A DNA stretch of 32,110 bases from Prevotella sp. (GTDB lineage: Bacteria; Bacteroidota; Bacteroidia; Bacteroidales; Bacteroidaceae): assembly GCA_017458125.1 (NCBI GenBank), contig JAFTGB010000051.1, positions 1-32,110 of the forward strand, written 5' to 3'. Shown piece after piece: positions 1-32,110 of the stretch. The notes below the pieces were generated by a model. It searched no databases. It was not told the DNA's origin and worked only from the letters and a program-made list of their open reading frames with translations. Position numbers and translations under genes: made by a program. Every line of letters begins with the position of its first letter. Position 1 is the stretch's first letter.

Positions 1-1080
1 CAGCGAGTCCATGAACTTGACAGCCGTCTCGCGCGTACCCTTCAGACCGAAGGCGATGACACCACACGAACCGTTGGGCAGATACTTCTGTGCCAGCTCG
101 TGGCTCTCGTCGCCGGGCAGTCCGCTGTAGTGTACCCAGGCCACACGGTCGTTGGCCTGCAGGAATTCCGCCACGCGCTGCGCGTTCTCGCAGTGGCGCG
201 CCACACGCAGGTGCAGCGTCTCCAGCCCTAAGTTCAGCAGGAACGAGTTCTGCGGTGCCGGTATGGAACCTAAGTCGCGCATCAGCTGGGCCACCAGCTT
301 GGTGCAGTAGGCCATCTTGCCGAAGCGCTCGGTGTAGACGATGCCATGGTACGACTCGTCGGGAGTCGTCAACCCGGGGTACTTGGCATCCCACTGGAAG
401 TTGCCGCTATCCACGACGCAGCCGCCCACCTGCGTGGCATGACCGTCCATGTACTTCGTCGTGGAGTGCGTCACGATGTCGGCTCCCCACTCAAAGGGGC
501 GGCAGTTGATGGGTGTGGGGAACGTGTTGTCGACTATCAGGGGCACACCGTGACGGTGGGCGATGCGTGCGAACTTCTCGATGTCGAGCACTTTGCAGCC
601 CGGGTTCGAGATGGTCTCGCCGAACAGTGCCTTCGTGTTGGGACGGAAGGCAGCGTCTATCTCCTCCTCGGTAGCCTCCTGCGACACGAAGGTGCAGTCA
701 ATGCCTAACTTCTTCAGCGTCACCCCAAACAGGTTATACGTGCCGCCATATATCTCGTTCGACGTAATGAAGTGGTCGCCGGCCTCACAGATGTTGAAGA
801 TGGCATAGAAGTTGGCGGCCTGACCGCTGCTGGTCAGCACGGCACCCACGCCACCTTCCAGGGCAGCAATCTTCTGGGCCACGGCATCGTTGGTGGGGTT
901 CTGCAGACGAGTGTAGAAGTAGCCCTCCTTCTTCAGGTCGAAGAGGTCGGCCATCTCTTCCGTGTTGTCATACTTAAACGTGGTGCTCTGTATGATGGGG
1001 AGCACGCGGGGGTCGCCATTCTTTGGCTTCCATCCTGCCTGCACGCACAGCGTGGCAGGCTTCAGTTTCTTTTGACTCAT
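1..1080 (-). CDS. metY: O-acetylhomoserine sulfhydrylase (O-acetylhomoserine aminocarboxypropyltransferase), C-terminus cut by window edge
   Basis: PLP-dependent Cys/Met-metabolism enzyme of the cytoplasm that makes homocysteine from O-acetylhomoserine and sulfide. I translated the minus strand directly: the frame opens with ATG at 1080 and stays open for 360 codons to the window edge, so the last part (full family length about 420-430 residues) is missing. Visible family marks are the N-terminal QSTTFKY and YTRLQNPT (cofactor and subunit contacts), the VDNTF segment with the pyridine-binding Asp at residue 184, and STTKYMDGH with the PLP-binding Lys at residue 209. The GHATQVGG continuation and a long insertion before LGLETLHLR favour MetY over cystathionine gamma-synthase or lyase. 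It lies downstream of its own leader and promoter and is unrelated to the sugar locus. The family call is firm; the exact sulfur donor is inferred. Confidence 0.93.
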   Translation of the reverse strand, partial: MSQKKLKPATLCVQAGWKPKNGDPRVLPIIQSTTFKYDNTEEMADLFDLKKEGYFYTRLQNPTNDAVAQKIAALEGGVGAVLTSSGQAANFYAIFNICEAGDHFITSNEIYGGTYNLFGVTLKKLGIDCTFVSQEATEEEIDAAFRPNTKALFGETISNPGCKVLDIEKFARIAHRHGVPLIVDNTFPTPINCRPFEWGADIVTHSTTKYMDGHATQVGGCVVDSGNFQWDAKYPGLTTPDESYHGIVYTERFGKMAYCTKLVAQLMRDLGSIPAPQNSFLLNLGLETLHLRVARHCENAQRVAEFLQANDRVAWVHYSGLPGDESHELAQKYLPNGSCGVIAFGLKGTRETAVKFMDSL

Positions 1081-1119
1081 GTTCTTGTTTATTTTTTTAT
1101 TTTGGTTTTCGTTGACACT

Positions 1120-1222
1120 AAAAAACGATGCGGCCTTCCTCGCTTTTACAGCAAGGAAAGCCGTATATTCATACGCCCACGCGGGCAGTACTTAATTATC
1201 TCCTTCTTAGTCGCGACGTTCA
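1120..1222 (-). promoter_or_regulatory. structured 5' leader of metY with terminator-like hairpin (possible riboswitch or attenuator)
   Basis: Between the -7 box and the metY start lies an untranslated leader of about 140 nt. It holds a short GC-rich hairpin (1172-1190, GCCC/GGGC core extended by TAC/GTA). Further downstream is a 13-14 bp stem (arms 1132-1144 and 1150-1162, all paired with two G-T pairs, loop of 5). The second stem is followed on the minus strand by a short spacer and six T (1120-1125), which looks like an intrinsic terminator about 40 nt before the start codon. An 8-codon frame starting ATGAATATACGG ends just inside the stem. Methionine-gene leaders are often SAM-controlled, but I do not recognise the core of a known SAM riboswitch class here. 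Confidence 0.45.
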
Positions 1223-1227
1223 CGCCG

Positions 1228-1235
1228 CAAAGTTA
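1228..1235 (-). promoter_or_regulatory. -7 element of the metY promoter
   Basis: On the minus strand this reads TAACTTTG, matching the Bacteroidetes -7 consensus TAnnTTTG. No TTTG is found 19-21 nt upstream, so the -33 box is weak or absent. Transcription would begin near 1222 and give the structured leader. Confidence 0.55.
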
Positions 1236-1411
1236 CAATGTTTTTTTCAATTAACGATAAAATTTGTTGAGTTTAACGTGAATATGTAACCATTGGGGCA
1301 CATTTCCGACAATATGACGAAACGTCACCCGCAGGGGGAAAGCCACAGGCTAACCGGGGAGAACTGCCGCTCGGAAAGGGACTGGAAGCCGTTCCGACAA
1401 TCGCTTGCGTC

Positions 1412-1495
1412 TACGCAAACGATTGTGCGAGCCCGCGCAAACAGTCGTGCGCGCCTACGCAAACAGTCATACGCGCCTACGCAAAAACAAACGCC
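1412..1495. repeat. 22-bp tandem repeat, three copies plus a partial, in the 1236-1549 intergenic gap
   Basis: Units begin at 1412, 1434 and 1456, with a partial copy at 1478. All share the core CGCAAAC followed by GATTG or AGTC and a CGCGCC-like end. The first copy forms a near-perfect hairpin with the sequence just before it (ACAATCGCTTGCGT against ACGCAAACGATTGT, two-base loop). There are no unique spacers, so it is not CRISPR. The gap lies between the divergently placed leader of metY and the 3' end of the HU-like gene. I see no gene in it; the rest of 1236-1549 is unremarkable. Confidence 0.6.
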
Positions 1496-1549
1496 TTTTT
1501 TTATTTACGATACGGTAAGGGTGTAAGATGGGGCACGGTTTTCCCTGTT

Positions 1550-2173
1550 TTAAATCTCAGTATATATATCCTCCTTGCCGCGGCGCGTCTTCAGCAGCTT
1601 AGGCTTTTCGCCCTCCGTCCAGCGGTTCAGCTGCTTGCGAGCCGAGTACATGGTCAACCCCGAGCGGTGCGAGAAGATACCCACAGTGACGAAGCCGTGG
1701 AAACTTTCCAAGGTTTGCCGCAACACATTCTCCAGAAACTCCTGGTTAGCCAGCAGTTCCTGACTGTTGGGCTTGTCGACACGGCGGAAGCCTCTGTTCC
1801 ACTTGCGCATCTGGCGGTTCCACTGCTGCCCCGGGTTATAGTCTACATTGTCCAACCGCACATGCTTCGCCTCCACGGCGTCAGGGTCAGTGAACACGCC
1901 GTCCAACGCCAACCGCGCCACAAAGGAGCCTATGGGTGTCTCCACACGGTACCCCTCAGCCAAGAAGTAGCCCATAGCCTCCAAGAAGGCATGGAAGGCC
2001 CGCTCCAGTTCAAACTGGCGCAACCCGTAGTGCTCGGCACAATAGGCATCCAACTGCGCAAACGTTATTTTCCTGCCGCTGGCCGGCCGTGCATACACAA
2101 TATTGCGCCCGTCACGTCCTTTGGCCGGCGTAGGGTGCACCTCAAACAGCATTCCGTCTTTCTTTCTTGGCAT
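1550..2173 (-). CDS. HU/IHF-like domain DNA-binding protein (Bacteroidetes type), 207 aa
   Basis: Predicted cytoplasmic DNA-binding protein of a Bacteroidetes family with an N-terminal HU-like fold. Residues about 35-90 (ITFAQLDAYCAEHYGL through TPIGSFVARL) look like the helical arm and first strands of an HU/IHF domain: a helix-rich start followed by the 'G-x-F' strand typical of the family. Residues about 140-205 are basic, contain SGLTMYSARKQLNRW and a Lys/Arg-rich end, and could be a second DNA-contacting module. There is no signal peptide. It starts 22 bp after the stop of the four-helix-bundle gene, so the two are probably co-transcribed. It is much longer than the 90-residue housekeeping HU. 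The role is not known to me; family assignment is by pattern only. Confidence 0.55.
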   Translation of the reverse strand: MPRKKDGMLFEVHPTPAKGRDGRNIVYARPASGRKITFAQLDAYCAEHYGLRQFELERAFHAFLEAMGYFLAEGYRVETPIGSFVARLALDGVFTDPDAVEAKHVRLDNVDYNPGQQWNRQMRKWNRGFRRVDKPNSQELLANQEFLENVLRQTLESFHGFVTVGIFSHRSGLTMYSARKQLNRWTEGEKPKLLKTRRGKEDIYTEI

Positions 2174-2195
2174 AGTCGTCGTTGTCTTTTGATGC

Positions 2196-2594
2196 TTAAA
2201 AACCGCGTTGATTTTTTCTCATTCGCATCATTCGCTCAGAGAAGCCTCCCTGAGTGATGAAGTCATGCTCCAAGCGTTTGAGCTGTCTGAAGAGCAGATA
2301 ATCGGTCTGGTGTATCAGGATGATGGCCATGTTAGCTATAGTCTCTGACAGACTGGCTTTAGCTACATTTATCAGTTTGATTTCTGTTTTTGCAGAAGTG
2401 TTTGATGCCGCACAACCCTCAATGATGTTCTGCTTACCGGAACGGGCGGCCTGCACCATCTGGTCGATGGTGCGGTCGCCCTTTTGCAGAAAATGCTGAC
2501 AGAAGAAGAACGTCATCTCGTAAATGACCTCAGCTTTCTGATAGGAGAGTAGTTTCCTGTAGTTGCCGGGGTGGCGGATGAGTTGTTCGGGCAT
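2196..2594 (-). CDS. four helix bundle protein (23S rRNA intervening-sequence protein-like, 'suffix domain' type), 132 aa
   Basis: Small all-helical cytoplasmic protein. The line QKAEVIYEMTFFFCQHFL, then DRTIDQMVQAARSGKQNIIEGC and the Glu/Lys helix KTEIKLINVAKASLSET, match the four-helix-bundle family first noted in proteins encoded in 23S rRNA intervening sequences. Bacteroidetes carry a variant annotated with a 'suffix' domain. Hydrophobic heptads are clear and there is no signal peptide. At 132 residues it is shorter than the suffix-bearing members I recall, so the C-terminus may be trimmed, although it has a clean basic end and stop. Biochemical function is unknown. It precedes the HU-like gene by 22 bp in a likely two-gene operon and lies downstream of a hairpin that separates it from the GH31 gene. 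Confidence 0.65.
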   Translation of the reverse strand: MPEQLIRHPGNYRKLLSYQKAEVIYEMTFFFCQHFLQKGDRTIDQMVQAARSGKQNIIEGCAASNTSAKTEIKLINVAKASLSETIANMAIILIHQTDYLLFRQLKRLEHDFITQGGFSERMMRMRKNQRGF

Positions 2595-2627
2595 GGTGAT
2601 GGTTTTTTGAGGTTTGACTTTTTTTGA

Positions 2628-2681
2628 AAGGACTTTAAGGTCGTTAAGGTCTTTAAGGACTTTAACGACCTTAAAGTCCTT
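2628..2681. repeat. perfect 20-bp inverted repeat (hairpin) after the GH31 stop
   Basis: Arms 2628-2647 and 2662-2681 are exact reverse complements around a 14-nt loop. Both arms and loop are built from CTTTAAGG-like units. It starts 3 nt after the GH31 stop codon. The minus strand after it has an A-run rather than a T-run, so it is not a classical intrinsic terminator. It more likely stabilises the 3' end of the glycosidase mRNA or separates the sugar locus from the next genes. Confidence 0.75.
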
Positions 2682-2684
2682 ATT

Positions 2685-5000
2685 TCACTGTTCTATCACT
2701 TGCAGGTGCTTGTCGCCGGGCTTGAAGAGGAGGCCGGTGCAGCGGGTGGCGGCGGCTTTGTAGGCTTTCAGCTCTAACTGGTCCCAACGGATTTGGTCGG
2801 TACGCTGAGCCAAGGGGGCATGGGGGATGAGAGAGCCGTCGCGCACGAGGATGACGGCGGGGATGGGGCCGGCTTCGATGTGCTGCCAACCGCCGTCGTA
2901 GACCTGGCCGGTCTGGTAGTCAATCCATTTGCCACGGGGCAGGTAGACGTCGCGGCCGGTGCCGGACTCCATGAGAGGAGCTACCAGCATCTGCGCGCCA
3001 AACATGTATTCGTCTTCCACCAGCCAGGCACCCTTGTCTTCAGGGAACTCGACGAGCAGGGCACGCACCATGGGCAGGCCACGCTCCGTGCAGTCCTTGG
3101 CTTGAGCGTAGACGTATGGCATGAGGCGGTACTTCATCTCAGCGCACTGGCGGAAGACCTGGGTGAACGACTCGCTGATGAGCCACGGCTCGGTGGGCGG
3201 TGCACCGTGGGCACGGGTGTGACTGCTGAGGAAGCCGAAGGGCAGCCAACGGCGGTAGATATCCTCGGGCGAGGCGGTGACGAAGCCGCCCATGTCGTGG
3301 CTCCAGAACGAGAAGCCGCTAAGACCGAACGACAGGCCGCCGCGCAGGTCGCCTAACAGTCCGATGTTGGTGGTGGCAGCGTCGCCGCCCCAGTGCAGGG
3401 CGTAGCGCTGTGAACCGGCCCATGCGGAGCGTGCCCAGATGATGCCCTCGCCGGGATACTGCTGTTCGACGGCTTCCCACAGGGCTTTGTTGTAACGCAG
3501 CGGGTAGAGGTTGTGCTCATAGAGTCCGCCGCGCCCGTTGTGGTAGAAGCCATTATAGGGTGCTGCCTCGCCGAAGTCGCACTTGATGGTGGAGACACCT
3601 TGGCGCAGCAAGCCTAAGATTTTCTGCTGGTACCACGCGACGGTCTCCGGATTGGTAAAGTCGAGCACGGCATCTTCGTAAGGCATGGAGCCGTCGGCAT
3701 TGCGCACATGCAGGTTACGGCTGACCAGCTCGTGGAAGAAGCGGTTCTTGGGTGTGAAGTATGGCAACTGCCAGAGACAGGTGTGGAAACCGTCTTTCTG
3801 GAGTTGCTTGAGCATGCCCACGGGATCTGGGAAGCGGTCGCGTGCAAACTGGTAGTCGCACTGCCAGTCGACACCGAACCAGCCCGTGTCGAAGTGGATG
3901 ACGTCGGACGGTATCTTGTGTTTACGCAGCTGGCGCGCGATGTTGAGGCCTTCGTCCTGCGAGAAGTAGGTGATGCGGCTCATCCACGTGCCAAACGACC
4001 ACAGGGGCAGCATGGGGGAGCGGCCAGTGATGGCGGTGTACTCGTAGAGGATATCCTTGGGTGAGCCGAAGAAGACGAAGAGGTCGAGCTGCTCGTCAGC
4101 CATGAACAGGCGGTCGGCACCGATGTAGGAGGCTCCGAAGTCGCAGGTGACGGGTGCCGAGGTGTGCATGAAGATGCCGTAGCCCCGGTTGGAGAAGAAG
4201 AAAGGCACGGGCTTGTACTGGCCGTCGGTCTCAGGTCCCTGGGGGTCGGTAACACTCAGCTGTACCTTCTGCCCCACCTTATTTAAAGAGGTGAACGACT
4301 CGCCACAGCCGTAGATACGTTCGCCGGGAGCCAGCGTGAAGACGGGGTTGACGGCCCGCGAGTTGTCAGCACCGCGCTTGATGAACGAGAAAGGCAGCAG
4401 CTTGACCTGCGAGGAGTCGTTGTCGATGATGTGGCGCGTCTGCGTCAGCACACGGCCGTCCTTATCCTTGAGCACTAAGCGGAAGGGGAAGCGCTGCAGC
4501 TCTAACTGTCCGTAGTCGGTGCGGTATGTGACGCGCTTACCGTCACTCGCAGCCCGCCACGCCTGTCCCTGCGGCACGGGGCCGCAGAGCATGGGGCTGT
4601 CACCGTCCTTGCGCGGTGCGGCAATGGGTGAGGTGAGCATGCGGATGCGCACGCAGCGGGGACTGACGAAGTCGACCTTCAGTTGCAGGTTGGGGTCGTT
4701 GTCGTAGGCAGCGTCGGGGAAGTCGAGCATCTGCATGCGCACAGGCCAGTAGCCGTTGAGGTTGAAAGCCTGACGCGGCGACAGCCGGTAGCGTTTCCAG
4801 TTGACCATGCCCTCGCCCTTCGTCACGTCGAAGGCAGCCAGCGAGTCGGCCAGAAAGTAGGTGTTACTCAGGTCGGAGAAGTCGGCCGACATGTCTTTAG
4901 GCATGCACTGCAGGTACTGTATGCCTGCATTGGTCTGCAACTGTGCTGACGCAGAGAGTGCGAAACAGCCCAGTGCTATGGTGGTTATCAGTTTTTTCAT
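2685..5000 (-). CDS. GH31 alpha-xylosidase, YicI-like, 771 aa, exported
   Basis: Glycoside hydrolase family 31, retaining mechanism, predicted to release alpha-1,6-linked xylose from the non-reducing end of xyloglucan oligosaccharides. It starts with a type I signal peptide (MKKLITTIALGCFALSASAQ), so it should act in the periplasm. Order: N-terminal beta-sandwich (about 25-315), (beta/alpha)8 barrel (about 325-640), and C-terminal beta domains. The nucleophile is Asp475 in IKCDFGEAAP and the acid/base is Asp540 in HWGGDAATT. Length and the KxDFGE and WGGD contexts resemble E. coli YicI (772 aa) rather than the other GH31 of this window, so the two enzymes are from different subgroups. It follows the TPR kinase-like gene by 6 bp and must share its promoter. 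An alpha-glucosidase specificity cannot be excluded from sequence. Confidence 0.88.
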   Translation of the reverse strand: MKKLITTIALGCFALSASAQLQTNAGIQYLQCMPKDMSADFSDLSNTYFLADSLAAFDVTKGEGMVNWKRYRLSPRQAFNLNGYWPVRMQMLDFPDAAYDNDPNLQLKVDFVSPRCVRIRMLTSPIAAPRKDGDSPMLCGPVPQGQAWRAASDGKRVTYRTDYGQLELQRFPFRLVLKDKDGRVLTQTRHIIDNDSSQVKLLPFSFIKRGADNSRAVNPVFTLAPGERIYGCGESFTSLNKVGQKVQLSVTDPQGPETDGQYKPVPFFFSNRGYGIFMHTSAPVTCDFGASYIGADRLFMADEQLDLFVFFGSPKDILYEYTAITGRSPMLPLWSFGTWMSRITYFSQDEGLNIARQLRKHKIPSDVIHFDTGWFGVDWQCDYQFARDRFPDPVGMLKQLQKDGFHTCLWQLPYFTPKNRFFHELVSRNLHVRNADGSMPYEDAVLDFTNPETVAWYQQKILGLLRQGVSTIKCDFGEAAPYNGFYHNGRGGLYEHNLYPLRYNKALWEAVEQQYPGEGIIWARSAWAGSQRYALHWGGDAATTNIGLLGDLRGGLSFGLSGFSFWSHDMGGFVTASPEDIYRRWLPFGFLSSHTRAHGAPPTEPWLISESFTQVFRQCAEMKYRLMPYVYAQAKDCTERGLPMVRALLVEFPEDKGAWLVEDEYMFGAQMLVAPLMESGTGRDVYLPRGKWIDYQTGQVYDGGWQHIEAGPIPAVILVRDGSLIPHAPLAQRTDQIRWDQLELKAYKAAATRCTGLLFKPGDKHLQVIEQ

Positions 5001-5006
5001 CTCTCT

Positions 5007-6515
5007 CTAAGCATGCAGTTCCAGTACGAAGCGGGTGCCACGGGTGAAAGCAGGGTCGACGGTGAGGTCGCCATTCATGTTTATCGCCATCTGTTTGCAG
5101 ATGGGCAGTCCCAAGCCGTCGCCCTCAGTGAGGTCGCGCACCTTGAGGAAGGGTTTGAAGATGTCGTCGCGCTCTTCCTCGGCAATACCTGCGCCGGTGT
5201 CGGACACTAAGAACTGGTGGGTATGGGCACCGCGCTTCTTGAACTCAAGGGTGATGCTGCCGCCTTCCGGTGTGTACTCGGCGGCGTTGCTCAACAGGTG
5301 CAGCAGGATGTGCGACACATAGTCCTTATTGATGCGGGCACTCATTCTGGGAGCCTTGACCGACAGGTTGACGCCGCTCTTCACCTTGCCGCGGATCTGG
5401 TCCATCAGCCCCTCGCAGAACTCAGTGACCTGAGTGTCTTCCATCTCTACGTCCTCGCCTGCCGAGCACTCCAACTTGGAGAGCGTCTCTATGTGGTCCG
5501 AGAAAGTCTGCAAAGCCTTGACCTCGGGTACCTTGCTATCGAGTTTCTTCAAGGTAGGCCTGAGCTGTGCCGAGATGTTGCTGATGAACTTAGCCTTCAG
5601 GGCATTGTTCTCGTTGACCTGGTTGATGGTGTTCTTCTGCTTGCGCGTCAGCACGATGAAGCGCAGCAGGATGATGGCACCCACCACAAGGGCGGCAGCA
5701 AGGGCTGCAGCCAGAACGGCCAGACCAATGATGACGGCATAGCGCGTGGTCAGCGAACTGTCCTGGTCGCTGATGGTAGCTTCGTTGTCGGCTATCTGCT
5801 TCTTCAGTGCGCCTATCTCGTCGGCAGCCTTCAGCGCATTCACCGAGTCCTTCCATGCCATGTAGCTCTTGTACGACTCAGCCACCAGGCTGGCACTGTT
5901 GCTACGCCGGCCGTTGGCTATCAGCGTCTGGTAGACCTCGTCCACCTTGTCATACTCTTTCGTAGCCGTCAGCTTGTCCGCCATCTCCTTGAAGGTGGCG
6001 TTGCCCTTGGCCGTCTGTCCCGTAGTGTAGAGATAGAGCGTGCGGTTGTAGAGCAGGTCGTTCTTGATGTCTTCATCCGGCGATATGGCGGCATAGTTGG
6101 CCATGGCACTGAGCTGGTCCATAGCGCTGACCGGTTTGTGCAGCTTCATATACATCTGGAAGCGCTCCTTGGTGGTCAGGTAGTGCAGTGTGGCCTTGGC
6201 GCTACCGGCGGCACCCTTCTGCGCCTCGATGTTCTGGTCGACACGGCGCAGCAGGTCGAAGGCTTCCTTATACAGGTTCTCCCTGTAGTAGAGTGCCGTG
6301 GCGCGTGCCGCACTCTCCACGCCCTGCCGCATCTGCCCCTTGTTGACGTAGTCCTCGTAGGCCCGGATGAAGAGGAAGCGTGCACTGGTTGAGTTACCGT
6401 TCTTGAGTTCTGTCTCTGCCTTCTGCTGCATCTCGCTCTTCTTTGCCTCCTGACCGAAGGTCACGATGCTGCCGAGGAGCAAGGCAGCCAATAAGATTAA
6501 TCCTTTTTTCTTCAT
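5007..6515 (-). CDS. TPR-containing membrane sensor with HATPase domain but no phospho-acceptor His, 502 aa
   Basis: Inner-membrane protein resembling a sensor kinase. I chose the ATG at 6515 (MKKKGLILLAALLLGS, a signal peptide) over the in-frame ATG at 6584, because the longer start would run over the promoter. Residues about 25-230 are helical TPR-like repeats in the periplasm, followed by a short coiled coil, a membrane helix (about 260-286) and a cytoplasmic part. The H-box region reads FISNISAQLRPTL: the usual His is Ala (residue 316). The HATPase domain is intact, with an N-box Asn near 410, DTGAGI (439-444), FKPF, and GDGLGL (465-470). There is no receiver or DNA-binding domain. It is the first gene of a unit with the YicI-type GH31. 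It may sense envelope state without phosphotransfer, or act on another kinase. Confidence 0.75.
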   Translation of the reverse strand: MKKKGLILLAALLLGSIVTFGQEAKKSEMQQKAETELKNGNSTSARFLFIRAYEDYVNKGQMRQGVESAARATALYYRENLYKEAFDLLRRVDQNIEAQKGAAGSAKATLHYLTTKERFQMYMKLHKPVSAMDQLSAMANYAAISPDEDIKNDLLYNRTLYLYTTGQTAKGNATFKEMADKLTATKEYDKVDEVYQTLIANGRRSNSASLVAESYKSYMAWKDSVNALKAADEIGALKKQIADNEATISDQDSSLTTRYAVIIGLAVLAAALAAALVVGAIILLRFIVLTRKQKNTINQVNENNALKAKFISNISAQLRPTLKKLDSKVPEVKALQTFSDHIETLSKLECSAGEDVEMEDTQVTEFCEGLMDQIRGKVKSGVNLSVKAPRMSARINKDYVSHILLHLLSNAAEYTPEGGSITLEFKKRGAHTHQFLVSDTGAGIAEEERDDIFKPFLKVRDLTEGDGLGLPICKQMAINMNGDLTVDPAFTRGTRFVLELHA

Positions 6516-6549
6516 AGGTTTATTCTGTGTGTGATTTCGTTTTGTGATG

Positions 6550-6581
6550 CAAAAGTAAACATTTCTTTGCTTCTTTCCAAA
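6550..6581 (-). promoter_or_regulatory. full -33/-7 promoter for the TPR sensor - GH31 unit
   Basis: On the minus strand: TTTG (6578-6581), exactly 20 nt, then TACTTTTG (6550-6557), a perfect Bacteroidetes promoter about 35 nt before the start at 6515. Two AAACATTT copies on the plus strand (6557-6564 and 6579-6586) are 22 bp apart and overlap both promoter boxes. Confidence 0.8.
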
Positions 6582-6620
6582 CATTTTGGCAGGTTTTATA
6601 GACTAAAAACAGACCGTAAA

Positions 6621-8984
6621 CTAACGCATTCCAGCCATCAGCGTACCAGACTTCAGACCGATGGAGCGCGCGGAGACGGCACCCTTGCCCTTGACGACGG
6701 CGATGCAACGGCCAAAGAAAGCCTTGCGCTGCGGGGCGGTGAACCGCTCCATGGACGTCTGGCAGCCATTGTCGGTAGCAATGACCTTCGCTCCGCCGGT
6801 GGCAGAGAAGACAATCTGGTTCTCGGCCCACGGACAGCGGTTGCCGTCTTTGTCGACGACTACGGCCTGGACAAATGTCAGGTCGCGGCCCTGATAGTCG
6901 ACGGTAAGCTGCACATGGTCGGGCTGGCCAGCCGTGCGGATGACCTGCTCGCGCACCACCTTGCCTCCCTTGCGGGCCACCACCTTCACCTCGCCGGGCT
7001 CAAAGACGACGCGCCAGACGACATGATACTGGTGGGTGTTGGCCTTGCGGCGCACACCCTGGCTCTTGCCGTTGACAAAGAGTTCCACGTCGTCGGCATT
7101 GTTGTAGTAGCACCACAGGTCAATCTGCTGTCCCTCTAACCAGTTCCAGTGCGGAAACAGGTGCAGCACGGGCTTGTCGGTCCACTCGCTCTGGTACATA
7201 TAGTAGACATCCTTTGGCTGACCGGCCAGGTCGATGATGCCGAAATAGCTGGAACGGGCAGGGAACGAGTACGGCGTAGGCTCGCCTAAGTAGTCGAAGC
7301 CCGTCCAGATGAACTGTCCGCCACAGTAGGGTGTGTGCTTCACCACGTCCCAGTTGCGCTCATGCGTCGTCGACCACGAGGCGTGCATGTTGTCGTAAGC
7401 CGAGCACATGAACGTGGGGTCGCTGTAGGGCAGCCACCACTCCTTGGGTGCCTTGTAGATGCTGTCTGACGGCATCATGTAGTAGCCGTTGGTCTGTAGG
7501 GCCGAGACGCTCTCCGTCATGATGAAGGGGCGGCCGGGGAAGTTCTTGGGCACATCCTTGACGTAGTCGTGGTGGTAGTTGAAACCGATGATGTCGAGGG
7601 CGTTACCCTTGAACAGGTGGTTACCCGGCGACGGTTCGTTGCAGCCTGCCGTAATGGGGCGCGTGGTGTCATAGCGGCGCACTATCTCGGCCAGGTGTTC
7701 GGCCAGCAGCGTGTTCACCGACTTCGTGCCGTCCTTGGCCAGCTCCTTGGCGCTGTGACCGGCGTTGAGTATCAGGTTGGCCTGTTCCAAGGTCAACGTG
7801 TCGGCCTGCACGTCAGACCACTGCTCCAGCACCTCGTTGCCTATCGACCACATCAGTATGCACGGGTGGTTGCGGTCGCGGAGCACCAGGTCGGTGAGGT
7901 CGCGCTCGTGCCACTGGTCGAAGTAGCGGGCATAGTCGTTCTGCGTCTTGCGGCGGCGCCACATGTCGAAGGACTCGTCCATGACGATGAATCCCATGGT
8001 ATCGCAGATGTTCAGCAACTCGGGAGCCGGTGGGTTATGGCTGCAACGGATAGCGTTGACACCCATCTGTTTCAGCTTCAGCAGCTTGCGGTGCAGGGCA
8101 TCTTCATGGATGGCAGCACCGAGACAGCCCAGGTCGTGGTGCTCGCAGACACCGTTCAGCTTCATGTTCTTGCCGTTGAGCCAGAAACCCGTCTTGGCAT
8201 CGAAGCGGAAATCGCGGAAGGCCGTCGTGGTCCATACCTCGTCCACCACACGACCCTTGGCAATGACCTGCGTGCGCACCTTATATATATAGGGGTGGTC
8301 AGGCGACCACAGGTGCGGCGTCTTGACCCGCATGCCCACGTCACGGCCTGCGGCGTCAAACACGGTGTTGCGCACATGGTAGCCCTTGCCAGCCACCTCG
8401 GTCTTCACCTTCACCTTGCCCGTCTTGGCATCGGCCACAACGTGGACACCCCACGGCTTCACATGGTTGAAGTCGGTCTTGGTCAGCCACACATGACGGT
8501 AGATGCCACACCCCGAGTACCAGCGCGAATTGGGCTGGTCGCTGTTGTCGACACGCACGGCAATGACGTTGTCGCCACTGCGCAGATAGCGGGTGATGTC
8601 GTACTGGAACGAGCTGTAGCCGTAGGGACGGGTGCCCAACTTCGTACCATTGATATAGACGGTGGCGTTCATATAGACCCCGTCGAACTCGATGAAGTAC
8701 AAGCGCGGCTCACCCACACGGAAGTGCTTGCGATACCAGCCTACCCCGCCCGGCAGCGCACCGCCGCCGGCTCCGCTGGGGTTAGAGGCCATGAAGTCGC
8801 CCTCGATGGCCCAGTCGTGGGGCAGGTTCAGGTGCCGCCAGTGGCTGTCGTTATAGTTTATTGACGACATGCTGGCAGAGTCAGCCAGTATGAAGCGCCA
8901 GTCGGCATCAAAGCACTCACGCTCGCGGGCCTGCAGGACAGCCACCGCACAAAGGGCGCCAATGACGGCAAGTAGTCTTCTCAT
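6621..8984 (-). CDS. GH2 beta-galactosidase-type glycoside hydrolase, 787 aa, exported
   Basis: Retaining glycosidase of family 2, predicted periplasmic, most likely removing beta-linked galactose from xyloglucan side chains. N-terminal signal peptide MRRLLAVIGALCAVAVLQA. Order: sugar-binding jelly-roll (about 23-170, with GVGWYRKHF and SGIYRHVWL-like GCGIYRHVWL), Ig-like domain (about 180-265), TIM barrel (about 267-560), then Ig-like C-terminal domains (about 600-787). The acid/base is Glu384 in MWSIGNEVLE and the nucleophile is Glu491 in PFIMTESVSA; NGVCEHHDLG (277-286) and RCSHNPP (313-319) are standard GH2 barrel lines. It starts 54 bp after the PA14-GH31 stop with no promoter of its own seen, so the two are probably one transcript. 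GH2 also contains beta-glucuronidases and mannosidases; galactosidase is inferred from the neighbours. Confidence 0.85.
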   Translation of the reverse strand: MRRLLAVIGALCAVAVLQARERECFDADWRFILADSASMSSINYNDSHWRHLNLPHDWAIEGDFMASNPSGAGGGALPGGVGWYRKHFRVGEPRLYFIEFDGVYMNATVYINGTKLGTRPYGYSSFQYDITRYLRSGDNVIAVRVDNSDQPNSRWYSGCGIYRHVWLTKTDFNHVKPWGVHVVADAKTGKVKVKTEVAGKGYHVRNTVFDAAGRDVGMRVKTPHLWSPDHPYIYKVRTQVIAKGRVVDEVWTTTAFRDFRFDAKTGFWLNGKNMKLNGVCEHHDLGCLGAAIHEDALHRKLLKLKQMGVNAIRCSHNPPAPELLNICDTMGFIVMDESFDMWRRRKTQNDYARYFDQWHERDLTDLVLRDRNHPCILMWSIGNEVLEQWSDVQADTLTLEQANLILNAGHSAKELAKDGTKSVNTLLAEHLAEIVRRYDTTRPITAGCNEPSPGNHLFKGNALDIIGFNYHHDYVKDVPKNFPGRPFIMTESVSALQTNGYYMMPSDSIYKAPKEWWLPYSDPTFMCSAYDNMHASWSTTHERNWDVVKHTPYCGGQFIWTGFDYLGEPTPYSFPARSSYFGIIDLAGQPKDVYYMYQSEWTDKPVLHLFPHWNWLEGQQIDLWCYYNNADDVELFVNGKSQGVRRKANTHQYHVVWRVVFEPGEVKVVARKGGKVVREQVIRTAGQPDHVQLTVDYQGRDLTFVQAVVVDKDGNRCPWAENQIVFSATGGAKVIATDNGCQTSMERFTAPQRKAFFGRCIAVVKGKGAVSARSIGLKSGTLMAGMR

Positions 8985-8997
8985 AGCTTCCGATAAT

Positions 8998-9034
8998 CGT
9001 TTTCGTTATTTCGTTTTCGTCTTCGTTCCCGTTC
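8998..9034. repeat. low-complexity TTCGTTNTCGTT spacer between GH31 and GH2
   Basis: Degenerate repeats of TCGTTNTCGTT/TTCGTTCCC fill the 54-bp gap. On the coding strand this is an A-rich AACGAAAACGA leader right before the GH2 start. A sister tract sits before susD-like (26774-26804). Confidence 0.5.
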
Positions 9035-9038
9035 TTTC

Positions 9039-11978
9039 CTACAGTTTCACCTTAACCGTCTTGCCCTTGTAGGCCACGACAGTACCCTGCTGGCCGTCGA
9101 AGCTCAGCGGCTGGGCATTCTCCTTGGTGACATAGACAATGCGGAAGGTGCGGTTCTTCAGCATGCCGTTGAACTGTCCCTTGCGCTCGCCAAAGGTGAC
9201 CGTGCGCGAGGCGTCGTCGTAGCTGATGTCGATGGTGGCATACTTGCCCTTCTCGTAGTTGTAGTTCGTGCCCTCGTCCTCGTAGAGCTGGAACTGTCCG
9301 TCCTTGCCGCCGTAGACGTAGAGCGTGATGTTGTCGGCAGGTTTCTCGTCGCAATACTGCATCTCGGGACCGTAGGGGATGATGCTGCCCTCGCGGACGA
9401 AGACGGGGATGCACTCGTAGGGAGCGTCGACCACCAGCGACTGGCCGCCGTCGATGTGCTCACCCGTATACAGGTCGTACCAACCCGTCTGCTTGGGGAA
9501 GTAGACCGAGCGGTTGCGGGCTTTGTAGTAGCCTACGGGACAAGCCATCAGGGCCGGTCCGAACATCCACTGGTCCTTGATGTTCTCCACCTTGCGGTCG
9601 CCGTTGAAGTCCATGATGAGTCCGCGCATCATGGTGTAGTCCTTCAGGTGTACCCACCCGGCCATGGAGTAGAGGTAGGGCATCAGGCGGTAGCGCAGCT
9701 TGTCGTAGTAGACAAACGACTTATAGGCGGGGTGATCCTCGGGGGCAATGTTCCAGATTTCACGCGTAGGCCACTGGCCGTGGACGCGGAACAGGGGAAT
9801 GAAAGCGCCGAACTGGCTCCAGCGTGCCTGCAGCTCGCGCCACTCCTTCAGGTCTTCGTTCTCCTGACCCGTCTTGTTGAAGAGCTGCTGGGCAGCCACA
9901 TAGCGGTTTTCCACACAGAAGCCACCCTGGTCCATACCCCAGAAGGGCAGTCCCGACATGGAGTAGTTGAGTCCGGCAGTCATCTGGGCACGCATGTCCT
10001 CCCAGCGCGTACCGATGTCGCCCGACCATGTGGCGGTGGAGTAACGCTGTTCGCCGGCGAAGCCGCTACGCGTCAGCAGGAACACGCGCTGGTTGGGGTT
10101 GACGCTGCGCTGTCCGTTGTATATGGCGTCGGCGTTGACAATGCTGTAGGCGTTGAAATACTCCGTCGTGGTGCCGAGAGCCGTGGGGCCGCTGAGTGCC
10201 TTGCGATACCACATGGGCGTGCAGTCGCGCACGTTAGGCTCCGAGGCGTCCATCCACCACGCGTCAATGCCACACTTGTACTTAGAGAAAAGGTTCTCGT
10301 CCATCTGGCGCCAGAACATCTTGCGGGCTCCGGCGTCGTAGGCATCGTAGAACGAGCCGACATAGCCCGGACCCACCCAGTCGTGGATGTCGTCAACAAC
10401 GGCCTGGTGGTACATCCAGCCCTTCTGGTCGAGCTCCTTGTAGTTGTCGGTGTTGGCGTAGAACTTCGGCCACACGCTGATCATGAAACGGCCACCCATG
10501 GCGTGTACGCTGTCGAGCATGGCCTGCGGGTTGGGATAGCGCGAGACCTCGAACTGGTGAGAACCCCACTGGTCCTCCTTCCAGTAGTTCCAGTCCTGCA
10601 CGATGTTGTCGACAGGAATCTGACGACGGCGGAACTCGGAAAGCGTCTCCTCAATCTCGCCCGACGTCTTATAGCGCTCACGGCTCTGCCAGAAGCCCAA
10701 CACCCACTTGGGATAGACGGGAGCCTTGCCCGTCAGCGTGCGGTAGCCCGAAATCACCTCGTCGGCATTGCGGCCAGCAATGAAGTAGTAGTCCATGTCC
10801 TTGGCCATCTCGCTCCAGATGCTGAGCTTGCGCTGATCCTTGTTTTCCTTGGCCACACGCAGTCCGCAGTAGCTGACGTCGCCGTCGGGCTGCCACTCTA
10901 TGCGCAACTGGTAGCGGCGCGCTTTCTGCAGCACCTTGCGGAACTTATAGGTGTTGGGGTTCCAGGCCGTGCGCCACCGCTCGGGCACCACCTCGTCGCC
11001 ACCGATGTATATCTTGACATAGCCGGCATAGTAGAGGATGAAGTGGTACTGGGCGTCGCGGGGAGCTTCGATGAAACCTTCATACACCACCTTCGAGCCG
11101 TTCAGCTTGAAACCCTTAGGCAGATTCTTGATGCCGCCGGGTTCCGTCTGGTTAGCTAACTGCGAGGTTGCCGGACAGTCGAACTCATAGTAGATGGAGT
11201 CCTCGTCGCGCACGATGCGCTTACCCTGCTTGTCGGTATAGGTACCAGTCAAGTGGCCTTCCCTACCCTTTCGGTCGTAGATTTTGAAGGCGCGTCCTAA
11301 CTGCAGGTACTCCTCCGGATTGCCAAAGCGGCAGTAGGAGTAGGAGTCCCACAACAGTCCGTAGTTCTTGTTGCTGAGCACGAAGGGAACACTGACCTTC
11401 GTGTTATACTGGAAGAGGTCTTCGTTCAGCCCCTTCATGTTCAGCTCCTCTGACTGGTGCTGACCCAGACCGTAGAAGGCTTCGTCCTTGGGACTTTCAA
11501 AGAGCATGCGCCACGTCAGACCGTTGCGCTGCGACTCGGGCACCTTGGCCACGTCGACACCAATCTCGCGGTCGGGCACGCGGAAGGGCTTGAAGGTCTT
11601 GCCGTCCTCGGCTTCCTTCAGCAGCTCCTTGCCCTGGGCGTCGTAGAAGGTGACGGCACCCGTCTGCTTGTTGACGCGGGCCTCCACGCCGGCAGCCTTC
11701 ACGCTGACCTCCTTGCCGTCGGTCACGTTGAACTTGGGCTTGGCTTTCTGGTCGACGATGATGAGGCTCGTCTTCTCAGGCAGCCGGGCCTCCGACGTAG
11801 CCTGCACCCGGATAATGTTGTCGTTCACCACTTGCAGGCGCACCACCTGTGCTCCTCCTGCCTTCACACTCTTCACGGGGATGGTCACATACTGGCCGCT
11901 CACGGTGTAGTCGGCAGCCGACAGCATGGTCGCAGCAAGCGACAGCATCCCCACTGTCAATGTCCTTAGAATAGTCAT
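9039..11978 (-). CDS. GH31 alpha-xylosidase with PA14 insertion (BoGH31A/CjXyl31A-like), 979 aa, exported
   Basis: Retaining GH31 enzyme predicted to cleave xylose from xyloglucan oligosaccharides in the periplasm. I chose the ATG at 11978 (MTILRTLTVGMLSLAATMLSA, a signal peptide); the in-frame ATG at 12065 would overlap the promoter. Order: N-terminal beta-sandwich (about 22-245), a PA14-like insertion (about 246-375, with GFIEAPRDAQYHFILYYAG and VKIYIGGDEV), the rest of the sandwich, the barrel (about 420-770), and C-terminal beta domains ending in a DUF5110-like part (YEDEGTNYNYEKGKY). The nucleophile is Asp577 in AWWMDASEP and the acid/base is Asp654 in TWSGDIGTRW. The PA14 insertion in this position is known from xyloglucan alpha-xylosidases, which makes the substrate call stronger than for the shorter GH31. 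It lies 93 bp after the AraC-type sensor gene and ahead of GH2. Confidence 0.92.
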   Translation of the reverse strand: MTILRTLTVGMLSLAATMLSAADYTVSGQYVTIPVKSVKAGGAQVVRLQVVNDNIIRVQATSEARLPEKTSLIIVDQKAKPKFNVTDGKEVSVKAAGVEARVNKQTGAVTFYDAQGKELLKEAEDGKTFKPFRVPDREIGVDVAKVPESQRNGLTWRMLFESPKDEAFYGLGQHQSEELNMKGLNEDLFQYNTKVSVPFVLSNKNYGLLWDSYSYCRFGNPEEYLQLGRAFKIYDRKGREGHLTGTYTDKQGKRIVRDEDSIYYEFDCPATSQLANQTEPGGIKNLPKGFKLNGSKVVYEGFIEAPRDAQYHFILYYAGYVKIYIGGDEVVPERWRTAWNPNTYKFRKVLQKARRYQLRIEWQPDGDVSYCGLRVAKENKDQRKLSIWSEMAKDMDYYFIAGRNADEVISGYRTLTGKAPVYPKWVLGFWQSRERYKTSGEIEETLSEFRRRQIPVDNIVQDWNYWKEDQWGSHQFEVSRYPNPQAMLDSVHAMGGRFMISVWPKFYANTDNYKELDQKGWMYHQAVVDDIHDWVGPGYVGSFYDAYDAGARKMFWRQMDENLFSKYKCGIDAWWMDASEPNVRDCTPMWYRKALSGPTALGTTTEYFNAYSIVNADAIYNGQRSVNPNQRVFLLTRSGFAGEQRYSTATWSGDIGTRWEDMRAQMTAGLNYSMSGLPFWGMDQGGFCVENRYVAAQQLFNKTGQENEDLKEWRELQARWSQFGAFIPLFRVHGQWPTREIWNIAPEDHPAYKSFVYYDKLRYRLMPYLYSMAGWVHLKDYTMMRGLIMDFNGDRKVENIKDQWMFGPALMACPVGYYKARNRSVYFPKQTGWYDLYTGEHIDGGQSLVVDAPYECIPVFVREGSIIPYGPEMQYCDEKPADNITLYVYGGKDGQFQLYEDEGTNYNYEKGKYATIDISYDDASRTVTFGERKGQFNGMLKNRTFRIVYVTKENAQPLSFDGQQGTVVAYKGKTVKVKL

Positions 11979-12008
11979 CTGTTTTATATTTATAGTTTTA
12001 TTGTTCTG

Positions 12009-12016
12009 CAAAAGTA
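12009..12016 (-). promoter_or_regulatory. -7 element for the PA14-GH31 - GH2 unit
   Basis: Minus strand TACTTTTG fits TAnnTTTG, about 30 nt before the start at 11978. No TTTG lies 19-21 nt upstream. A GGCAACATTC sequence (12045-12054) upstream resembles the half-sites found before the susC-like gene. This suggests activator dependence. Confidence 0.55.
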
Positions 12017-12071
12017 CATAAAAAAGGGCTAAACGAACGGGCGTGAATGTTGCCATTCCATGCATATTTCG

Positions 12072-15000
12072 TTATTCGCGCTTGTTTTTGTACTCTGACG
12101 GCATCATTCCGTACATCTCCTTGAAGTATTTCGAGAAGTAGCGCGGATTGTTGAAACCCACCTTGTAGGCCACCTCGGCCACCGTCAGCTGGCTCTTGCG
12201 GAGCAGCTGCTCGGCGTGGCGGAGCCTGATTTGGCGGATAAACTCGGAGGGTGTCAGACCTGTGACGGCGGTCAGCCGTTTATACAGGTGGACGCGCGAC
12301 ATGCTCAACACCTGGGCCATGGTCTCGACGCTGATGTCGGAATTGTCCAAGTTGTTCTCCACATAGTGCGTGGCGTCGTCCACCAGCTTCTCGTCTAAGC
12401 TCGTTATCTCCATCTCGCGGATCTGGGGCTGCAGCTTGCCCTGTGCCTGCCCCGACTCCGACAGGCGGTTCACCTGTTCCAGCAGGTTCTCCAAGTGGCC
12501 GAACACCTGCTGCTCCTCCTCGTAGCGCTGCTCGTCGTTCTCGCGCTGCATCAGACCGTTCAGACTCTCGAAGATGTTCTGGAAGGGCTGCCGCAGCTCG
12601 TCGTTCACGCTGTCGTAGAAGCGCTGCTTCTGCTCGTTCAGCCGGTAGCTGCTCTCCTGCTCCACCTTCAGCTGCTGCAGGCGCAGCTGCTCCTTGTAGC
12701 GGCGGTAGAGCCAGCGCACCGCCAACAGGGCTATGAGCATATAGACCAGCCACATCCACCACGTGCGGTACCACGGGGCATCGATGACGATGGGCAGTCT
12801 GATTTCCTCGTCGCCCATAGTGCCGTCGCCGTTCAGCATGCGCACAAACAGGGTATAGCTGCCGGGGCGCAAGCCCATGTAGGTGATGTCGGGGTGCGAC
12901 TCTTCACTGTAGAGCCACTGCTTGTTGAAGTTGTCTAACTTATAGGCGAAGCGGGCGCGGTTGTGCACCTCGCCATTGTCGGAGGCCAACTGCACCGTGA
13001 ACTGGTTCTCCGACGACCTCAGGTGCAGTCTGCTGCCTACGCGCTCCACGGGCCGGTCCATGACCTTGACGCCGCTGAACAGCGGCCGCTCCTCGCTGCG
13101 GGTGGCCGTGGCCATGGTCCGCAGGTTGATGATGTCGAGCCCTTCATGGCCGCCAACGAGCAGCTGTCCTGCTGCTGTCACCGTCGCCGACCGCTGGTTG
13201 AAGGGACCATCCTGCAGGCCGTCGCGGTTGTTGTAGCTGCGCACGATGAATGTCCAGCGGCCGTCCTCCTGCTGCTGGGGTATGACGTTGGAGAGTCCGT
13301 GCTCGGTGACTACCCACATCGTGTGGCGGCTGTCCTCCACGATGCCGTTGACCGTGGAGCCTATGAGGCCGGACTTCATGTCGAGAAATGCGCAGGCGTT
13401 GCCTTTGACGTCGCACACGGTGACTCCCGCTGACGCTCCCTGCCAGATGAGTCCGCGGCTGTCCTGCACCACGATGGTGGTGGCCTCGCTGACGGGGATG
13501 TCGGCCTGTGGCGCGCTGATGCTGCGGTTTTCCAGCTTCAGCGTCTTCGCGTCGATGAGTGAATAGAAGTCTGAGTGGCCTACTAACAGACGGCCGTCGC
13601 TGTCGGTATGTATGGACGATATGTAGTTGCTGGGCAGCGGCGAGTTGTCGGTGTTCAGCGTGGTGAAGCGGCCTGTCTGGCAGTCCAGTCGCTGCAGACC
13701 GCCGCCCAGGGTGCCTATCCACACGTTGCCCTCGCGGTCTTCGGCCAAGGCCCAGATGCTGTTGTGGACGAGTCCGTCGCCCTGCCCTGCCCGGTAGGCC
13801 GTGAAGCGGCCGTCGCGCCAAGAGACCAGCCCGCCCTCGTAGGAGCCGAACCACAGCGTGCCGTCGCGGGCTGCCAGACTGCTGACGATGACGTCGGAAC
13901 CCAGCCCACTGGCCTGCTTGTCGAAGACAGTCTGTTCGCCCGTGGCCGGGTTATAGCGTATGATGCCGTTGTCGTTGGTGCCCACCCAGTAGCGCCCGTC
14001 GCCGTCCACGCAGACGGTGTTGACGTTGCCTAAGTCCAGGTGACGGAAGTTGAACAGGTTCTCGGCGTAGTAGTTGACACCGTTCCTGTAGGTGGCCACC
14101 CACATGCGGCCCCGCTGGTCGCGGTACAGCTGGCGCAGCGTGTTGTCGCTGATGGTGGTCTCGTCGTTCTTCACCGGCATGAACTGGCGCAGCTGCCGCC
14201 CTTGCAGGTCGGCGACGCACAAGCCCTCATGGTCGGTCGACATCCACAGCTGGCCGTGCTTGTCGACGGCCATGTCCCATATCTTGGTCTCGGCCGACAG
14301 GCCGCTGACGCCACGCCACCGCAGGGCGGCGGCAGCGGTGTCGAACCACCGTCCGGCCTGCCGCATGTAGCACCAGGCACGACCGTTGACCATCACCCAC
14401 AGGTTGCGCTCGCCGTCGATGCACAGCGAGTAGCCGGCATTGCGCGGCGCACCCATGCGGCGCAGTCGGCTGCTCTTCCAGCTGATGCGCACGTCGCCGG
14501 TATGGAAGCACACCAGGTCGCCGTTGCTCGACGCCATGAGCAGGCTGCGCCCGTATTCGGCGAAGTCGCTGACACCCAGGTCGGGCCTCAGCTGCTGTGC
14601 CCCGTGGCCGAAGGTGAACACGCGCTGGCGACCGTTACTGATGTTGAGGTGCCACAGTCCCTGGTCGTAGGTCTTCACCCAGAAATTCTTGTGGCGGTCT
14701 ATGTAGAGGCGCTCCACGCCGCCCTTCAGACCGCGCTCGTGCAGCCAGCGCTCGGGGTGGCGGTCGCAGCGCTCAGTGGCGGGGTCGAAGACGGAGTATT
14801 CCGGTCCGTGGCGCAGCCACAGCCGTCCGTCGGCATCCTCCTGGATGTCGTCGATGTAGCTCTTCAGTATGGTAGTGGTATCGTTGGTCTGCGAGTAGTA
14901 GACGCGCACGCGGTAGCCGTCGTAGCGGTTCAGTCCGTAGGGCGTGCCTATCCACACCAGTCCGCGGGAGTCGCGCAGTATGCAGCTGACCTGCGTGTTG

Positions 15001-15116
15001 GACAGCCCGTCGCGGGTGTCCAGACGCCGGAACTTCATGTCGGGGACGATGGCGTGTGCCACCGCTGCCATCGTCACCAGCCCTAAGGCTAACAGGGTTC
15101 TAACTACACTACGCAT
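12072..15116 (-). CDS. Membrane-bound sensor with Y_Y_Y domain and AraC DNA-binding domain, lacking HATPase and receiver (degenerate HTCS), 1014 aa
   Basis: Predicted transcription activator of the locus, spanning the inner membrane. I chose the ATG at 15116 because it begins a signal peptide (MRSVVRTLLALGLVTMAAVAHA); an upstream in-frame ATG at 15290 lies deep in the preceding gene. Order: two-propeller periplasmic sensor (about 25-680, repeated IWIGT/LWFGSYEGGL blades), Y_Y_Y domain (about 705-778), membrane helix (785-803), a coiled-coil linker (805-890), and an AraC HTH domain (about 910-1012, SVETMAQVLSMSRVHLYKRL and GFNNPRYFSKYFKEMYG). The linker keeps a ghost of the H-box, RFYDSVNDELRQPF, with Asp839 where His should be. 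HATPase and receiver, normal in hybrid two-component systems, are entirely absent. It overlaps the preceding paralogue by 8 bp. Confidence 0.88.
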   Translation of the reverse strand: MRSVVRTLLALGLVTMAAVAHAIVPDMKFRRLDTRDGLSNTQVSCILRDSRGLVWIGTPYGLNRYDGYRVRVYYSQTNDTTTILKSYIDDIQEDADGRLWLRHGPEYSVFDPATERCDRHPERWLHERGLKGGVERLYIDRHKNFWVKTYDQGLWHLNISNGRQRVFTFGHGAQQLRPDLGVSDFAEYGRSLLMASSNGDLVCFHTGDVRISWKSSRLRRMGAPRNAGYSLCIDGERNLWVMVNGRAWCYMRQAGRWFDTAAAALRWRGVSGLSAETKIWDMAVDKHGQLWMSTDHEGLCVADLQGRQLRQFMPVKNDETTISDNTLRQLYRDQRGRMWVATYRNGVNYYAENLFNFRHLDLGNVNTVCVDGDGRYWVGTNDNGIIRYNPATGEQTVFDKQASGLGSDVIVSSLAARDGTLWFGSYEGGLVSWRDGRFTAYRAGQGDGLVHNSIWALAEDREGNVWIGTLGGGLQRLDCQTGRFTTLNTDNSPLPSNYISSIHTDSDGRLLVGHSDFYSLIDAKTLKLENRSISAPQADIPVSEATTIVVQDSRGLIWQGASAGVTVCDVKGNACAFLDMKSGLIGSTVNGIVEDSRHTMWVVTEHGLSNVIPQQQEDGRWTFIVRSYNNRDGLQDGPFNQRSATVTAAGQLLVGGHEGLDIINLRTMATATRSEERPLFSGVKVMDRPVERVGSRLHLRSSENQFTVQLASDNGEVHNRARFAYKLDNFNKQWLYSEESHPDITYMGLRPGSYTLFVRMLNGDGTMGDEEIRLPIVIDAPWYRTWWMWLVYMLIALLAVRWLYRRYKEQLRLQQLKVEQESSYRLNEQKQRFYDSVNDELRQPFQNIFESLNGLMQRENDEQRYEEEQQVFGHLENLLEQVNRLSESGQAQGKLQPQIREMEITSLDEKLVDDATHYVENNLDNSDISVETMAQVLSMSRVHLYKRLTAVTGLTPSEFIRQIRLRHAEQLLRKSQLTVAEVAYKVGFNNPRYFSKYFKEMYGMMPSEYKNKRE

Positions 15117-18100
15117 TATCGTCCAGCATAACGGCCTCCTCCACCTGAATGTCAGGTTCAGCAGGCAGGGTGATGGTAAAGACTGTGCCTCCGCCGGGAT
15201 TGTCGGCCAGACGGATGGTGCCGCCATGGGCAACGACGATGTCGTGGACATGGTCAAGCCCGATGCCGTCACCGACCAGCACGGGAGCAAAGGCGGTGGC
15301 CTTGTACTCGTCGCGGATGCCTATGCCGTTGTCGGCCACTTGGATGACGGCCTGGCCGTCGCCGCCGCGTCCCACGTTGACGGTGATGCGGCAGTTGCCG
15401 GGCGAGAACTTGACGCTGTTGACCAGCAGGATGTTCAAGGCTTCGGCCAGCTGGCCGCGGTCGATGGAGACGGGCAGCTCCTTGACCAGTGACACAAACG
15501 ACACTTTGGCTTTCAGTCCCTCGGGGGTCACCGAGAACTCCTTGCAGATGTTGCCGACGGTGGTCACCAGGTCTCTGGACTCACAATGCAGCACGATGAC
15601 CTTGTGCTCGGCGACAGGCTCCGGCTCGGCCTGCCGGCCTCCGCCCTGCTGTGCGGCGGCGCGCTCGGCAGCCAACTGCATGCGTATCTCGTTCATCCAC
15701 TGCTTCTTCTCGGTCTCACGGCGCAGCGTCTCGGCGGCCATGCGATGCTCGTGGTGCCGGATGTACCACTGACGCGAGCGCCACACGGCGAAGGCGAATA
15801 GCATGAGGTAGATGAGCAGCATCCACCAGCGGCGCCACAGGGGCGGCAGTATGGTGATGTCGAGCAGGCTCTCTTCCTCGCCGAAGGTGCCATCGTCGTT
15901 CAGCATTCTGACGTGCAGCACGTAGTCGCCGGGACTCAGCGAGTTGTACGTGATGTTGGGGTTCTGCTCCGACGTGCGCACCCAGTGCTCGTTGAAGCCC
16001 TCCAAGCGGTAGACGAAGCGCGAGCGGTTGTGTATCTCGCCGCTGCTGCTGCCCAACTGGATGGTGAACTGGTCGTTGTAGCGCAGCGTGACGGAGCGGC
16101 AGTCGTCCAGCGACTCGTCCAAGAACACGCGGCCGTCCACTTCCTGGCCTACGTAGACATCCTGGTCGAAAATCTGCAGTCCGCTGAACAGCGGTCGCTC
16201 GTTGTTGCGGCCCTTGTTGATGTTGTCAGGATTGATGATGTCCAAGCCGCCCTGACCGCCCACCAGTATCAGACCGTCGTGCGTGTAGCACATGGAACGC
16301 TGGTTGTAGGGGCCGTCCTGCAGTCCGTCGCGGTTGTTGTAGCTGCGCACCACGAAGTGCCATAAGCCGTCGTCCTGCTTCTGCGGAATGATGTTGGTGA
16401 CGCCGTGGTCGGTGGCTAACCAGATGGTGTGCTTGTTGTCCTCTATGAGTCCGTTGACGGTAGAGCCGAAGAATCCCGACTTCATGTCTATCAGGTAGGC
16501 ATGGCGGTGCTTCATGTCCCAGATGGTGGCACCTGACGACGAGCCCTGCCAGATGAGTCCGCGGCTGTCCTCCATGCCGCAGATGGAGATTTCGGTGATG
16601 GGTATGCCCTCGGGGTTGTTGGCGGCGTTGATGTTCTTCACCTCGAAAGTCTTGGGGTTGACGAGCGTGAAATACTTGGAGTGGGCAGCAAGGAGCCACC
16701 CTTTCCGTGTGCGAGTGATGGCGTTGATGTAGTCGCTGGGGATGACGCTGTTGCTCATGCGCACGCTGCGCATGCGCCCCGTGCGCTTGTCGACACGCTG
16801 TATGCCGCCGCCGAGTTCGCCGAGCCACATGTTGCCCCACTGGTCCTCGCAGATGGTCCAGATGTTGTTGCTGTTGAGTCCGAGGGTGTCGCCCGTGGCC
16901 GTGATGTTGGTCACGTGGCCGTCCTTGATGTGGATGAGTCCGCCCTCGTAGGTGCCGAACCACACCGACCCGTCGCGGGCCACCATGGAGCCTACCATGG
17001 TGTTGGAGCGGAAGCCGCTGTTCTCGCGTGTGTAGCTGACCTGCTCCTCGGTGCGGGGGTTGTAGCGGATGATGCCTTTGTCGTTGGTGCCTAACCACCA
17101 GTAGCCCTGCCGGTCGGCGCAGACGGTATTGATGTTGCCCAACTCTAAGTTGTTGAAGCTCTGCACCGAACCGGTGTAGAGGTTGACGCCGTTCATGTAG
17201 GTGCCTATCCACATGCGGTCCAGCTGGTCGCGGTAGACGACGCGCAGCGTGTTGTCCGAGATGGTGCTCTCGTCCAACTTGTTGTTCAGGAACTGCCGCA
17301 GATTCTTGTCCTTGGGGTCGGCAACGAACAGTCCGCCATGGTCGGTGGCCAACCAGTAGCGGCCCTCCTTGTCCTGGTTCATGTCCCACAGCGAAATCTC
17401 GTCGGGCACGTCCTCATAGCCCCAGGCGCGCAGCGCGTCCAGGACGGAGTAGAACCAGTGGCCGGTGCGGTGGTTGTAGATGTAGGTGGACTCGGTGGTG
17501 ATGAGCCACAGATTGCCCTGCTTGTCTAAGCGGGGTTTGCAGTCCTGGTCGCTCACGCGCTGCTGCTGGCGCAGGTGACCGTTCTTCCAGACTATGCGGT
17601 CTTTCTTCTTGTCGAAGCACAACACTTCGCCATTGGTTGAACTGACATACAGGTATTGTGCGTCCTCGACGAAGTCCGACACGGCCACGTCGGCATTGAA
17701 GTCCTGGGCACCGAAGCCGAACCTGAAGCAGCGGGCCTGCTTGGTCTTAGGGTTGATGTGCCAGAAGCCCTCGTCGTAGGTCTTCACCCAGAAGTGGCGG
17801 TCGCGGTCGATATACATGCGCTCGATGCCGCCCCTCATGCCCATCTGATGCAGGATGTGCTCAGGGTGGCGGTAGCCGCGCTCGGTCACGGGGTCGAACA
17901 TGGAGTAGTTCATGCCCTGGCGCAGCCACAGCTTGCCGTCGTAGGCTTCCATGATTTCGTCCACGTAGTTGTTGCGCAGCGTCATCGTGTCCTTGGCGTC
18001 GGAGTAGAACGTGCGGAAACGATAGCCGTCATAGCGGTTCAGACCGTAGGGTGTGCCTATCCACACGAAGCCTTTCGTGTCGCGCATCAGCGTCTTGATG

Positions 18101-18222
18101 TTCGAGTTCGACAGACCGTCGCGGGTGTCCAACCGCAGGAACTTCATATCGGGAACGCCGCACAGGGCCAGCAACGGCCACAGCATGACGGCGCATAGCA
18201 CCAATGTCTTACTTTTCATCAT
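15109..18222 (-). CDS. Membrane sensor with Y_Y_Y domain and HATPase domain, lacking phospho-His, receiver and DNA-binding domain (degenerate HTCS), 1037 aa
   Basis: Inner-membrane sensor, paralogue of the gene that follows it. Signal peptide MMKSKTLVLCAVMLWPLLALC (the second Met at 18219 could be the start). Order: two-propeller sensor (about 24-680, opening VPDMKFLRLDTRDGLSN as in its partner), Y_Y_Y (about 712-790), membrane helix (about 798-815), coiled coil (820-860), a Gln/Gly/Pro linker, and an HATPase fold (about 905-1020) with N935, DNGIGI (964-969) and GDGIGL (984-989). The F-box is lost. The helix before the ATPase has no H-box; the nearest alignment puts Met848 at the His position. 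The protein ends just after the ATPase. It is the first gene after a strong promoter and is coupled to the AraC-type partner. Heterodimer formation is inference. Confidence 0.85.
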   Translation of the reverse strand: MMKSKTLVLCAVMLWPLLALCGVPDMKFLRLDTRDGLSNSNIKTLMRDTKGFVWIGTPYGLNRYDGYRFRTFYSDAKDTMTLRNNYVDEIMEAYDGKLWLRQGMNYSMFDPVTERGYRHPEHILHQMGMRGGIERMYIDRDRHFWVKTYDEGFWHINPKTKQARCFRFGFGAQDFNADVAVSDFVEDAQYLYVSSTNGEVLCFDKKKDRIVWKNGHLRQQQRVSDQDCKPRLDKQGNLWLITTESTYIYNHRTGHWFYSVLDALRAWGYEDVPDEISLWDMNQDKEGRYWLATDHGGLFVADPKDKNLRQFLNNKLDESTISDNTLRVVYRDQLDRMWIGTYMNGVNLYTGSVQSFNNLELGNINTVCADRQGYWWLGTNDKGIIRYNPRTEEQVSYTRENSGFRSNTMVGSMVARDGSVWFGTYEGGLIHIKDGHVTNITATGDTLGLNSNNIWTICEDQWGNMWLGELGGGIQRVDKRTGRMRSVRMSNSVIPSDYINAITRTRKGWLLAAHSKYFTLVNPKTFEVKNINAANNPEGIPITEISICGMEDSRGLIWQGSSSGATIWDMKHRHAYLIDMKSGFFGSTVNGLIEDNKHTIWLATDHGVTNIIPQKQDDGLWHFVVRSYNNRDGLQDGPYNQRSMCYTHDGLILVGGQGGLDIINPDNINKGRNNERPLFSGLQIFDQDVYVGQEVDGRVFLDESLDDCRSVTLRYNDQFTIQLGSSSGEIHNRSRFVYRLEGFNEHWVRTSEQNPNITYNSLSPGDYVLHVRMLNDDGTFGEEESLLDITILPPLWRRWWMLLIYLMLFAFAVWRSRQWYIRHHEHRMAAETLRRETEKKQWMNEIRMQLAAERAAAQQGGGRQAEPEPVAEHKVIVLHCESRDLVTTVGNICKEFSVTPEGLKAKVSFVSLVKELPVSIDRGQLAEALNILLVNSVKFSPGNCRITVNVGRGGDGQAVIQVADNGIGIRDEYKATAFAPVLVGDGIGLDHVHDIVVAHGGTIRLADNPGGGTVFTITLPAEPDIQVEEAVMLDDNA

Positions 18223-18265
18223 AACAGGTTTCTGTCTGCTATTTGGAGTTTATACAGTCTGCCCG

Positions 18266-18297
18266 CAAAGATACGCAATTCTTTCTGAAACGCCAAA
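18266..18297 (-). promoter_or_regulatory. full -33/-7 promoter for the paired sensor genes
   Basis: Minus strand TTTG (18294-18297), 20 nt, TATCTTTG (18266-18273): an exact match to the Bacteroidetes promoter, about 44 nt before the start at 18222. It suggests steady expression independent of an activator. Confidence 0.8.
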
Positions 18298-18384
18298 TAT
18301 TTCTGATAAAAAACTGACACGCAGCTTCACCTGCAAATGACTTACCGGGGTTTGACAGCACCCTCCCCCTATTGTTTTTTGACG

Positions 18385-18617
18385 AAAAAATGCCATTTTG
18401 CAAAACTTACTGATTGTCAACATGTTACCTATGGCATTTTATATGGCATTAGTGGCATTATCTGAGCTGACGGCTCGGCTGTCAACAGAAGCATCACAAA
18501 AAATATTCCCACCGTGGGAAAAAATTTTTCCAACGGTGGGAATATTACACTGATGCCACACATAATGCCATACACAACTAACTGACAGTCAGCAAGTTTT
18601 GCAAAATGGCATTTTTT
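18385..18617. repeat. large inverted repeat with 35-bp arms and seven TGGCAT motifs between GH5 and the sensor genes
   Basis: Arms 18385-18419 and 18583-18617 are reverse complements at 33 of 35 positions (core AATGCCATTTTGCAAAAC). Inside and in the arms, TGGCAT(T) occurs seven times: plus strand at 18432, 18444, 18453 and 18607, and minus strand near 18389, 18553 and 18564. The gap 18223-18672 holds no gene, only this element and the promoter at 18266-18297. It sits 3' of the GH5 stop, so it could end the susC operon transcript, or it could be a small non-autonomous mobile element. Confidence 0.75.
18502..18546. repeat. 45-bp near-perfect palindrome inside the larger repeat
   Basis: Arms 18502-18523 and 18525-18546 match at 21 of 22 positions. 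Each arm itself contains a smaller palindrome, TTCCCACCGTGGGAA or TTCCAACGGTGGGAA. Its centre (18524) is offset from the centre of the outer repeat (18501), so it is a separate structure. Either strand would fold into a long hairpin. It could be a regulator site or a terminator; no T-run follows directly. Confidence 0.75.
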
Positions 18618-18672
18618 GCATCAAAAAAATTTTTTTTGTTTACCATTCAAAACAGGTGTCAAAAGGCAGCTG

Positions 18673-20499
18673 TCAGTACGGCCAGCTGGCGGCGGCAACA
18701 CCCTCGGTGATGCCGTCCATGGCGGGCTGGCAGAAGACAGACAACGTGGCGCGGTTGAGGATGGTCATGACACCGGCCTTGCCGCCCTGGTTGGGCGAGT
18801 TGATGTCCCACGCCATGGGCACACAGCCGTTGTTGATGGCCTGCGTAGTCACATCCTTGAACCACTGCTTGATGCTGGCGTCGTGCTGGGCCTGATTGCT
18901 GCTGAGCTGACGCCAGTTGGCACCGTACTCGCCGATGAAGACGGGGTAGCCCTTGCTGGCGAACTTCTTGCTCATCTTCTCCATCTGCCCTTTCAGGTAG
19001 GCCTCTTCGCCCCATGTGCTGTTGTAGTCGGCATCAGCGCCGCTGACATGGTTGGCGCTGCCCCAGAAGTAGAGGGGCCAGTTCCAGTCGCCCTTCTTGG
19101 CCTTGTCCTCGCCCATGGTGCCGCCGAAGTGGCAGTGGGTGAAGCCGAAGGGGTCGTAGTAGTGCACCTCGACACCCAGATAGCCTGCACCGGCGGGGTC
19201 GTTGAGTTTGCTGACGTCGAACCACTTGTCGGTGTTGTCGATGTTGGTCGACGGTCCCTGCACCACCAGCGTGCGCTTGGCGTTGTTGCCGCCCGTGGCG
19301 CGCACGGCGTCGATGAAGGCCTGCTCGTACTTCTGCAGGGCGTTGGTCTTGTTCTGGTTGTCGCAGGCGGGCTCGTTGAGTCCGGCAAAGAGCAGGTGCT
19401 CGTCGTAGTCGCGGAAGCGCGTGGCTATCTGCGTCCACAGCTTCTTCATCTTGTCACAGTTCTTCTGCACCGTGGCGTCGGTGATGTCGCCGAACGAGTT
19501 CTCCACCCATCCGCCGTCCCAGTGGTCGTTGACCATGACGTAGAGTCCGGCATTGATGCAGTAGTCGACAATCTCCTGCACGCGGTCCAGCCATGCCTTG
19601 TCGATGGTCATGTCAGTCTCGTTGCTCACATGCCCCATCACCCACGCCGTGGGAATGCGTACCGACTTGAAGCCCTTGCTCTTGACATAGTCGATGACGG
19701 CCTGCGTGGTCTTGGTGCGCTGCCAGCTGGTCTCCGCGCCCACACCGCCGTTGATGGTGTAGTTGTTGGCGTTGCTGCCGCCCTCCATGGTGTTTCCTAA
19801 GTTCCAGCCGGGGTTCATCTGCCGGGCTATCTGCATGGCCGTGGCCGTGATGGTGCCAGCCTGTCCGGCAGCCTGCGTCACGGTGACGGTGGCCGTCTCC
19901 TTGTTCAGGGTGAACGTGAGGGTGGCGGTGCGCTGGCTCGACGTATTGGCGGCAGCGGTGAAGCTGTGCTCGCCGGTGCCCTTGGCACCCACCGCCAGCC
20001 AAGCGGCATCGGAGGCCACCTGATAGTCGCCGTTGGTGGTGACCTTGACGCTGAACGTGCCACCCTCGGCAGCCACGGCATACTCCGACGGCGTGACCGT
20101 CAGAATGTCGCCGGCCTTCTGCGTCACGGTGACGGTGGCCGACTCGGAGCCGGCCTTCAGGGTGATGGTGGCGGTGCGGTCGGCGGTCTCAGTGGTCATG
20201 GCGGCCACCTTGACAGTGACGGGCGTCACCTTCAGGTTGGGCGACATGGTGCCCGTAGTGACGGTGCACCAGCTCTGGTCGCTCGTGGCCGAAGCCTGCG
20301 ACGGAGCCTGCACGCTGACCGTCTGCTCGCCGCCGTCCTTGGTGAAGGTGAGGCTGGAGGGCTGCACATTCATACCCGTGACGGTGGTGCCGCCACCCGA
20401 ACCGCTGCCACTGTCGTCGTCACCGCCACAGGCAGCAAAAGCTGTGGTGGCCACGAGGGCCACCAGCAGCATAAAGATTTTCTTAGTCATGAGTCTCAT
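18673..20499 (-). CDS. GH5 (subfamily 4-like) endo-beta-1,4-glucanase/endo-xyloglucanase lipoprotein with two BACON domains, 608 aa
   Basis: Predicted cell-surface endo-glucanase that starts xyloglucan breakdown. SPII signal with lipobox AFAAC (Cys24) followed by an acidic GGDDDSGSG tether, typical of surface export in Bacteroidetes. ATG at 20499 and ATG at 20490 are both possible; the second gives a cleaner signal. Order: BACON 1 (about 42-130), BACON 2 (about 131-212), GH5 barrel (about 218-608). Acid/base Glu376 in FAGLNEPAC and nucleophile Glu524 in FIGEYGANW; NPGWNLGNTMEG and VRIPTAW are standard GH5_4 lines, with His326 in NDHW. The characterised BoGH5A has one BACON; two here would give a longer stalk. 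It starts 3 bp after the binding-protein stop, so it ends the susC operon. Confidence 0.9.
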   Translation of the reverse strand: MRLMTKKIFMLLVALVATTAFAACGGDDDSGSGSGGGTTVTGMNVQPSSLTFTKDGGEQTVSVQAPSQASATSDQSWCTVTTGTMSPNLKVTPVTVKVAAMTTETADRTATITLKAGSESATVTVTQKAGDILTVTPSEYAVAAEGGTFSVKVTTNGDYQVASDAAWLAVGAKGTGEHSFTAAANTSSQRTATLTFTLNKETATVTVTQAAGQAGTITATAMQIARQMNPGWNLGNTMEGGSNANNYTINGGVGAETSWQRTKTTQAVIDYVKSKGFKSVRIPTAWVMGHVSNETDMTIDKAWLDRVQEIVDYCINAGLYVMVNDHWDGGWVENSFGDITDATVQKNCDKMKKLWTQIATRFRDYDEHLLFAGLNEPACDNQNKTNALQKYEQAFIDAVRATGGNNAKRTLVVQGPSTNIDNTDKWFDVSKLNDPAGAGYLGVEVHYYDPFGFTHCHFGGTMGEDKAKKGDWNWPLYFWGSANHVSGADADYNSTWGEEAYLKGQMEKMSKKFASKGYPVFIGEYGANWRQLSSNQAQHDASIKQWFKDVTTQAINNGCVPMAWDINSPNQGGKAGVMTILNRATLSVFCQPAMDGITEGVAAASWPY

Positions 20500-20502
20500 C
20501 GC

Positions 20503-23082
20503 TTAGAACAAGTTGTCAAGGGTGAAGGTCACCGTGATGTTACTGTTAAATCCTAAGCTGGGCACGATACCGTCGGCCGTCTCGTCAGCAAACGGGCTGT
20601 TGCCGCGCGTACCACCGTAGGTATTGTAGATTTCAATACGGTAGTTGCCGTTGTTCTCCAGGTCGCCGGACAGTATCTTCGTGGGGTCGTAGCTCACGGC
20701 AGCACCGTCAATGCTGATGCTGCGCAGCGTCATGCGGGCTGCGGGGAAGGCGGCCTTCAGACCCTTGGCCTCAACGAGGTAGATCATACCGTTGGCGCGC
20801 GACGAGTCGTAGCTGATGGTGTACTCCTTGTTGCTGACGGGCTTGAAGTTCTCGAAGGGGTCGAAGCCGATGGTAGTGTCAGGCCAAGCCGAGTTCCAGT
20901 TGCTGTCGCAGGTGGTGAGACCGATGACGTTCTCGGGCTTCGGCACGATGGTGAAGAGCACCTCTATCTTCTCCGAGCAGGCCAGGGCGTCCACCTTGTC
21001 GTGGTCGTCGGTGCCGAAGGGGTTGTCGTTGGCCGTACCGGCACCGTAGATGTTGAACATCTCGACGCGGTAGTTGCCCTTGTTCTCAATGTCGCCATAA
21101 TAGAACTTCGAGGCATCGAAGTTGATGTGCTGACCGTCCACGAGGATGTCGTCCACACGAATCATGAGCTGCGGGAACTTAGCAGCCATATTGATGGCGT
21201 CAAGCAGCACAATCATACCGTTGGCACGGCTGCCCTCGAAGGTCACCGTCTGCTGCTGGCCGATGTCGGTCATGGCCACGCGGGCAATGGCATCGGGCCA
21301 GCCGCTGGTCCAGTTGGTGTCGCAGATGGTGAACTGCACCTCAATACCAGAGTAGAGGATGTCGGGCACATAGTTGAACGACAGCAGGCAGGGTCCCTCG
21401 CCACTCAGCTCGGGGTCGCGGAGGATGGCAATCTGCAGCGTCTCGTCAGTCAGCGAGAGCACCTTCAGGTTGGTGCGGGCGTCGCGGGTCAAGCCTATCT
21501 TGCTGGGCAGACCTAACAGGTCTACGCCGTCCAGGGTGATGGTCTTGGCAGCCTCGTCGACGGTGTAGGTGCCCTCAACCGTCGTGGCAGTGCCGTCGGC
21601 GGCAATGGTGGTCACGGTGACCTTGCCGTCCTCGGTGAAGGTCATCGAGCCGAAGTCGCGCGGGTTTTCACCCACAATCCAGCTGTTGCCTGCATAGTCG
21701 GCCTCCCAGCTCCAGCTGTCGCCTAAAACGGGTTCGCCGTTGGTGACGGAAGCCCACGAGTCGTCAGTACCGTAGAAGTACATCGGGCCGGCGAAGTGGG
21801 CATGGCTGCCGTCGGCACGCAGGTCGATGTGCCACGTGTTGCAGAGCAATGCCTTCTGGAAGGCTACGTTCTTGGCCGACGAGATGGGACGGATGCTGAG
21901 AGCGGTGTAGACAGCCGACGAGGCACGGTCGCCACCGTTCTGCGAGAAGCGGTAGGACAGGGCTGCGTTGTTGGCATTGTAGCTGCCAGTCAGGTAGGCA
22001 CCGATGACGCCCTCGCCGCTGACGTCGTTGCCGTTGCGCTCACCGGCAGCCGGCAGGAAGAGCTTGTTGCCGTTGGGGCCGGTGAACTCCAGACCGCTAA
22101 CCTCGCCCTTCGTCGTCCACTCATAAGAGCAGCGCTGGAAGAGCTCCTCGAAGTCCTGAGCCGTGGGCAGCGTGGTCTGCTGATAGGTGGCGTGGGCCAC
22201 GTCGCGGCCGGTCTTATAGATGTCAGCATCGGCATAGTCGTCAACCTCTATCGAGTTGTTGACACCGGTCAGGTCGCCGAAGCCGAAGAGTCCGCCGAGG
22301 GCAGTCTCGGCCTTGGCACCGAGGTTGAACTTGCACCACTTGGTGCTCAGGCCGAGGTCAACGAAGTCATCGTTGACGTCAACGGCGTGCGACGCGGTGG
22401 TGAACGACTTGACATCGCCGTACACCACACCGGCTCCTAAGTTCAGGAAACCGGCATAGTAGTAGGTCTTGCCAGGCAGCAGACCGGCCTTGGTCACCGA
22501 GAAGCTGGCGGCAGCCTCGGCAGAAGCGAGGACGAGTCCGCTGCGTACGGTCTCCACGTCGCTCTCGGCGGCGATGACGATACCCGTCATCAGGTCGCCG
22601 GTGGCGGGCATATTGGTCACCGAACCGCCAAGCGTGGCGCCGAAGGTGTCGCCGCTGAGCAACTGGGCGTCAGCCGTCGTCACCTTGGCATCGGTAGTGA
22701 CGAGGGTCTTCACCTCGCCGACATAGGTCACCTTGCCCTGCAGCGTGAGCTGGGCCTGATAGTAGTAGGTCTTGTTCTCGGTCAGACCGTCAACGGTCAG
22801 CGAGAACTCCGTACCGTTGAGCACAGTAGCCGTCGCACTCATGGCCTCGGCGGAAGTGCCGAAGCGGAAAGCCACCTGATAGGTGGAGGAAGCTACGCGG
22901 GAGAGGTCGCCCTCCACGGTAGCGTGGAGGGTGGCCGTATTGGCAGTGACGTCGGACGAACCGGTGGTTACGCCGCTGACGAGTGCATCCTTGGCGACAG
23001 AGTAGCTGTCGTCTTCGGAGCAAGCGGTGACGAAGAACACTGCGAGCATGGCCAGCAGGCCTGATAATATCTTATTCTTCAT
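20503..23082 (-). CDS. surface glycan-binding lipoprotein, multi-module, with a FISUMP-like domain and two repeated C-terminal beta-sandwich modules, 859 aa
   Basis: Non-catalytic outer-surface protein in the SusE/F position. Lipobox VTAC (Cys21) then SEDDS. Order: two FN3-like domains (about 35-130 and 132-231, each ending in a KTYYY and V.TF/VKT line), a FISUMP-type domain (about 236-400: FVDLGLSTKWCKFNLGA, LPTAQDFEELFQRC, KLFLPAAGERNG, ALSIRPI), a lipocalin-like block (about 415-570: FAGPMYFYGTDDSW, NSWIVGENPRDFGSMTF), and two similar beta-sandwich modules (about 580-712 and 719-857). The two modules share NW.S.WPD, SRANGMI and GDxENxGNYRxExxNxYG. The last three modules are related to those in the neighbouring 654-residue lipoprotein. 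Binding to xyloglucan is inferred from position. No catalytic motif is seen. Confidence 0.75.
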   Translation of the reverse strand: MKNKILSGLLAMLAVFFVTACSEDDSYSVAKDALVSGVTTGSSDVTANTATLHATVEGDLSRVASSTYQVAFRFGTSAEAMSATATVLNGTEFSLTVDGLTENKTYYYQAQLTLQGKVTYVGEVKTLVTTDAKVTTADAQLLSGDTFGATLGGSVTNMPATGDLMTGIVIAAESDVETVRSGLVLASAEAAASFSVTKAGLLPGKTYYYAGFLNLGAGVVYGDVKSFTTASHAVDVNDDFVDLGLSTKWCKFNLGAKAETALGGLFGFGDLTGVNNSIEVDDYADADIYKTGRDVAHATYQQTTLPTAQDFEELFQRCSYEWTTKGEVSGLEFTGPNGNKLFLPAAGERNGNDVSGEGVIGAYLTGSYNANNAALSYRFSQNGGDRASSAVYTALSIRPISSAKNVAFQKALLCNTWHIDLRADGSHAHFAGPMYFYGTDDSWASVTNGEPVLGDSWSWEADYAGNSWIVGENPRDFGSMTFTEDGKVTVTTIAADGTATTVEGTYTVDEAAKTITLDGVDLLGLPSKIGLTRDARTNLKVLSLTDETLQIAILRDPELSGEGPCLLSFNYVPDILYSGIEVQFTICDTNWTSGWPDAIARVAMTDIGQQQTVTFEGSRANGMIVLLDAINMAAKFPQLMIRVDDILVDGQHINFDASKFYYGDIENKGNYRVEMFNIYGAGTANDNPFGTDDHDKVDALACSEKIEVLFTIVPKPENVIGLTTCDSNWNSAWPDTTIGFDPFENFKPVSNKEYTISYDSSRANGMIYLVEAKGLKAAFPAARMTLRSISIDGAAVSYDPTKILSGDLENNGNYRIEIYNTYGGTRGNSPFADETADGIVPSLGFNSNITVTFTLDNLF

Positions 23083-23106
23083 ATCTTCAGTCGTTTAAAG
23101 GGTTAT

Positions 23107-25071
23107 TTACTCTACCGTCATCTCCTTCACAGTCACGGTGACATTGGGGCACTTGCCGGTCACACCGTCGGCTTCAAGGTAGTCTTCAGCCTTGCCGTCG
23201 AGCTTGGAAGCCACGCCAAGGATGTCGACCGTCAGCACGTTGAGGTTAGCGCTGTTGAACTTGGTGCCGTCGCTCTTGAGCTTGACGGTGTAGGTACCGT
23301 CGCCAGTCACCTGGGCGTTCTCGTGGGTGACGTGCGAGTCAGCGACGTCGCTGCCGTCGAAGCTCCAGTCGATGGACGTGCCGAAGGCTGCCGTAGCGGG
23401 AGCCGTCAGGGTGCCTAAGCCACTGATGGTGAAGGTGATGGTCATCTCCTTGCTGAACTTCAGCTTGCTGGCGTTGAAGGGAGGATCGTTGTAGGTCTGA
23501 CCGCCGTTGAAGCCGTACTGGTTGCAAAGCTCTAAGCGGAAGTTGCCGTTGCCCTCGATGTCGCCATAGAAGAACTTTTCGTTGTCGAAGAGCAGCTTCG
23601 TGGGGCCGCTCTGACCACCGCCGATGGGCTGTGCCACGAGGTTGAGCACGACGTACTGGTTGACCTGTCCGTTGGCGTTCTTGCCGTCGGGCACACCGAG
23701 CTTCAGCACGCCCTCCTCACGGTCGATGGCCATGACATAGAACGTGGTGCCCTTGATTTCGAGCGGCTTCACGCGGTTGGTCGCTGCCGAGAGGAAGTTG
23801 ATTTCCTTGTCGAAGACGATGGTGTTGCCCGACAGGGTGTACTTACCGGCCAACTCGGTGCCGTCGTACTGCGTGGCCGTGTACTCACCGCCGTTGTCGC
23901 TGGTCTTCTCCAGTTTCAGGGCTATCTCGTCATAGCCTTCGGGGACGGGAGCCCATGAGGGATACTCGCTGACAGCCTTGAAGTCGTTGCTGACCCAAGC
24001 ACCGGTAGCACCGTTCCACCATACCCAGTCGTAGGGGGCGTCCTCATTGATCTTATAGCTAAGAGCATTGAAGGTGGTGACGGCCAACTGGTCGTTGAGT
24101 CCGCTGAAGGTAGGATCGGTGACGGGCTGCTCCTGGAAGGTGTCGCTACCACCCTCGGTGGGCAGCAGTGACGGGTCGTCGTAGGCTTCCTTGCTGATGA
24201 AGTTGAACACCAGACGGCAGGCGCCCTCGCCCGAAAGCACGGGGTCGCGCAGGGCGGCAATCTGCATGGTGTGCTCGGTGAGCGAGAACAGGCGCAGGTC
24301 GCCGCTCCAGTTCACCACAAGGCCGTCGTAGGTGGCCAGGTGCAGCATCTTGGCGTCGCTGAACGAGATGGTATAGTTCTCAGTGTCCAACAGATAGGTA
24401 CCGTTATAGGTGGCACCGTTGGCGCGGTCGTCAATCTGCACGTTGGCACCGTTGTTCAGGTCGAAGGTCATCGTACCGAAGTTCATGGCCGGGGTAATCC
24501 AGCTGTTGCCGGCCCAGTCGGCGTTCCAACTCCAGGAGTCAGCACCCTCGGGAGCCGGGGCACCGTGGTTGGTGGCCCAGTTGTCGTCGGTACCGGCAAA
24601 GTACATCGGGCCGGCGAAATACTTGCTCACACCGTTCTCGTCGAGGTCGAGCACCCAAGTCTTCGACTTGCCCACACCGCCGGAGATGAGCGTCCACAGT
24701 TCACCGGTCAGCAGGTCGGGGTTGGTATTGTTGATGGTGAAGTTGAAAGGCTCGCCATAGACGATGCCACCACGGGTCTCTACGCCGAAGGTCACCGTAT
24801 AGTCACCGCCAAAGGGAATGCGGATGCTCAGCTCCTTGGCCTGACTGCGGCCCTGCGGGTGCTGCCACTGAACAGAATACTTGCTGTCGAGCAGGCTCTT
24901 CAGCTGAACCGTGTTCGTGGCCTGGTCAACAGTGACGGTATAGGCGATGCCCTGCGCCAGGTCGGCAGCGGTGATGTCCTTGCTGCCTAAGCTGTGGTCA
25001 TCGGGGGCACAGCCCACTAACAGCAGTGCTGCCATGGCCACCATCGAATAGATATGTTTTCTGATATTCAT
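23107..25071 (-). CDS. surface glycan-binding lipoprotein (SusE/F position), 654 aa
   Basis: Outer-surface lipoprotein: lipobox LLVGC (Cys21) then APDDH. Order: a PKD/Ig-like domain (about 40-115, DYTVTFGVETRGG is the typical PKD-like line of such proteins), a lipocalin-like block (about 122-300: LWTLISGG, FAGPMYFAGTDDNW, NSWITPAMNFGTMTF, ILRDP/ALRDPVLSGEG), a second block of similar kind (about 318-480: YDWVWWNGATGAWVSNDF), and a C-terminal beta-sandwich (about 490-654: KFFYGDIEGNGNFRLELCNQYG). Several exposed-type aromatics are present. It lies directly after the SusD-like gene and 24 bp before the 859-residue protein, in one operon. The ligand is inferred as xyloglucan or a related beta-glucan. 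It is longer than SusE itself. Confidence 0.75.
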   Translation of the reverse strand: MNIRKHIYSMVAMAALLLVGCAPDDHSLGSKDITAADLAQGIAYTVTVDQATNTVQLKSLLDSKYSVQWQHPQGRSQAKELSIRIPFGGDYTVTFGVETRGGIVYGEPFNFTINNTNPDLLTGELWTLISGGVGKSKTWVLDLDENGVSKYFAGPMYFAGTDDNWATNHGAPAPEGADSWSWNADWAGNSWITPAMNFGTMTFDLNNGANVQIDDRANGATYNGTYLLDTENYTISFSDAKMLHLATYDGLVVNWSGDLRLFSLTEHTMQIAALRDPVLSGEGACRLVFNFISKEAYDDPSLLPTEGGSDTFQEQPVTDPTFSGLNDQLAVTTFNALSYKINEDAPYDWVWWNGATGAWVSNDFKAVSEYPSWAPVPEGYDEIALKLEKTSDNGGEYTATQYDGTELAGKYTLSGNTIVFDKEINFLSAATNRVKPLEIKGTTFYVMAIDREEGVLKLGVPDGKNANGQVNQYVVLNLVAQPIGGGQSGPTKLLFDNEKFFYGDIEGNGNFRLELCNQYGFNGGQTYNDPPFNASKLKFSKEMTITFTISGLGTLTAPATAAFGTSIDWSFDGSDVADSHVTHENAQVTGDGTYTVKLKSDGTKFNSANLNVLTVDILGVASKLDGKAEDYLEADGVTGKCPNVTVTVKEMTVE

Positions 25072-25103
25072 AATCTTTAATATTTAATCTTTAATATTTA
25101 ATC
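25072..25103. repeat. 14-bp AT-rich tandem repeat between the SusD-like and first binding-protein genes
   Basis: AATCTTTAATATTT occurs twice (25072-25085, 25086-25099), with the start of a third copy. On the coding strand it is an A-rich tract directly before the ATG at 25071. Such tracts may aid translation in this phylum, where Shine-Dalgarno sites are weak. Confidence 0.7.
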
Positions 25104-25110
25104 TTCACTC

Positions 25111-26760
25111 CTACCAGCCGGCATTCTGCTTCAGCACGTTGTTGGAAAGCACTATCTGGTTGTAGGGAATCTGGCACAGACCCTTGGTGGCACGCACCTT
25201 GTCGGCCGTGATGGTGATGTTGTCGGGCGTACCGCCGCTGACCACGTCGAGATTGATGGACAGCTGCTGGGCGGCCTTGTCAACACCCTGACGGAGCAGG
25301 TCCCAATAGTTGATGCTCTCGAAGGCAAACTCCCAACGGCGCTCCTGCATGATGACGTCCTGCGTGAGGGCGGTCACACGGTGGTTGCTGTCGCCAAAGG
25401 CGCGGTCGCGCACCTGGTTGAAGTAGTCGAGGGCTTTGGGCGAACCCAGCTCTGCGGCCATCAGCAGCACGTCAGCATAGCGCATGATGACGTAGTCCTG
25501 ATACTGGCCTTCCTGGAAGCCCTGCGTATGCTCTAACGAGCTGTTCGAGCAAGTACCGTCGGTATAGCACATCGGCGTGTACTTCTTCACGGCATAACCG
25601 GTCTGTTCACGCTGGTCCTTAGCCTGCTCGGCCACATCGTAGCCGTCAGCAGCCAGGTTGATGATGCTGGCATCGCGACGGGTGTCGCCCGAGAGGTACG
25701 ACTTGTAGAAGGCGGGATTGACAGTGCAGCTGCCCCAGCCGTAGCCGAAGGGTTTCGTCGAGCTGTTCAGCGTGCGCACGCCCATCATGACGAGCCAGCG
25801 GTTACCGTCGTTGTTGCCGTTGTAGTCCTGGGTCGAAGTGAACTTCATAGAGAGCAGCACCTCGGGGTTGTCGTCACCGGCGTAGGTACCAGTCAGCTTG
25901 ATGAAGTCGTCTGCTGTAGCCACGTCGGCACTCTTCTCGGTAGCCACGCCGGCAGCCGGACGCCACAGGTTCTTGAACTCCTTCACTAAGCTGAAGTTGC
26001 CCGAAGCAATGACGTCCTCAACGGCGGCCAGAGCCTCGGCTTTGGTCACGCCCTCAGGCTCTGAGCCGTAGTAGCCAGTATAATAAAGGTACACGCGTGC
26101 GAGCATGGCCTCGGCAGCATACTTGGTGATGTGGCCGTCGAAGGCGCCGCTGGTGGCGGGGATGTTCTCAATGGCGTACTTCAGGTCGCTCACGATGGTG
26201 GCGAAGACCTCGGAAGGCTCCGACTGGGGCACGTTGTCGCTCGTCGGAGCGGTAAGCAGGGGAATGCTGCCCCACAGGCGCACCATGTCGAAGTAAAGCA
26301 GGGCACGCAGGGCGTAGGCCTGACCTAAGTATTCACCGCGCTTGCTGTCGGTCTCCTTCCAGTTGATTTGCTCCTGGCGCGAGATGAGTTCGTTGCAGCG
26401 GTAGACACCGGCATAGTAGCGTATCCAGTCGTTCTCAAAAAGGTTCAGGTCGGCCGGCGACTGCGAGATGTCGAAACGGTCGATGGCCTGATAGCCGCGT
26501 CCGTCGCCGATACCCGTTGCACCGAAACACTCGGCACTCATCACCTCGGAGGCTACAAAGAAGCTCACGCCGGGGTTCGAGTTGGTCTGGCGCCAGCCGT
26601 CATAGCAGCCTATCAGGGCACGGTAGGCGTCGCCCTCGGTGGAGTAGAACGTTCCAGTGTTGGAGTCGGTCTTCGACGACGTGTCTAAGAAGCTCTCTGT
26701 GCAGGAAGCCATTCCAAGTCCCATGACCAGGGTTCCTGCTAACAATATCTTATTCTTCAT
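25111..26760 (-). CDS. SusD-like nutrient-binding outer membrane lipoprotein, 549 aa
   Basis: Surface lipoprotein that caps the SusC-like transporter and hands over oligosaccharides. Lipobox GMASC (Cys20) then TESFLDTSS. The N-terminal RagB/SusD part (about 22-230) has the TPR lines EGDAYRALIGCYDGW and RCNELISRQEQINW, followed by EYLGQAYALRALLYFDMVRLWGS, the family hallmark. The C-terminal part (about 290-549) has VIMRYADVLLMAAE and ALDYFNQVRDRAFG and the closing RRWEFAFESINYWDLLRQG. Length is normal for the family. It is 48 bp after the SusC-like stop, always paired with SusC in such loci. The glycan is inferred from the GH5/GH31/GH2 enzymes in the window, not from SusD residues. Confidence 0.96.
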   Translation of the reverse strand: MKNKILLAGTLVMGLGMASCTESFLDTSSKTDSNTGTFYSTEGDAYRALIGCYDGWRQTNSNPGVSFFVASEVMSAECFGATGIGDGRGYQAIDRFDISQSPADLNLFENDWIRYYAGVYRCNELISRQEQINWKETDSKRGEYLGQAYALRALLYFDMVRLWGSIPLLTAPTSDNVPQSEPSEVFATIVSDLKYAIENIPATSGAFDGHITKYAAEAMLARVYLYYTGYYGSEPEGVTKAEALAAVEDVIASGNFSLVKEFKNLWRPAAGVATEKSADVATADDFIKLTGTYAGDDNPEVLLSMKFTSTQDYNGNNDGNRWLVMMGVRTLNSSTKPFGYGWGSCTVNPAFYKSYLSGDTRRDASIINLAADGYDVAEQAKDQREQTGYAVKKYTPMCYTDGTCSNSSLEHTQGFQEGQYQDYVIMRYADVLLMAAELGSPKALDYFNQVRDRAFGDSNHRVTALTQDVIMQERRWEFAFESINYWDLLRQGVDKAAQQLSINLDVVSGGTPDNITITADKVRATKGLCQIPYNQIVLSNNVLKQNAGW

Positions 26761-26773
26761 AATTATATGCTGT

Positions 26774-26804
26774 TTTGTTTTCGTTATCGTTCCCGTTATC
26801 GTTA
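26774..26804. repeat. low-complexity TTCGTTATCGTTCCC spacer between SusC-like and SusD-like genes
   Basis: Degenerate copies of TCGTTATCGTT fill most of the 48-bp gap. On the coding strand they form an AACGATAACG tract before the SusD-like start. They resemble the tract before GH2 at 8998-9034. Confidence 0.5.
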
Positions 26805-26808
26805 TACA

Positions 26809-29800
26809 TCAGAACTTCAGGTTGACACCAAACAGGACGGTGCGGGGACGGGGATAGTAACCTACGTCGACACCCGACACCCAGTTGTCGGTACCGAAAC
26901 CGATTTCAGGATCCATGCCGTCATACTTGGTAAACGTGAAGGCATTCTGCACCTGCACATAGAGGCGGGCCTGCGAGATGGCCTTGAAGTTGATGAGCTT
27001 GGCAAAGTCGTAGCCTAACGTGATGTTCGAGATGCGCAGGTAGTCGCCGTCCTGAACGAAGAGGTCGGAGAACTGCCAGTTGATGTTCTGCTCGGTCACG
27101 CGGGGTATGGTGTTCGACGTACCCTCACCCGTCCAGCGGTCCAAGATGCGGGTGGTGTAGTTGGCCTTGGTGTTGGTGAAGCCACGGTAGGACTGCACAA
27201 TCTGCTGTCCGAAGGCACCGCTGGCCACTAACGAGAAGTCGAAGTTCTTGTAGTTGAAGCCTAAGTTGAAGCCTAACGTCACGTCGGGCACACCGTTGCC
27301 CAGGTTCACCTTATCGTCGTCGTTGATGACACCGTCGTGGTTGACGTCGTAGTATTTCACGTCACCGGGCTGCACGTCGCTCTGGAACACACCGTTGCCG
27401 GCGGCTATCCAGTCGTTGATTTCCTGCTGGTTCTGGAAGATACCGGCGGTCTTGAAGCCCCAGAAGTAACCGATGGGCTTGCCGTTCTGTGCACGGTAGA
27501 TTTCAGGAGCATTGTCGTAGAGCACGTAGCTTGAGCCGTGGATGATGCCGTCCTCGGTGGGGATGTTGCCCACCTTATTCTTATTATAGGCCAGGTTGGC
27601 TCCGATGTTGTAGTTGAAGTCCTTGCCGATGCGGTCGTTCCAGTTCAGGGCCAGCTCAATACCGGTGTTCTTCACGTCACCGCCGTTGATGTAGGCAGCA
27701 CCGGTACCAGCAGTGGCCAGGATGGGAGGCTGCACGAGCCAGTCCTTGGTGGTCTTGATGTAGAAGTCGAAGTTCATGTTCAGGCGACCGTTCAGGAAGC
27801 GGGCGTCCAAACCGACGTTGAACTGCTCAGAGGTCTCCCACGTCACGTCGGGGTTAGCCAGACGCGAGGGGAACGCTCCCCAGTAGTTGGCCAGCGTAGC
27901 CGATGCCGTGGTGATGTCGTTGCCGAAGAAGTAGTGCGTGTTGGTGTTCTGGATGGGTGCCAGATACTGGTAGGCCGAGATGTTGGCGTTACCCACCTGA
28001 CCCCAGCTGACGCGGATCTTCAGGTAGTCCATGAAGTTGCTGATCTTCTGCATGAACTTCTCGTTGGTGATGACCCAACCGGCAGACACTGAGGGGAACC
28101 AGCCGAAGCGGTGGCCCGGAGCAAAGTTCGAGCTGCCGTCGCGGCGCAGCGTGGCGTTGACCATGTAGGTCTCCTTCCAGTTCCAGCCTAAACGTCCGAA
28201 GTAGGACACCATGCGGCTGTCGCCGTGGGGATTGCCGCTGGCCGTCAGGCCGTCACCCGAGGTGGCTGCCGTACCGTTGGTCACCCAAGCGTACTTCCAG
28301 GTGTTGAAGCCTTCCTTCAGGTCGCGCTGTCCGGCGCCGAGGTAGGTACCCTCGTAGCGGTAAGCCTCCATACCAATCAGTGCGTTGAAGGCGTGCTCCT
28401 TGATGGAGAAGTCATACTGCGCCGTGTTGGTCCATGTCATGCCTAACGAGCGGTTCATGTTCTGGCTGACATTAGTGTGCTCGTTATAGCTATAGATAGA
28501 ATAGCGGTAGAGGGGCGAGAAGGCGCGGTACTCGCTGCTGCCCACCACGGCACCGAAGACGGTGCGCAGCTTCAGACCCTTCAGCGGGGTCAGCTCGGCA
28601 TAGACGTTGGCGTTCAGCGTCGAGGCCTTGTTCTCGTTGTTGGTGTTGGTCATCATGCTGCCGTAAGGGTTGCCGTCACCGTTGTACCAGCCAGAGTTGC
28701 TGGTGTCGTAGTACTTGTCGCCCTCAATGCTGTTCTCGCCATAGACGGGATGGATGGGTGCCGTGTTGAAGGCACCGCGCAGCGTGTTGTTATACTGGTT
28801 GCCCACGCCGATACCGACGGTCTTGGTGTAGATGAAGCTCACCTGCTCACCCACCTTCAGCAGGTCCTTGATGACCTTATGCTCGGAGTTGATGCGGAAA
28901 TTGTAGCGCGAATAGTCGGACACCTCGGCACCGCCGACGATACCCTCCTGGTTCAGGTAGCCTAACGTCATGGCATAGGTAGACGTGGCCGAGCCGCCCG
29001 TCACACCGAGGTTGTAGCTCTGGGTGATGGCGTTGCTCTTGAACATGCGGTCAATCCAGTCGGTGTTGTAGACGTTGCCGTCGGCATCGTGGATGCCGCT
29101 CATGTTGGCCCAGTCGAAAGGAGCATTGCCCGAGTTGACAGCCTGCTCGTCCATGATGGTCATGTACTGCTCGGCGTTCAGCATCTTGGCCTTGCGCGCC
29201 ACGTTCTGGAAGCCGATGTAGCCGTCGAACGACAGCGTGGCCTTGCCTTCCTTACCGCTCTTGGTCGTGATAAGCACCACACCGTTGGCAGCCTGGGCAC
29301 CGTAGATGGCGGCGGAGGCAGCGTCCTTCAGCACGTCAATGCTCTCGATGTCGGCAGGGTTCACCGTCGAAATGTCACCGCCGATACCGTCGATAAGGTA
29401 CAGAGGGCTGGCGTTGCCGATGGTACCCAAGCCACGGATGCGCACCTTCATGTCGCTGCCAGGCTGGCCGGAGTTCGACGTGATGTTGATACCCGGCATC
29501 TGGCCCTGCATGGCCTGCAGCGGGTTGGTGGTGTTCAGTTTGGCGATTTCCTCACCCTTCACCTGGGCCGTGGCACCGGTCACCAGCTTCTTCTTCTGAA
29601 CACCGTAACCGATGACAACGACCTCGTCTAACGAAGCCTTGTCCTCGTCGAGGCTGATAGCGTAGTGGCTCTGCCCCCCTACCCTCACCTTCTGGGTGAT
29701 GTAGCCGATGTAGGAAACTACTAAGGTCTGCCCCTCGTTGGCCTCGATGGTGAAGTTACCGTCAAGGTCGGTGATGGCACCAGACTGTGCGCCCTCCACC

Positions 29801-29952
29801 TGAATGGAGGCACCGATGAGCGGTTCGTTGTCGACAGCCGACACGACCGTACCGGTCACGGTCTTGGCACTAAGAGCAGCTCCCATTCCCATTGCCTGCA
29901 TCATGAACATAGCCATGATGAGCGCAACAAACTTCAGAGAATTTTTACTCAT
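26809..29952 (-). CDS. SusC-like TonB-dependent outer membrane transporter, 1047 aa
   Basis: Outer-membrane barrel that imports oligosaccharides using TonB energy. Signal peptide to about residue 29. Order: carboxypeptidase-D-like regulatory domain (about 31-105: VTGTVVSAVDNEPLIGASI, TDLDGNFTIEA), TonB box region DEVVVIGYG (109-117), plug (about 120-230: LQAMQGQMPGINI, VRIRGLGTIGNASPLYLIDG, AASAAIYGAQAANGVVLITTK), and a 22-strand-type barrel to the C-terminal VLFGVNLKF. Length is typical. There is no N-terminal signal-transfer (STN) domain, so it is not an anti-sigma partner. It is the first gene of the transport operon, with a leader of about 80 nt after the promoter at 30039-30046. Confidence 0.97.
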   Translation of the reverse strand: MSKNSLKFVALIMAMFMMQAMGMGAALSAKTVTGTVVSAVDNEPLIGASIQVEGAQSGAITDLDGNFTIEANEGQTLVVSYIGYITQKVRVGGQSHYAISLDEDKASLDEVVVIGYGVQKKKLVTGATAQVKGEEIAKLNTTNPLQAMQGQMPGINITSNSGQPGSDMKVRIRGLGTIGNASPLYLIDGIGGDISTVNPADIESIDVLKDAASAAIYGAQAANGVVLITTKSGKEGKATLSFDGYIGFQNVARKAKMLNAEQYMTIMDEQAVNSGNAPFDWANMSGIHDADGNVYNTDWIDRMFKSNAITQSYNLGVTGGSATSTYAMTLGYLNQEGIVGGAEVSDYSRYNFRINSEHKVIKDLLKVGEQVSFIYTKTVGIGVGNQYNNTLRGAFNTAPIHPVYGENSIEGDKYYDTSNSGWYNGDGNPYGSMMTNTNNENKASTLNANVYAELTPLKGLKLRTVFGAVVGSSEYRAFSPLYRYSIYSYNEHTNVSQNMNRSLGMTWTNTAQYDFSIKEHAFNALIGMEAYRYEGTYLGAGQRDLKEGFNTWKYAWVTNGTAATSGDGLTASGNPHGDSRMVSYFGRLGWNWKETYMVNATLRRDGSSNFAPGHRFGWFPSVSAGWVITNEKFMQKISNFMDYLKIRVSWGQVGNANISAYQYLAPIQNTNTHYFFGNDITTASATLANYWGAFPSRLANPDVTWETSEQFNVGLDARFLNGRLNMNFDFYIKTTKDWLVQPPILATAGTGAAYINGGDVKNTGIELALNWNDRIGKDFNYNIGANLAYNKNKVGNIPTEDGIIHGSSYVLYDNAPEIYRAQNGKPIGYFWGFKTAGIFQNQQEINDWIAAGNGVFQSDVQPGDVKYYDVNHDGVINDDDKVNLGNGVPDVTLGFNLGFNYKNFDFSLVASGAFGQQIVQSYRGFTNTKANYTTRILDRWTGEGTSNTIPRVTEQNINWQFSDLFVQDGDYLRISNITLGYDFAKLINFKAISQARLYVQVQNAFTFTKYDGMDPEIGFGTDNWVSGVDVGYYPRPRTVLFGVNLKF

Positions 29953-30038
29953 AGATACACGTTTTTAGTTAGTAATATTTAATAAATAAATTTAGTCCGT
30001 CCACCGCCGCCCATGACATGGACCGCGTTTTTCGTTTG

Positions 30039-30046
30039 CAAAGATA
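30039..30046 (-). promoter_or_regulatory. -7 element of the susC-like operon promoter
   Basis: Minus strand TATCTTTG fits TAnnTTTG, but no TTTG lies 19-21 nt upstream (the site reads ACAA/AACA). A promoter with only the -7 box suits an operon that needs an activator. The leader of about 80 nt holds no frame. Confidence 0.65.
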
Positions 30047-30096
30047 AAGAATATTTTTGACTTATTTGTTCTTGACGCGTGTAGTTTTATGGCAGG

Positions 30097-30128
30097 AAAT
30101 GTTACCAAACGGGGTATCAAATGTTCCC
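30097..30128. promoter_or_regulatory. candidate activator site upstream of the susC-like promoter: 22-bp-spaced direct repeat
   Basis: AAATGTTACC (30097-30106) and AAATGTTCCC (30119-30128) are direct repeats 22 bp apart, two helical turns, about 50-80 bp upstream of the -7 box. AraC-family domains bind such tandem half-sites, so this is a candidate target of the AraC-type sensor. A weak dyad (CTTGAC at 30071 and GTCAAG at 30137) surrounds it. Confidence 0.4.
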
Positions 30129-30137
30129 TGCACCGTG

Positions 30138-31157
30138 TCAAGTGGCTTTTTTGGCCGATGTTTCGCGTATCACCAACTGCTGAGGCACTATCTCGTGGCA
30201 CACCTTCGTGTCGCCGTTGATGTTCTTGAGCAAAAGTTGACATGCGCGCACACCCATCAAGTGCGACTGGTCCTCAATGGCCGACATGCGGGGGGTGACA
30301 TAGGCGGCATGCTGGTCGTCGGTGAAACCGATGAGCGCCACGTCCTCAGGGATGCGCAGCCCGGAATTCTTGATGGCCGTGAAGGCGGCAAAACAGATGA
30401 TGTCGTTGAAAGCCACGATGGCATCCGGACGGTGGGCACTCTTCAGCAGCCGCTCCGTAGTGGCCAGCGCCTCGCGGTAGTCTATCTTGCCACATATCAC
30501 TAAGCTGCGGTCTATCGTCAGGCGGTTATCGCGCAAAGCCTCCAAATAGCCGTGCTTGCGGCGGCGCACCATGTCCAAGTGGTTGGGGCCGCCAAGGAAG
30601 GCAATACGACGGCTCCCCGTGTCTATCAGGTGCTGCGTAGCCATCTGCGCAGCCTCGTCGCCATTGGCCGTCACACTGGAGAAGCGGTCCGACAGGCATG
30701 TACGACCGAAGAACACTAACGGAATACCCATGTCGGCAATCTCCTCGTAGTGGCTGTAGTCGGTGGTGGTCTGCGCCAGGCACGCTATGATGCCCTCCAC
30801 ATGCAGACTCACAAAGTTGTCCACAGCCTGCGCCTCGTCCTCAAAGTGCTCGTGACTGTTGGCACTGATGACGCTATAGCCCGCACGGCGAGCCTCGTCC
30901 TCGATGCCGTCTAACACGGCAGCATAGTAGTGCGTCACCAGGTTTGGCACCACAACACCTATCATCTTCGGGGCATCCTTGCGCAAACCCTGAGCAAACG
31001 GGTTCGGACGGTAGTTCAGCTTCTTGGCCAGCTCCTTTACGCGGGCCTGCATCTCCTTGCCTATCTCCGGCGAGCTGCGCAGCGCTCGGCTGACGGTGGC
31101 TATGCTGACATTCAGTTCACGGGCTATGTCCTTCAGCGATGTTCGGTGTTGTTTCAT
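30138..31157 (-). CDS. LacI-family transcription regulator, 339 aa
   Basis: Cytoplasmic sugar-responsive DNA-binding protein. Residues about 6-52 form the LacI HTH (SLKDIARELNVSIATVSRAL), followed by the hinge KKLNYRPNPFAQGLRK. A two-lobed periplasmic-binding-like domain follows (about 63-335: MIGVVVPNLVTHYYAAVLDGIEDEA, GIPLVFFGR, RRIAFLGGP, DAIVAFNDIICFAA, DVALIGFTDD). Length is standard. It lies just upstream of the susC-like operon in the same direction but has its own promoter. An AAACGTTT palindrome on its promoter suggests it represses itself. I find no equally good copy of that operator before the susC-like or GH genes, so control of the locus by this protein is uncertain. The effector cannot be told from sequence. 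Confidence 0.95.
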   Translation of the reverse strand: MKQHRTSLKDIARELNVSIATVSRALRSSPEIGKEMQARVKELAKKLNYRPNPFAQGLRKDAPKMIGVVVPNLVTHYYAAVLDGIEDEARRAGYSVISANSHEHFEDEAQAVDNFVSLHVEGIIACLAQTTTDYSHYEEIADMGIPLVFFGRTCLSDRFSSVTANGDEAAQMATQHLIDTGSRRIAFLGGPNHLDMVRRRKHGYLEALRDNRLTIDRSLVICGKIDYREALATTERLLKSAHRPDAIVAFNDIICFAAFTAIKNSGLRIPEDVALIGFTDDQHAAYVTPRMSAIEDQSHLMGVRACQLLLKNINGDTKVCHEIVPQQLVIRETSAKKAT

Positions 31158-31206
31158 ATATATAGTAATAGGTGTACTGTTACGGGTAGTTTCGTCTAAT
31201 TGCGGA

Positions 31207-31238
31207 CAAAGATAAATAAAAAAGCGTAAATCCGCAAA
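31207..31238 (-). promoter_or_regulatory. full -33/-7 promoter of the LacI-family gene
   Basis: Minus strand TTTG (31235-31238), 20 nt, TATCTTTG (31207-31214): an exact Bacteroidetes promoter, about 50 nt before the start at 31157. Confidence 0.8.
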
Positions 31239-31247
31239 CGTTTACGT
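31232..31247. promoter_or_regulatory. LacI-type operator overlapping the -33 box
   Basis: Core AAACGTTT (31236-31243) with GC/AC flanks gives a 12-bp near-palindrome with a central CG, the usual form of LacI/PurR-family operators. It covers the TTTG box, so binding would block the promoter of the regulator's own gene. Confidence 0.6.
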
Positions 31248-31290
31248 GAGATTTTTCATCATTTTTGTTACACTTTGCTCAAAAAGTCCG

Positions 31291-31298
31291 TATCTTTG
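31291..31298 (+). promoter_or_regulatory. plus-strand -7 element (TATCTTTG)
   Basis: TATCTTTG matches TAnnTTTG. The -33 region is imperfect (TTTTTG with 23 nt spacing). It points away from the LacI gene and about 60 bp ahead of a strong terminator. Confidence 0.5.
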
Positions 31299-31303
31299 CA
31301 CCG

Positions 31304-31390
31304 AAGAAATTCAGAATGAGTAATGAATAGTTGATAATAAGTTAGTTAGAAAAGGGTTAGGAATGTCGTGAGACATTCCTAATTTTTTTG
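31304..31390 (+). ncRNA. candidate small RNA of about 85 nt
   Basis: The stretch from the predicted start after TATCTTTG (31291-31298) to the T-run at 31383-31389 contains no frame longer than a few codons and is AT-rich with many stops. It ends in a perfect 11-bp terminator stem. Promoter plus terminator without a gene is the pattern of an independent small RNA. I do not recognise a known family, and the promoter is not perfect, so it could also be a remnant leader. Confidence 0.4.
31357..31390 (+). terminator. intrinsic terminator
   Basis: Stem arms 31357-31367 and 31372-31382 pair perfectly (TTAGGAATGTC / GACATTCCTAA) around GTGA, followed by seven T. It is oriented for plus-strand transcripts. 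Confidence 0.8.
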
Positions 31391-31406
31391 TACCATCCAC
31401 CATATA

Positions 31407-31474
31407 AAGAAGCAAGAAGCAAGAGGCAAGAAGCAAGTTTTTTTAAAAAGAGGCAAGAAGCAAGAAGCAAGAGG
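31407..31474. repeat. GCAAGAAGC/GCAAGAGG array
   Basis: Two blocks (31407-31437 and 31447-31474) of short units AAGCAAG and AGGCAAG, separated by T/A runs. Inverted copies occur at 31516-31535 and 31781-31814, so the array flanks the large inverted repeat as nested symmetry. No protein is proposed here. An open frame across it only reflects the repeats. Confidence 0.7.
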
Positions 31475-31587
31475 ATACACTATTGGGAACCCCACAGGGA
31501 GGGTTTACCAACATTTCTCTTGCTTCTTGCCTCTCAAAAGTTGTTGCGCTGCCGCGCAATGATGAATGAGGAAAATGGTAATCAGTC

Positions 31588-31763
31588 CCCCTCCTTGGAT
31601 TGCAACGCCACACTCTGTACCTTTAGGTCAGAGAAAGGAGGGGTTAGGGGTGGTTGATTATGCCAGTTGACAGTGTCAAATTCGCTGTAGTCTTCAACCA
31701 CCCCCGGCCCCTCCTTTCTCTGACCTAAAGGTACAGAGTGTGGCGTTGCAATCCAAGGAGGGG
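31588..31763. repeat. large inverted repeat, 70-bp arms, 36-bp loop
   Basis: Arms 31588-31657 and 31694-31763 are reverse complements at 67 of 70 positions. The three differences are together, near the inner end. The loop 31658-31693 holds a small TTGACA/TGTCAA dyad. The size and the low divergence suggest a recent, possibly mobile (MITE-like) element or a long hairpin RNA. The neighbourhood also holds a transposase-like gene end at 32002. Within the 31158-32001 gap I see otherwise only a GTGTCTTT triple repeat near 31823-31848. Confidence 0.8.
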
Positions 31764-31780
31764 AGCTATAACGGCTCCGT

Positions 31781-31814
31781 GCTTCTTGTTTCTTGCCTCT
31801 TGCTTCTTGCTTCT
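31781..31814. repeat. inverted copy of the GCAAGAAGC array
   Basis: GCTTCTTG, TTTCTTGCCTCTTGC and TTCTTGC units are the reverse complement of the array at 31407-31474. They lie 17 bp outside the right arm of the large inverted repeat. Confidence 0.65.
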
Positions 31815-31940
31815 AAAAAACCTTCGTGTCTTTGTGTCTTTGTGTTCCATAAATAATTTCGTCCCAAGTTATTTTTTAATCATTACTAAATAAGACACAT
31901 GCTGGACACGCAGAGCCCGGACTGGTATTTCTCATCGTAT

Positions 31941-31976
31941 AAAAATCCCCGCCACTCTTTTGCGGAGTAGCGGGGA
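31941..31976 (-). terminator. intrinsic terminator of the transposase-like gene
   Basis: Minus-strand stem of 12 bp (arms 31965-31976 and 31946-31957, one G-T pair, loop of 7) followed by five T on the minus strand (31941-31945). It lies about 25 nt after the stop at 32002. Confidence 0.85.
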
Positions 31977-32001
31977 ATTATGCGGGTAGCTTTTTATTTT
32001 T

Positions 32002-32110
32002 TTAGTCTATATGCTCTATCTCTCTAACCGAGATGCCTGTCATCTCGGCAATCTCCTCCGCAGACATTCCTCTGGCTTTCATCTTCCGTGCTATGTTCAG
32101 CTTCTCTTCC
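32002..32110 (-). CDS. C-terminal end of a PD-(D/E)XK nuclease/Rpn-family transposase-like protein (partial)
   Basis: Only the last 35 codons are inside the window. They read EEKLNIARKMKARGMSAEEI followed by AEMTGISVREIEHID and a TAA stop at 32002-32004. A short helix with KLxIARxMKxxG and then a small HTH-like helix pair (SAEEIAEMTGISVREI) is the usual C-terminus of the Rpn / PD-(D/E)XK transposase-like proteins that are abundant in Bacteroidetes. The catalytic part lies outside the window, so intactness cannot be judged. A terminator follows directly. Similar tails occur in other proteins, so the family call is moderate. Confidence 0.6.
   Translation of the reverse strand, partial: EEKLNIARKMKARGMSAEEIAEMTGISVREIEHID

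Follow-up and report, generated by a model that had tools for sequence, protein, structure and literature searches.

Tandem propeller sensors in a Prevotella gene cluster with the HATPase and DNA-binding modules of a hybrid two-component system divided between two chains

Background

Hybrid two-component systems (HTCS) are thought of as phosphorelays contained in one chain. Membrane-bound one-component regulators of the ToxR/CadC kind have a sensor, a membrane helix and a DNA-binding domain on one relay-free chain, and pseudokinase histidine kinases, exemplified by DivL, retain the HATPase domain but have lost the usual phosphotransfer. We know of no LacI fusion among DivL-like pseudokinases. 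According to the available portions of PMC11253607, HTCS are a major class of polysaccharide-use regulators in Bacteroides, and one of them, BT4236, has Gln848 at the phospho-His site, which its authors consider to suggest a phosphorylation-independent mechanism. In Segatella copri, NQ544_01410 is described in the available part of PMC11784079 as an HTCS at a GH2-GH31 xyloglucan cluster, the same kind of locus as that analysed here. The sensor of BT4673 has two entries, 3ott, titled 'putative one component system', and 3va6, titled 'putative hybrid two component system', and the accessible text of two papers treats the protein as an HTCS.

Results and discussion

Organization of the locus

The stretch analysed (the window) is the 32,110-nt contig JAFTGB010000051.1 of a Prevotella sp. 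(assembly GCA_017458125.1). Two sensor genes, here G1 and G2, lie in what appears to be a gene cluster for xyloglucan digestion served by the sensor, and the enzymes of the locus point to xyloglucan fragments as the probable ligand. The genes of the G1-G2 locus are:

2685..5000, minus strand, second GH31
5007..6584, minus strand, HATPase_c protein, 525 aa
6621..8984, minus strand, GH2
9039..12065, minus strand, GH31 (GH31a)
12072..15116, minus strand, G2, 1014 aa, start ATG at 15116
15109..18222, minus strand, G1, 1037 aa
18673..20499, minus strand, BACON-GH5
25111..26760, minus strand, SusD-like protein
26809-29952, SusC-like, named from its place and length, outside the Pfam scan
30138..31157, minus strand, LacI-family regulator

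The 525-aa protein has Ala339 at the apparent phospho-His place. In a preliminary description of this DNA, G1 and G2 were seen as tandem paralogues with a common sensor, with which the coordinates (an 8-bp overlap) and the alignment (47.6% identity over 847 residues) agree. Within the two proteins the following features are discussed:

12087..12323, minus strand, G2 AraC-type DNA-binding domain, residues 932-1010
12447..12632, minus strand, G2 pseudo-DHp (pseudo-dimerisation helices), about residues 829-890, with Asp839 at the phospho-His position
15112..15144, minus strand, G1 C-terminal tail, VEEAVMLDDNA
15157..15462, minus strand, G1 HATPase_c, residues 921-1022
15673..15732, minus strand, G1 coil, residues 831-850, conserved across G1

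Both proteins begin with a signal peptide, two propellers, Y_Y_Y and a membrane helix, followed in G1 by the coil, the HATPase and the acidic tail and in G2 by the pseudo-dimerisation helices and the AraC domain; signal peptides and membrane helices were assigned by eye and from the model, without a predictor. Pfam matches were listed to E 10, with filters that drop most matches above about 0.1. On this basis G1 has Reg_prop, Y_Y_Y and HATPase_c (921-1022, E 1.7e-17) with no match to HisKA, receiver or HTH, and G2 has Reg_prop, Y_Y_Y and HTH_18 (E 1.3e-25) with no match to HATPase or receiver. N935, DNGIGI (from 964) and GDGIGL (from 984) are present in G1, and its earlier portrayal as a HATPase protein lacking H-box, receiver and DNA-binding domain stands. 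The AlphaFold model of G1 has a single continuous helix (795-859), then a linker and the HATPase fold, and is devoid of a dimerisation hairpin. The coil includes a Trp (W842) found in 53/56 G1 rows. For G2, Pfam and the alignment likewise bear out a decayed dimerisation helix with Asp839 in place of His, joined to AraC without HATPase or receiver. In the alignment column of Asp839, each of the 12 HTCS rows with a residue there has His (one, L095, nearly duplicates L094, and L104 leaves the column uncovered), whereas His is absent from 16/16 G2-type loci, in which the residue is D in 11, E in four and K in one.

The two-propeller plus Y_Y_Y sensor that typifies HTCS is present in G1 and G2, the best Foldseek matches of the sensor being 4a2m, 4a2l and 3v9f. 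The phospho-His, a receiver with a phospho-Asp and the location of all modules on a single chain are HTCS features that the pair lacks, and there is no division of His and receiver between the partners as in a split two-component system. With a sensor, a membrane helix (by eye), a DNA-binding domain and no relay domains, G2 has the domain set of a one-component regulator; the nine genomes with a G2-type protein and no G1 indirectly favour regulation by G2 alone. We consider it about evenly probable (roughly 0.5) that an ancestral xyloglucan sensor has been rewired, with G2 now a membrane AraC one-component regulator and G1 an ATP-binding pseudokinase acting on LacI.

Distribution of G1, G2 and HTCS across the genus

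The census covered 398 genomes of the genus and its counts hold at the cut-offs used, with the best seven or fewer candidates scored per genome in the census searches and the best two or fewer in the family search; almost all of the named relatives are assembled from metagenomes. A cut-off of 8.2e-26 excluded genomes G323 (1066 aa, E 1e-22) and G361 (1083 aa, E 1e-20), G119, a contig-end fragment, is absent from the census, and G268 was counted as an HTCS through its AraC match although its frame has 700 aa. G1-type proteins occur in 88 of the 398 genomes, G2-type proteins in 15 and HTCS of the AraC lineage of G2 in 34; G1 and an HTCS of this lineage are found together in 0/398, with 7.5 expected. 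All 13 HTCS of the lineage that were inspected have His-kinase, HATPase, receiver and AraC matches. Such full-module relatives had been anticipated as a sign of local decay; they do exist, but the reduced forms are spread across many species and this argues for lineage-wide remodelling rather than local decay.

G1-G2 tandems are present in six of the 398 genomes, G1 without G2 in 82 and G2-type proteins alone in nine. As five other species carry the tandem found in the window, its occurrence is beyond chance, and to this extent the matched pair proposed previously is borne out; that the pairing is obligate is unsupported, given the 82/88 genomes with G1 and no G2 and the nine with the reverse. 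In the closest full-length relative of G1 (G033, 69%), G2 is absent and GH31a lies about 60 bp after G1. An obligatory G1-G2 heterodimer, with the AraC half of G2 gated when G1 binds ATP, is consistent with the overlap of the tandem genes, 8 bp also in genome G215, with G1-G2 spacings within about 25 bp in the four other tandem species, with the homology of the sensors, and with one assembly in which the sensors of G1 and of a sensor-only protein, U, are fused into one chain. We nevertheless consider it unlikely, both from these counts and because the coil and tail of G1 are kept whether G2 is present or absent. Less probable still is that G1 acts as a decoy or damper, forming mixed dimers with a DNA-binding partner and so lowering its activity. 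G1 has no DNA-binding domain, the sensors are similar enough for pairing and sensor-only U proteins exist, but at E 1e-40 an AraC sensor of this lineage, which G1 could damp, is missing from 82/88 G1 genomes, and a decoy would have no need of invariant HATPase N, D and G residues.

Conserved residues of the G1 HATPase and the C-terminal tail

The N-box Asn and G1-box Asp of HATPase domains have roles in Mg and adenine binding. As in a pseudokinase, both are retained in all 56 G1 rows, N935, D964 and G968 each being present in 56/56. The G2-box Gly988 is present in 29/56, the N-box Lys in 9/56 and the F-box Arg in 0/56, versus 14/14 HTCS rows in each case. From sequence, the G2-box and F-box changes suggest that G1 may bind ATP without transferring phosphate. 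The loss of His at all G2-type loci, the absence of a receiver, the hairpin-less model of G1 and the partial loss of Gly988 all accord with the phosphorelay-free system of the preliminary description; of the conservation proposed there as a check, that of the His loss and of N935 and D964 held and that of G988 did not. The invariant residues, and the presence at several G1 loci of an upstream gene for a kinase of 419 aa that has a His motif in the frames checked, could also be accommodated if G1 had remained an active kinase with a His of a different protein as its target in trans, but the three residues depleted relative to HTCS make this improbable.

The acidic tail recurs in homologues of G1 and in the sensor-only U proteins (a loose pattern finds it in 65 of 69 sequences that are complete and non-redundant, counted after removal of near-duplicates) and is retained with varying codons, which, as they vary at conserved residues, rules out a nucleotide-level signal. 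In the genome of the window, a strict codon pattern of the tail matches G1 only. The loose pattern gave 41 matches in 12 genomes. Among the 30 that were read are, apart from G1 and U, L114, L122 and L142, chains with VEEAEIVDEE near the C-terminus and upstream sequence that we take to be GyrA-like, acidic C-termini at L120 and L141, and reading frames that do not look like genes. We regard these other matches as likely convergence, and the tail as a genome-wide docking motif was set aside.

Association and fusion with LacI

Neighbouring genes were compared at 73 distinct G1 loci, obtained by dropping exact C-terminal duplicates and removing L105, a full HTCS mislabelled as G1 (74 rows to 73); near-copies such as L050 and L056 are each counted. 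A GH31a homologue is the gene after G1 (after G2 in tandems) in 60/73. GH31a also lies directly after nine of the 13 inspected HTCS and after the G2-type gene at seven of ten stand-alone loci, and the place beside GH31a and/or LacI is held elsewhere by HTCS, G2-type alone, G1-G2, U-G1 or G1 alone.

A LacI homologue is directly upstream of G1 in 24/73 loci. Seven related species have an in-frame LacI-G1 fusion with a gapless junction, in ORFs of 1373-1376 aa whose parts run from LacI and a membrane helix through the propellers and a second membrane helix to the HATPase and acidic tail. G1 is tied to LacI more often than to G2. Pfam places LacI, Peripla_BP_3, Reg_prop, Y_Y_Y and HATPase_c in a single frame in both of the two fused proteins scanned. 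The fusion is under purifying selection, with mean dN/dS values (21 pairs) of 0.065 for LacI, 0.21 for the junction, 0.107 for the sensor and 0.168 for the cytoplasmic part. Signal peptidase could cleave the fused chain behind the former signal peptide and, as LacI also directly precedes 4/13 HTCS and 4/10 stand-alone G2-type genes, fusion of these neighbours may partly be chance. When genomes with GH31a are compared, LacI occurs in 35/39 of those with G1 versus 52/77 of those without (Fisher p 0.012, uncorrected for ancestry), an excess too modest to prove partnership. Counting against coupling, neither LacI nor U is directly upstream in 21/73 G1 loci. LacI is one gene further upstream in some of these, for example in genomes G035 and G149, is not seen at L042 and L045 in the stretch examined, and has no match at E 1e-120 in five of the 40 G1 genomes among the first 200 genomes. 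In the window LacI and G1 are 12 kb apart, and in G082 LacI is on a separate contig.

In the HATPase tree, the G1 HATPases form one clade (100/98) beside HTCS HATPases of the same locus, and this tree, with its few columns, provides no support for borrowing of the G1 HATPase from another kinase of the locus. Sensor and HATPase trees conflict for rows L024, L025 and L030, and neither fused nor paired rows form single clades, fused LacI-G1 being split in the sensor tree, which suggests recombination between paralogous sensors. With these conflicts, no clean order of events is offered. Domain losses differ between species, as they might in decaying relics with no regulatory role, but open frames in dozens of species, low dN/dS in the fused proteins, invariant nucleotide residues and the retained tail make this the least probable reading.

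Proposed mechanism

In the rewired-sensor reading that we favour, G1 and G2 would both derive from one hybrid two-component sensor of the xyloglucan locus and would signal without phosphotransfer. G2 would be a membrane-bound one-component activator in which periplasmic ligand turns the propeller dimer, and this movement travels along the membrane helix and then the dimerisation helices, which lack His, as far as paired AraC domains. G1 would be an ATP-binding pseudokinase sensor with the LacI of the locus, rather than G2, as its DNA-binding output; in seven species, where the two are a single chain, LacI would act at the membrane. Within the window, the two outputs would stand side by side, perhaps coupled via mixed sensor dimers. 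We infer the coupling to LacI from gene arrangement and sequence, and conformational signalling, a G1-LacI contact and roles for ATP and the tail are presumed with it. Somewhat more tentatively, a propeller sensor with an ATP-binding pseudokinase may gate LacI from across the membrane, as a complex in many species and as a fusion in seven, so that sugar in the periplasm becomes an input to LacI without phosphotransfer, and G2 may be a second, parallel output retained in few species.

Comparison with known systems

In many species of one genus the relay has been dropped and the sensor kept, and in some a kinase-like ATP-binding domain is joined to a LacI regulator in one chain. In these gut Prevotella the fusion and the separate parts together point to an undescribed route by which a sugar signal may cross the membrane. 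Should the inferred coupling hold, it would show how a two-component sensor comes to drive transcription factors of a new class, and would provide a testable case for the role of a HATPase domain after phosphorylation is lost. A propeller/Y_Y_Y protein is, as a caution, not always a two-component system.

G1 and G2 share the two-propeller plus Y_Y_Y sensor with Bacteroides-type HTCS such as BT4663 but have neither phospho-His nor receiver, and their HATPase and DNA-binding domains lie on different chains. BT4236 resembles G2 in its loss of His; in the available text it is discussed among HTCS with a receiver and DNA-binding domain, whereas G1 and G2 have no receiver and carry HATPase and AraC separately. 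BT4673, a propeller sensor once labelled one-component, provides the nearest label to G2, the comparison being with entry titles and passing mentions. G2 would work like regulators of the ToxR/CadC kind, although the domains are unrelated and the DNA-binding part is at the opposite end. G1 resembles pseudokinases such as DivL in retaining the HATPase with the usual phosphotransfer apparently lost, and differs in having no dimerisation hairpin at all and in having a tail of its own.

Locus and domains of G1 and G2

The two propeller sensors and the LacI regulator of the locus are encoded at:

30138-31157, minus strand: LacI
15109-18222, minus strand: G1, HATPase-only propeller sensor, 1037 aa
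15116 (ATG) to 12072 (end), minus strand: G2, AraC-only propeller sensor, 1014 aa

The gene order, all on the minus strand, is LacI, SusC-like (labelled from place and length), two further genes, SusD, BACON-GH5, G1, G2, GH31, GH2, a 525-aa HATPase protein and a second GH31. With the substrate inferred from these enzymes, this looks like a xyloglucan locus. As described for S. copri in PMC11784079, a co-regulated cluster of a hybrid two-component system (HTCS), GH2 and GH31 belongs to the xyloglucan response, and NQ544_01410, the HTCS of that cluster, is the predicted xyloglucan regulator. Inspection by eye of the 525-aa HATPase_c protein (5007-6584, minus strand) shows a membrane helix and a stretch resembling dimerisation helices, in which Ala339 takes the place of His; it is a second apparently His-less kinase-like protein of the locus.

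G1 and G2 overlap by 8 bp and are 47.6% identical over 847 aligned residues. Both have Reg_prop and Y_Y_Y Pfam matches, with HATPase_c in G1 and AraC in G2; neither a receiver nor a HisKA match was listed for either in a Pfam scan to E 10, and the His column of the alignment is occupied by Asp839 in G2. Coordinates, overlap, domains and Asp839 bear out the preliminary description of a sensor pair with divided cytoplasmic parts. The AlphaFold model of G1 (mean pLDDT 77.6, pTM 0.52) has propellers, Y_Y_Y and a single helix (795-859), which a linker joins to the HATPase fold; the tail is disordered and the dimerisation hairpin absent. The best structural matches of its sensor are BT4663, BT3049 and BT4673.

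Loss of the phosphorelay

The His loss noted in the window's G2 is conserved: none of the 16 G2-type loci has the phospho-His (D in 11, E in 4, K in 1), and each of the 12 HTCS rows with coverage at this column does. Conservation of the ATPase residues, noted at the same time, is partial. Of 56 G1 rows, all have N935, D964 and G968, and 55 have G966. Four other positions, each conserved in 14/14 HTCS rows, are less constant in G1: 43 rows retain G986, 29 retain G988, 9 have the N-box Lys, and the F-box Arg is missing throughout. Given the roles assigned to HATPase N-, G- and F-box residues, this pattern makes G1 look, by sequence, like an ATP-binding pseudokinase. The G1 HATPases form one clade (support 100/98) in the HATPase tree, beside HTCS HATPases of the same locus. 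G1 also has a conserved short coil behind its membrane helix (W842 in 53/56), unseen in the HTCS rows.

Regulators beside the same genes

In related species the same GH31 and/or LacI genes are accompanied by an HTCS, a G2-type gene alone, G1-G2, G1 alone or U-G1, where U is a sensor with a membrane helix and nearly no cytoplasmic part. The 13 HTCS loci inspected (L094-L106) have His-kinase, HATPase, receiver and AraC matches; GH31a, the GH31 at 9039..12065 (minus strand) in the window, directly follows the HTCS in nine, and LacI directly precedes it in four, being elsewhere out of reach or non-adjacent. At ten loci with G2-type genes standing alone, GH31a follows in seven and LacI precedes in four.

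The census covered 398 genomes of the genus, counting that of the window. G1-type genes occur in 88 of them (91 matches, E 8.2e-26 or better), G2-type genes in 15 (16 matches, every one inspected) and HTCS of G2's AraC lineage in 34 (one frame of 700 aa, the other 33 spanning 1318-1469 aa); at the census cut-offs 267 have none of these. G1 and G2 co-occur in six genomes, always in tandem and in the order G1-G2, so the arrangement described for the window does recur. G1 and an HTCS of this lineage were never found in one genome (0/398; 7.5 expected, hypergeometric p 1.3e-4, uncorrected for ancestry). In a 301-genome family sample, G1-length matches are limited to the window's genus; in other genera matching frames are 1123 to 1418 aa, with alignments ending at G1 residues 818-852 and none reaching the HATPase. 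The named records with full-length G1 come from assemblies labelled Prevotella, Prevotellaceae or Bacteroidales, and the names of several refer to gut samples of deer, sheep, reindeer, yak or buffalo.

In one other genus, sensor relatives from five genomes (G503, G516, G557, G597, G610) have 1123-1157-aa frames, below the length of a full HTCS, and are possibly reduced too. On contig 30 (L063:639-4391) the window's own genome has a propeller sensor with AraC in which, by eye, Asp stands for the phospho-His; it gives no match to HATPase, and the phospho-Asp of its receiver is apparently lost, making it another phosphorelay-deficient HTCS relative. Contig 68 (L065:2-3094) encodes a further one-component form, with sensor, membrane helix and AraC and neither kinase nor receiver match.

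LacI adjacent and fused to G1

After hand removal of one mislabelled HTCS row, 73 distinct G1 loci remained. LacI is directly upstream of G1 (<=125 bp) in 24 and fused in frame to its N-terminus in seven; U is upstream in 15 and fused in one, 21, the window included, have another or no recognised gene, and five run off the stretch. The LacI-G1 fusions (G081, G249, G258, G262, G294, G327, G396) span 1373-1376 aa, and their junction contains no gaps. Mean NG86 dN/dS values are 0.065 (LacI), 0.21 (40-residue junction), 0.107 (sensor) and 0.168 (cytoplasmic part), with dS of 0.95 to 1.29 between the two sub-lineages (three pairs computed). In two of the seven, no ATG is placed where an independent G1 could begin with its signal peptide intact; TTG or GTG codons do occur. 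The common junction suggests a single origin, although the fused rows split apart in the sensor tree. L018, a locus adjoining two fused species in that tree, has a short repetitive spacer between LacI and G1 (upstream of 1384), possibly a re-splitting.

A sensible topology would place LacI inside, the old signal peptide as membrane anchor, the propellers outside and the HATPase inside. As an AxA-like site persists, cleavage after the old signal peptide is possible; cleaved or not, LacI would stay membrane-bound. Counting against a special LacI-G1 link, LacI also precedes some HTCS and G2-type genes, several G1 loci have no nearby LacI, and the LacI excess in G1 genomes is modest. At 11 loci without U (L033-L037, L040, L051-L055) a 418-419-aa sensor kinase is encoded about 2.7-6 kb upstream of G1; the one caught by motif scan (L054) has the His, as do similar frames in L150 and L154.

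A common C-terminal tail

A tail of the form (V/I)EEAxxx(D/E), or a near variant by a loose pattern, closes 65 of the 69 G1 and U sequences that were complete and non-redundant; three U and one G1 are the exceptions. Its codons vary, and it is absent from the ends of the 12 HTCS and 10 G2 rows compared. That G1 and U have this motif in common, though U lacks the intervening domains, suggests a putative common binding partner. The U-G1 fusion (L041:5406-11105, one 1899-aa frame, single assembly RUG12181) lacks the U tail at the junction. Three chains that look like DNA gyrase subunit A (L114, L122, L142) have at their ends a stretch containing VEEAEIVDEE, similar to this tail.

Roles of the pair and known systems

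G2, with stand-alone relatives beside the same genes, is most likely a membrane one-component AraC regulator. G1 is also found on its own, and the genetic partner that recurs beside it is LacI, which belongs to the window locus too but lies 12 kb from G1. On the favoured reading the pair gives two outputs from one sensed sugar, and G1 and G2 might mix at the sensor level. The G1-G2 heterodimer proposed in the preliminary description is possible for the six tandem species.

Among the open-licence papers listed by literature searches, judged by title or abstract opening, we recognised no account of a propeller sensor with HATPase as its sole cytoplasmic domain, of such a sensor paired with an AraC paralogue, or of LacI fused to a propeller protein. 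For BT4236, a His-less HTCS, phosphorylation-independent action has been suggested (PMC11253607). The introduction of that paper states that the HTCS dimer keeps both DNA-binding domains close regardless of stimulus, so that activity needs suppression, and proposes receiver contact as the suppressor. G2 has no receiver, so some other mechanism would have to keep it inactive, or it would show partial activity when ligand is absent.
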